From positions 429,501 to 493,500 of the forward strand of contig NC_135568.1 in NCBI RefSeq assembly GCF_964340395.1: a DNA stretch of 64,000 nt. The letters are read 5' to 3'. The stretch's first letter is position 1. Each line of letters starts with the position of its first letter. Source of the stretch: Glandiceps talaboti. Taxonomy: Eukaryota > Hemichordata > Enteropneusta > Spengelidae. The notes beneath the pieces were generated by a model, which worked only from the letters and a program-made list of their open reading frames with translations, was not told the DNA's origin and searched no databases. The position numbers and the translations under genes are program-made. Of the stretch, positions 1 to 64,000 are shown piece by piece.

Positions 1-1886
1 GAAATGACAATGACTTTAATCCAATTCATATTGAGCTTGATCCACCTATGACATCAGGTGATCATAGCAAAGGGAAAAATCACAATTATGTGAACAGTAC
101 TGACAGGGAAAGACAAAATACCAGCAATGGTAAGCAACGTGCCAACTCAGGACCCGATGCAGCCAGTGTGCCTTTGGCTTATCGACATCCCAAGAAACGA
201 CACCATGAGGCCATGTCAAATACCAACAGGGAGATTGATTATATGAATAAACATTCACGTGTGTCACACAAACGGAATTTCTCCAGTAGTTCTCTTCCTG
301 ATCAAAGCACTTACAACTCTTGCCAGAATGAGTCTACATTTGTAGATAGTACTAGTAATGGTCCAGTAGCTCTGACTATGGAACCTCATATTCATGTTGA
401 AACCAGTAATTCAGGTTTGTCACATGGACAGTCTTCGAGTCAGGACCAGACAAACCAAATCCAAGAAATAAAAAGCTACCTGATTCCCTTAGCCAATGTC
501 GCTGTTTCCCTGTTACTTCAAAGAGCACAATCACAGAACAGTCGACAACCCATTGACAAAGATGCTCTCATAGCTCAGGCCCAAGCATTGCGGGTAGCTG
601 GAAATGATCCTCAGTCGGCCCAGGCTGAGGAACTTGCCAAGCAAGCTTTTGCTGCAGCACTTGATCTGACTGTGAAGTCTCAGGAACAGAATGTAATACC
701 TGGGAGTACGCTTCATCAAACTCATATTAATCACCCATCGACTGAAAGAGTATCACCTGGACACAAACCTCAGAACTGTAAAACTGTGGGTGTGAAAGAT
801 CTTCTGGTACATGAAGCCAAGAAACAAAAAGTCAGCCACAGTGCAGATAACTTGGAAAGTATGAATATTAGTGCATATAATAACCAAGAAACTGGTCAAG
901 CTGTGCCACCTCAGTTGCCTCCCACCTCAGTTCACATGACACCCCAGAATGATGTGATATCACCAAGACAACAACATCTAATCACCAGGCCAGTATTACT
1001 ACCAGGGATGCCTTTAAGTCAATACAGCCCTACTAGATTCCCACCTCCACCACCCTATACACAACTCTCACCTACCTCTCCTCAGTTCCAAGGCTTCTCT
1101 TCAAATCAACAAGTTGGACCTGACCCAGCACTATTATTTCAACAACAGCGAACCCCTCTCTCAGGACTGCCACATCAGCATCACCTGACATCTAATCAGA
1201 CAGTTAGAGAGCTCCTAGCTCAAAATGTACGACGCCCACCTCCCCTACAACCTACCGCTGCAATCAACACTAACAAACATCTACCGTTACCCCCACCATT
1301 GATTAAGAAGGAACCGCGAGATCAAGCAAGACGTGGCAGACAGAGGTCATTTGAGAACTACACCAGCCCACCGGAGAATTTACACATTCCTAAGTCTTCG
1401 GACATTGAGAATGGCATAGACATAAACCAACAAAGTGAAACGGAGGAGGTACGACGGGATGGATATGAAAATACTGAGAATAAAGCAAGAGAAAACAAAC
1501 CACGAGAGAATAGAAATACCAATGGTATTCTGGCAAACATCAAGCAGGAACCACTAGATCCTGAAGATCAAGAAATGAACAGAGAACCTGAAAAAGTTGT
1601 ACAATCAGCCCAGAACTCTCCTGAGAGAGAAGATGATGATGACGACTCTGATAGTAGACTGTATATTGATACCTGTGAGAACTCGCCAGTAGAGAATGAT
1701 GATGACGATACCTCATCACGTGATGATCGAGATGACAAAGGATCACAGGGGGATGGTGATGGGAAAGATTCCTCTGATGGCAGCAACCAAGGCAAGGAAG
1801 CTGGAGACGACCCAAAGAAAAGACGTTTCAAGTGTGAGATCTGTGGAAAAGTGTATGCCAAGAATGAATCACTGAAATATCATAAG
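1..1886 (+). CDS. C2H2 zinc-finger protein, internal exon (5' end outside window)
   Basis: The reading frame is open from base 3, upstream of the first ATG at 48, so the exon probably continues past the window edge and that ATG need not be the start. About 628 codons are visible. The N-terminal part is Ser/Gln/Asn/Pro-rich, with an Ala-rich helical stretch near 480-690. Two sumoylation-type sites follow (IKKEP near 1300 and IKQEP near 1540), then a long Asp/Ser acidic region (about 1620-1800) and a basic KKRR patch. The exon ends with the first part of a C2H2 finger, CEICGKVY through YHK, at a good donor (AAG/GTATGT, phase 0). Known of the family: such proteins are nuclear DNA-binding transcription regulators. 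I cannot assign an orthologue, and the acidic and SUMO sites only suggest regulated repression or activation. Confidence 0.88.
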
Positions 1887-2575
1887 GTATGTCACACTTT
1901 AAAATTGATTATTATAGTCATTTCAAGAAAGAAGAATGTATAAAAATGTTTAATAGATGATAGTGATTACTTGTCTTGGTTTCAGAGTTTCACACCTTAT
2001 TTACTACAACATTGACAGACATTTTTAAAGTTACAGTATAACTTCAGGATACTATATAAACACCAAGGTGCACACACTAAGTAGGGATTTTGTCTGAAAA
2101 TACTAGCCTAACGTATTGTAACTCTGAATGATATGGCTACTAAATTCTGCCTGTGGATTTGTTCACCAATCTGATGTACTGTTGGTCACATGACTCAACA
2201 CTAGAATCATGTGACAAGAATGGAATCCTAGATGTGTGAAAATTTTAAAAGGAAGCTCTGTGTATCAAGAAGTTAAAACATGATCTCAAACATGATGGGG
2301 GTTGTTTTCAACTACATATCAATTGTGTAGTGCAGTGTTTCAAAGTTTAAATGTCTATGCTGATACAGTAACCTACACAAATAAACTTGCGTCAGTATCT
2401 TCCAAGTAAATACAAGCTGCCATAGATGGTGTACGGAAAGCTATTGCATGGCTGCAGGTGTTTGAATTTGTCCTGTTAGTGTATGGTATTAGTTACAGTA
2501 TCTTAGAAATACTGACATACCAGTAACTTTATAAACGCAAGATAATTATGTTAATTTCACATTTTTTTTGTTTAG
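1887..2575 (+). other. Intron of the zinc-finger gene
   Basis: A 689-base GT-AG intron. The donor is GTATGT and the acceptor follows a T-rich tract (TTTTTTTTGTTTAG). It is phase 0 and holds no repeat or other gene that I can see. The splice is well supported because it completes a zinc finger: exon 1 supplies C-x2-C-x12-H, and exon 2 begins with M-N-H, giving H-x3-H. Confidence 0.88.
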
Positions 2576-3979
2576 ATGAACCATAACAATTATAGACCCC
2601 ATCAATGTGAGACGTGTGGACGAGCGTTTGCAAATCCGTATACGTTAGATGTACATCGACGTATACATCTAAATGAGTCAGACAAACCGTACAAGTGTAA
2701 GTACTGCGAGAAAACGTTTGCCACAAGCTCTCATCGCAATGTTCATATGACGCACCACAAAGAGGTGAAATCTTTTGAGTGTTCGATTTGTCGCCGGCGA
2801 TATCTGAACAAAGAAACGTTGGAGTCTCACATGCAGCGCCATGGTGAACGCAGGTATCCCTGTGAAACATGTGGCATGAGTTTCAAGGCACATGCAGAGC
2901 TGACAGAGCATAAGACTGTACATGGTCTATCAAAGAAATCGCAATGTGAGTTATGCGGCCATGAATTCCTTCGCCGCAATGAGCTCCTACAGCATATGAC
3001 CTTGGAACATCCAAACGCAAAACCGTTTGAATGTGAGAATTGTGATAAAACCTTTGCCACATTAGACAGTTTGCGAGTACATCAGCGATGTCATACAGGT
3101 GAGTTACCACACAAATGCCGTTTCTGCTCTCGACAGTTTGTACATGGGAAACACCGAGAAGTACATGAGATGTCACATTTCAAAGAAAACAACAAGAGTA
3201 TGAATATTCAAATGTTGGTCAATACTGGTGGAAAGCTGTTCTACCAATGTGAAAAATGTGGACAGATCTTTACCGAGCTCTCCCATCTACAGACGCATCA
3301 AAAACTACACAAACTACAAGAGAAGGAAGAAGCCATGGCAACTCAAGCAGGAATGCCAATACCAAATAAGGTGCTGCCACCAATTAATGAGATGCCATCA
3401 GGTGCAACTATCATACCAGTTTCATCAATGCCTCCAAATTCGCTTGGTTTACATGATTCTGTTTCGATGAGCAATGGTCCACAGATAGCCAATGTAGTAT
3501 CTCTTCATCCCACAGCAGGAGATCATCCAGGTGAGCATCCCGGTGTAGTGGGTATGCAAAGGAATGTTCCAATGATGCCAATGTCTAATGCCTTACCAGT
3601 AACAACTCCAGGTGCTACAGCAAACTTACAAAGCCCCCCACCACTGGAAAAGAGACCACCGATGATGTCTCCAGAGGCTTTGGTCCCCACTAACCAGCAC
3701 AACTCAGCTACACCTCTCACCAATGTTGTACAAAGTGATGGTAGTATTTCATCAAAGAGTGAAACCCCAAATGCTAAGATGAATCTTTCAGATACACAAC
3801 TCACTAGGGTCAGTCCTCCTAAGGGAAGATATCCACAGAGTACTAAAGAACAGACAGCAACCATATCACGATGGAACAGTGAAGACAATGAGAAAAGACT
3901 TGAAACCAGTGACGATAGGTCTTCAGCTACAGCTCATCTCTTGCAGCTTGCCACAGGCAGGGGAAATGTTAAAAATTAA
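2576..3979 (+). CDS. C2H2 zinc-finger protein, terminal exon with eight further fingers
   Basis: 467 codons ending in TAA at 3977-3979. The ATG at its start is an exon boundary, not an initiator: joined to the previous exon it completes finger 1 as H-K-M-N-H. Eight more C2H2 fingers follow, starting CETCGRAF, CKYCEKTF, CSICRRRY, CETCGMSF, CELCGHEF, CENCDKTF, CRFCSRQF and CEKCGQIF. The sixth of nine (CELCGHEF) has H-x4-H spacing. Most linkers are not the canonical TGEKP; only one resembles it (HTGELPH). After the fingers comes a Pro/Ser/Thr/Met-rich tail of about 230 residues with no recognised domain. The fingers should bind DNA in the nucleus. No KRAB, BTB or SET domain is visible in this part. 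The orthologue is unknown. Confidence 0.92.
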   Translation: MNHNNYRPHQCETCGRAFANPYTLDVHRRIHLNESDKPYKCKYCEKTFATSSHRNVHMTHHKEVKSFECSICRRRYLNKETLESHMQRHGERRYPCETCGMSFKAHAELTEHKTVHGLSKKSQCELCGHEFLRRNELLQHMTLEHPNAKPFECENCDKTFATLDSLRVHQRCHTGELPHKCRFCSRQFVHGKHREVHEMSHFKENNKSMNIQMLVNTGGKLFYQCEKCGQIFTELSHLQTHQKLHKLQEKEEAMATQAGMPIPNKVLPPINEMPSGATIIPVSSMPPNSLGLHDSVSMSNGPQIANVVSLHPTAGDHPGEHPGVVGMQRNVPMMPMSNALPVTTPGATANLQSPPPLEKRPPMMSPEALVPTNQHNSATPLTNVVQSDGSISSKSETPNAKMNLSDTQLTRVSPPKGRYPQSTKEQTATISRWNSEDNEKRLETSDDRSSATAHLLQLATGRGNVKN

Positions 3980-5180
3980 AATCACAGGAACCTAATAAGT
4001 GGAATAGTTTAACAACTTATGAAAATTTATTTGAAGATTCACCACGCAGTATTTCTACTATGGGATAGAAAGATGACTAATTAGAATAATTTGCACTTGT
4101 TGTGACATTTGTTAGAAATCCTTCACTCTCCTGCACTGTTACATACCCCATACCATTCACTCCATTGTAGGAATGTATACCAGTAAGTACAAATTATATA
4201 CCGTCGTGTACATATTTGGTGTTGTATGAACTCATGCTTTATTCACCATGTTCTCAGTTATCCCAGGACTGACTTTGAACTGCACCTTGTCCTATTAATA
4301 TCACACAGTGTATGTGTAACTGTATTACTGAAAAACAAATCCACCATAGAGGGTAGTATAGCTCCAAAACAGAGTTGGAGCTAGGCAATAAATTTGGATG
4401 TACATTGATACAAGCCTTATAATTGCATCCGAACTGAATTTACAAGAAATTTATCTTGATGGGCATTATCGATTATTAGATTGACTCCTAGTTGTACATG
4501 TAAAGTCACAACTTGAACATTTCTATATCTTATTATGTGGATACTTGCAACATATTTTGCAACCATCCTCAGACACTCAGTATCTTACAGATTAAGTGAG
4601 TATAGCGTAATGCAGATAAAAAATGTTGACTTTTTGTTCAGTCATCCATTATCATATTTTGGTGACGTAACCATATTTGTGTAAAGTCAATTGTGTCTTA
4701 TGTCTTAGATTTTGTCTTCTTTTGAGGGAAATTTTAAAAAATATAGATTTACCGTTATATAAACCAAAACCTTGTAGAAAACATAGTCAGTAGAGAGAAA
4801 GTCATCATCTGCTATCTATGCTTGAAACTATCAGTGTTGAAGTTTTGTTACATTTCAATTTTTGAAAGCTTCAAATGTGAATGATCTTGCACCTGCAAAA
4901 ATGTTTTGCTTGGAATAATTATGAATTGATTTAAGGAATATCTAGTTTGGGTTGTCTGGAACAACGATACCCCCACCAACCCTTCTAAAGATATTGGATT
5001 CAGTCTTATGTGCAGGACCGCATATTTTTTAAAGGCTGAACCATTTGTTATCTAGGGGTGGTAATTTTCTAGGATCTTGGTTGGCCAGTATTTTCAGTAA
5101 CCTGGTTCTTGGTATATTTGGTACAGTCACTTTACATATGTTTGTCCAGCTAGATTTTAAACTGTTACATGTAATTGATT
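3980..5180 (+). other. Probable 3' UTR and flank of the zinc-finger gene
   Basis: Non-coding, AT-rich and free of tandem repeats. A canonical AATAAA at 4387-4392, about 410 bases after the stop codon, is the first plausible poly(A) signal. Where the transcript really ends cannot be told from sequence. Confidence 0.5.
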
Positions 5181-5189
5181 AACAGTATC

Positions 5190-5480
5190 ACAAATGTATG
5201 ATGTCATTGAGTCACCAATTCAATGACATCATCATTCTCAGTGTATCACTTCCTAAGTTCCATAACATCATTAGTCATATGGTGTAATTTCACTAAGTCC
5301 AAGAGCTCCTGGTGTGTGATGTCATCAAATTACCGTATACATGACATCATCAGTATCAGTGAATTGATTTTCACCACATTGATGACATCATTGATTTCAA
5401 CATTTATATGATGTCATCAATTCACTAAATGTATGGCATCACCAATCTCAGGGTACTGATTTTGATGACATCATTGATTC
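5190..5480. repeat. Degenerate repeat rich in TGACATCA/TGATGTCA
   Basis: About seven exact TGACATCA or TGATGTCA octamers sit in 290 bases, separated by variable sequence containing 'caccaat' and 'cagtgtact' echoes. It looks like a decayed tandem repeat. The octamer resembles a variant CRE/AP-1 site, but that is only a match to a short consensus. Confidence 0.6.
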
Positions 5481-6289
5481 TACCAGTTGTCGTTAATTCA
5501 CCAAATATATATGTAAAATTATCTATTTCAATTGAGTGTACTGAGTTTGACCACACTGATAACACCAGGCCTACTACATCAACAATTTTACCAAATACCG
5601 TCTTTTAAAGTAATAATAGTCGTGAAAGTTGGAATCAGTCACTGCTGTTAAAAGAAAGTAAGTCAGCATAGTTTTACACCTGTACTTAACTTGTAACACA
5701 TGCTTATTAATATGCATAAAAAGTTGTCATGTTTGTTTGGTGCTTCAGTACTCCAATAATGCAAGTGCGACTTTACAGCATAGTAGGGTTTTCATAAATA
5801 CATATTGTGCAAAAACAGAAATTATAATAATTCTCCTTATAGGTAAGATTAGGACAATTATATTTTAATTAAAAGGCAGATTCAAATCTGTATTTGTCAG
5901 TACTGTACATTTTTATTGAGTATATCAAGTGTTTTTTTATGTAAATTGTATTTTAGCGTTGTAGTGATACATAATGATACAATCATTTGTTTCAGGGAAG
6001 AAAGAACTTAAGAGTTTCAGATCTTAAGTCAGAAAGTATTTTGTTATTGTAATGTTATTCCATATATTCTAAATGATTTCAATGGTGGTAATGTTTTGAC
6101 TTGTAATTGAACACTAAATCGGATTATTTGATTCTTCTCTTTTATTAATGTCTTGACAAATCTCACATAGATAGTAACATTGTAATGTTATGTAGGATGC
6201 ATATTACTTTTGTTAATAAGTCTGCAATTTCTAGGCAGACCTAGAGGAAAAACAACACAAGACTCAGGTGTATGTGAAAATTGATATAC

Positions 6290-6960
6290 AATCACTCGTT
6301 CTGGTAACAGACATGATGTAAATCACATACTCATAACAGACATGAGTCAATCCAGTCTGGTAACAGACATGACATTTGAGTAACAGACATTACATTCTGG
6401 TAACAGGTGACTTTATGTAACAGACTTGACAGTCATCCCATTCTGGTAACAGACAAGACACATGAGTAACAGACACAACAGAAATCTCATTCTGGTAACA
6501 GACATGATATTTGAGTAACAGACTTAAAACAAGCATCCTATCTTGATAACTGACATGGCAGTCATTCCATTCTGGTAACAGACATGACAGCCCATTCTGG
6601 TAATGTATGCTACAGTGACGAGTCACCCATTCTTGTAACAGACTCGACAGTTGCCTCAATCTGGTGACTTTAACAACAATCACCCATTCTGCTAACAGAC
6701 ATGATAGTGATCCTAATGTGGTAACAGACGTGACAGTCACCCATTCTGCTAACAGACAACAGAAATGACAGTCATCCTAATGTGGTAACAGACATGACAG
6801 TCATCCTACTATAATAACAGACACGACAGTCATCCTAATGTGGTAACAGACATGACAGTCATCCTAATGTGGTAACAGACATGACAGTCATCCTAATGTG
6901 GTAACAGACGTGACAGTCATCCTAATACGGTAACAGACATGACAGTCATCTCATTCTTAC
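6290..6960. repeat. Minisatellite, about 29-bp unit (GGTAACAGACATGACAGTCA core)
   Basis: The unit contains 'ggtaacagacatgacagtca' followed by 'tcctaatgt'. The 3' half (about 6720-6950) has near-perfect 29-bp spacing. The 5' half is degenerate, with insertions and 'ctggtaacaga' variants. Decay is one-sided, as expected when an array expands from one end. Confidence 0.85.
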
Positions 6961-7439
6961 GTGTAGAGATGTACCATTGTAATGCTATTGTGCAGTGTTG
7001 TGTAGTATTGTCAAATGTTTTATTCCATGTATTTAAGTTTTTCTGTCAAAACATTTCACCATTGATAAACAAAAAAAAGCATAGCACCTAATAGCTAAAG
7101 GGGAAATTGCTTTCTTATATACATACTAGATATTCCCCTACTCCCCCTTTTTTTTAAAGTTATCCAGATTCTTTCCATGTAGTCATTTATAACGTAAGAT
7201 ATTTCCATTTACAAAATTCAGTGTTTGACTAGAACAATTATTCAGTGGGTGATTTTTGTTTGTTTGTTTGTTTGTGTCTGGTTTGTTGTGAAAACGGAAT
7301 CTTAAAGGATAAGATTTTAAACACGGGCATTATCAATATCTCTGGTGTGCATAGAAACCAAATCATGAAGTAAATGATTTGCAATATTTTCGTATATTAC
7401 AGTATTTTTCAAAGCATACAATTCATTCTTTTTCCATCT

Positions 7440-7715
7440 CACTAGTAGCCATAAGTAACAAGAACAAGTGGCCTAGGTCATGTGATTATCACATGATTGT
7501 CATGTGATCCGATTGATGCCACCATAGGTGAAGTCAAAGCAGATGGCATAACAGAAAAGTGAAATGTCGTGTCTTGATCATGTGATCATCATGTGATAAG
7601 TTGATTCTACCATAGGTGAAGACTCAAACTAGACATGGCGTAAAAGTGAAATGTTTTACATTGATCATGTAATGGTCATGTGATCAAGTTAGGGCCACCA
7701 CAAGTGAAGTCCAAC
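7440..7715. repeat. Three tandem copies of an about 90-bp unit with CATGTGAT palindromes
   Basis: Copies are marked by 'ccaccataggtgaag' near 7518, 'ctaccataggtgaag' near 7607 and 'ccaccacaagtgaag' near 7694. Each is preceded by clustered TCATGTGAT/ATCACATGA sequences, which are E-box palindromes. There is no coding potential. Confidence 0.75.
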
Positions 7716-8292
7716 TAGATGTTGATCAGTGTATCTGTCATGAGAAATGAAATGAATTTACAAACATTATACCAATTTCTACAACTAGTTGTCAGCTTTA
7801 TGTTTTGTCTTGTTTGTTTGTTTATTACCCAGAATTCACTGGCTTTTATCTCTTACCTATTTAGTACCATGTTATTTCTTTGTATACCCTATTCACCATA
7901 TTACCTTCTAGAAACCAAAAAAAACAACTTATATGTAATATTTCCTTTATATTCAGGAGACAGTATTGAGTAGTTTTGGTAGCAAAGACTCTTTCAGACT
8001 TTCAGCAAAATCAAAAAAATTATACAATTCAACCTCATTACTTGTTCTTTGTTTGTGTGTTTGTTTTTGTTTTGTTTTTTGTAGTAAAAAAGTAATACGT
8101 CAGTTAAAAAGATAAAAACCTGAAAAAAAATTTAAATGTATCAAAATTCTTTGACTTTGATGCCAGTAATTTGAGTTGTTAAAATTCCATTCTTGCCTAA
8201 AAAGTTTGGCATGGCCAGTAATGTTGATATAGCATCATAGTTGCTATGGTAGTAAGCTGAGAGTGCCTTGACAGGAGACGATTTCAATGAAC

Positions 8293-8306
8293 AGCGCCCT
8301 CTGGTG
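8293..8306 (-). promoter_or_regulatory. CTCF-like motif A
   Basis: The minus strand reads CACCAGAGGGCGCT, a close match to the bilaterian CTCF core (CCAnnAGrkGGCrC). It is the first of three such matches within 240 bases. Confidence 0.5.
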
Positions 8307-8337
8307 ATGTAATGTAGGTGTATCAGTTTTAAAGAAT

Positions 8338-8352
8338 AGCACCATCTAGTGG
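8338..8352 (-). promoter_or_regulatory. CTCF-like motif B
   Basis: The minus strand reads CCACTAGATGGTGCT, matching the CTCF core apart from one position. It lies 32 bases from motif A and has the same orientation. Confidence 0.45.
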
Positions 8353-8518
8353 TATTATTTAATTTGGTGTAGATCAGTTAAATAGACAGTTTTATCATGG
8401 ATATTTGTGAATTTTCAACGTCATTTGAACATTAGAGTTGACTCAATATGATATTGAAGTAGATTCTAGCAAATACAAACTGGTTCCACGGCCATGTCAT
8501 TGTGAATGACAGATTGCA

Positions 8519-8533
8519 TTGTTAGAGGGCGCT
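8519..8533 (+). promoter_or_regulatory. CTCF-like motif C, opposite orientation
   Basis: The plus strand reads TGTTAGAGGGCGCTG, which keeps the TAGAGGGCGCT half of the core but lacks the leading CCA. Its orientation is opposite to motifs A and B. Confidence 0.35.
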
Positions 8534-9060
8534 GTTCAATAGAAGATATATATTACTTGAAATGTAAAATATGTAGATGTATATATTGGATTAACTGCTA
8601 CAGTTTGGTTTGTGTAATGTTAATGGTAATCGTTATTTTAGTGGATGGTTGTAATTTATTGCGTTGATTTGCATATATTGTGAGATGTATAACATACAAG
8701 ATTCCTTTCTCAAACAAAATGTATTGTGTGTTTCCATTATTTACAAATTCCGGTCAGCTTTCCATGATTCCTTCAAGTTTAATTCAAATTTTGTTAGAGT
8801 GATTGTAAGCTTCCCAGGGTTGTTTTGCATTTAAAATCTTGGAAATAATATATAGAAAACCAGTGTCTTGCAAAAACGGAGAACAATTTAAAAAAAAAAA
8901 AATTATTTGTAAAATAAGAGACTTGTCAACTAATATTGAAGTTGCCTTTAATGTGACTAACTCTTACATGATAATAGAAAACAAATATGAGATGTTAGAT
9001 GACATTAATGTCTTAAGAGACAGCAATTTAAGGGACGTACATTTTATGATGCTGTTAATT

Positions 9061-9564
9061 AGCTTCCTAACTCTAAGACTAACAGTCCCCTAGCTTCCTA
9101 ACTCTAAGACTAACAGTCCCCTAGCTTCCTAACTCTAAGACAAACAATCTCCTAGCTTCCTAACTCTAAGACTAACAGTCCCCTAGCTTCCTAACTCTAA
9201 GACTAACAGTCGCCTAGCTTCCTAACTCTAAGACTAACAGTCCCCTAGCTTCCTAACTCTAAGACTAACAGTCCCCTAGCTTCCTAACTCTAAGACTAAC
9301 AGTCCCCTAGCTTCCTAGTTCTAAGACTAACAGTCGCCTAACTTCCTAACTCTAAGACTAACAGTCCCCTAGCTTCCTAACTCTAAGACTAACAGTCCCC
9401 TAGCTTCCTAACTCTAAGACTAACAGTCCCCTAGCTTCCTAACTCTAAGACTAACAGTCGCCTAGCTTCCTAACTCTAAGACTAACAGTCCCCTAGCTTC
9501 CTAACTCTAAGACTAACAGTCCCCTAGCTTCCTACTTCTAAGACTAACAGTCCCCTAGCTTCCT
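9061..9564. repeat. Minisatellite, 31-bp unit, about 16 copies
   Basis: Each unit is AGCTTCCTAACTCTAAGACT followed by AACAGTCCCCT. Copies are nearly identical, with a recurrent C/G variant (tcccct/tcgcct) and a few 'agttct' or 'acttct' variants, so the array is young. The short open frame at 8839-9093 merely runs into it. Confidence 0.95.
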
Positions 9565-9636
9565 GTAAATGATATTTATGTTTGATTTAACTAGTGTTAG
9601 AATTGTTGTCACACAAATAAACAAGAAATTCAATAA

Positions 9637-9679
9637 AACACACACACACACACACACATACATACATACATACATACAT

Positions 9680-9716
<37 letters not shown>

Positions 9717-9750
9717 GACACACACACACACATACACACACACACACACA

Positions 9751-9788
<38 letters not shown>
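9637..9788. repeat. Compound microsatellite (CA)n/(CATA)n
   Basis: Blocks of CA and CATA alternate, with occasional CAGA. Open frames through it are simple-repeat artefacts. Confidence 0.97.
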
Positions 9789-11820
9789 AAGTTTATTGTA
9801 CAGAAAGCATAGGGATCTAAGTATAATACAAATCTTGCCAAATCACCACCTCCAGATATCTGTAAATGATTCTTGCCAGATCACCACCTTCAGATATCTG
9901 TAAATAATTCTTCCAAGAATTTTGTTTTAGGAAAATGCATAATCTTATCTGTTCTGAATAAAAACCTAGAAAGACCTTTGAAAATTACTTTATTGTGAGA
10001 AGATGATTATGTACACAATGAAATTGCTGTAAATATCCACAAGGGAAAGGAATCTTGTATACAAACCAAGTACATCAGAATTTGAAATAGTGTTAGGGTT
10101 TTAGTTGATGAAGAATATTGTGAAAAGAGCCTCATCCAGCTGAGTAATATTGATAAAAGTTTGATGCAACTGGTGAAAAAACGTGTGTTAGCTTGAGTAA
10201 AGTGAGCCAAGAGAAGATTTCATGCAAAGAGAAATTAGGTATTAAAGACAATAAGATAACTGGTGTAAAAACAACAGCAGGTCCCTCTGAATGATGTGAT
10301 GCCTTCATCAGTTTGTTTATATCTGTATAACTTTCAGTTAATAAACTTTAATGCAACAGTTATAACATGTAGTGTTGTAATCAGTAAACAGAGTTATGGG
10401 ATCCAGGATTACCTGGTGTTTATACTTTAATAAGTTAACAACATTAATTACATTTTGTATGTCTTTGCATGAACCTTGTCTCATTCATCATTGCTATGAG
10501 TAAGCAAACACACTGGTGTTATTCTATCAGTTGTAATAAGTAATAAATTGTGATAGTGGGTGTAACATGATTAAATACTATGTCACAGAAATTTGCCTTT
10601 TTTGCCTGCTATGTACGTAGGTAAATTTAACATTCACACAGTTGCTTCCTTGCTTGTTAAAATTTAGAGTAATTCTGATCAATTTTAATCTAAATTTGAA
10701 TTGATTTAATGTCAAACTCAGTGTTCAAAGTATGGATCTATTTATGTCCAGGTATCATGGTTTATTACTTAAACTGGTAGTGAATGAACTTACAAACCAC
10801 AGTGTTTGTTGATAATATTTGCCTGGGTGTGGCTCATCATAATTTTCATTATTAAATCGTAACAGTATTTTAAATTTATCTGTATGTTTACATGACACTC
10901 CTGAATACATGTATGTTTATGTCATTGTTATGAAGTAAATTGTAGTGAAAACTCGATCCAGTAACAGGGTTGTACTCAGCCTTGCAATAGATAGTGATAA
11001 CAGGTGCTAATGTGAGATGTATTATGCAAATTATAAATTTGCATATAGCATTCCTTGTCTGTAATATCCTTACAAACATTTGATGGTTCTGTTTTCCAAC
11101 ATTTCAGCAAGAAATGTTTACAACACTGTCGTGTGAGAAGCGTTGTAAGTGTGGATGACTATATACAAATAGGCCTAATGCGGAGGAGTTCAACTCTATT
11201 CCCATCCCTCACTTAACACTAAACCAACCTCCTTAGTTTCGATATAAATGTGTGTCTATTTAGTATTATACAATCAGCCCACTCTTCTGCATTGTTGTAC
11301 TCATGAATGTGCAGCCAATGATTATTATTACTTTGGCATAACAAGTGACAGGAATTAAAACGACCTATTGTGTGACTGAGCTGTGCCATGAACCTGTGTA
11401 CAACAGGTGTGAATCACAGTTGTATGTATGTGAGAGCAGTTGTCATTAAGTACATTATTCAGGAGTGTAAATGTGAGATGTCAATTTGTTGTATGTGTTG
11501 TTAGTTTTATAATTAAAACTGAACTTAGGCTGAATGTTTACAGGAATAGTGATTTGAGACTGAGTATGGTCATTACTCTCATGGTTAAACAAATGTAACT
11601 TTATATATCATCAAATTGGTCTTTTTCACAACATTCCAGAAATCACTAGCCTCTTGTCAAAAATAACATGGATAAAAATTGTATGAAGTGAAATTGCTAG
11701 GTATGTAAAACCACAACAATTGAAGTGTATAGATCACCAGCAATTTTACACATCCTGGCAGATTTAACATTATCCAAAAGTGAAAGACCGCAAAGTCTTT
11801 GGAAAGAAATTATTAAGACA
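9789..11820. other. Non-coding interval
   Basis: AT-rich sequence with no supported gene. A short direct repeat is visible near 9830-9910 ('caccacctccagatatctgtaa' and 'caccaccttcagatatctgtaa', same phrase with one change). Nothing else is recognised. Confidence 0.5.
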
Positions 11821-12090
11821 CTGATTGGCTTAAAGTTTATGTAAATTACAACTGAACACATGCTGATTGGCTAACAGTTTATTTTGGTATTAAGTATGCT
11901 GATTGGCCAACAGTTTATTTTGATGTTAAGGTAAACCATGCTGATTGGCCAACAGTTTATTTTAATATTAGGTAACCGATGTTGATTGGCTAACAGTTTA
12001 TTTTAACATTAGGTAACCACTGCTGATTGGCCAACAGTTTATTTTGATAACATGGTAAACCATGCTGATTGGCTAACAGTTTGCTATTAT
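11821..12090. repeat. Minisatellite, about 41-bp unit carrying GCTGATTGGC
   Basis: Seven copies of (g)ctgattggcyaacagttta begin at 11821, 11862, 11898, 11940, 11981, 12022 and 12064. Each contains GATTGGC, the complement of a CCAAT box with good NF-Y flanks. The spacers are AT-rich and variable. Confidence 0.9.
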
Positions 12091-13450
12091 AACAAACAAG
12101 TTTTGGGTTTGTTTTCAATTTATTCAAGTAACTCATCAGTATTTACAAGGTTACATTTCTAAACTGTTCTATCATAACAAACAAAATGATATTGGTGATC
12201 AATCTAAGTGATATTGGTATTCTTATAGGCCATTTAATTTCACTAAAAAGTGTTATATTTGTAACGTTAATCCTTGAAAAATTTTAAGGCACAAAAATAG
12301 AGTTTTTTCTTCCTTTGTCTACTACATATAAAAGATATCAGAAGACAACATTTATCAACCTTTGAAGTTATTGTGAAATATAACAATTTGGAGAAAAAGT
12401 TACATTTTGGAATGCAAAAGAAGAGAAATGACGACACTCAGTATAAATAGAATGAATTGGTTTGTTGGAATTTTGTAAGCCTACACTTTATCTTCTGTAG
12501 CAAAGTTTCACACAGTTTTTTCTTTTTTTTTAAATAAACAGGTTTAATATATTTAGAGCTTTCTCCAGTATCAAAGTGCCAGTAATTAATATTTACAGAA
12601 TATCTTCAGATATTTATAATTACCATTAGCATCTAAACTATTGAATTATTTTAATGCATGCAAATATTTGATTACTTTGAGACTAAAAAAAAAATTTAAA
12701 AACACAGGTCAGTATCAATTGGTGATTTCATGGCCAGTATTTTAATAAGATTGAAATCACTCGTACACATTTACCTTTTTGAATCGAATGTCAGATTTAT
12801 GCAAATATGATTTGTTATACCTGAGCCTATTAAATAGTAGTTAAAATAGAACTATTAGCAGAACTTATTACACTCACTGCACTAGGTAGGCATATTTAAT
12901 ATAAGTAAACTAGGGTGCCATTGATTTGCATATTAAGTAATGATTTGTTTGGTATCTTATAACCCAGGTGGAATGTGTGAAACTTTGATACAGAATATTT
13001 TTTACGAACAGTACTCAGAAAAAGAAATACTAACATTCACCCCTAATTCTATGTAAAATAGAGTAATCCAATGGTAAGATTTGGATGGGTTATTCCAAGT
13101 TACTACATGTTTTAGGGGTATTTAGTAGTTGCTGAACATTGTCTTTTGAAAGTAGTCTAGCATCTTATGTAGCCTTGAACTTGAAGAGTTTCTAATTTAA
13201 GAATGAATTTATACATAAGAAATATTTCTATAATTCTGAAATCAGTTTTATAGTGAGCATAATGGAATCTAATTTGAAGGTGTATATTTTTATAAGGTTT
13301 ACAATGAACTAGACCTGTATGTAGTTGGAGACAGTTAGTTGAAAAATGTTGGCAGTTAGTCACATGACTACTGAACGTTTTGTGCATGGCAATTTGAGTG
13401 AAATAAATTAGAACTTGGTTTTGCTGGATACAGATTTTGTGTCAGTTTTA
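12091..13450. other. Non-coding interval
   Basis: AT-rich sequence with no gene, tandem array or transposon end that I can support. Confidence 0.5.
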
Positions 13451-13451
13451 T

Positions 13452-13570
13452 TATGTGTGTGTGTATGTATGTATGTGTGTGTGTATGTATGTGTGTATGT
13501 ATGTATGTATGTATGTATGTACGTATGTATGTATGTCTGTATGTATGTATGTATGTATGTATGTATGTGT
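13452..13570. repeat. Microsatellite (TATG)n with (TG)n
   Basis: Uninterrupted TATG/TG blocks with single-base variants. The overlapping 'CVCMYV' frames are artefacts. Confidence 0.97.
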
Positions 13571-14042
13571 ATATGCATAGTATGTATCATTCTCTCTTTC
13601 TCTACCTTCCGACCTACCTACCGGTACTTACCTATCCATCCATCTATCTATCTAAGCAAACAAAATCTGATTGCCAATTAGTATCGTATGACAATTTATC
13701 GAATGCCTAAACATATATACAAATACATGCAAGTCTTCATCACAGCCATGGCCGTGCCCATAGCAACAACCCAGCAACAGTATCTATTGCATAGAGAAGA
13801 AGTTTATGCTACAATGGCAGTGGCAGAAAACAAACAAGATGTTATCAGTGTCTGAAATGTGTTTATGTAAATAATCACAAAACTTGTAAACAGGAAGTCA
13901 GGGCATCACCTTAGTAACTCAGGAGTTGTAGCAATACTAAGTGAGCTATACTTTCTACAGAACTGTTCAAATTTTATCTTATACATTACAGATAATCATA
14001 AAAAGAAAACTGTAAGTAGCATTTTATTTATTAATTATTTCA

Positions 14043-14520
14043 TTAGTCCCCGCCGGACTAAGTCCAGGACGGGGACTTGTGGATTGGGTTCCGTCCGTCC
14101 GTCCGTCCGTCCGTCCGTCCGTCCAGAGCCATTTCTTGGAGACTATGGCATACAGATGCACGTCAATTTGTTTCATGATATGATCCAATATGGCTGCCTA
14201 GCAGCCATTTTGTTTGTGAATTTTCCCTGTCCAAAGCCATAACTCAGACATGCTTGAACAGATCTCATTCAAAGTTGGTATTAGGACAGTGTTCTATGAC
14301 ATACATGTGCATATTCATTGTTGTCGTGATACAATCCAATATGGCTGCCTGGCAGCCATTTTGTTTGTGAATTTTCCATGTCCAAAGCCATAACTCAGAC
14401 ATGCTTGAACAGATCTCATTCAAAGTTGGTATTAGGACAGTGTTCTATGACATACATGTGCATATCCATTTTCGTCGTGATGCAATCTGATATGGCTGCC
14501 TGCCATTCTCAATGACTTGT
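14043..14520. repeat. Dispersed repeat with (GTCC)n and internal 151-bp duplication
   Basis: It starts with a GC-rich 'agtccccgccggac' hairpin-like block and a run of seven CCGT/GTCC units. It then has about 2.3 tandem copies of a 151-bp sequence, marked by 'tggctgcct' at 14191, 14342 and 14493. Each copy contains 'ccaaagccataactcagaca'. The layout (microsatellite plus internal tandem monomers) resembles non-autonomous Helitron-type elements, but I see no diagnostic ends. There is no coding capacity. Confidence 0.6.
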
Positions 14521-14989
14521 TATAGAAAAATCAAATAAATAAACTGGTGTATTTAGGCTAGAATACACTGTCAATGCAAATAAATTTTCTTAAACATTAA
14601 TGTATGATACAATGAAATATATGAAGAAAGTAATCTCTGTCTCTCTCTCCCTTTCTCAATATTTTCGAAACCATATAATTCACAGATAATTTCAAAGTCT
14701 TGGTGATTAGATACTGTGAAGTTTGCTATGCTGGGAGTCCTTTTAGTTGATTGGTCAGCTGGATGGATGGGTGGTTGATAGATTAGTGAATGTGTCGAGT
14801 AGAGAGTGTGATTCATTGTCTTGGACACATTTGACAAGCTTGCATCTTTTCATTCCCTGTCAAAAAAGATCAAAAATAAAAACTAGAATCAAACTTTATC
14901 AAGAACAAATATATTTGTTATCAGTATCTTAGCTTGAATCTCAATTTACTGTGACTTTACAGTTGAAACAGGGTCGATGCAACATTTCA

Positions 14990-15145
14990 CAATTGAAAAC
15001 ATTAAAATCATCAAGTCAATGTGTAATGTTATTATCAGTAGGAAAGTAAACAATCGAAAACATTAAAATCATCAAGTCAATGTGTAATGTTAATATCAGT
15101 AGGAAAGTAAACTATTGAAGACATTAAAATCATAAAGTCAATTTG
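14990..15145. repeat. Three tandem copies of a 61-bp unit
   Basis: 'attaaaatcatcaagtcaat' recurs at 15001, 15062 and, with changes, 15123. The copies are about 90% alike by eye. Confidence 0.85.
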
Positions 15146-15504
15146 TAATCAATTCAGTAGAAGCATGGCAGTATAAGGGCAGTCTCACCTTATACATCCA
15201 TGGTAGAAGCCTTTTCCTACTGCATTGTAAAAGAATAGCAATATATGGTTATCACTTTTCATTGTGATTGGGTAAAGGGTTGTGCTGTGCGTTGTGTCTT
15301 TGTTATTGTTAGTTTGAGTGACAATGTATCTGTCTTCATATAAAAACACCATCATGTCCCAGCAGTGAAACACCACAAAAACCCTGTTTCCACTGTACTA
15401 AAGTGTACGTCTCATGTTGGTTTGTGGTGCCAGGAGAACGAGTGACACACATGTGCCTAACATACACTAGATAATTATCATAAACTTACCTTTTCCAGGA
15501 AGCT

Positions 15505-18333
15505 TCATTTGAGATAGATGATTTGCTTGGATCCACCACAATGTTTTATGACCTCTGACCCAATTTTCCATATTGGAAATTCTATGCCCATATGTGGAGA
15601 GGCCAAAGGAAGGATATGATACATCTTTTCATGAAGATAGATATCATGTGGAGAGGGTGGTTGTAAATCACACAGAATTCCACAGGTATATCGCAAGTTG
15701 TGAAGTTGACTTGTCCTATGTTCTTCAACGTAACCAAAAAGCTCTGCCAGGAAGTAGAATGGATTTGTATCATTCACCGGCTCTATTGAGACTTTTATGA
15801 GACGTTGTTCGAGTAAATGATCAACAACTTCTATTGTGCATGAGAATTGGCCATCTATCACAAACGTGCCAACATTACGGTAGATTCGGAAATACTGGCA
15901 CACTTCAAGGCATCTTGTCATCAGTTTGCGGTGAATGATGTCAGGTTTGAAGAAACCAAAGTCAAAATAAAACGTCTGATGTGGATTTCTTGGACAAAAA
16001 AGAAACTCTGTCGGTCGGAGATACAGCGGTCTGGCATCTGGTACGAAATACTCTTCATTGTTAGATGGAGATTTTTCAATCAAGACAATAAAATTGTACT
16101 CCTTCAGAAGCGCTACCAATACATCAACATAGTCAACTGATAGGTTTTGAAGGATACTGGTCAGGAGGGCATGATGGATAATGCCATGTGATTTAAAACG
16201 GTTGGACATATCAATAAGATGAGGATCACTCTCACTTAAAGTTAAAATAGCCAGGATGGCTTTGACAGCCTTGATCAGAACTACTGGGTTGAAAACAACA
16301 AAATTTGAGAGAACAGGATGATTTGTCCTGTGAATCACCTCACCACAGTGATCCAGATAACCCAGCATGTCTAATGCATCTTGTCGTTTTACAACATCAC
16401 TAGCTTTCAACATCTTTTCAAGTACACTATCCAAGGGTACGATAGTGGATGTGTGGTCATCTTTTCTCATTTGGGCAGGGTTACATAGGTTACTTAAGTT
16501 TCCTCCTTTTGATGTGAAAAGGTGATTGTAAACACTGTACCATCTTATAGGAGTTCTGGGCATCTTATTCCTTAAAGAGAGTACTTTATTCTTCAACGTC
16601 TTCAGTAGATTATTTACATCCGGGCATCGTTCTTCCCATTTCAAGTTATCAATAACAAATAACGGTGCATCAGTTTTCGAATTTATGGCTAGTCGGTGAC
16701 AATATATGGAACCAATGTCACACGTAGAGTTTGTACCATGTAGTTTCTTCTTGAGATACCAAGATATATTAGAAATAGTGCAAAGTGGGACACTATCTCT
16801 ATGTGTTCCAACAAGGAATGTTACAGATTGCGGATTTGAGCTGTGTGTCAAAATTGAATGCAGCCAGAATATCAACCTATCCAGCTCCTTATCCCTGTCG
16901 TCTATGTTTTGGAATTTTCTGAGATCAAACAGTAATAGGAATATGCTATATGTCGGTATTAACACCTGATGGGTCTGGTAGTATAGGTCATCCCCATAGA
17001 AATCAGTCAGCTTCACAGTTACAGGAAAAGGCTCTCTGCCCATTTTGTGGTACATGGTGACATGCATAGCAATTTGATCAATAGGCATGGCTTCATTGAA
17101 AATCAGTTGTCGGTAAAGTTCAATCATTAGAACAGTCAGGAAGGATAGTATAGCAACTGCAGATTGGATACAGTAATCTGTTGGCAACTGCCAGCCAATC
17201 AAATGCCCACAGTATCCACCAATAGCAATTGTTAATGGAAGATACCAAAGACCAGAAAAGTGCCAAATAACATTCAGTCTGGCACCACATGGTAGAGCTG
17301 AATTAGCGAAGAAACTTTGCACGAAACCTGCTACCAAAAGAGTTCCAAGATCAGTATTAGAGTATTGTATTATGGGAATGAAGAGAAGACAAAATGCAGT
17401 CATCAACTTGGTCTTGGCTGACCATTCAGCTCTTACTTTTTGGAAGATAATACATGCTGCAGCACCTATGAATCCCCCGAAAATGACAGCTATCTTCTGA
17501 CCTGATGAGCACGCAGACATTTGTACACATGCACCTCTTGTGTCATCAGCAGTTTCATTTGGTGCTAACATACCACAAAATGCAATGATTACACCAAAAT
17601 GAAGACTTGACTTTGCAAACACACCATACATGAACCCAAACGACGCAAGAAACAGAATAAACACAACATAGGTTTTTAGGTTTGCTGCATCACCATTTTG
17701 GAGAATGTTGTGACTAATGAGTAAGACTGGATCGACTGTTACCAAGTACAAAGACAGACAACTAGATACCATATATGTAGTTACGGGACCATAAATATAT
17801 GATCCAACAAATAGACCTGTCAGAAAGACTAAGGCAGCAATATTTCTATTAAATGTGTTCCGGTCACTAAGGTACATCAACCATACAATGAAACCTAAGC
17901 AAAATATACCAAGATAATACTTCAGTTCCCAGTTATTTAAACCTTGTAATTCTATTTCTTCCTTAGCTCTGGTATCTGCTATTTTCTTTGCCACATACTT
18001 TAGTAGTCTATCTTCGTACTTACAGTAACCTTCAGGGATACCACAAAAGTTTGCATCCACTTCAGCCAGGTTAACTTCCATTTCACATTTATTCCTGTCC
18101 TCAAAAGGCTCTACATTTTTTCTGGTAAGATTCCTCCATAGAGTTGTTTTACCAGACCCAGTATCTCCAAGTATCATGACATTAATTCTGTCTGACTCGA
18201 TATGCCCGTCCGTTTTTGCTTCATGGTAATGGGCTTTGGCATCATCAATTTCAGAATCAGACAGATCACTTACAGTAAAAAAGCGTGCTCGTTTGAACTT
18301 GGACTTGTTCTTTTGTTCATCTGCCATCATCAT
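15505..18333 (-). CDS. Roco-type (ROC-COR) GTPase with about ten membrane helices inserted in the ROC domain
   Basis: 942 residues in one exon. It starts ATG-ATG-ATG at 18333 and ends TGA at 15505-15507. A P-loop GDTGSGKTT is at residues 56-64. Residues about 139-406 contain roughly ten hydrophobic helices (about 139-155, 164-182, 185-201, 221-239, 243-257, 280-297, 309-324, 328-343, 354-377, 388-406). The GTPase then resumes with a G3-like LTDFYGDDLYYQTHQ (441-455; Asp444, Gly447) and G4-like VGTHRDS (508-514), which are typical of ROC domains. A COR-like winged-helix region follows (about 590-700, LDMLGYLDHCGEV) with a further 240 residues. An even helix number would keep both ROC halves cytosolic. 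Known: Roco proteins are signalling GTPases; the ligand and partners here are unknown. There are no LRR, kinase or death domains. A strong splice donor lies 15 bases past the stop. Confidence 0.85.
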   Translation of the reverse strand: MMMADEQKNKSKFKRARFFTVSDLSDSEIDDAKAHYHEAKTDGHIESDRINVMILGDTGSGKTTLWRNLTRKNVEPFEDRNKCEMEVNLAEVDANFCGIPEGYCKYEDRLLKYVAKKIADTRAKEEIELQGLNNWELKYYLGIFCLGFIVWLMYLSDRNTFNRNIAALVFLTGLFVGSYIYGPVTTYMVSSCLSLYLVTVDPVLLISHNILQNGDAANLKTYVVFILFLASFGFMYGVFAKSSLHFGVIIAFCGMLAPNETADDTRGACVQMSACSSGQKIAVIFGGFIGAAACIIFQKVRAEWSAKTKLMTAFCLLFIPIIQYSNTDLGTLLVAGFVQSFFANSALPCGARLNVIWHFSGLWYLPLTIAIGGYCGHLIGWQLPTDYCIQSAVAILSFLTVLMIELYRQLIFNEAMPIDQIAMHVTMYHKMGREPFPVTVKLTDFYGDDLYYQTHQVLIPTYSIFLLLFDLRKFQNIDDRDKELDRLIFWLHSILTHSSNPQSVTFLVGTHRDSVPLCTISNISWYLKKKLHGTNSTCDIGSIYCHRLAINSKTDAPLFVIDNLKWEERCPDVNNLLKTLKNKVLSLRNKMPRTPIRWYSVYNHLFTSKGGNLSNLCNPAQMRKDDHTSTIVPLDSVLEKMLKASDVVKRQDALDMLGYLDHCGEVIHRTNHPVLSNFVVFNPVVLIKAVKAILAILTLSESDPHLIDMSNRFKSHGIIHHALLTSILQNLSVDYVDVLVALLKEYNFIVLIEKSPSNNEEYFVPDARPLYLRPTEFLFCPRNPHQTFYFDFGFFKPDIIHRKLMTRCLEVCQYFRIYRNVGTFVIDGQFSCTIEVVDHLLEQRLIKVSIEPVNDTNPFYFLAELFGYVEEHRTSQLHNLRYTCGILCDLQPPSPHDIYLHEKMYHILPLASPHMGIEFPIWKIGSEVIKHCGGSKQIIYLK

Positions 18334-18357
18334 AGATTTTTTTTATAGCTCTTCAAT
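18334..18357 (-). other. 5' UTR part and splice acceptor of the Roco coding exon
   Basis: The minus strand reads a T-rich tract ending TGTTCACAG at 18358, then ATTGAAGAGC. If spliced to the leader exon at 20410, a small upstream frame ATG-CAA-TGG-ATT-GAA-GAG-CTA-TAA forms, ending ten bases before the main ATG. Confidence 0.5.
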
Positions 18358-18402
18358 CTGTGAACATTTAAGATATGATACCGTGTTTAAAGACTGGGTT
18401 TC

Positions 18403-18539
18403 GTACGTACATACATACATACATACATACATACATACATACATACATACATACATACACACACACACGCATACATACATACATACATACATACATACAT
18501 ACATACATACATACATACATTTGCACATACATACATACA

Positions 18540-18570
<31 letters not shown>

Positions 18571-18723
18571 GAACATACATACATACATGCATACATACAT
18601 ACATACATACATACATACATACATGCATGCATGCATGCATGCACGCATGCACGCGCGCGCGCACGCACGCACACACACACACACACACACATACATACAT
18701 ACATACATACATACATACATACA
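18403..18723. repeat. Compound microsatellite (ATAC)n, (GCAT)n, (GCAC)n, (CA)n
   Basis: A 320-base CATA-rich block with internal GC-richer islands (GCATGCAT, CGCGCGCACGCACG). It lies in the proposed first intron of the Roco gene. All long frames here are artefacts. Confidence 0.97.
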
Positions 18724-19684
18724 TTACTGAAATCATTAATTATGCTAATTCTTCATTAATATTCATAGAATGTTTACCAAAACTTAATCAGTTTTACTAT
18801 TGTACTATTATTTACTATTTACTATTAACTTTTAAGTCAGGATAAATCTCAGTACGGGAGTGTAACCCTCTTATATATATATACCAGTATTATTGTAGCT
18901 GTAATTTTTGTGTTCATATCACTTGTCACTTGTTACTCCACCCACACCCACTCCTTCCCCTTAACCTCTGTACTCATGCTTGACATTCTTTCTGTTGATG
19001 ACTTTTAAATGTGTCAAGCTAGTGACTCACATACAAGAAACAAAGCATTTTTAGTGTTTACATCATGTTTATGCAAAGTGTTAAAGATTGGTATGTCATT
19101 TGTTATGCTATGTCTTATGTGGCATGTTGTTCAATTATAGCCAACCATAACCTAGGATAAAAACCATTCAAATGCCAGGGTTAAGTTTAATTTGAATACT
19201 AATGCAAATCGGAAATCCTAACGGACCAATCAAGTCCCTTTCTTATCTGAATGAGCAAAGTGAACATCATCTAAATGAGATGTTCTAAAATTCTTTGTCA
19301 CGGTAGTCACATGTACCAGGACAGAGTTCGTCATTGGAAATCTGCACAGAATTAGAAGTCTCCTCTAAATTCCATGCTTAAACCACAGACAATACTTGTC
19401 TGTGCTTAAACATAATGGCTATAAATCATCTAGATGTATCACAATCAGCCGCAATAACCACCGCGGAATATTAAATGTGAAGCTAAAACTAAAGGTACCA
19501 CACATCAGGGTGGAAGACTTGGCACTGATGTATGGAATGAACAGAAGCCAGCCATCACTAAGTTAATACCTCACCTCAGTAAAACAACCATTGTTCAATC
19601 ACTCGTTCACCAACATGGCATCATTGTAAACAAGAGCCTCTCTTTAATGGCACCATCCAAGATGCACCGCCAAGACAAACATTG
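18724..19684. other. Non-coding interval (Roco first intron)
   Basis: No coding frame, array or transposon end is recognised. Confidence 0.45.
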
Positions 19685-20135
19685 AAATTGCTGTCATTCC
19701 ACTTATGCTATAGAGTGGTTGCTGGCATTCAAAATGCTGTCATTCCACTTATGCTATACAGCGGCAGCTGTCATTCCACTTGTTTACATACTGTAAATGC
19801 TGTCATTCCACTTTCAAAGTTTTCAAAATGCAAAGCCTTCAAAATGCTGTCATTCCACTTATGCCAGAGTGGTTGCGGTCATTCTACTTGTTTAATAGTG
19901 CAGAGGGTGTCATTCAACTAACTGAATGTAATAATGGGTGTCATTCCACTGTTTACATCCTATAAATGCTGTCATTCCAGTTTCAAAGCATTCAAATGCT
20001 GTTATTCCACTTATGCTATACAGCGGCGGCTGTCATTCCACTTGTTGATCAGTGCAGAGTATGTCACTCAACTAACTGAACGTAGAAATGGGTGTCATTT
20101 CACTGTTTACATACTGTAAATGCTGTCATTTGGGT
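19685..20135. repeat. Degenerate tandem repeat of GCTGTCATTCCACTT
   Basis: About a dozen copies of (g)ctgtcattccactt are spaced at 30-50 bases with longer-range echoes ('ttatgctatacagcggc', 'gtttacatactgtaaatg'). Each carries CATTCC, the core of TEAD/MCAT sites. It lies in the proposed first intron of the Roco gene. Confidence 0.8.
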
Positions 20136-20409
20136 TGTCATTCGTTTTAGGGTCACCCAAGTATCCCATCCCATCGAGCTCTATACATTTGAAAGTTGTT
20201 ACTGTAAAAGTGTAAGCTAAGTAAAAACCGACTTGGCGGAGTGGGTTATTTTTTGTCCAACCCTCATCGTCCAAATTTGTTAACCAGTTTACCACAATGT
20301 GAACCACTTTGGCAAGTATGCCATAGCTGACGTTCAGAATGTTCGCAAATTGGATAATTGACGAATAACTTACAGGATTACTAAACAAAGATATAATGGC
20401 AGTACTTAC

Positions 20410-20480
20410 CCATTGCATTGGTCGTGTTCTTCACAGACGTTTAACTGAGTAATAGTTAACGATAATTTGCACAATAGAAC
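20410..20480 (-). other. Candidate non-coding first exon of the Roco gene
   Basis: The minus strand has a strong donor (AATGG/GTAAGT, exon end 20410) about 95 bases downstream of a TATA box. The Roco coding exon is the next minus-strand gene and has an acceptor 24 bases before its ATG, so a 2.05-kb intron is plausible. The transcription start is placed about 30 bases after the TATA box and is approximate. Confidence 0.45.
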
Positions 20481-20504
20481 TAACAATGGACATACATCGT
20501 CCGT

Positions 20505-20513
20505 CTTTATATA
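20505..20513 (-). promoter_or_regulatory. TATA box (TATATAAAG), candidate Roco promoter
   Basis: A TATATAAAG match on the minus strand, correctly placed upstream of a splice-donor-bearing leader. It is the only TATA-plus-donor arrangement that I found upstream of the Roco coding exon. Confidence 0.45.
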
Positions 20514-21590
20514 CTAACGATTTCTTGTCAAATTAGTAATGTATATCACTCGAAGTTGACCTCAGGAAGACTTCTTGTCGTTGTATACAGTTACTTAGTA
20601 ATACATTAGTTTAAGTATGTCATATATGGTCATGAATACAAAATGACGTAATGTATTTCATGTCTGTCTCGGTTTACCGGAGGTCACAGCTTAATGATGT
20701 CATGTTTATTGCCATGACCATTTAAAACGTCGTTTAATACTTAGCTATGATAGCAAGTTTTTCATTTGTCAAGATTCTATTCGTTCCGTCCATTTGGCTA
20801 ACTTCTACCAGAATCTGACTTCGATATTGCTAGTAGCAAGTTTATAACGGAAATACAGAAATTGTACCTTTCCACTGAAAAGTACCTTTCGGTATAAGAA
20901 TAAACGTCATATATCATAAACGCTGTAAACAGACTGCTGAATAACACGGATGTCGATTATTGGAACAGTCATGGTGAGAAAAATTTATTTAGATAAAATG
21001 ACGGTTCCAAACAAAGTAGAGTGGCAGACGTATCGGAAACAATACTTCAGGGACTTTTTCCTGAAATAAATTATGTGGGTATCATTGTGTGTACGCCACG
21101 GCACGTGTTAACACTTCCGGGTCTAGGACATTTCCTACAAGTGTGTCATAATTATATTACACATTTGGTAGCGACATCCGCACAAATGAACTCTGTGGAA
21201 TTGATTACGAACAATTTTTTTAAGGCCCAGTAAACATTTGCTTCCACACTTTTCATTAAATCTGACGACACATTTGTCATCGCACACAAATATACGGCGC
21301 TTTACATTGCCGACACATCACATGAACGGTCATGACCACTTTTCTCCGGCATTCTACCGAATTACATACAAATTACAACGTTCGGAAGCACCACCCATCA
21401 TTTGTCATCTCACATACGTATTCCCAAGCATTGTAGCAAGCATTTCTGTCAAGTTACAGTAGTAATACATGTACTCGTGTACAGTAGCTGTGACGCGGGA
21501 GCTGTGATAGCCAAGATAGTCACATGAATATGAGTAGCAAGCGTAACCATAAGTGCCATAGCCACAATATCATAATATATGTGTCAGGCA
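20514..21590. other. Intergenic region between divergent Roco and THAP genes
   Basis: Mostly unique sequence with more CpG than its surroundings toward the THAP side. The short frames at 21021 and 21238 show no family resemblance. Confidence 0.45.
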
Positions 21591-21597
21591 TAGTACA

Positions 21598-21661
21598 GAC
21601 AGACAGACTGACAGACAGACAGACAGACAGACAGACACACACACACACACACACGCACGCA

Positions 21662-21693
<32 letters not shown>

Positions 21694-21712
21694 CACACAC
21701 ACAGACTGTCTG
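21598..21712. repeat. Compound microsatellite (GACA)n-(CA)n-(CGCA)n-(CA)n
   Basis: An ordered run of simple units with near mirror symmetry around the CGCA block, flanked by 'agacagact' and 'agactgtctgtctg'. Confidence 0.96.
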
Positions 21713-21847
21713 TCTGCCATATTCTTTGTGGGTCTGCATATCTATCTGTCTGTCTGCATGTATTGACCGATCGCCGAGATTGATTGACAGATTCCATTGA
21801 CCAATCAAAGAGCGTACTTTTGCCATGCGCACTGACACGTGTCACAG

Positions 21848-21877
21848 CCTACGACAAACAAAAGAATTTGTCGTAGG
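21848..21877. promoter_or_regulatory. Perfect 11-bp inverted repeat in the THAP gene promoter region
   Basis: CCTACGACAAA at 21848-21858 is repeated inverted as TTTGTCGTAGG at 21867-21877, with an 8-base spacer. It lies 70 bases upstream of the THAP start codon, near a CCAAT box (about 21799). It could be a dimeric protein site or a hairpin. Confidence 0.5.
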
Positions 21878-21946
21878 TGAGCCCACAAATTTGAATGCCA
21901 GGACTTCCCAGGACTTCCCCTACTTTACGTAATCTTTGTTGACAAA

Positions 21947-22147
21947 ATGGTAAAGCGCTGTGCATGGGGCCTCTGCACGTCAGACAGCAGGTATCCTTCT
22001 CGTTTGGTGGGTGGTGTATATTTTGTACCTTTTCCTAAGCCCAAATCGAATTTGGAAAAATGTAAACGGTGGATCGTATTATGTGGCCGGCCAGCCCATC
22101 AACTCAGCGTTGAGAAGATCGACCATCATATCTACGTCTGCTCAAAG
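21947..22147 (+). CDS. THAP-domain protein, first coding exon
   Basis: 67 codons from ATG 21947 to a GTAATT donor after 22147 (TCAAAG/GTAATT), phase 0. The peptide shows the start of a C2CH THAP zinc finger: Cys5 and Cys10, then FVPFPKPK, the invariant Trp of KRW at 42, a Pro in GRPAH, and Cys65 in YVCSK. The final zinc-binding His is absent from this exon; in THAP proteins C-x2-H-F follows at once, so His should open the next exon. I could not find that exon downstream in the window. THAP proteins are sequence-specific DNA binders, sometimes transposase-derived. Start choice is secure because M-V-K-x-C is the usual THAP beginning. The gene could be intact with a distant exon 2, or an orphaned exon. 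Confidence 0.85.
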
Positions 22148-22616
22148 GTAATTACCAAGGTTTATATGTAATATGTATCACAACCACAAGTTTGCAATGT
22201 CCTTTCAATGCTTGTTGAAATTTGCGAAGCATTTTTGTACGTCTGTACGGCAATTGTAAGCACGGCAGCGGTACGGGTTTGTCGGCATTGGTCCCGGTAC
22301 GTACTCGCTGCGCACTGTGTCGTCTGCCGTGTCGTCAACTTTTTTGGCGCGTTGAAATTTACGGAATTGAAATACATTTCCCTTTTCTCTTTCGATATGT
22401 AAGCAGAATTACTCCGACAAACCCTGGCATGAAAAAGAACCCATTGAAGATGTGATTGCCAGCACATAGATGTTTAATTGTTGGCCATCTTGCTTGTCAT
22501 TGTATGTATGTTGCGCTATAAGCTTACTGGCCACGAAAACTCCGCATTGTTTTGATTGGGGTTTTCACCATATGTACGAGATCTAGGATGACTATACATA
22601 CTGTATCTATAGTCAT
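22148..22616. other. Non-coding or intronic sequence after the THAP exon
   Basis: CpG-containing at its start (to about 22340) and then AT-rich. 'gaagcattttt' near 22226 would supply His-Phe but hits a stop after nine codons and lacks a polypyrimidine acceptor. Confidence 0.4.
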
Positions 22617-22965
22617 CAAAATACATACATACATACATACATACATACATACATACATACAAACATACATACTGTATGTATGTATGTATGTATGTATGTA
22701 TGTATGTATGTATGTATGTATGTATGTATGTATGTATGTATGTATGTATGTATGTATGTATGTATGTATGTATGTATGTATGTATGTATGTATGTATGTA
22801 TGTATGTGTGTGTGTGTGTGTGTGTGCGTGCGTGCGCGCGCGCGTTCGTGCGTGCGTGTGTATGTGTGTGTATGTATGTATGTATGTGTGTGTAGATGTA
22901 TGTATGTATGTATGTATGTATGTATGTATGCATGTATGCGTGTGTGCGCGCGCATGCATTGTATA
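22617..22965. repeat. Inverted microsatellite: (CATA)n switching to (TATG)n, then GC-rich variants
   Basis: (CATA) units at about 22622-22672 meet (TATG) units at about 22676-22806, with the symmetric junction ACATACTGTATGT. TG, CGTG and CGCG blocks follow, then more TATG. Confidence 0.96.
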
Positions 22966-22969
22966 CCTG

Positions 22970-23275
22970 CCCCCCTCCCTCTCTCTCTCTCTCTCTCTCG
23001 CTCTCGCTCTCTCTCTCTCTGATTTGCCTAAGATATATACATATATTATAATTGATTACATAATGTGATTGTTTATCGATTGATCGATTTGCTTCGATCC
23101 ATTCATTCATTCATTCATTCATTCATTCATTCATTCATTCATTCATTGATTGTTATATTGATTTGTATATTGACTGACTGACTGGCTGGCTAACTGACTG
23201 ACTGACTGACTGACTGACTGACTGACTGACTGACTGACTGACTGACTGACTGACTGACTGACTGACTGATTGATC
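22970..23275. repeat. Simple repeats: (CT)n, (ATTC)n, (GACT)n
   Basis: (CT)n runs at about 22977-23021, (ATTC)n at about 23100-23147 and (GACT)n at about 23172-23270. Each is nearly pure, and they are separated by short unique sequence. Confidence 0.96.
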
Positions 23276-23910
23276 GATTATTTCTATTATTCTGAAGTTA
23301 GCCAAACAAGATTCTCATGCCAATGTTCTTGTGACCTCCGAAGTGTGATTTCAATCATAGTTTGGTTTATTCAAATAACGTCCACTAGACAAATAATAAT
23401 AACAATACAATACTGTCATTTGATACCCTTTAAGACTTGGACGACAAACATAACAAAACGTGAATGTGATAACGTTTACTTCCATAAGTATATTGTTTTG
23501 TAAATCCAGATTGCAGGGCTACAGAATCATATTCTAGATGTTTGTTCAGATTGCTGGGCCACAGAATCAGTATTCTAGAAGTTTAATAAACGACAGTTTG
23601 GGTTGTTAGCAAAAGTTCCAAACACATTTGCAAAGTTTCTTCAGTCAAACAAAAATATACGTATTTCAATCAGCTATGAAAATGCTGACAGAAAAAAACC
23701 CAGATGAAAACGAAGTCCCTTGTACTCTCACAAAACCAAACCTCAATAACTACATAACAGTTTACTAATTTAAAACATTGAATGACAAGGTAATGTAAAA
23801 TATTTATGTGTAAGTGACATCAGATATCAACATCATGAACAGAAACTATGGTAACTTTACAGTATAGAACATCAGTGGGGCGCCCTCTCACATGAACATA
23901 GCAGAATCTG
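23276..23910. other. Non-coding interval
   Basis: It holds a two-copy direct repeat at about 23505-23585 ('cagattgcagggctacagaa' and 'cagattgctgggccacagaa'). Nothing else is recognised. Confidence 0.5.
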
Positions 23911-23913
23911 TTG

Positions 23914-23919
23914 TTTATT
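23914..23919 (-). terminator. Candidate poly(A) signal AATAAA of the multi-switch gene
   Basis: The minus strand reads AATAAA about 205 bases after the predicted stop codon at 24123. An ATTAAA at 24040-24045 is an alternative. Confidence 0.4.
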
Positions 23920-24122
23920 GAAAATAATACTGGATGACACCAGGGAGGTTATACCACTCAAGATTTGTCTCTCTTGTCTGTAACATGAGAAACAGACATT
24001 CGTATTGTCTCACAGCAAATTAGCAGTTCCATGTGTATCTTTAATAATTCTGTATTGTACAACATCTTCCGGTCCAATGTCGACTTCTATCATCGTAATT
24101 TTAATTTTAATTATTTTCTGAG

Positions 24123-24193
24123 CTACGATGGAAACTCTGTCTCTTCTATTTCGCCAATTGAGTCTTGCTCTGATGACTGTCGACGAGTCATTG
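24123..24193 (-). CDS. Multi-switch gene, exon J (terminal, 71 nt)
   Basis: A very strong acceptor (long TTTTCTTTT tract, GACTATAG). In phase 1 it reads S-M-T-R-R-Q-S-S-E-Q and ends EIEETEFPS then TAG at 24123-24125. RRQS is a further PKA-type site. The acidic C-terminus fits the rest of the protein. Another phase stays open for 51 codons but does not fit exon I. Confidence 0.6.
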
Positions 24194-25989
24194 CTATAGT
24201 CAAAAAAAGAAAAGAAAATTAAACATAAATGTGTTATTGCTATTCTTGTAGTATAGTATGGGGTTACTCAAGGAAACCAGTATAGTATGGGGTTACTAAA
24301 GGAAACCAGTATAGTATGGGGTTACTAAGGGAAACCAGATGGTCGATATTTTGATAGATACACTGAAGGTGAAATTTGAAAATATGTATAAAACATAGTT
24401 GTGACGTATCAATTTTTTAAATAAATTTGATTGTGCAACATTGTACAGGCAATATGACTATACATTATAGACATTACACATTCTGTCACATTTCCCTCTC
24501 AGTCCAACAGCCTGTCCAGTCAACTGCAAAATTCAAATTCAAGTTACCACATTCACTTTCGAAATGCAATATTTTTGGTTCTTTTGGTTATTTTCTGACA
24601 CCAAAGTCCACCATTATTCCATACCTTTAACAACATGAAAGAATTATTGAACACAACTTACATGGCCTCTCAGTAGATACCATGATCGGAGGAATAGGAG
24701 TTACTTTCCGTCTTCTGGTTACAGCTATTTTAGACTGCAATTACAATAAAATCCTAGTTATGACAAGAAATGTGTGAACATGACCATAATAACAAGTGTT
24801 ACCATATGAATACTAATCTCAGTTACCCAGATTCTCACCGCTGGAGCCCTACCACAACACCACCCAGACAAGACAGTCTGGGTAACCGAGACTATGCAAA
24901 TATATGAGAGTAGATTGGTTGAGAAACCAAAGACTGGGTTTGCTGAGAACTCAGTTATGCAACAGTTATCCTGAAATCGTGATGTGTTCAGTGATTAAAC
25001 TGTGGTGACTCACTCAATGATACGACAAAGGAAACTATTCAACTAATGGGGAAATTCATTGAATTATCGATTACTTAGATAATTATTACTACATATTAAT
25101 CAAACACCATGCTACTACCATGGTTACAGCTATACTACATATAATATCAGTGAAAGATATTGGCTCTATTCATTGTGGACGTAAGTGCTGCTCTGATTGA
25201 CTGGATTTCTATACGTACACCTGTACTGTAGTGTTATTTAAATTGGCCGTTTTAGTCTGTGCCTTTGTGTAGAGGTTTGTATAGTTTAGTTTATGCTCCG
25301 AGTCGCTGTGCGAGGTCGTTCGTCTTTTATAGCCAACAGCAGCGGCCAACTTACTTTGTCCCCCTGAAGACGCTACTGTCTAAGGTGAGTTTTTGTTCGA
25401 TTAAATTTCAAGAGAAAATGAAGTCACTATTCTTTGTGAAACAATGTACTGGACCTACACGTCGCAATTTGGGTGTGGCAGAGCACGTTTCCGTGACAGA
25501 GGTAGGACTAGTAGATCCTACAGTGGATGATACTGTATAAACTCAAAACAATGCTCTCAAACTGGGTTCTCCATTCAAATGGTTCGATACATGTATCAAA
25601 TTGTAAATGTAACAAAATGTACACACCTGTTGGTACATGGATGTATCTGGCAAATCACACAGGCTTGATAATCGACCACACTCATCGTCTTCATTCTCTT
25701 CTTCCATTTCACCATCTTTCTTTGTGTCACTGTCATCTGCTTCTTCTTCCTCTTCTTCAAGTGGCTTCTCATCTTCATCCTCTGTGATGGATAATACATT
25801 TCTTTCATCTTTTTCTTTTGATAGCCCATCTTCCTTCTCCGACTCCTCTTCTTCCTGATACACATTCTCAAATGACTTTTGCTGAGCTATTTGTACTATG
25901 GAATGGTCAAGAGTAAAATAGTTACTAGTAGAATTGTGTTAAGATGACATCATTTACTTAATATGCAGATATGGGTAAGTAGAACATAG

Positions 25990-26067
<78 letters not shown>

Positions 26068-29000
26068 GAACTTCTCTTGAATTGTAAATGCTTCAAGTAA
26101 ATTTAATCGTTCAGTTTTGTATAATTAAGTACAATGTATCATCATGCATTGAAATTAAACAGTTTTAGTGAAAATTGTCTTTTTTCATTTTTTATGGTCC
26201 TAAAAATTATCCTCACCTCCCAGTTTTAATGATTTCATATTCAATGTTGCTGGAGTGTTTTTTCTTATGAGAACTTTTTTGCGTGCCTTGGATGAAGTTT
26301 TAGGAGGGATGGTATTGTCAGTACCATGGTCTTTTTCATGTACACCTCTTATTGAATGAGATTCCTCACTATCATCAACTTCCTTGTCGTCTTCTGCAAG
26401 TGTCTGATGACTCTCCGTTTTCATAGACTGGGAGGGCGCTGTAAGATTAAAAGCGGTACATGTCATTGATTGCAGAATACCATAGACCAGAGGGTCTATG
26501 CGAATACTAAGTAAACTAAAGTTAGAGTATATATTGCACCAACCGAGTGCGTAGCACAGCTGGGCACTCGTTTGGTTGTAATATATACATCAAAACACAC
26601 CTGTATGTGGTCACTCATTGGCCAATCAGGTTTGAGGGAGTGTTTACAAATTAGCATATCATTGTGAGCAACAGGCCCAATCCATTTTAACCACATAGCA
26701 TTTATGGAACATGTGTCTTTGTCGCTAGCTCTCAGCTCTCGAATTTATTTTTTACCCAGATAGCATAAATAAAAACAATAGTTTACCATCAAATCTGTGT
26801 TGTTTCATCAAAACAGCTGGCGTTTGTTTTCTTCTAAGTTTACCAACACCATGTCCTTTCTGTTTAGATTTTGCAATGTTGAGGGCACCCTTTGAATCAG
26901 AAGTTTCCGTTTCTTGATAAGATTTTCTTTGCAATATTTTCTTCCTAGCACCACTAGCATTTGATGAATCAATATCCTTTGACTTCATTTGTCTGTTGTT
27001 GTCTCTTTGCAAAGAGTCGGCGTTGTCGGGAGAGAGCGCCATTTGAAGATCTTTTCCTGCTGACTCATTCACTTCAGTACCAGTAACAGGCTCTTCTAAT
27101 TCCGTCGATTCTTCAAGTTTTTCTGGAAATTGTTTGGCATTTCTAGAAGGTGCTAAATACAAATAAAACAAATAAAAACATTTCGATCGATCAATCAGTT
27201 ACATGATCGCTGCCCCCTGTGGTCAGAGTTGATATGATACGCGCGCTCAGCTGTCGTGGAAGCAGCTTTATTGTTATGTAAATTGTTCATGGGGCGGGGA
27301 CGAAACTATAAATTAATAGTTCTTTAGATAATATCTTGTTTTCGCAATACACTGGTACAATATAATAGCGATAAACCACCCCTGGGGATTTGTATACCAG
27401 TTGGTTTTGACTAGTGCACGCAGTATATGCTCGCTATTACTCGTGCATAAATTTCGTGCACTGGTCAAAAACTCTTGTTATACCATCCCAGGTTTATTGC
27501 TTTAAATAAGCAATCATGAAATTCGCCCTCACACCCCGGCCTCACACATATTGTGTCATGTGACGCATATACGCATCATTTTCCAATTAACACAGTGCAT
27601 ATGACGTGAAAATGTGTGTTTCGGAAGTGACTCGCTAAGAACAATTTTGACCTACCACTAAAATTCGGCGGATTTCGTATTACTGCAGGTGTCAGTTTTC
27701 TCTGTCTGGAATGCATTCCTTCTTTATTTTCATCCTTAGTTATGGCTTTCAAATGTTCAGACATTTTATCCGGCACGCTTTCTGAATGCCTGAATTTATC
27801 TCTCTCACGTTTATCCTTTTTCTTTCTTTCCTTTTTGTAAATGTTGAATCTTTCTTCTTCCGGGTCAGAGAAGGTCACGTATTCAAGGTCAAAGTCTTGA
27901 CACGACACCCCACTATCTAAAGATGCATTGTCGTCATTTTGAACATTTTTGCTCATTTCATCATCTTCGTAGTAAATAGCTGAGTCGCTGTTGCAAGGTC
28001 GTGCCTTTGAGGGCGCTGTAACAAGAACGTGTCAAAACGCTATCAAGTTATATCCGCCAAACTTGGGAGGATGATTTATAATGTAATAAGTAATCGAGCT
28101 GGAAAACGGTATGGACAGCAAAACTATTTTTTTTAATAACAAAAAGTATTTTACAGATATCCAAGGTTGGTAAGTACTTCATACCATCCAAACATTCCTA
28201 TCCAAAATCTATAATTGTTGAAACCGCGTCTTGTGTCCCACCCATTTGTCAGAAAATACGGTTTTTAGTTGCATATTGTGAACTCAGCTCGCTATCGGAA
28301 TGATGGGATATTCCTGTCAACTGTGTTTATCTGTATAACCGCTGGTGTGGTCGTTCCGGTTTTGAAGTTCGATTAATGTCCACGTGAATAAATGTATTTT
28401 GTTATATAATTTTAAGTTGCTTTTAATGATAATAGTTATAATTAATATAATCTAAGTTGATTCAACTATTTGAAAAATACAAGACGCAAGGAGATTCTCA
28501 ATATATTGTACATGACAAAGCAAATGAAAAGAGCGCCCTCAGCGACGAATCTCAGTTTGTCGTATACGTTACCTACCTGTAAATAATGGAGAATAAGGCA
28601 AACTTGCTGGTGTACTTTTCCGCTTCGGTGGCATCTGTGTATATAAGATAAATTTTATCAATTTTCCATTGTTGCTAAAATAGTCTCAATAGATGACTAT
28701 AAAGTGAATCAACATATTTGCATTGGCTTTGAACTTCACCAAGCTATGAGCCAGGCGACGTAGCACGCAAAAAGGGATGATACCTGGGCTCTGGTTTCAG
28801 TTCTGGATTTTACCAATGACATCATACTGGTTGGTCAAACTGTGTATCATTCCAGTAAAAAGTGATATACGAGATCTAGAGTAAATGCAACTGGCAGATA
28901 ATTTCGAAACTAGTACAAGTAGCCCGTCAGGTTATAGCCTCGAGTCCATTCGTGTGATGGTTTTGGTTAAATTCATGTATTTTTGGCTATTGTTGGTGGG

Positions 29001-32000
29001 GAGAGGCGATATCACAAATGCCCACACGACTTGACGATAGAGTTCGTCATATAAGCTTACAACATCAACGTTTAGGTGATATGATTTCTCGTCGTACAAT
29101 AAGCAATGTTATTCCTAAGACCAATTTAGTATTTTTAAGGAGTTTTAGACATCTTCGTCGTTTTCCGCTAGACTAATATTAGTCGGCCTGCTCTATCCGT
29201 GAAAAGAGGGTTGATATCGATCGATGATGTGTGAGGGCGCCCCCTCACGGGGTGTACAGACGAGACTCGGCCCACCATGTACCAACCGCTGCAGATAATA
29301 AATGGGTACCATGGATAATAGGAAGGAATGAGAGTGAAATTGAAGTTTCGTCTTACATTTTCCAACAATGCTAAATTCCTACAAAAAAAGACCCACCGGC
29401 CCGCATAAGGTTTTGTGTATGTAATTTTTTTTTTTTTTTTTAGAGAGATTTGGGGATGGAGAATTAGCTTATTGACTCAGTGTTGTCATGGAAATAGCCA
29501 TTGTCTTTAAAGTGCATTACATGTATTTGTGAAGGCATAAAAACTAATACTTTATTCGAATGCTGTTCTGCTTTTTATTTTATGGAACGAAATTTCAAGT
29601 AGTGACACGTAAGCCATTTGTCAGTTAATGACGTATCCGAAACGGGAAACTATTAAATACCACGAAATCACAGTTCCGTATTTATGTAAACGTATACACA
29701 AAACGTAGGGTGCGTCGATTTTAATGTACAACACACGACAATCATATAAACATTACCATCAATGGTATGATAATGGCGGTATTAGTACTGCGTAGCGACA
29801 TATAGGCATGTGCCACCCAAACTGGTCACTTTTCACGAAAAAATCCCTTAAACAAACATAAGTCGACTTTGCATCTGAATATTCCCTAATCATGGGGTCA
29901 ATGATATGGGAAATGTCTTCATATTTCAGGAATGCCTTCAAATAATCCGAAAAAAAGGTAACTTAGTGATCGGATGATTATGACCGGAAATTCCGATTAA
30001 AGGGTCTGTTTTTGGATTATACATGGGTAGATATTTTGAACTTGGGTCGCACACTGTGACCCCGTCTGAAAATTTGGGAAGTATCCCCGTTTGCGTAAGT
30101 TGCCTCAAAATATTAGTTTTCTAACTGTTTGAGGATACCATACACAGCACGTAACTGCGTTGCGAGATCGAAATCTCTGAAAAAAAACCCAGTACTATCC
30201 TTTTTAGGAACATAAACTTTCCGCGCAAAATCGATTCGGAAGTCACGGAGATCATTACGAGGTGACGGGTTCGTTCAATGTCGAATGCTCAGTTAGATCC
30301 AATCTGATTAAAATCCGATGTAGATGTCGGCTAATCGTTCATTGCTATTTTACCTCTACGACGATCAGGCTAAAAAATGTAAACATGTACCAAGAAGGGT
30401 CAATTCAGGCAAAATAACGAAGGTAAAATAGCAATGAACGATTAGCCGACATCTACATCGGATTTTAATCAGATTGAGTAAGATCATGAAAATTAATAAG
30501 GATTTAGTTAGAAGCTTAATATGCTACAAATATTTAACTATAGTAAAAGAACATTAGTGAGATTGCCTGTAAATACTATAAAAACATAAATCAAATGTAA
30601 TTATAAACTATTTGGACTCTACGGTTGACTGGGTATTGACACTTTGTAACATTTTATGTGATTTCTATGTCGATAAATGTTGATATTTCTGTTATTTCTG
30701 TAACAATTTATGGGATTTCTATCTCGATAAATATTGATACTTATGTAACAATTTATGTGTACTGATTTCTATCTCGATAAATATTGATACTTATGTAACA
30801 TTTTATGTGATTTCTATCTCGATAAATATTGATATATATATGTTTACGAAAGATATCGACTAGTACATGCGTGCACCTTTCATAAAACTAATTTTTTTGT
30901 TTACATTTGAAATCATATGCTTATTCAATAATATTATCGCTATGAAAACACGATAAAGAAAACTATATTGTACTGTCCTATTGTAAAGTTAATTTAAAAA
31001 GAATTCTGTAAAATCACAGTGTCAGATAACATGTTATGCTGTCCTATCAGACACCACTCCATGACGTATCTTACAGTCGAGTAAAAGCATGGCCATTCTG
31101 AGATAACATGAAAACAGCTTTCGTAAATGTTGCTATGGGAACAACGAATAAGTATATCGAAGATGAGAATAATCAAAAAATGCCCCTTCCCTCATGTTTG
31201 CAAGGAAACTTTTAAAGATATACTTGCCTGATGATGCCGCAATTATATTAAAGTCGTCAAGAATATGTAATATAAAAAGCAGAAGTAAATCAACACATGC
31301 GTGGTGCGATGCACTAAGTCATGTAATTTAGTTCCTCTTCCCTTGCCTTTTCATCCACAGAAAGGAGATACGCATGCGCACCAAGCATAAATTGATAAAT
31401 GTGTTTTATGAATAGTTATTTTACCGTTTTCTTTGGTTCCTCCTCAACGTCTTCCTTCAGCGTTTCTTGTTCCTCCTCCTCCTCCTCTTCCTCCTCCTCC
31501 TCCTCCTCCTCTTCCTCTGCCTCCTCTTCTTCTTCTTGCTCTTCTAACTCTTCTTCCCCTCTCCTTTCCTTGCCTTCCTCCTCCTCCTCTCGCTCCTCTT
31601 CAACTTCTTCTCTTTTCTCTTCCTTCTCCCTGCCTTCCTCCTTCTCTCCCTTCCCCTCTTCTACTTCTTCTTCTTCCTGCCCCTCCCCCTTCACTAGTTC
31701 CCGTGTCTCTTCTTCAAGTTCTCCTTCGCTTCTGTTGCTGTCGTCTGTATTTTCTCTATGTTCTTCTAACCTAGCCGACTGTGAGGTAATTATTCTTTGA
31801 GGTGGTTCATAATCTTGACATTCATCTTCTTCGTCAATACTACGTGCATTGAATTGTTGTAGACCTTCTTTTAAATCTAGAATAGAACGAATATTAATGT
31901 CAACATTTGTTAAATAGTCCTTTTGGCATAATACTCGGTTGAAATATATATTTTTAGCACAACTGAACTGATAAAGGTTCAGTAGTGCTATAGGCTTGGT

Positions 32001-32013
32001 GCGGTGTCTGTCC

Positions 32014-32093
<80 letters not shown>

Positions 32094-32534
32094 ACGACTT
32101 AAACTCAAAAACCACCAGACCGATTGCCTTGGTATTTGGTGGGGAGATTACTTGTGGTGTCTAGTTGGGAAATTGCTCAAATGAAAATGGTCGCTTCACA
32201 GATATGTGGTTTGGGTAAAAAAAATGTGATTTTTGGTCAAAAAAGACAAGAAAAGAAAAAATATCTTTTCCGTGTACATCATATCGATGCGTATTCTTGT
32301 CAAGAATAAACTGTTTATCCTTGTTGTGGAACATTTTAATGAACATTTCATTGTTACTTATTTTACCAAAGTTTTGTTGAGTAAAGTTTTTTGAAGGGGG
32401 TGGGGTGTATATCTGGTGAAGTGATCATAAATAAGTGTAAAATATTCAGTTCGATTCGTTTATTTTCGGATAGATGTTGTTTTGATATGTTGGTGGTCGT
32501 AAATCGTTCTCATGAACACCAAACACACAAACAA

Positions 32535-32585
<51 letters not shown>

Positions 32586-35135
32586 CTTCATCACACCTCA
32601 GTTCAGTTGTGCTAAAGTTCTCAAAAATTGACAGAAAGTGCGACAGAGTTATAAGTGTTAGTCTAGTCCTAAATTGAACGTGTTACGATAAAAAGACCGT
32701 CGACAACGACTATACGTATATAGGTAGATAGACTGTCAATAGTCGTCTTGACTTTTTTGTAATTTATCTTTAATACTCTTTTTGCTGCTGAAATTAATAG
32801 AATTAAAACATGGTGTGTGTTGGACGTTAGATGAAGTCAATTGTATTTATGTGCCCGAATCCTTAGTGAGTAATAGTGTAGTGCGCGTTCTGTATCGTGT
32901 GTATAGAACAGAGAATGTACATTGTACATGCTGATTATTATATCACATGTTATAGGTTATGTATGTGCACATAATTAGTATTTAAATAAAACAATATTTC
33001 AGAAACTTTTCTAGGAATACGACAAAATGTAATCCGCGTTTGAATACAGACTAATAGGTAGATTAAATAAGTGTATATTTGATATAAACCATGTTTAGAA
33101 AGATCACAGGCTAGAGACTATCCATTAACTTTTTCACGCCTAATTTTTAACCCCTTTGATCAAAGTGGGCCTTTAACCATGGTTTCAATCCCAGGTTCTC
33201 GCGTCAGTGTTATTTTATCAGTGGCGCATGAAGATAACATAGGCTTATTTTTTGTTCTGGACCAACTTTTCCAAAGCTCTTTCAGACAACTCTTTTTCAC
33301 ACCTCACATTTAATTGTTTTTTTAATATCAAAACGAGCCTTTTTACCATTTGTAATGATCACTAGATTCAAATGCCAACGGCCATGGAATAGTCTAGATG
33401 GATGTAGAGTCAGCTAATCGATAGTGGCAATTAGTATATTACCATGTTTCGTACATAATCTTGTAAAATATACACTAAATACCTGTGTTAACCTTTCAAC
33501 GTTTCTTAACATATATATGTGTGTACAGAAAGTTACAGCAAGTTGAGTAAGATTATACCTGCAGTCATAATAAATTAAATGAAATCGAGCAGATTTCTCC
33601 CAGTTCATTATATATTGGTCCACTAGCTTATTACAGTTGAGACAATAAGAGTGAATAGTTGTAACCGATACCTACAAATTGGAACACGCACCGTACTGTC
33701 ACATGCATTGTTAGATGTCGACCCCACTACAACCCTCCGGCTGTGAGAAGGAAATCCCTACACAATAACATTGTATAGATGCTATGCGTCAACAGAAGTG
33801 AGCAAAGCCAGTAATTCAGAAAACATGGTAATGTTACATAACGACACTGAACTCTTGTTTATGAACTTTGGCATGTTGGCAGGCAGTCCATAAATTAATG
33901 TAATTTTTGGTAAGCTCAATTACACGGAGGATTTGTTGATTTATAAAAGGTAGTGTTACATTAATTCTTAGGTTAATTATAAATATATTCCGTGATGTAA
34001 ATAACGCATGGAGGGACATTGTTTGATGATGCATCTATTTACAGCTGGACTGTGTAAGTGATTTGACGCTATTCACGGATACTATACAAACATAGAACAA
34101 CCTTGAAGCTGGAATGTGTGTGGTCACAATTAGTTCATTCATCTTCGAACTGTAGCTTTTAATTTATTTGACGAAAATTTGTTCACAAAATACATCGTTA
34201 GATGTACCTCATACATGTACGTGTACATGTAGGCACCAAATTAAAGCATTTACCGGACATTGAAACAATATTTTACAATTTACACATACTTCTGAGAAAA
34301 TGTTGTGTAGTTGTTTTAGAAAGTAACAAATAACTAACAAACAAAAACAAAACAACATGTGTCAACAACTTTACGAACATACAAAACTTTGTATCCTTAC
34401 CTTCCCGTGATGGTAGTTTCAAAATAGCTGGAGTTATTTTGCGTCGACGTTCTTTCGGTTTCTCAGGTTGTTGTTCCAAAGTGTCCCCGTCACACGATGA
34501 ATTGAAGCCTCTGTCGGAATATGCTGCTGTAAAACTTTGTGCGGTTGTCGACCCGTAGTACTCTGACGTTGATCGAGGGATAGAAGATTTGCTTGGGAAA
34601 CCACCACCACCTGAAATAGATTCCATTTTACTTTTTGTCGCCCACTAATTCAACCGGAGATCAGGAGCTGTTATCAAGCAAGCTGGAGACTTAAACTAGA
34701 TAGCGAGTTTACCCATGATCCAATGCGTTAAATGCATTAACGAATTTCGTACACTGTTTGCGGTGACAATATTGATAACAAATAATGCCAAAACGATTTT
34801 GGTTTTGGTTTTTACTAGAGAAATTTACACAATATTTAGTATCAATAGCATAAAGTATATTGTAGTAACAGTTAACTTAACAGAGAGTTAGCTGTGTGGT
34901 GTGTATTTTGGCATTACATGTATATAGGTTAAATTATTGAATACGGGTTAAAATACTAAATGAAGCTTCCCACGTAAGTAGTTTGACAAGTCAGAAATCT
35001 TAAAACATGATCATATCGAAATTATTTTTTTGAGTACTAAGTGAATATTTTGGTGAGCACATATCCAGAAGATACCGTCAATCGTCACTTGTGACCGCAG
35101 TGCATGAGTGAGTGAATGGTTGATTGATTGAATGT

Positions 35136-35190
<55 letters not shown>

Positions 35191-35256
35191 TGTGTGTGTG
35201 TGTGTGTGTGTGTACGCATAAGCGTGCGTATTAAGTATTTATTTATGTTTATATAC

Positions 35257-35334
<78 letters not shown>

Positions 35335-35650
35335 AGATTCTCTCAGAAGTCAGATTACTAAATTTGGTGAAGGCATGATGAAGTCTAAGTAATAACCATC
35401 GAATTTCAACCGTTGAGGGCGCCCTCGATTGTATTTTATGTTTTTGTTGTTTGTTTGCGATTTTTTTTTGGGGGGGGGGGTATATTTGAAGAACTGCTAA
35501 ACGTCGGCGATAGTATACGCACAAACGAGTGCTGTCTAGTTGCAGTTGTCTATAAATCGCTGATATAAAATTCATCATCAAAAACCGTCCTACCTTTCAG
35601 TCGTGAGCTTGGTAGCAGGGTTGGCACAGAGTTACGTGACAGGATTCTTG
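24123..35650 (-). CDS. Gene model (10 visible exons): multi-motif PP1-inhibitor-like phosphoprotein
   Basis: Ten exons join in frame with GT-AG sites (2130 coding bases, 709 residues plus stop; N-terminus not found). Six exons carry R-K-x-T-P, usually followed by Ala and a hydrophobic residue, and a seventh carries SRNSVP. In vertebrate inhibitor-1 and DARPP-32 (PPP1R1 family) the motif RRRRPTPA is phosphorylated by PKA on Thr and then blocks the PP1 active site. The visible copies match the PKA consensus and the T-P-A context. Acidic low-complexity exons alternate with motif exons, as in the acidic tail of DARPP-32. Against the assignment: a clear PP1-docking RVxF motif is not seen, though it could lie in the missing N-terminal exon. 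It is probably cytosolic and disordered. Exon calls rest on splice consensus, phase and repeated motif. The function is inference. Confidence 0.6.
24241..24345. repeat. Three tandem copies of a 29-bp unit
   Basis: GTATAGTATGGGGTTACT plus 11 more bases, repeated nearly perfectly just 3' of the terminal exon acceptor of the multi-switch gene (in its last intron). Confidence 0.9.
24662..24734 (-). CDS. Multi-switch gene, exon I (73 nt, phase 0 to 1)
   Basis: Acceptor TTGTAATTGCAG, donor CCAT/GTAAGT. It encodes SKIAVTRRRKVTPIPPIMV followed by STERP. The switch keeps R-K-V-T-P but has Ile in place of Ala. The phases are exactly those required between exon H and the final exon. Confidence 0.65.
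24814..24894. mobile_element. MITE-like element, family 1 copy 1 (81 bp)
   Basis: 20-bp terminal inverted repeats, about 17 of 20 matching: left TAATCTCAGTTACCCAGATT, right AGTCTGGGTAACCGAGACTA. A second element with the same ends lies at 56008-56114. Confidence 0.65.
25627..25886 (-). CDS. Multi-switch gene, exon H (260 nt, phase 1 to 0), acidic
   Basis: The acceptor is TACAAATAG with a pyrimidine tract further upstream, and the donor is CAACAG/GTGTGT. It starts A-Q-Q-K-S, runs through Glu/Asp-rich sequence, and ends CGRLSSLCDLPDTSMYQQ. Like exon C it is an acidic phase 1-to-0 exon, which predicts a phase 0-to-1 motif exon next. That exon was found at 24662-24734. Confidence 0.62.
25990..26066. 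repeat. Microsatellite (CT)n
   Basis: About 38 pure CT units in an intron of the multi-switch gene. Confidence 0.98.
26217..26438 (-). CDS. Multi-switch gene, exon G (222 nt, phase 1 to 1)
   Basis: Acceptor ATCTTACAG, donor GGAG/GTGAGG. It starts A-P-S-Q-S, has a Glu/Asp/His/Ser stretch, and ends KVLIRKNTPATLNMKSLKLG. It is the shortest of the three A-P-S exons. Confidence 0.67.
26481..26588. repeat. Two hairpins: 8-bp perfect and about 24-bp imperfect inverted repeat
   Basis: CATAGACC/GGTCTATG (26481-26500, 4-base loop) is followed by an imperfect pair of arms at 26527-26550 and 26564-26588, sharing GTATATATT...CGAGTGC. This is probably a fold-back MITE remnant in an intron. Confidence 0.55.
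26787..27152 (-). CDS. Multi-switch gene, exon F (366 nt, phase 1 to 1)
   Basis: Acceptor GTATTTAG, donor GATG/GTAAAC. It starts A-P-S like exons E and G, continues with Glu/Ser/Asp-rich sequence and a KKILQRKSY segment, and ends KLRRKQTPAVLMKQHRFD. It is probably a duplicate of exon E or G. A perfect CTCF-like core lies 56 bases upstream of its acceptor. Confidence 0.68.
27208..27222 (-). promoter_or_regulatory. CTCF-like core, best match in window
   Basis: The minus strand reads CCACAGGGGGCAGCG, identical to common vertebrate CTCF cores. It lies just upstream of exon F of the multi-switch gene. Confidence 0.55.
27368..27500. mobile_element. Fold-back element (133 bp)
   Basis: Long imperfect palindrome. 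The outer arms are GCGATAAACC...CCTGGG and CCCAGGTTTATTGC; the inner arms are GACTAGTGCACG and CGTGCACTGGTC. No coding capacity. Confidence 0.6.
27656..28015 (-). CDS. Multi-switch gene, exon E (360 nt, phase 1 to 1)
   Basis: Acceptor TTGTTACAG, donor AGTG/GTAGGT. The peptide begins A-P-S, has an acidic part with YVTFSDPEEE, a Lys/Arg-rich helix-like segment (KKERKKKDKRERDK), and ends RQRKLTPAVIRNPPNFS. YVTF resembles the V-x-F half of a PP1-docking motif but lacks the preceding basic residue. Confidence 0.68.
28577..28634 (-). CDS. Multi-switch gene, exon D (58 nt, phase 0 to 1)
   Basis: Acceptor TATACACAG, donor ACAG/GTAGGT. It encodes MPPKRKSTPASLPYSPLFT. It carries the R-K-S-T-P-A switch and matches exon A in length and phase. 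The Met is internal, because the preceding exon C ends in phase 0 with KKT. Confidence 0.65.
28635..30290. other. Intron of the multi-switch gene, 5' of exon D (part)
   Basis: Mostly unique sequence with two GAGGGCGC-type motifs nearby (29233 here and 28532 just outside). A 22-base GAATTTAGC... segment near 29360-29381 has an acceptor and donor consensus and phases 0 to 1, but no switch motif, so I did not call it. Confidence 0.4.
30300..30476. mobile_element. MITE with perfect 56-bp inverted repeats and 9-bp target duplication
   Basis: 30300-30355 and 30421-30476 are perfect reverse complements separated by a 65-base loop. The flanks AGTTAGATC (30291-30299) and AGTAAGATC (30477-30485) match at 8 of 9 positions. 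A 9-bp duplication with long inverted repeats fits a Mutator-like (MULE) non-autonomous element. It sits in an intron of the multi-switch gene. Confidence 0.85.
30640..30845. repeat. Minisatellite, about 45-50-bp unit
   Basis: Four copies of 'atttctatctcgataaatat' followed by 'tgatacttatgtaaca'. The first is diverged ('gtcgataaatgttgat'). Confidence 0.8.
31425..31876 (-). CDS. Multi-switch gene, exon C (452 nt, phase 1 to 0), Glu-rich
   Basis: Acceptor CTATTCTAG, donor AAAACG/GTAAAA (weak after the first four bases). It starts D-L-K-E-G-L-Q-Q-F and includes a Gln/Ser/Arg segment. It then runs into about 90 residues of almost pure Glu with Lys/Arg/Gly interruptions, and ends KKT. The plus-strand Pro/Ser frames here are shadows of this run. 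The length of the Glu run may be polymorphic because it is a GAG/GAA microsatellite. Confidence 0.55.
31953..32616. mobile_element. Non-autonomous DNA element with 19-bp inverted repeats and two microsatellites
   Basis: TTTAGCACAACTGAACTGA at 31953-31971 is perfectly inverted at 32598-32616. Inside are a pure (GT)n run at about 32015-32092, a non-repetitive core ('ccaccagaccgattgccttg'), and (ACAG)n at about 32539-32583. The core looks like a dispersed family. No clear target duplication. Confidence 0.7.
32617..34400. other. Intron of the multi-switch gene between exons B and C (part)
   Basis: AT-rich sequence with no repeat array and no convincing extra exon. Confidence 0.45.
34401..34610 (-). 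CDS. Multi-switch gene, exon B (210 nt, phase 1 to 1)
   Basis: Acceptor CTATTTCAG, donor GAAG/GTAAGG. It encodes a Gly/Ser/Thr-rich stretch, then ERRRKITPAILKL near its end. An ATG at 34626, with an in-frame stop seven codons upstream, could be an alternative start of a shorter protein, with transcription beginning in this exon. I prefer splicing from exon A because it completes a Gly codon. Confidence 0.6.
35133..35331. repeat. Compound microsatellite (GT)n-(GA)n-(GT)n and (TA)n
   Basis: A symmetric GT/GA/GT block (35133-35211), then a 70-base pure TA run (about 35262-35331). It lies in the intron between exons A and B. Confidence 0.97.
35415..35426. promoter_or_regulatory. Perfect palindrome GAGGGCGCCCTC
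   Basis: Two head-to-head GAGGGC half-sites related to the CTCF-like octamer found repeatedly in this locus. It is intronic, 170 bases downstream of exon A. Confidence 0.35.
35593..35650 (-). CDS. Multi-switch gene, exon A (58 nt, phase 0 to 1)
   Basis: Acceptor TTTCTATAG, donor AAAG/GTAGGA. It encodes ARILSRNSVPTLLPSSRLK plus one base. It has the same length and phases as exon D, with a phospho-acceptor Ser at the same position (8) as the Thr of exon D. This is the weakest motif copy (Arg at -2 only). The exon before it, which must end in phase 0, was not found. Confidence 0.5.
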
Positions 35651-35771
35651 CCTATAGAAATAGAACATAGATTAAGTCATTTTGAATCTCATTTACTGTC
35701 ACTCGTTAGCTACAGTACTATAGATGGGGTCCTTTAACTCGGTATATATATACACTTTCATATCCATATAC

Positions 35772-35940
<169 letters not shown>

Positions 35941-36630
35941 AGTAGTCACATCTTAGGGTAGTTGCATTGAAAGCATTTCTAGACTGACATCCTAGACAAC
36001 TAACGACTAGGAATGAAATCTATAAAAACCAGTCATATGTTTCGATTGATATGGATGTCTAGACAGTAACAAATAGAATGTCGGAACTGGTCTTGATAAA
36101 AGTGAGTGGTTGTCCCCAGCTGTACATTGTGATATCAGTTAAATGTCTTCAAATTCGAATCTGTGCATCCAGACTGAGACATCAACTATATGTCTGCCTC
36201 TTAACTCTATATATTCTTGATTCCATGTAATTGCCAAACTAATTGCCTCTACGTAATTGATGATATTTTTCATGATGTCCATGAAACATGATTTACAATT
36301 AAATCGATATTTATCTGGGTTTTTTATGACTTCTTAGTCTTTATTTTACAATCAAACAACTCCACTAATGACACAAGTCATTAAAACATTCAAATATAGT
36401 GTTACGAATAAAAATTTAGTAATAATCGTTAACAGTATCACAGTTTTCAAGATCAGGTAAAATGTAAAACAGTGGATTGTATGTGAAATAGGTGTGGTAT
36501 ACATTTGACATCAGGTTGCCATGACGATTTGTTTGAATTGCCATTGTTACACTTTACGGTAGTCTGACTGAACGTGACTAGCAATTGTTTCTAAAGCCCT
36601 TGTGTAAGATTTGAACCACGATTGTAATCC
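35941..36630. other. Non-coding interval
   Basis: No gene, array or transposon end recognised. Confidence 0.4.
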
Positions 36631-36845
36631 TGGCCAACCCAGCTGTTAGGGAACCTGGTAGGAGATTAGAGTTTGAAATGCAAATGTTTTAATTCTGTGT
36701 GCCTATAGAGGCTGTATGGATTGTGTGCTCCTGTCTAGGAGTTAAGAGAAAATATCGAGGATCGCTGGTTCGTACAAGGAGTAATAATTGTAAACGTGTT
36801 TTGAGCAGTGTTGAAAGGCGCTATATTAATATTATTGTAATACTA
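36631..36845 (+). mobile_element. SINE, 5'-truncated copy
   Basis: It contains 'gggaacctggtaggagatta', then a body ending 'gagcagtgttgaaaggcgct' and 'atattaatattatt'. This ending is typical of tRNA-derived SINEs with a LINE-like tail. The 'ggaacytggtagga' block is shared with the SINE at 50183. Confidence 0.6.
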
Positions 36846-37700
36846 GTGCATTTCTAGGATTACGTTGATTACGTTGTTTTCTTATTATTTGTATGGTAAA
36901 TTATCATTGGTTAGTAGTATTATGGCTTTGTTTTAATTCACTATCCATCTAACTGTACCTACTGATAACAGATCTTTTCCACAGAGGTGAAAGAGTGTTT
37001 ATCTTTTCATGAAAATATGAAAACTTTAACAATGTCACACAAATTGGAAAAAAGAGGAAAATGAAAACTTTGAAAATCGACCACCATTTTGGCAATAACA
37101 CAAGGTTATCCAAGTTCACCATATTCCAACAGCGGGTAGCATTTTTATTCACTACATCAATCATTATTTTTTCTTCCCTATTGTTGCCATGGTGACCTCA
37201 GCTCGAGGCGTCAACAGACGTTAGATTGCATTTCTTGGGTCTCGCTCTCACAATCTGTTGTTCGTACTTTGACTTTCAATTTCGGTGGGCCGCGTTATCG
37301 AGAAAAGATATTCATTTCGTTGCAATGCCGAGTTAATTATCGTGGAGGTTTAATGTTACATTTTAATATAAATCTCTTTCTTCCTACAAATTTGAAGTTA
37401 TTCCCACTTGAAAAGAAAAAGGTCATTAATGTGCTAACATGCCAAACTCCCACGACTACGTGCAGTTTCAACCGACGAATATGGCAGTCAACAACTGAAA
37501 CACATATAGGCGAGAGGTGGAAAATACTATTTATTTTGGATTTTTTTAATGTCTAAAAACAACTTTACCATGTCTTTCTGCATGAAGAAAATAACGTGAA
37601 ACAACATTTACCACGACGGTGCTTGTAACTTAATAAATTGCAAAACAAACCCGAATTTTTTTTTTTAGAAAGTGAGTTACTGTAATCTAGAAAGTGATAT
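36846..37700. other. Non-coding interval, candidate promoter side of the multi-switch gene
   Basis: Unique sequence. On the minus strand 'ATGCAGAAAGACATG/GTAAAG' (about 37571-37585) would give a short phase-0 first exon for the multi-switch gene, but the support is only consensus-level. Confidence 0.3.
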
Positions 37701-38100
37701 GTAAATGACCTGAGTATTGAGCACCCGTACTTACTACGTCATGCCTTGTCTGAGTATTAAACACAAGTAATCACTACGTCATGCCCAGTCTGAGTATTAA
37801 ACACAAGTAATCACTACGTCATGCCCAGTCTGAGTATTAAGCACAAGTAATCACCACGTCATGCCCAGTCTGAGTATTAAACACAAGTAATCACTACGTC
37901 ATGCCCAGTCTGAGTATTAAGCACAAGTAATCACTACGTCATGCCCAGTCTGAGTATTAAACACAAGTAATCACTACGTCATGTCCAGTCTGAGTATTAA
38001 ACACAAGTAATCACTACGTCACGCCTAGTCTGAGTATTAAACACGTGTAATTACTACGTCATGTCCAGTATTAAACACATGAGTAACCACAACGTTACAT
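37701..38100. repeat. 40-bp tandem array with nine ACGTCA (CRE-type) cores
   Basis: Unit TGAGTATTAAACACAAGTAA followed by TCACTACGTCATGCCCAGTC. ACGTC ends at 37740, 37780, 37820, 37860, 37900, 37940, 37980, 38020 and 38060, so the spacing is exactly 40 bases. The minus strand reads TGACGTA in most copies. The array lies about 2 kb upstream of the first visible exon of the minus-strand multi-switch gene. Confidence 0.93.
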
Positions 38101-38435
38101 CAAGTCCAGTCAGTGGGATGCATCACAGACAAGGAAGAAACAGTTTATTCCTTGTTTGGATGCATCTATCACTCTTCAGTGAATAAAAACATCACCATAA
38201 TTTGAATATTTGAATTTACTTATGATTGCAAGTGATTACTTTTATATATCCAGATTGTCTACTAACCCCTTCCGGTTGGACAATCAAAACATTTTTTTTT
38301 TCAATTTACTAAGTGACAAACAAATGCTTGGTATAATTATGTTATTTGACATTGTTGTTTTTCAAGTAGAGAAACAAGGTAAAGTTGATTTTTGTTTAAT
38401 TTAAAATCCAAAATGAAAACCCATTTGTCATCCAC

Positions 38436-38530
38436 GTAGTATACACACACAATACACACGTCATACACACACAATACACACGTCATACATGCACAATACA
38501 CACGTCACACACGCACAATACAGACGTCAT
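38436..38530. repeat. Short tandem repeat, about 22-bp unit (ACACAATACACACGTCATAC)
   Basis: Four to five diverged copies, the last with CAGACGTCATTG. It also carries ACGTCA. Confidence 0.8.
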
Positions 38531-40520
<1,990 letters not shown>

Positions 40521-40984
40521 AGGGTGCTGCTGCAGTTTTTATCTTGTATTTCGTTATCTTGAATTCATTCCATACCACTGTAATTTAAATTGGCTTCTCC
40601 ATTTCTTTCCTGTTCATGTATACAAATGACGTTCTACTCTAATACATTGTTTCTAAGCTATCATTACTAAAGGAACAACCTAGATTATGGTTGTTTCCGC
40701 CCTTATATACTTAATTCTAGGTTGAAAGACATTTTTACAGAAATTGTTGATGACATTCTAATCTATTCATTCTATTCGTGGCAGCATGATTTTAGATATC
40801 ATCTAAGAATCCCTCAGAGGTAAAGAGCAGTAAATGTTACCATGGTTACACACGGAAGAGAGAAGACATGACATACTAAGGTAGGCGAAAACACTGGTGT
40901 TATTGACATATGTTGAAGGCAACGTGTTATATGTGACAGTACTGTGATGTATTATTGAGATAGGTTGAAGGTTATATATACATA

Positions 40985-43900
40985 TACATATACTAGAGTA
41001 GTGATGTATTACTGAGATAGGTTGAAAGTAACATAAATATACTAGAGTACTGTGATGTACTAGTGAGATAGGTTGAAAGTAACATAAATATACTAGAGTA
41101 CTGTGATGTACTACTGAGATAGATTGAAAGTAACATAAATATACTAGAGTACTGTGATGTACTATTGAGATAGATTGAAAGTAACATAAATATACTAGAG
41201 TACTGTGATGTATTATTGAGATAGGTTGAAAGTAACATAAATATACTAGAGTACTGTGATGTATTACTGAGATAGATTGAAAGTAACATAAATATACTAG
41301 AGTACTGTGATGTGTTACTGAGATAGATTGAAAGTAACATAAATATACTAGAGTACTGTGATGTACTACTGAGATAGGTTGAAAGTAACATAAATATACT
41401 AGAGTACTGTGATGTATTACTGAGATAGATTGAAAGTAACATAAATATACTAGAGTACTGTGATGTATTATTGAGATAGATTGAAAGTAACATAAATATA
41501 CTAGAGTACTGTGATGTATTATTGAGATAGATTGAAAGTAACATAAATATACTAGAGTACTGTGATGTATTATTGAGATAGATTGAAAGTAACATAAATA
41601 TACTAGAGTACTGTGATGTATTACTGAGATAGATTGAAAGTAACATAAATATACTAGAGTACTGTGATGTACTACTGAGATAGATTGAAAGTAACATAAA
41701 TATACTAGAGTACTGTGATGTATTATTGAGATAGATTGAAAGTAACATAAATATACTAGAGTACTGTGATGTATTATTGAGATAAATTGAAAGTAACATA
41801 AATATACTAGAGTACTGTGATGTATTACTGAGATAGGTTGAAAGTAACATAAATATACTAGAGTACTGTGATGTATTACTGAGATAGATTGAAAGTAACA
41901 TAAATATACTAGAGTAATGGGATGTACTACTGAGATAGATTGAAAGTAACATAAATATACTAGAGTACTGTGATGTACTACTGAGATAGATTGAAAGTAA
42001 CATAAATATACTACAGCACTGTGATGTGTTACTGAGATAGATTGAAAGTAACATAAATATACTAGAGTACTGTGATGTACTACTGAGATGGATTGAAAGT
42101 AACATAAATATACTAGAGTACTGTGATGTATTTCTGAGATAGATTGAAAGTAACATAAATATACTAGAGTACTGTGATGTATTACTGAGATGGATTGAAA
42201 GTAACATAAATATACCAGAGTACTGTGATGTATTATTGAGATAGGTTGAAAGTAACATAAATATACTAGAGTACTGTGATGTATTTCTGAGATAGATTGA
42301 AAGTAACATAAACATACTAGAGTACTGAGATGTATTACTGAGATAGATTGAAAGTAACATAAATATACTAGAGTACTGTGATGTATTACTGAGATAGATT
42401 GAAAGTAACATAAATATACTAGAGTACTGTGATGTACTATTGAGATAGATTGAAAGTAACATAAATATACTAGAGTACTGTGATGTATTACTGAGATAGG
42501 TTGAAAGTAACATAAATATACCACAGTACTGTGATGTATTACTGAGATAGGTTGAAAGTAACATAAATATACTAGAGTACTGTGATGTGTTACTGAGATA
42601 GATTGAAAGTAACATAAATATACTATTGTACTGTGATGTACTACTGAGATGGATTGAAAGTAACATAAATATACTACAGCACTGTGATGTGTTACTTAGA
42701 TAGATTGAAAGTGACATAAATATACTATTGTACTGTGATGTATTACTGAGATAAATTGAAAGTAACATAAATATACTACAGTACTGTGATGTGTTATTGA
42801 GATAGGTTGAAAGTAACATAAATATACTAGAGTACTGGGATGTGTTACTGAGATAGGTTGAAAGTAACATAAATATACTAGAGTACTGTGATGTATTATT
42901 GAGATAGATTGAAAGTAACGTAAATATACTAGAGTACTGGGATGTGTTACTGAGATAGGTTGAAAGTAACATAAATATACTAGAGTACTGGGATGTATTA
43001 CTGAGATGGATTGAAAGTAACATAAATATACTAGAGTACTGTGATGTACTACTGAGATAGATTGAAAGTAACATAAATATACCACAGTACTGTGATGTAT
43101 TACTGAGATAGATTGAAAGTAACGTAAATATACTAGAGTACTGGGATGTATTACTGAGATAGATTGAAAGTAACATAAATATACCACAGTACTGTGATGT
43201 ATTACTGAGATAGATTGAAAGTAACGTAAATATACTAGAGTACTGGGATGTGTTACTGAGATAGGTTGAAAGTAACATAAATATACTAGAGTACTGTGAT
43301 GTATTACTGAGATAGATTGAAAGTAACATAAATATACTAGAGTACTGTGATGTACTACTGAGATAGATTGAAAGTAACATAAATATACTAGAGTACTGTG
43401 ATGTATTATTGAGATAGGTTGAAAGTAACATAAATATACCACAGTACTGTGATGTATTACTGAGATAGGTTGAAAGTAACATAAATATACTAGAGTACTG
43501 GGATGTACTACTGAGATAGATTGAAAGTAACGTAAATATACTAGAGTACTGGGATGTATTACTGAGATAGATTGAAAGTAACATAAATATACCACAGTAC
43601 TGTGATGTATTACTGAGATAGATTGAAAGTAACGTAAATATACTAGAGTACTGGGATGTGTTACTGAGATAGGTTGAAAGTAACATAAATATACTAGAGT
43701 ACTGTGATGTGTTACTTAGATAGATTGAAAGTGACATAAATATACTAGAGTACTGTGATGTATTACTGAGATAGATTGAAAGTAACATAAATATACTAGA
43801 GTACTGAGATGTATTACTGAGATAGATTGAAAGTAACATAAATATACTAGAGTACTGTGATGTATTACTGAGATAGATTGAAAGTAACATACATATACTA

Positions 43901-46085
43901 GAGTACTGTGATGTATTACTGAGATAGGTTGAAAGTAACATAAATATACTAGAGTACTGTGATGTGTTACTGAGATAGATTTAAAGTAACATAAATATAC
44001 TAGAGTACTGTGATGTATTATTGAGATAGATTGAAAGTAACATAAATATACTAGAGTACTGGGATGTGTTATTGAGATAGATTGAAAGTAACATACATAT
44101 ACTAGAGTACTGTGATGTATTACTGAGATAGATTGAAAGTAACATAAATATACTAGAGTACTGTGATGTATTACTGAGATAGATTGAAAGTAACATACAT
44201 ATACTAGAGTACTGTGATGTATTACTGAGATAGGTTGAAAGTAACATAAATATACTAGAGTACTGTGATGTATTACTGAGATAGATTGAAAGTAACATAA
44301 ATATACTAGAGTACTGTGATGTACTACTGAGATAGGTTGAAAGTAACATAAATATACTAGAGGACTGTGATGTATTATTGAGATAGATTGAAAGTAACAT
44401 AAATATACTAGAGTACTGTGATGTATTACTGAGATAGATTGAAAGTAACATAAATATACTAGAGTACTGTGATGTATTATTGAGATAGATTGAAAGTAAC
44501 ATAAATATACTAGAGTACTGTGATGTATTATTGAGATAGATTGAAAGTAACATAAATATACTAGAGTACTGTGATGTATTATTGAGATAGGTTGAAAGTA
44601 ACATAAATATACTAGAGTACTGTGATGTATTATTGAGATAGATTGAAAGTAACATAAATATACTAGAGTACTGTGATGTATTATTGAGATAGGTTGAAAG
44701 TAACATAAATATACTAGAGTACTGTGATGTATTATTGAGATAGATTGAAAGTAACATAAATATACTAGAGTACTGTGATGTGTTATTGAGATAGGTTGAA
44801 AGTAACATAAATATACTAGAGTACTGTGATGTATTACTGAGATAGATTGAAAGTAACATAAATATACTAGAGTACTGTGATGTACTACTGAGATAGATTG
44901 AAAGTAACATAAATATACTAGAGTACTGTGATGTATTACTGAGATAGATTGAAAGTAACATAAATATACTAGAGTACTGTGATGTACTACTGAGATAGAT
45001 TGAAAGTAACATAAATATACTAAAGTACTGTGATGTATTACTGAGATAGATTGAAAGTAACATAAATATACTAGAGTACTGTGATGTATTACTGAGATAG
45101 ATTGAAAGTAACATAAATATACTAGAGTACTGTGATGTACTACTGAGATAGATTGAAAGTAACATAAATATACTAGAGTACTGTGATGTATTACTGAGAT
45201 AGGTTGAAAGTAACATAAATATACTAGAGTACTGTGATGTATTATTGAGATAGGTTGAAAGTAACATAAATATACTAGAGTACTGTGATGTATTATTGAG
45301 ATAGATTGAAAGTAACATAAATATACTAGAGTACTGTGATGTGTTATTGAGATAGGTTGAAAGTAACATAAATATACTAGAGTACTGTGATGTATTACTG
45401 AGATAGATTGAAAGTAACATAAATATACTAGAGTACTGTGATGTACTACTGAGATAGATTGAAAGTAACATAAATATACTAGAGTACTGTGATGTATTAC
45501 TGAGATAGATTGAAAGTAACATAAATATACTAGAGTACTGTGATGTACTACTGAGATAGATTGAAAGTAACATAAATATACTAAAGTACTGTGATGTATT
45601 ACTGAGATAGATTGAAAGTAACATAAATATACTAGAGTACTGTGATGTATTACTGAGATAGATTGAAAGTAACATAAATATACTAGAGTACTGTGATGTA
45701 CTACTGAGATAGATTGAAAGTAACATAAATATACTAGAGTACTGTGATGTATTACTGAGATAGGTTGAAAGTAACATAAATATACTAGAGTACTGTGATG
45801 TACTACTGAGATAGATTGAAAGTAACATAAATATACTAGAGTACTGTGATGTATTACTGAGATAGATTGAAAGTAACATAAATATACTAGAGTACTGTGA
45901 TGTATTATTGAGATAGGTTGAAAGTAACATAAATATACTAGAGTACTGTGATGTACTACTGAGATAGATTGAAAGTAACATAAATATACTAGAGGACTGT
46001 GATGTACTACTGAGATAGATTGAAAGTAACATAAATATACTAGAGTACTGTGATGTATTACTGAGATAGGTTGAAAGTAACATAC
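40985..46085. repeat. Satellite array, 51-bp unit, about 100 copies (5.1 kb)
   Basis: Unit ACTAGAGTACTGTGATGTAT followed by TACTGAGATAGATTGAAAGT and AACATAAATAT. Variants are concentrated at a few positions (ctact/ttact/ttatt, agatt/aggtt, tgtg/tggg, taac/tgac). Because 51 is 17 codons, long stop-free frames of up to 982 codons arise on the minus strand, repeating a 17-residue S/L/Y/I/T-rich unit. I treat them as non-coding: several minus-strand frames are open at once and no gene signals surround them. A 561-bp (11-unit) duplication is visible near 44460-45700. Confidence 0.96.
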
Positions 46086-47290
46086 ATAACCTTATTGTCA
46101 TTCCCTTTAAACATTCATTTACTATACATGGTCGAATAATGTTTAGTAGCAACTGGAGCTCACACCGGGAATTTCTCAAATGTCCTTATGATGTCATTTT
46201 GCAGATATCGATAAATGTGGGGGAAAGACCATAGTCTCATTTCCACCTGCGTCTAGTCTAAATAAGATTTAGTATATTGTATGTTTGCATTTTGTTCAGT
46301 GAGACATTAGTGCAAAAATGACGTCATGTAACAGACCATGTCACTTTTAAGTGAATAACAAAGATATAAATAACGACTGACGTCTGTGTGGCCATTTCCT
46401 CATTATTAATTAATTGACAAAACCCATTACATTATATTCTTTCCGTTCAGGATTCCTTATATCGTTGTTATATCACGTGTAATGGGACTTAAGTATTCGC
46501 TTGTCTCTAGTCTGGATGCCAACGTGATATCCAATCAGCTCTGTAACCCCGTCTAAGTCAAACTGACTCAATCATGAACCAAAGATGTTCATGCAAATGA
46601 GTATACTCCAAGTGTTATGATGATGTAAACAGTGTATAGTAGCGTGGTCATTGGCAACGTCAATCAACTTGAGTGGATGCCTGTGTTGACGTACATGATT
46701 ATTTTGTCACTGGTTACTGATAGGTAAGTGGCAGTGTCAATCAACTTGGGTGGATGCTAATGATGTAGACAGTGTATAAGTAGCATACCATATTTGGACA
46801 TTAGAATTATGTAATTGATTAATAAGACATGATGTTAATGACTGTGTGGGTGGCTGTGGTTGAATCTTAAATTTCATCTCATGCATCTCAGGACGTCATT
46901 GAGGTAGACTCAAAGAGAGATCTTAACTTAAGATTCGATGAATGATAACACTACACTAGATTGTCTCTTGACGACCACAACAGCTAAAGTAGCAAAGTCT
47001 GTAACAGTTACTAAGGCTGGATATGTGATTTCACTATGCTTCGTTCACTATCAACACAGCGATCCAGTGATGTCGACAACCTAACCCATTTCCGACTAGG
47101 AGCAGTAGTGTACACAAATATAATAGTGGTTAAATATGGTAACCAATAAACTTTGGTGTTTTTCTAATTTATTGGTAACCAATCAATGACATCATAAGGA
47201 TATTTTCATATCTAAATTCCCGGTGAGAGTTTTACCAGTTACTAAATATGATATGATATGTGTCGGTAGTTGGAATGCCATCAATATATC
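46086..47290. other. Non-coding interval after the satellite
   Basis: It holds a two-copy diverged repeat near 46615-46790 ('aatcaacttgagtggatgc' and 'aatcaacttgggtggatgc', with 'gatgtaaacagtgtata' relatives). No gene. Confidence 0.5.
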
Positions 47291-47790
47291 TCAATATCAA
47301 ACAAAAGTAACCACCAAAAGCCAAATGTTACAAACTGTCCCTTTTTAAAACAAAAGTAACCACCAAAGGCCATACAAGTTGCAGACTGTGTCCCTTTAAA
47401 CAAAAGTAACCACAAAAAGCCATAAAAGTTACAGACTGTGTCCCTTTAAACAAAAGTAACCACCAAAAGCCATAAAAGTTACAGACTGTGTCCCTTTAAA
47501 CAAAAGTAACCATCAAAAACCATAAAGTTACAGACACTCCCTTTAAACAAAAGTAACCACCAAAGACCATAAAGTTACAGACTGTGTCCCTTTAAACAAA
47601 AGTAACCACCAAAAGGCACAAAAGTTACAGACTGTGTCCCTTAAACAAAAGTAACCACCAGTTACCATAAAAAGTTACAGACTGTGTCCCTTTAAACAAA
47701 AGTAACCACCAAAAGCTATAAACGTTACAGACTGTGTCCCTTTTTAAACAAAAGTAACCAAAAGGCACAAAAGTTACAGACTGTGCACCT
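47291..47790. repeat. Minisatellite, about 50-bp unit, about 10 copies
   Basis: Unit contains 'tttaaacaaaagtaaccacc' and 'gttacagactgtgtcc'. Copies differ mainly by small indels in A-runs. Confidence 0.92.
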
Positions 47791-47882
47791 TTAGTACAGT
47801 GTTGCTTGCTGAATCTTAATATGATAATCGGTCAAGGAGATCAAATGTGATAGTCCCATCACCATGATTTCTCTTCAGATAT

Positions 47883-48128
47883 CATCTAATCTAATCTAAT
47901 CTAATCTAATCTAATCTAATCTAATGTAATATAATATATAATGTAATGTAATGTAATATAATATATAATATAATATAATATAATATAATATAATGTAATG
48001 TAATGTAATGTAATGTAATGGAACGCAACGCAACGCAACGCAACACAATATAATATAATATATCTAATCTAATCTAATCTAATCTAATCTAATCTAATCT
48101 AATCTAATCTAATCTAATCTAAATATAT
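47883..48128. repeat. Pentanucleotide patchwork (TCTAA)n, (TAATG)n, (TAATA)n, (CGCAA)n, (TCTAA)n
   Basis: A five-base period is kept across unit changes. TCTAA blocks flank central TAATG, TAATA and ACGCA blocks, with local drift from one pentamer to the next. Confidence 0.95.
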
Positions 48129-48765
48129 ATATAATTTAGAACGCACCAGACTTCAGAACCATGGTTCTATTCAATGGCTCCAATTGAATATGACAAGGGC
48201 CAATCCACACTAAATGAAATCGAAAAGAAATCACAATTTGCACAGACTAATTTAGATTTAGACTGAAATCAAATAGTCAATATTAACCCATCAAAAAACA
48301 TCAATAATACCATAGATTCACTTGATTTACATAAACTCAGCTAAATATAAAAATCTCAATAGTCCATTAATAATGCAAGAACCCAACCTGAACGCCATCT
48401 GTTGATGCCTGTCAAATAATCTCACTTCTTTAAAAATGCAGTCACTTTCACAATACATTGTTATTCAAAATTTTGCCACCAATTCAAATGAAAAATAATT
48501 GATAATTTCTTCCTTCTACATATACTATCAAACTCAGCTGACTATATTTTGTAAAGAGTATTTCAACCATTGTCTAATTCCGTACTTAGTGATGATGTTC
48601 ACTTTGTGTGTGATTCAATCGTGAATACATAACCGTCATTTCAATATTTCTCCACAGTTTACATCAGTTGATAGTTTTATGAAACTCCCCGATTATTTTT
48701 TCTTCACTCAGGCGAGAATATAACTAGTAAGATTCCTCGTCGGTACGAGTACTTTATAATGATGA
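48129..48765. other. Non-coding interval
   Basis: AT-rich sequence with nothing recognised. Confidence 0.4.
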
Positions 48766-49290
48766 TAATGTTAGCTTTTATAAAGTGCTTTCTCACAATG
48801 TGTTCAAAGCACTTTACAATAGGGAACTTGCAATCCAGACTGAGCATGCTCAGACGCAAAAGACTATGGGATTATCTGTGGTTATCGTAATATCTAATGT
48901 GGAGCTACTGATAAAATTAACCTCCCACAAAGGTCAGGGTGACTATGAATTGATTAATTGTGGTTATAAACAATGTAACATTATTGTTTACAATACTATT
49001 TGATTAGTATTTATTATTATATTTCCCATGATGCAACATTCAACATGGTGGATTTTACAAGTTCCCTATTATTATCCTGGAGCTATAGCGGCTCAACGTT
49101 TTATACTTCCTCAACTCCTTGGATAGAATACAATCCATTGTAACTTCTGTAAGCACATGGGAAAAAACATTCACATAGCAACCTTTATCATACCAGGTCC
49201 CCAACTATACAGCTGGGTTAACTAGGGGTAATATCCTGGTTCAAATGTTGCTCAAAGACTAGCCACTCAGAAAGAAACAGAACCGACAAT
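48766..49290. mobile_element. Dispersed repeat interrupted by a nested element
   Basis: The left part has a palindromic 'aaagtgcttt...aaagcacttt' and the right part has 'ataccaggtccccaactata' and 'cagctgggttaactaggg', phrases typical of interspersed invertebrate repeats. The two parts are separated by the MITE at 48822-49066. Confidence 0.45.
48822..49066. mobile_element. Nested MITE with TA flanks (245 bp), Tc1/mariner-like
   Basis: The ends GGGAACTTG (48822-48830) and CAAGTTCCC (49058-49066) are perfect inverted repeats, with partial extension inward (CAATCC / GGATTTTA). TA dinucleotides flank both sides, as in Tc1/mariner insertions. No transposase. Confidence 0.65.
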
Positions 49291-49880
49291 ATGCAGATTC
49301 CAAGCTGGCCACTCTAATCTTCAACCATATTGACATAAATATTGGAGAATGATATAATTATATCTCTGTAATCTTAATACAAGAAAAAATGGGATAATAA
49401 CGGCTAATTGATTCATATTATAAGCACCGCAGAACTAATGAGATAGACATGTGTTTTCGTGATGTAGAATGACCAGGGTATAAATCCCATGTTTTCTGTT
49501 TGAACTCCTACACCTTGGCTTGCATGTGGCTGTACAGTTGAAGACTTAAAACCAAAATTGACAACATACTATCTTGACAAGAAATCATCAACTTTGCCTT
49601 ACCTTTTAACAGACACATAGTTTTTATTTCTTTATCTAAGTTATTTGTTGGAATATGCCATGAATGTTAAAACAGACAGATAAACACTGTCAGCTAACTT
49701 GCAATGTGTCGTGCAAAGTTTGGTAGATATACATGTATGTAGTTTGGTTATAGCAGATGGTGGGTTGGTAGATAAGTGAGTGAGTGGGTGAGAGAGTGAG
49801 TGTCTGTTTTATTCTACTTCAACGTGTCACCATGTGAATAAAACATCCAATATCAGAAAAGTAAACTATCAATTCAAAAC
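49291..49880. other. Non-coding interval
   Basis: No gene or array recognised; a short GTGAGTGGGTGAGAGAGTGA run is present near 49780. Confidence 0.4.
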
Positions 49881-49883
49881 CTC

Positions 49884-49982
49884 AATACAATACAATACAA
49901 TACAATACAATACAATACAATACAATACAATACAATACAATACAATACAATACAATATAATACAATACAATACAGTACAATG
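49884..49982. repeat. Microsatellite (ACAAT)n
   Basis: About 19 pentamers, nearly pure. Confidence 0.97.
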
Positions 49983-50182
49983 ACTTGCAATCAAACGTAC
50001 TGTCTACAACATATTGCATGGACGTTAGTTCAAAACCAAGTTTACATCAATATGTCATTATATCAAATACCAATGTCGGCAGGTGTTTTAGCGTTCATAT
50101 TTCTATTATACACAACTCATCTAAATCATAAATAAATAAATACTAAAACACTTATCTAACCATATATATGTCTGTTTGTCTC

Positions 50183-50410
50183 GAGTCGTGATGGTCGAAT
50201 GGTTTAAGTGGCTCGCTCGGAACTTGCAAGTTTCCAGCTGGGGCCTTGACTCTACGAAAAGGCTAAAGTCCTTTGGCAGAATTTTAACTACGCATGTGTC
50301 CTGGTCAACCCTCAAGTGTAAATAGGAACTTGGTAGGATAAAGATTACTTTGTGAAGGATTTAATCCTGTGCACTTTAAGAAACAGCACGAATAGTGTGT
50401 TTTCCAGGGA
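50183..50410 (+). mobile_element. tRNA-derived SINE, 5' part
   Basis: GAGTCGTGATGGTCGAATGG followed by TTTAAG resembles the 5' half and A box of a tRNA-Ser-like gene. The B box is decayed, and the 3' acceptor arm does not pair, so it is not a working tRNA. The body has 'aagtgtaaataggaacttgg' then 'taggat', related to the SINE at 36631. Confidence 0.6.
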
Positions 50411-50554
50411 GTTGAGGAAGTATATAGGGTCGTTATGTCGTCATAGATACAACTGTGTTGAGGAAATAATTGAACAGAGAAGAGTAGTAAACAACTCTGC
50501 CTTATCATTCACTCTCTTTATCTCACTGTCATCCTTCCTGTCTCTGTGCCCCTC

Positions 50555-50992
<438 letters not shown>

Positions 50993-52960
50993 TCGAATAC
51001 AAAAGAGTCAAAGTTTTTATTTTAAAATGCGTTTTACATGATATTATCTAGTTTCCTTGGATTTTATATTATATAACCCCTAAGCTAGTTTGCATATAAA
51101 TTGCATTATTTGCATATTTACCTTTATGTTAAATAAGTAATATAGTTTGCATATCAATGATATGATTTGCATAAAGAAACTATAGCTGAGTAATTTTTTG
51201 AATATCAATAATATGATTTGCATGTTGACTCTGAAGTCTGAATTCATTATATCAGGAAATAGTGAATTAACACACGATAGAATGGCTTCAAAATTTAACT
51301 GGTACTACTTAAAACCTTATACAAAGATGTCAGTTTACGTTTGGCAGAATACCTTGTGTGACTCGCTCTTTTGACTTTTAACTTTGATGTCGTGCGGTGT
51401 GTATTTAACTGAGTGGCTAGATTGCGATTAGCCCATCGAACTAGTATACATTATAAAACAAAGATAAGTTTTGTCTCTGAGTAGATAAGAGAACATGACA
51501 TCACTGACATAAAGCCATTTCCTGATACATGATTAGACGGTAACTTGATAAGATTGAGTAATATAACATGATTGCATATTCTATAGATTTTTCTTTATCA
51601 AACGTCCTTTTTATCTCTCTTTTCTCTTTGAAGCATAGCGGTACGTTTTACCAATAGAAAAAAAATAGAATGTCATCGAACTCATTTGTCGTTTATACAC
51701 TAGTGTATGTGGCTTAATATCTTATTTTGACTGAGATGATGGGAAAAGGACTTAGGAAGTATATGTCCACAGTTTACATTGTACAAACAGAATTCCCCTA
51801 CGCTGCTTAGTTTAAAAGTTAATAAGCCGATGTCATTAGCTTCACATGAATGTATTAATGCTAATGCTTTAGAAACTTTGATCGATATGTTAGAGGTAGA
51901 ATATCAAGCCTTGCTCAAATCAATCACTTCATTCTAATCCTATTCAGTCCTATTTTAATACCACATTTTTCCTCTAATAACATAACCACAGCAGTAACGT
52001 TTCATTTTCGACAACATTTTATTTTTTTAAATCTACTACTTGACAGTCTGTCTGTTTTGACTCTGCTTGTATTATCCTCCTGTGAGTTCGTAGCTGCCTT
52101 TGACAAGCATTGTTAGATAGTTTACTTCTCCCTGATTCCATCTCTGTTAACGTAGAATTTCCCCCAGGAAATGAAAATCTTAAACCTTTCCTGTCACTTT
52201 AAAACTCAACCCATCTCAAGAAACAAATAAGTGGTCACTAAGCAACATTTTAAAATAGAGTTCAAAATAATACCAAATTCAGCCATTTTAGAATCCATTA
52301 TGGTTGACGAATACTGGGTTAATTAACTCTCTGAGAAAGTAAAAGATTATTGATGTCTTTGAAAACAAGACGGTCAACCCCGAAACTTCTTTATTATTTC
52401 AAAACACCGTAAACAAACTTTCATATTATACTAGTGCATAACGGGTCATTTTAATTGAAAAGTAATTTACTATGTGGGGGAGGCTGAAAACGTCAGGTGA
52501 CAGAGAACCTAGGAAACGTGTATGCCGTTGACGTTTAGAATTATGAAACATTGTTATCGACATTACCTACCTACTATATACTAGGGGTGTTCATTGCATG
52601 ACTTTCCTACTTGACTTACAATGAAATAGTCAGAGGACACTGTCCGTAGGCTAGTGTTACTTTGCATATATAATTACATTGAATATGTACCAGTTAATTC
52701 CCTAGATAGATTACTTCTGAAGTACATGACACTAAAAAAAGGAATTCCTTGAGGATATTACTATATTAGCCACTGTAGACTAGGAACACAAAACTGTCGA
52801 ATATTTCGAATTAGTTTAGTTTAGTTTAGTTTATTTCAGTAAAACAACAAGATCGACAGTACAGATACAAATAAAAACTGGTGCAAATTGTTGAATTACT
52901 TGGATAACCCACAAAGTCAAAGACTTGTTTCCAGTGGGGTCCATAATTCAGAGTTGTGTT
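50993..52960. other. Non-coding interval
   Basis: AT-rich. It contains a cluster of 'gatttgcat' / 'tttgcatat' phrases at about 51080-51225 and a (TTTAG)n run at about 52813-52832. No gene. Confidence 0.45.
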
Positions 52961-53510
52961 GATGATGGATTGTATCGACGTATGTATTCCTACATGTGTA
53001 TATCTTGTACACATGTAAATATCTTTGTATATCTTGTACACATGTAAATATATTTGTATATCTTGTACACGTGTCATTGTATATAATGTACACGTGTATA
53101 TTTTAACTGTTTTATATTTCTACCTCCGTATATTTGTGCACATGTAGAAATATACACATGCATGACTAGACCCACGTAGTAATATATACATGTAAAAATA
53201 ACCACATGGAGCAATATATACACAAGAAAGTAATTTAGAAATATATATACACAAGAAGAAATATATATACACAAGAAGAAATATATATACACAAGAAGAA
53301 ATATATATACACAAGAAGAAATATATATACACAAGAAGAAATATATATACACAAGAAGAAATATATATACACAAGAAAACCACGTAGAAATATATAATAT
53401 ACATATAGAAATATACACTTGAAGAAATATATACGTGTACAGCTACATGTATACACATATGGATATACACACATGTTGAAATATACTCATGTAGTATTAA
53501 AGTATAGAAA
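52961..53510. repeat. Tandem repeats: ACATGTA-rich block and 20-bp AAGAAGAAATATATATACAC array
   Basis: About seven perfect 20-bp units lie at about 53235-53370. They are flanked on both sides by diverged units containing 'gtagaaatatacacatg' and 'cttgtacacatgtaaatat'. The minus-strand frames repeating a C/V/Y/I/F/L-rich heptamer-like peptide are artefacts. Confidence 0.92.
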
Positions 53511-54003
53511 TGAACACAGATAGAAAATACCTCACCTAAGGGTTTTGTCACTTCTCGTCACCCCTAGGTCACTCGTGTTTTCCTTGGCAGAACGAAGAAA
53601 CATATTGGGGAATAATGTCTAAATATTTTGTCGTGTGCGTTTTCCTAAATTGTAATATTTCTATATTGTGTATATCTCTGCATATATATATATCCTCAGT
53701 TGTTCATTAGTTTGGTATCCTATTCTATTATCCTATAACTATGTATATTAGCTATATACAACTCTTTCCTTGTTTAATTGCCCAACATGTTACATCTTTT
53801 TTCCGATTTCTGATAATAAATACCCTTTCCTACTATTACCCACCTACAATCCGATTATCGTTTAACACTGAACATAAATTGACTTGATTAGTAACCCTCT
53901 AAGGTAGATTAGTATCCCTCTAAGGTAGATTATAGATTGGACGAGACTTGAATGATAATACCACATACACCTAATTGTTTCAGTACTTTAACTTTCCTCA
54001 CAA
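53511..54003. other. Non-coding interval
   Basis: No gene; a short two-copy 'ccctctaaggtagatta' repeat is at about 53895-53932. Confidence 0.4.
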
Positions 54004-54005
54004 TG

Positions 54006-54198
54006 AATACATACATACATACATACATACATACATACATACATACATACATACATACATACATACATACATACATACATACGTACATACGTACATACGT
54101 ACGTACGTACGTACGTGTACGTGCGTGTGTGCGGGCGGGCAGAGGGGGGCGGGGGGCGTGCGTGCGTGCGTGCGTGCGTACGTACGTACGTACGTACG

Positions 54199-54228
<30 letters not shown>
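54006..54228. repeat. Inverted compound microsatellite with a G-rich centre
   Basis: (CATA)n changes to (CGTA)n, then GTGC blocks, a G-rich core (54133-54156), (GTGC)n, (GTAC)n and (TATG)n. The two sides are near reverse complements, so the block can fold into a long hairpin. The core has several G3 runs. Confidence 0.96.
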
Positions 54229-54229
<1 letters not shown>

Positions 54230-54677
54230 GCATTGACTACATTTGCCATATTATATTGATAACCATCGACCTAACCTTTAAATCAGTCTAAACCTAATTT
54301 CTATAACTGAATTGAACTCATAATGATAATCTATATGTGGTCACTAATCTACCTAGTAATACTGTACTATACAATAAATAGAAAGACCTATTCTAATCTT
54401 TTAAACGGTCAATTATATATAACGCCTACTTAGCTACTACAGTTATCTCATGTGTGCTCCTATTCTATTCACTGTATTGTTTGCTACATGCTACATCGCA
54501 CAAATACATACGTCGTGACTGCACAGAATTACGATTTCAATTATTTTGTCTGGTCTGATATATACCAAATCAGCAATATGTTATGCTATCAAGTACATAC
54601 AGGACGCGTATGCATGCCATGGACACAAACTGAAACACGATACATGCTATATTTCATATACATCAGACAGAGAGATT

Positions 54678-54678
<1 letters not shown>
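54229..54678. other. Non-coding interval
   Basis: No supported gene. Confidence 0.4.
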
Positions 54679-54753
<75 letters not shown>

Positions 54754-54754
54754 G
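54679..54754. repeat. Microsatellite (ACAG)n
   Basis: About 18 pure units. Confidence 0.98.
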
Positions 54755-55635
54755 GTATAAATGAAGGAATATTACGTGACATTCTTTCTTCTAATTTAAT
54801 TTTACAATACTTATATTATTCAATCTACTGATATTTATTTATGATATTAATAAAATTAAATAATAATTATCGACTTATATAACCTACATATTTCTGAACT
54901 TAGTCCATCTCTTTGGCAATTTGCATAAAATGATTTGGTAATATAGTCTTGACGTCATGGTGACAGTAATATGTTTCTAATGATAGGAGATTGTTTACCC
55001 AGTCACGAATTACGAATAAGCCATCCAGTAAAATCATGATGTATGCAGACTGTATTGGATAACCAATGAAAACTGCTAACCTTTATTCAAAAATCTCTTG
55101 GAGATCAAAAGAACTGGTGAATATGCTACCACTTCTGTGTAGTATTATACCTGACAATCCATGGTAAATGGTTGTTGAGAGTATGGCCTTAAGTTGACGT
55201 CACCATTTATAGTTAAAATGAGAATAGTTCGTTGGAATATACAACTAGACTGTATAGAGACACGTGTCTGTAGCTGGTAGAGTGAAACCATACGTCGTAT
55301 CCTACAGACTAGACAGAAGCGTGTGTATAACATATACATTTCGTATCCTACAGACTAGACAGAAGGCTTCTGTAACATAAACATTTATGATCAAAACCAA
55401 TCATTTAGATACTAAGTAATTGAGACCGTTGTTTTATTTCAGAGATAACAGTAATTTTATCACTGAATACAGGAGGAGAATCTTGCAAAATTACAGAATG
55501 TAAACAAAACTCTTTCCGTTACAACCCTGCTGTGTTCAATAGTAGCAGTTCTACCATTAGAAAAGCATCGACTTTTATAATACATCGTAAATGTATATTG
55601 TTCACTTCACAGTCTTCTTGCAAATTATTCTTGTA
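54755..55635. other. Non-coding interval
   Basis: A two-copy repeat ('cgtatcctacagactagaca') lies near 55293 and 55337. No gene. Confidence 0.45.
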
Positions 55636-55655
55636 CACACACACACACACACACA

Positions 55656-55708
<53 letters not shown>
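55636..55708. repeat. Microsatellite (CA)n
   Basis: About 36 units with one CAGA interruption. Confidence 0.98.
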
Positions 55709-55711
<3 letters not shown>

Positions 55712-56007
55712 GAAAGATCGTTACAATAGGTAATTGGTGGATGTCAATCAATTTGTTTAACGCCAAAGTCAAACCCGACTTAACGTTATATGACGATATA
55801 GAATTCTACATGATGTTGACCTCATTCGGCACAGATACGTCATTAGGTATATTATGTCGAAAATACAGTGCCCGCAAGCTAAGCATATTGTTTACTATAT
55901 AGACGTAGACAGATCTAATGTCTATGTAAACAAAGAAACCACATTTGCCTCCATAGTTATTTTTGATTGTAGTGACAACGACTTTGTGTTGATGACTTTC
56001 ATAATCC

Positions 56008-56114
56008 TAGCCTCGGTTACCCAGACTCCACTGCTTCCACTAGTGTAATTGATGTATTCCCACCAGACTCTGTGGGGCAGGTAGACATTAGAGGAGTCTG
56101 GGTAACTGAAACTA
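56008..56114. mobile_element. MITE-like element, family 1 copy 2 (107 bp)
   Basis: Ends TAGCCTCGGTTACCCAGACT and AGTCTGGGTAACTGAAACTA are inverted repeats and match those of the element at 24814-24894. The interiors differ, so only the ends are conserved. Confidence 0.65.
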
Positions 56115-56670
56115 TCATCATCCTAGTTGATGTAATTGAAACCATGAACTTTACATGACAAACACTCTCCCTGGTCATTATGTGATATATGTCACTGCAA
56201 AGTTGTTACATACCAGTAATTATCTAAAAGAGTGAAAGTTACTGCCTGAAATAAATCTGTGTGATTACAATCAAAGATATACTTTATTGAATAGGATGCC
56301 TTCTACAATCATATATAGTCATTGATGCAGTGCAGACATAAAAGTTTCCCATCTACACTGTTTGTGTTTGTCTAATTTCATTTAGTTGTGGAATGGTCGG
56401 GGTCCTCTATTTTGATTGGTTGGTTGACTAACGCGTAATTTATGGTACCTCACTCGTCATTAGGATAGGGGGAGTGCTTGTCATTGACACTACTGATTTT
56501 AAGGGTGGGTAAGTGTCCCGTTGCACTGTGAGACGACACAGTTACTACAGCTCTTATAAATCGCCCCTCATGCATAATCGTATTTGATTAGTCAATCACT
56601 GCTTAGAGTAGATAGTTGCTCACATCTACAGAACAAACGCTAGGCTTAGCTTACCGCCGCTGTATATGTA
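56115..56670. other. Non-coding interval
   Basis: Unique sequence; slightly richer in CpG near 56520-56660 but with no exon that I can support. Confidence 0.4.
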
Positions 56671-56671
56671 G

Positions 56672-56672
<1 letters not shown>

Positions 56673-56722
<50 letters not shown>
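56673..56722. repeat. Microsatellite (ACA)n
   Basis: About 17 pure ACA units. Confidence 0.98.
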
Positions 56723-58262
<1,540 letters not shown>

Positions 58263-58283
58263 GTGTGTACACATACACATGTA

Positions 58284-58508
<225 letters not shown>

Positions 58509-60180
58509 ATCGTATACCTTTGTACTGTAGCACTTGATTCCTAGTCAATAAAAAGATATTTTAATCTGACATAACACAGACTAGCCATCCCACAGATGTC
58601 GTCATAATATCGTCTCCATGGAAACAATCGAAGCGCCCAAGAGCTGTCTCTTGCAGAGAGATAGTAATATTGTAATCGTCGTATAGAAAGATGACACTTA
58701 CTTTGGCCGAGTTAGACCTCGATCTTAAGGGCATGTCGAGTTAAAAGACGTAAATGTTATCTAAATAGACTTATATATGTATCATGATTTATCAATTGTA
58801 CATAAAAGGTTTCATTTTTCGTCCAAGTCTTAGTATTGTGCTTTCACGGACGAACTTTGATTCATGCGTTGTGTTCGATTTTTTTAGCGACAGAGACAGA
58901 CAAATAATCTGTATTTTTTATTACATTGTATTATTATTTTTCTTTAGGGCTACTCCGACCAGAATTAGAAATCAACGTGTGATGGCTGTTTTTGACATTA
59001 TGACTGATTTGAAATGATGGCTACATGCAATAGAGGTGACATTCAACACAAAGGTATATAATATATTTAACAATAACAATAACAATGATAATAATACTAA
59101 TAATAATACGATATGTCAAGAGAAATCTACAAAACAAAATCACGCGAAAATAATGGCGCTACATTGTAACAAGTCGTGATGTCAATTTCATTGTACAGAA
59201 AGGTGACACTTCCCCAAACGGGACTTTAATGGGGTTTTTTATCAATAGCATTAACTGTGATCTTTTGACGTTATGGCCTTTCATTGCGTCTTTTGTTGAG
59301 TTTTTTTGTTTGGTTCAAGATAGGACATAAAGAAAGAGGAAAAATCAAGATAAATATAAAGAATCTACGCAATATAACAAGCATGTCACGTAGGTGGTAT
59401 GTGTTTTATTTATCTCTGTTGGGTCGACACATCTCTACCCAGTAGGAATTTTGTGCTGCCATGGCAACTAAAGACTCGCTTAGAAGCGTCTTTTAATAAA
59501 AATGAAACGAGAACGAGGTTGTAAATGGAATACGGGAAGTGTACTAAACACTGGAAGTGAAGTATTGACCCTGGAATGATCTATCTGACCTAATATCTGG
59601 AATAACCACAGCATCTTACCATCGAAGAATGAACATTTTAAAATACATTTTGTATGTTTGTTATCACTTTCTTTTCTCCATCGTTATTATAATATTGCAC
59701 CATATGTTTTTGGGGTGATTTATCTGTTTCACTAGCGTATATGTGATATATTTATATAACTCAGCATCATGACTGGTTAATTTGTCAGATGCGAGTTTTA
59801 TTTTCAGTTTGTTAGCCACGGGTGGCTGGTAGGTAGGTCGGTAGGTCGGTTGGTTGGTTAGCTACAGACTGTATACATATTGAGAACTCTAGTGATTTTT
59901 CGTCACATTCTTTGTCCACTTGTATAAATAATTTATTTTTCATTTACGCGTAATACTCGGCCATTCCAAGTCGCGATTCTCGATTCATGAAAATATAAAA
60001 ATCCGAATCTTAATACTGTACAGGAACACGAAGAGACCGATTGGTGGCGCTCTTCGTTAAGTGATTGGTGGAATCGGGTCACCAATGCATGAGGATAGTA
60101 AACTGTGAACACTGCATATATGTTCCACTTTAATATACTCGTACGGACTAAATTACTTTAATCAAATTTAGTAATTTTGT
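58509..60180. other. Non-coding interval
   Basis: Holds small simple repeats (AATAATAC near 59080, GGTAGGTCGGTT near 59828). No gene. Confidence 0.4.
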
Positions 60181-60187
60181 AAATTGT

Positions 60188-60693
60188 ATGCAGATCTTGG
60201 CGATATTGATAAAGAAGATAACAAAAACAGTCTTCTTGTATTATGAATGTCAGAAGAGACAGATGTGGTATAAGCCACTGGTAAAATCGCGGGAGAAAAT
60301 CATCTCCGATCCAAAGGGAATGCCAGTGTTCTGTCGGATTCTCGCGCTTTATCATGGAATCTTCATAGATAATAGAGTGAAGAAAGCAAATTCTGCCATG
60401 GGCCTTTTGAAAAGAAATATCTGCACCCAGATAAACACATGTTCTTGCTTATCAGCCAATCAATCGTTCGACCAACATTTGAACAACAGCGTAACAATTA
60501 TACGTGGAATTCAAACGCGGAAAAAACCTCCAGACTTGACAACCTAATAGAAAATGCGAAACACCTTGTTGCAAAAAAAACATAAATTTTCAAAAATTCC
60601 TTTTCCTCCAGAACAATCATTGATTGGAACGTAATGCCCCCCCCCCCACCCTTTGTCATTGAATCACCTTTGATATCATCTTTCAAGACATGA
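60188..60693 (+). pseudogene. Decayed LINE (non-LTR retrotransposon) ORF2 C-terminal fragment
   Basis: One frame reads VKKANSAMGLLKRNI, which matches the end of LINE reverse transcriptases (the ANRxLGFLRRN-type segment). About 190 bases on, in a shifted frame (60598-60693), SFSSRTIIDWNVMPP and then ISSFKT before TGA match the typical LINE ORF2 C-terminus (the FxxRTIxxWNxLPxxV...SFK pattern). The two parts need at least one frameshift and sequence is missing between them, so it is a dead, 5'-truncated copy. The clade is not certain. Confidence 0.7.
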
Positions 60694-61140
60694 CTTAGGA
60701 ATGATTTGAAATCAGTAGTATTCCTAACTTAACCCTTGACCCCATTGGCATGGTACTCCTAAGGAGGCAATGTCATGTACTAATATTCAGATGTAAGTGC
60801 CCGCATATTTTTGAGAATAGAACGATCTAGAGGTGAAGTACCACAAAATGGTTTGTTCTGCAGAACCCGACTGACCCTTACTTTATTTTGGATTCAAATA
60901 TCGAATAACAAATAAAAAAAACTAATGCCCTCTGTTGACGAGGTCAGAAGTACAAAGGGTCACTGATAAAATAGTGACGTCACAAGCGCTATGATGGCAA
61001 AACTTTCCATTCATTACGGAATTCAGGTCATTTGATATGACACTTAAACGATTCACACTGACAGTATCCTTCTAACTTCAAATAACATTTGTAAGTCATC
61101 CAAACTGTTAAGAGTCTGATTATTAATCACATAAAACAAA
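60694..61140. other. LINE 3' flank and non-coding sequence
   Basis: It starts with sequence that could be the LINE 3' UTR ('cccttgaccccattggcatg'). No gene. Confidence 0.35.
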
Positions 61141-61159
61141 CTCACAGTTACTTTTTTTT

Positions 61160-61255
61160 CTGAAATACTCAACCTACAAAAGAGACCGACCCAAAAACTC
61201 AAACCTACAAAAAAGACCGACCCAAAAACTCAAACCAACAAAACTGACCCAACAG
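61160..61255. repeat. Three copies of an about 31-bp unit
   Basis: 'cctacaaaagagaccgaccc' then 'aaaaactcaa', repeated with the third copy shortened. Confidence 0.85.
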
Positions 61256-61469
61256 TCAAAAGGTATTATTGATGCGAAACAATTAAATAGAATAGATAGA
61301 AGTAAGTCACAAAAGAGCAAAAGTGCCTATTCTGGTTTTAAGTAAGTGAGAAAGTCGTCCAAGAATATTTTCATTATCTTACGATAGTGGATGTCTTCAT
61401 GAACAATTTAATTACAATGTAAACCATGCCACCTGAAACAGAAGTTGTTTGACTCGACTGAAATCTGAC

Positions 61470-61970
61470 TAACATTGCTACATTTTATCGTCTGAGTTTA
61501 CTAACATTGCTACATTTTATCGTCTGACTCGACAAAAACTTACTAACATTGCTACATTTTATCGTGTGACTCGACTGAAATCTTACTAACATTACTACAT
61601 TTTATCGTCTGACTTTACTGACATTGCTACATTTTATCGTCTGACTCGACAAAACTTACTAACATTGCTAAATTTTATCGTCTGACTCGACTGAAATCTT
61701 ACTAACATTGCTACATTTTATCGTCTGACTCGACAAAACTTACTAACATTGCTACATTTTATCGTCTGACTTGACTGAAATCTTACTAATTTTGCTACAT
61801 TTTATCGTCTGACTTGACAGAATGTTTATTGACATTGCTACATTTTATCGTCTGACTTGACAGAATGTTTACTGACATTGCTACATTTTACCGTCTTGCT
61901 CGACTTGAATCTTAACTAACATTGTTACATTTTATCGTCTGACTTGACAGAATGTTTACTGACATTTTTA
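61470..61970. repeat. Minisatellite with CATTGCTACATTTTATCGTC core
   Basis: About eleven copies of the core alternate with two linker types, 'tgactcgacaaaacttactaa' and 'tgactcgactgaaatcttac' (or a 'cagaatgtttactgacatt' type). This gives a higher-order pattern. Confidence 0.92.
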
Positions 61971-63540
61971 CCCTTTCTTTATGTGAGGTATTATTATCCT
62001 CAACCATATAACAATTGTTAATTGTTATTTGGCATCGATCTGTATCTGTGACCGTCTCATCTCCACTTGTAATATATTACTGCATATTACTCATACCAAT
62101 GCTTTTAAGAGCGTCTTTCAATTTACAAGAAGTCATTTGCCCCAATGCCACAGGACTAATACGCAATTCTACTGCAGTCTGCAAAGTAGATATCAGTATC
62201 TGACATATCTTATTTCTTAGTCATTATTCACTTGTAAAGACTCCATGGGTAACCGAGCTGAGACCCCAGCTAATAGTAGCAATTTTCGTCAACAAGTCTG
62301 TAATACCCACAGGGTCCATGAAGAGATGTACAATATAATAGCGATGGTATTAGTATCACCCTCGTTAAATCAGAGTAAAGGGGGACAATAGCGAGGCTGA
62401 TTTCATTAGACGCATTACCTCTATTAAAGGGGGACTCAATAGAGTCACTTTCACCGATTCTACATCAAGAACCCTTACTAAAGTAGAGTCAAATAGAGGC
62501 GAACCTAGCTTAGAAGAGACATGCACACTGGGAAGGGGCATTTTGGTAAACAACAAAGTTAGGAGCTCCATAAATCTTGAAACGATAGCCTCGGCATTGT
62601 TTCAGCATTTTACTTCCCAGAATGCATTGTCCCAGTTTACAGCAGGACTCTTCTTTAAAACATAGACAAGTAAGAAGGCAAGTTTCTTATTTGTCTGTGT
62701 TTAAAGTCAGATTAGCTAATTTGTATAACTCTAAACTCTTTTCATACTAGTATACACGTAGGAGTCATGAAATGAAAACTCATGTGACGAATGATCGTAT
62801 TGGGCTAGACATTGTAGTTCTGAGTGGAGGGGGTGGTCTACATGGATATCCGATTCGGATGAATATTTTGAGGGGTTGAAATAGAGGAAAGCGAAATCAG
62901 ACACACCCGATAGTTCAAGCTGCATGAAACCGTTCTCCTCGCTAATGTGCGTATTCATGGAACGCCATCCCATAATATGTTTGTTTTTTACAAATCATAC
63001 CGTATGGTGACTCTGAAAGTCATATTGAGAAAACTCACAATTGTTCAACATCACTGAACCTGAACACCAACAGCGATGACGGATCATCTTGTTTCCATGG
63101 CAATTTTAAAAGTATGTCGTTTACTCATTAGTAATCAAGTATGATTCAATTTATTGTCGTTTCTAAATCATCCATATCGCTTTGCCATGGTGACGTCACT
63201 AATTGATAACAACGATTTGATATTGATCCTGCCAATGAAGTTTGTGTTTTTAAGGACACTTCATATAACGTCAATGCCATTAATTAGTTATATGGATATA
63301 TACGATAAACTCTGCCATTAAAATGTTAACATTTCCCATTGATACTACAAACTTTCTACACGAAGCATTTAATCGCAGGAAAACCTTTATTTATAATTAA
63401 AACGTATGTGATATTTTTTTATTTTTTTATTTATGTATTTTGAAATTTCTTTTTCTGTCCTATAAGCCAGAGGGCTGGATGTGGCTCTTTTGTTTGTAAA
63501 TCTTACTTAAGCATTGTATAATTTAAATAAGTCCACATAG
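61971..63540. other. Non-coding interval
   Basis: No convincing exon. A lone TTACCCAGACT-like remnant ('gggtaaccgagctgagac') near 62249 resembles one end of MITE family 1. Confidence 0.4.
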
Positions 63541-63555
63541 GACACCTTAATAAAC

Positions 63556-63669
63556 AATAACATAACATAACATAACATAACATAACATAACATAACATAA
63601 CATAACATAACATAACATAACATAACATAACATAACATAACATAACATAACATAACATAACATAACATA
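63556..63669. repeat. Microsatellite (CATAA)n
   Basis: About 22 pure pentamers. The CYVML-repeating frame on the minus strand is an artefact. Confidence 0.98.
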
Positions 63670-63837
63670 TAAGATGAAGATTTCTTTTAGAAAGCAAGAG
63701 TTCACTTGTTTCACAATCTTTTCTCTGTTGGCTTTCTGTTGTGATTTCTTTTGTATCTAAGCTGTTATGCATCAAACCAGTTGTCTCAAAGAAGTACTAT
63801 TACTTGGTAATCATCAATATGTTACGATGGTGTGTAT

Positions 63838-64000
63838 GGTTGTCAAGTTAAGGTTGTTGACTGTAAGGTTTCCATAGTAGTATCAAGTTAAGGTTATTGA
63901 TTGTAAGGTTTCCATAGTAGTATCAAGTTAAGGTTATTGATTGTAAGGTTTCCATAGTAGTATCAAGTTAAGGTTGTTGATTGTAAGGTTTCCATAGTAG
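63838..64000. repeat. Minisatellite, 40-bp unit, runs off the window
   Basis: TATCAAGTTAAGGTTATTGA followed by TTGTAAGGTTTCCATAGTAG, four near-identical copies, still continuing at base 64000. Confidence 0.95.

Follow-up and report, generated by a model that had tools for sequence, protein, structure and literature searches.

The window, i.e. the whole 64-kb stretch of DNA analysed here, carries on its minus strand, between 24123 and 35651, a chain of ten putative exons that reads in one frame through 712 aa to a terminal stop. GT-AG boundaries and matching phases are found at 9/9 junctions and the single stop lies at 24123. The first-pass annotation had joined exons on this strand across the interval; this stands, and the chain is now extended to ten. 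No Rfam families and no tRNAs were found in the window, and one protein search of the 590-Mb genome from which it comes returned this gene as the sole match.

Putative exon a (35594..35651; 58 nt, phase 0 to 1; ARILSRNSVPTLLPSSRLK), with the acceptor TTCTATTTCTATAG and the donor GTAGG, encodes a degenerate seventh switch whose membership is doubtful. Exon b (34401..34610; 210 nt, phase 1 to 1), which encodes the switch RRRKITPAIL, has its donor 34 nt past the Thr codon and an acceptor with a weak pyrimidine tract. It is followed by exon c (31425..31876; 452 nt, phase 1 to 0), a spacer rich in Glu whose core is a GAG/GAA simple repeat, and by exon d (28577..28634; 58 nt, phase 0 to 1), with the switch PPKRKSTPASL and the donor 37 nt past the Thr codon. 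Exons e (27656..28015; 360 nt; RQRKLTPAVI), f (26787..27152; 366 nt; LRRKQTPAVL) and g (26217..26438; 222 nt; VLIRKNTPATL) all run from phase 1 to phase 1 and start with APS, with donors 37, 37 and 40 nt past the Thr codon respectively. Exon h (25627..25895; 269 nt, phase 1 to 0) is an acidic spacer and has the top score of a simple coding scan of 24000-35700. Exon i (24662..24734; 73 nt, phase 0 to 1) encodes TRRRKVTPIPP, with Ile for Ala and the donor 40 nt past the Thr codon, whilst the last coding exon, j (24123..24193; 71 nt), encodes SMTRRQSSEQDSIGEIEETEFPS and then TAG. Downstream of it are ATTAAA (from 24111) and AATAAA (at 23919), weak evidence in such AT-rich DNA.

The model has a mass of 81.4 kDa and, by composition, a whole-protein pI of 4.69 and a low hydropathy; in a charge-hydropathy comparison it falls on the disordered side of the line. 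Exons c and h account for the acidity; the pI of a+b is 10.28 and that of e+f+g 8.75.

The 5′ end of the model is not settled. A possible alternative translation start (34611..34626, minus strand), an ATG at 34626 within AAAATGG, reads MESIS in frame into exon b and has an in-frame TAG seven codons upstream; a product started there would be 698 aa long, with six switches and without SRNSVP. A simple coding and splice scan found no upstream exon scoring >5.4 in 35652-60000.

The switch motifs

Six exact R-K-x-T-P copies, as the first-pass annotation had counted, lie in the window, all on the minus strand (first bases of xRKxTP at 34446, 28625, 27704, 26835, 26268 and 24713) and none on the plus strand. 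Among 300 length-matched first-order Markov sequences, read in six frames, the chance mean was 0.41 (maximum 3), and for R-K-x-T-P-A, observed 5 times, it was 0.01 (maximum 1). Motif count and strand thus reject a plain kinase-site coincidence. The six threonines are spaced 73 to 169 residues apart. Beyond the kinase site the block continues as TPAx[L/I] in 5/6 copies (b, d, e, f and g, with Ile for Leu in e), the tails being TPAIL, TPASL, TPAVI, TPAVL and TPATL; copy i reads TPIPPI.

The motif is conserved at the protein level, with residues fixed and synonymous sites varying: in 60 pairwise comparisons of the R, K, T and P codons, positions 1, 2 and 3 were identical in 51, 60 and 30 respectively, and position 3 in 15/45 once the invariant AAA lysine was set aside. 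Since third positions agree in so few comparisons, a DNA repeat was rejected. Moreover, a possible phase 1 donor occurs 34, 37 or 40 nt past the switch codon in 7/7 switch exons. Further donor-like sites fall <=75 nt from the switch in 5/7 of these, the chosen donor being top-scoring in six and tied in f. The shared geometry appears as expected of duplicated exons. With a leave-one-out matrix, 5/6 units scored above every non-member window among 53,513 stop-free 15-residue windows, and unit d came 12th. Taken together, the splice phases, the exon geometry, the variation among codons and the motif statistics give good support to a gene with repeated inhibitor-like switches.

The count of seven switches given by the first-pass annotation holds for the six R-K-x-T-P copies, and the case for SRNSVP (at 35639) as the seventh is weak. 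It is without the Lys and Thr of the switch and ranks 151/53,513, which is not significant, with a matrix from the six other copies. Exon a does share the switch-exon geometry, with a donor 34 nt past the equivalent codon in phase 1 and the same 58 nt, phase 0 to 1, as exon d; ~6% of positions (3 x 1298/64000) are expected to have a donor-like site at one of the distances 34, 37 and 40 nt. Scanning the whole window and 60 kb more for the motif gave no additional switch: members scored 34.5-39.6 and the best non-member 11.9.

Comparison with known phosphatase inhibitors

Known relatives carry one or two switch copies. G-substrate, a Purkinje-cell protein that is a substrate of PKG and an inhibitor of PP1/PP2A, is small, with two switch sites in about 155 aa, whereas the model here has ~700 aa and six or seven switches. 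As a PKG-dependent PP1/2A inhibitor with two sites, G-substrate may therefore offer a precedent for repeated switches of this kind. Inhibitor-1 and IPP5 differ in having one switch, with R-R-P before the Thr where R-K-x stands here, and an N-terminal KIQF docking motif, a type not found in the model.

G-substrate (PPP1R17) has been printed as the peptide NTDLEQKKPRRKDTPALH, ending KKPRRKDTPALH (PMC4177983); two papers state that its phosphorylated form, as a PKG substrate, inhibits PP1/2A (PMC10869263) and call it a PP1 inhibitor (PMC8020659). It shares the R-R-K-x-T-P-A core in the same register (RRKDTPA there); RKxTPA occurs in 5 copies here and exact RRKxTPA in b and f. The switch segments of inhibitor-1 (PPP1R1A) and IPP5 (PPP1R1C), QIRRRRPTPATLV and QIRKRRPTPASLV (PMC7865299), have a basic-x-T-P-A-[T/S]-L tail resembling TPAx[L/I]. 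Against the unit matrix G-substrate scored 23.3 (12/13 positions), inhibitor-1 15.6 and IPP5 13.9, high scores that are partly built in for RKxTPA peptides because the matrix was built on RKxTP. The 59,195 null windows, a set that excluded any with RK at the motif position, reached at most 10.7, and six other kinase-substrate peptides scored -23.2 to 2.4. On this peptide and matrix comparison, made for G-substrate with two printed 18-residue lines, the nearest printed sequence to the switch core was found to be G-substrate/PPP1R17, which displaces inhibitor-1 as the closest relative for the core. The first-pass annotation, which had compared the copies with RRRRPTPA of inhibitor-1 and DARPP-32, overlooked this closer core match.

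DARPP-32 (PPP1R1B) has the active-site segment RRRRPTPAMLF and requires both its one switch and KKIQF (PMC4972821). According to that paper and PMC6282683 it is disordered and acidic with a Glu stretch of variable length, and the latter describes inhibitor-1/DARPP-32 as of low molecular mass, unstructured and acidic. The model is like DARPP-32, so described, in its switch, predicted disorder, acidity and Glu stretch and differs in its repeated switches, against one switch plus KKIQF there, in its 81 kDa, against a low mass, and in matching no Pfam family. Judged as a PPP1R1 protein, it has the basic-basic-x-T-P-A-x-L switch in 5/6 copies and is unstructured and acidic by composition only; a Pfam match, an N-terminal RVxF-type docking motif (KIQF) and low molecular mass were not found.

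None of the RVxF, SILK and MyPhoNE docking motifs occurs in the 712 aa. On the minus strand of the 88 kb upstream there are six RVxF-like patterns, none of which fits as a first exon: five reach a stop before any donor-like site, and for KKVTF at 71860, the sixth, the only donor is in phase 2, incompatible with exons a and b (68001-70500 is N, and a first exon that is short or of another build could escape the scan). Pfam-A at E<=10 was empty for 7/7 queries (the 712-aa model and six segments), and two segments tried against the PDB gave no relatives. With no RVxF motif and no Pfam match, we do not file the gene as a member of a family. A tblastn search with a 197-aa query (exons f and g only) gave 36 pattern matches in genome_contigs and 3 in viral_contigs, 0 confirmed in each, and neither set suits an animal gene. 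Searches of openly licensed papers showed no multi-switch protein, and in passages of review PMC5754374 the names G-substrate, inhibitor-1 and DARPP-32, so spelled, do not appear.

Discussion

The reading that we put first, although we judge it about equally apt to be right or wrong, is a disordered, multi-site inhibitor of phosphatases that PKA or PKG would switch, derived from duplicated phase-1 exons. The PP1-inhibitor-like character proposed in the first-pass annotation survives here in the repeated switches and is weakened by the missing RVxF-type motif. We infer that the gene is transcribed and that its product is phosphorylated, binds a phosphatase and responds in a graded way. Repeated duplication of phase-1 exons would have yielded a long and probably disordered chain carrying six, or perhaps seven, R-K-x-T-P-A-x-L switches, whose threonines would most likely be phosphorylated by PKA or PKG. 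Each phosphothreonine may then sit in a PP1-type, possibly PP2A-type, active site as a slowly hydrolysed pseudosubstrate, the model proposed for inhibitor-1, DARPP-32 and G-substrate, and multiple switches per chain could make inhibition graded, buffered or multivalent. The units run from phase 1 to 1, four of them as single exons (b, e, f, g) and two as exon pairs of phases 1-0/0-1 (c+d, h+i), so that the number of switches could be altered in frame by exon skipping.

Two alternatives are possible, each clearly less probable than this. The gene may be real and its switches multi-site phosphorylation or docking sites with a role other than phosphatase inhibition, e.g. in a scaffold or cytoskeletal protein with repeated basic-x-T-P sites, as the missing docking motif and Pfam match, the long variable spacers and the acidic tracts would allow. 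However, the block reaches into TPAx[L/I] in 5/6 copies, a tail in common with the DARPP-32 segment quoted from PMC4972821, and this counts against a plain kinase site, which needs no such tail. With similar hesitation we consider an ordinary G-substrate or PPP1R1 orthologue, already deposited for related animals, in which copy number is a lineage detail; its mechanism would overlap that of our preferred reading. Register and core equal to RRKDTPA, and TPAxL as in the printed inhibitor-1/IPP5 segments, argue for it, against which stand the lack of an RVxF and of any Pfam match in 712 aa and the statement, in PMC4972821 (citing Yger and Girault 2011), that DARPP-32 is absent from invertebrates and agnathans.

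It is very improbable that the chain is an artefact, made up of open frames that do not belong together or left by a gene in decay. The simple coding and splice scan, whose training set was partly these same exons, recovered 5/9 of exons a-i exactly (a, d, e, h, i) and gave the other four different boundaries (another acceptor for b, one 11 nt further in for g, other donors for c and f); the scores of exons a, d and i (4.0, 3.6 and 5.6) do not appreciably exceed those of the top false exons upstream (5.4, 4.4). Yet the frame is kept across nine junctions, codons vary synonymously over fixed residues, and six open frames of 123-243 aa lie within ~10.5 kb of one strand, compared with a mean of 1.8 (maximum 6) frames of >=120 codons in 150 Markov simulations of 64 kb, both strands. 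Treacle and Nopp140 combine exon-encoded repeats with acidic blocks alternating with basic TP-containing blocks, and a nucleolar-type phosphoprotein like these, suggested by the repetition of symmetric exons and by the presence of acidic tracts and TP sites, is scarcely credible given only two acidic exons, Glu-rich rather than with Ser/Asp/Glu clusters, Pro at 39/712 residues and no Pfam match.

If the multi-site inhibitor is real, exon deletion would make dose, cooperativity and valency of a well-studied switch testable in a natural protein. The switch array would also bear on the origin of the inhibitor-1/DARPP-32/G-substrate switches; with PMC4972821 stating that invertebrates and agnathans lack DARPP-32, an invertebrate array would lengthen the history of this signalling device, which is familiar from brain and of which the gene may be an expanded version. 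We tentatively go further and speculate that an animal-lineage phosphatase rheostat arose from one duplicated switch exon, with six or seven separately phosphorylatable pseudosubstrate sites on a single disordered chain, their number tuned by in-frame exon skipping, turning cAMP/cGMP into graded or multivalent PP1/PP2A inhibition, and that an inhibitor-1 tail (TPAxL) and a G-substrate core (RKxT) were united in one ancestral unit, possibly outside vertebrates.

Two further sites had not been listed in the first-pass annotation. Exon j contains RRQS, a C-terminal basophilic-kinase site, and exon f a possible degenerate switch copy, ARKKILQRKSY, which can be set beside ARKKVLIRKNTPA in exon g and ranks only 197/53,513.

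A putative six-switch gene on the minus strand

Ten putative exons (a-j) lie on the minus strand at 24123-35651 and, when joined, give 712 codons followed by TAG. All nine exon junctions are GT-AG and their phases are compatible, exons b, e, f and g running from phase 1 to 1, c and h from 1 to 0, and a, d and i from 0 to 1. Exon boundaries were placed by eye around the switch motifs, that is, candidate R-K-x-T-P(-A) phosphorylation motifs. A simple coding and splice scan of the gene, trained partly on exons a-j themselves, exactly recovered five of the nine exons a-i (a, d, e, h and i) and delimited b, c, f and g differently. The open frames around exons b, c, e, f, g and h span 123, 243, 151, 148, 129 and 131 aa, respectively; Markov sequence of equal composition yields a mean of 1.8 and a maximum of 6 frames of at least 120 codons per 64 kb on both strands (150 simulations).

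The six-frame translation of the window contains R-K-x-T-P six times, compared with 0.41 by chance (maximum 3; 300 simulations), and R-K-x-T-P followed by Ala five times, compared with 0.01 (maximum 1; 300 simulations). The first-pass annotation had counted seven switches. Its six exact copies were all recovered, on the minus strand and inside the exon chain, and these are firm; its seventh, SRNSVP in exon a, lacks both the Lys and the Thr and ranks 151 of 53,513 windows on a scoring matrix built from the six units. Exon a has the same length as exon d, compatible phases and a suitable donor. Alternatively, translation could begin at the ATG at 34626 (AAAATGG context), which lies seven codons past an in-frame stop and reads directly into exon b; a start here would give a 698-aa protein with six switches. 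ARKKILQRKSYQE in exon f (26900-26960, minus strand) mirrors ARKKVLIRKNTPA in exon g (26260-26300) and is a possible degenerate eighth copy, at a non-significant rank of 197/53,513 on the unit matrix. A motif scan of the window and 60 kb more of contig (68001-70500 in window numbering carried onward being N) found no further switches, the best non-member scoring 11.9 versus 34.5-39.6 for members.

Probable age and duplication of the switch copies

Five of the six copies conform to R-K-x-T-P-A-x-[L/I], and the sixth reads R-R-K-V-T-P-I-P-P-I. The Arg preceding Lys is encoded by CGC, CGG, AGA, AGA, AGA and CGG and the switch Thr by ACT, ACA, ACA, ACG, ACT and ACT, with Lys being AAA throughout. 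Across the R, K, T and P codons, pairwise agreement is 51/60 at position 1, 60/60 at position 2 (built in, because the motif search selected the residues) and 30/60 at position 3, or 15/45 without Lys. The scatter at position 3, together with the division between AGA and CGN codons, suggests old copies that have been maintained as protein rather than as DNA.

In all seven switch exons a donor-like site in phase 1 follows the switch Thr (the Val codon in copy a), at 34 nt past the switch codon in a and b, 37 nt in d, e and f and 40 nt in g and i. Five of the seven have further donor-like sites within 75 nt; the chosen donor has the top score in six exons and shares it in f. The opening residues are APS in exons e, f and g and GGGFPSK in b. 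Such a common geometry would be expected after tandem duplication of a single symmetric exon. Beyond the switch itself, alignment between units is poor (22-25% identity to the first unit), and c+d and h+i each resemble this unit split by an intron. A protein search of the animal's own genome (590,416,875 bases, 47 contigs), using a 541-residue query that dropped exon a along with parts of the Glu-rich stretches, returned 10 matches at E<=10; as all 10 fall inside this gene, no paralogue was seen at that sensitivity. Fifteen of 31 contigs examined for length measure 16-36 Mb, suggesting a chromosome-level assembly, and the genes and introns point to an animal host.

Relation to known phosphatase inhibitors

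G-substrate (PPP1R17) is described as a preferred PKG substrate of Purkinje cells in PMC10869263, which also speaks of PP1/2A inhibition by the phosphorylated form, and PPP1R17 is termed a PP1 inhibitor in PMC8020659. Its human lines appear in a table of PMC4177983 as RYDVQERHPKGKMIPVLH and NTDLEQKKPRRKDTPALH, and PMC7865299 gives the switch peptides of inhibitor-1 (QIRRRRPTPATLV) and IPP5 (QIRKRRPTPASLV). On the six-unit matrix, which rests on RKxTP and is thus biased toward G-substrate, G-substrate scores 23.3 (12 of 13 positions), inhibitor-1 15.6 and IPP5 13.9; the maximum over 59,195 null windows (those with RK at the motif place excluded) is 10.7, and another six kinase-substrate peptides in that paper fall between -23.2 and 2.4. 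The window units thus combine the RRKxT core seen in G-substrate with the TPAxL tail seen in inhibitor-1 and IPP5.

DARPP-32, according to PMC4972821, requires two motifs, RRRRPTPAMLF within the PP1 active site and KKIQF docking elsewhere; the same paper, citing a review, states that invertebrates and agnathans lack it. A pattern scan of the 712 residues found no RVxF, SILK or MyPhoNE motif, the nearest docking-like strings being VTF in acidic surroundings, AILK inside switch b and PPIMVS in exon i. The last, directly past switch i (24662-24734, minus strand), resembles a calcineurin PxIxIT site and could be a chance match. Six RVxF-like matches lie upstream on the minus strand, five without a donor-like site ahead of their stop, and none suits as a first exon. 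The sixth, an RVxF-type KKVTF string, occurs 36 kb upstream (71860 in the extended numbering, minus strand), in a 29-codon frame of ATG followed directly by AAGAAAGTAACATTT; this frame was rejected as a first exon, as its sole donor-like site is in phase 2 and cannot join exon a or b.

All seven Pfam queries were empty at E<=10. The two segments searched against the PDB found no relative, the sole match, to an origin recognition subunit, being attributed to chance (E 1.2). At 81 kDa the predicted protein is not small, unlike inhibitor-1 and DARPP-32. Its composition is disorder-like and its pI is 4.69, with the acidity supplied by exons c and h, and a+b and e+f+g basic. A GAG/GAA simple repeat (31470-31601) forms the Glu-rich core of exon c; the Glu stretch of zebrafish DARPP-32 is likewise reported to differ in length (PMC4972821). 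Because it has no docking motif, no Pfam match, a mass of this size and acidity confined to two exons, we do not place the protein in the PPP1R1 or G-substrate family; it plausibly acts like a member.

Proposed mechanism

R-K-x-T suits PKA and PKG alike. We infer that either kinase would phosphorylate the switch threonines and that the phosphothreonine would then block the catalytic site of a PP1-type phosphatase. Successive switch threonines are 73-169 residues apart, a spacing that would allow several phosphatase molecules per chain or, alternatively, would raise the effective inhibitor concentration at one phosphatase. Lacking a docking motif, each switch may be weak on its own, which repeated copies could offset. 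A C-terminal RRQS, also present in the 712 residues, is likely a further basophilic-kinase site. Our search of openly licensed papers turned up no protein with several switches of this kind, and orthologues may have been deposited under some name.

Other features of the window

Within intron c-d, two near-identical stretches of ~50 bases in opposite orientation were seen by eye at 30300-30480, a possible hairpin or MITE end. A 51-bp unit is repeated ~100 times at 40984-46088 with 95% matches; because 51 is a multiple of three, frames as long as 995 aa stay open across it, and these are probably not genes. A single open frame of 945 aa on the minus strand (15505-18342) matches Roc at 27.9 bits (cut-off 27) and COR-A at 32.1 bits, below the cut-off of 35.3, with a long hydrophobic, membrane-like stretch ahead of both. 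On the plus strand, a 467-aa open frame at 2576-3979 carries several C2H2 zinc fingers.
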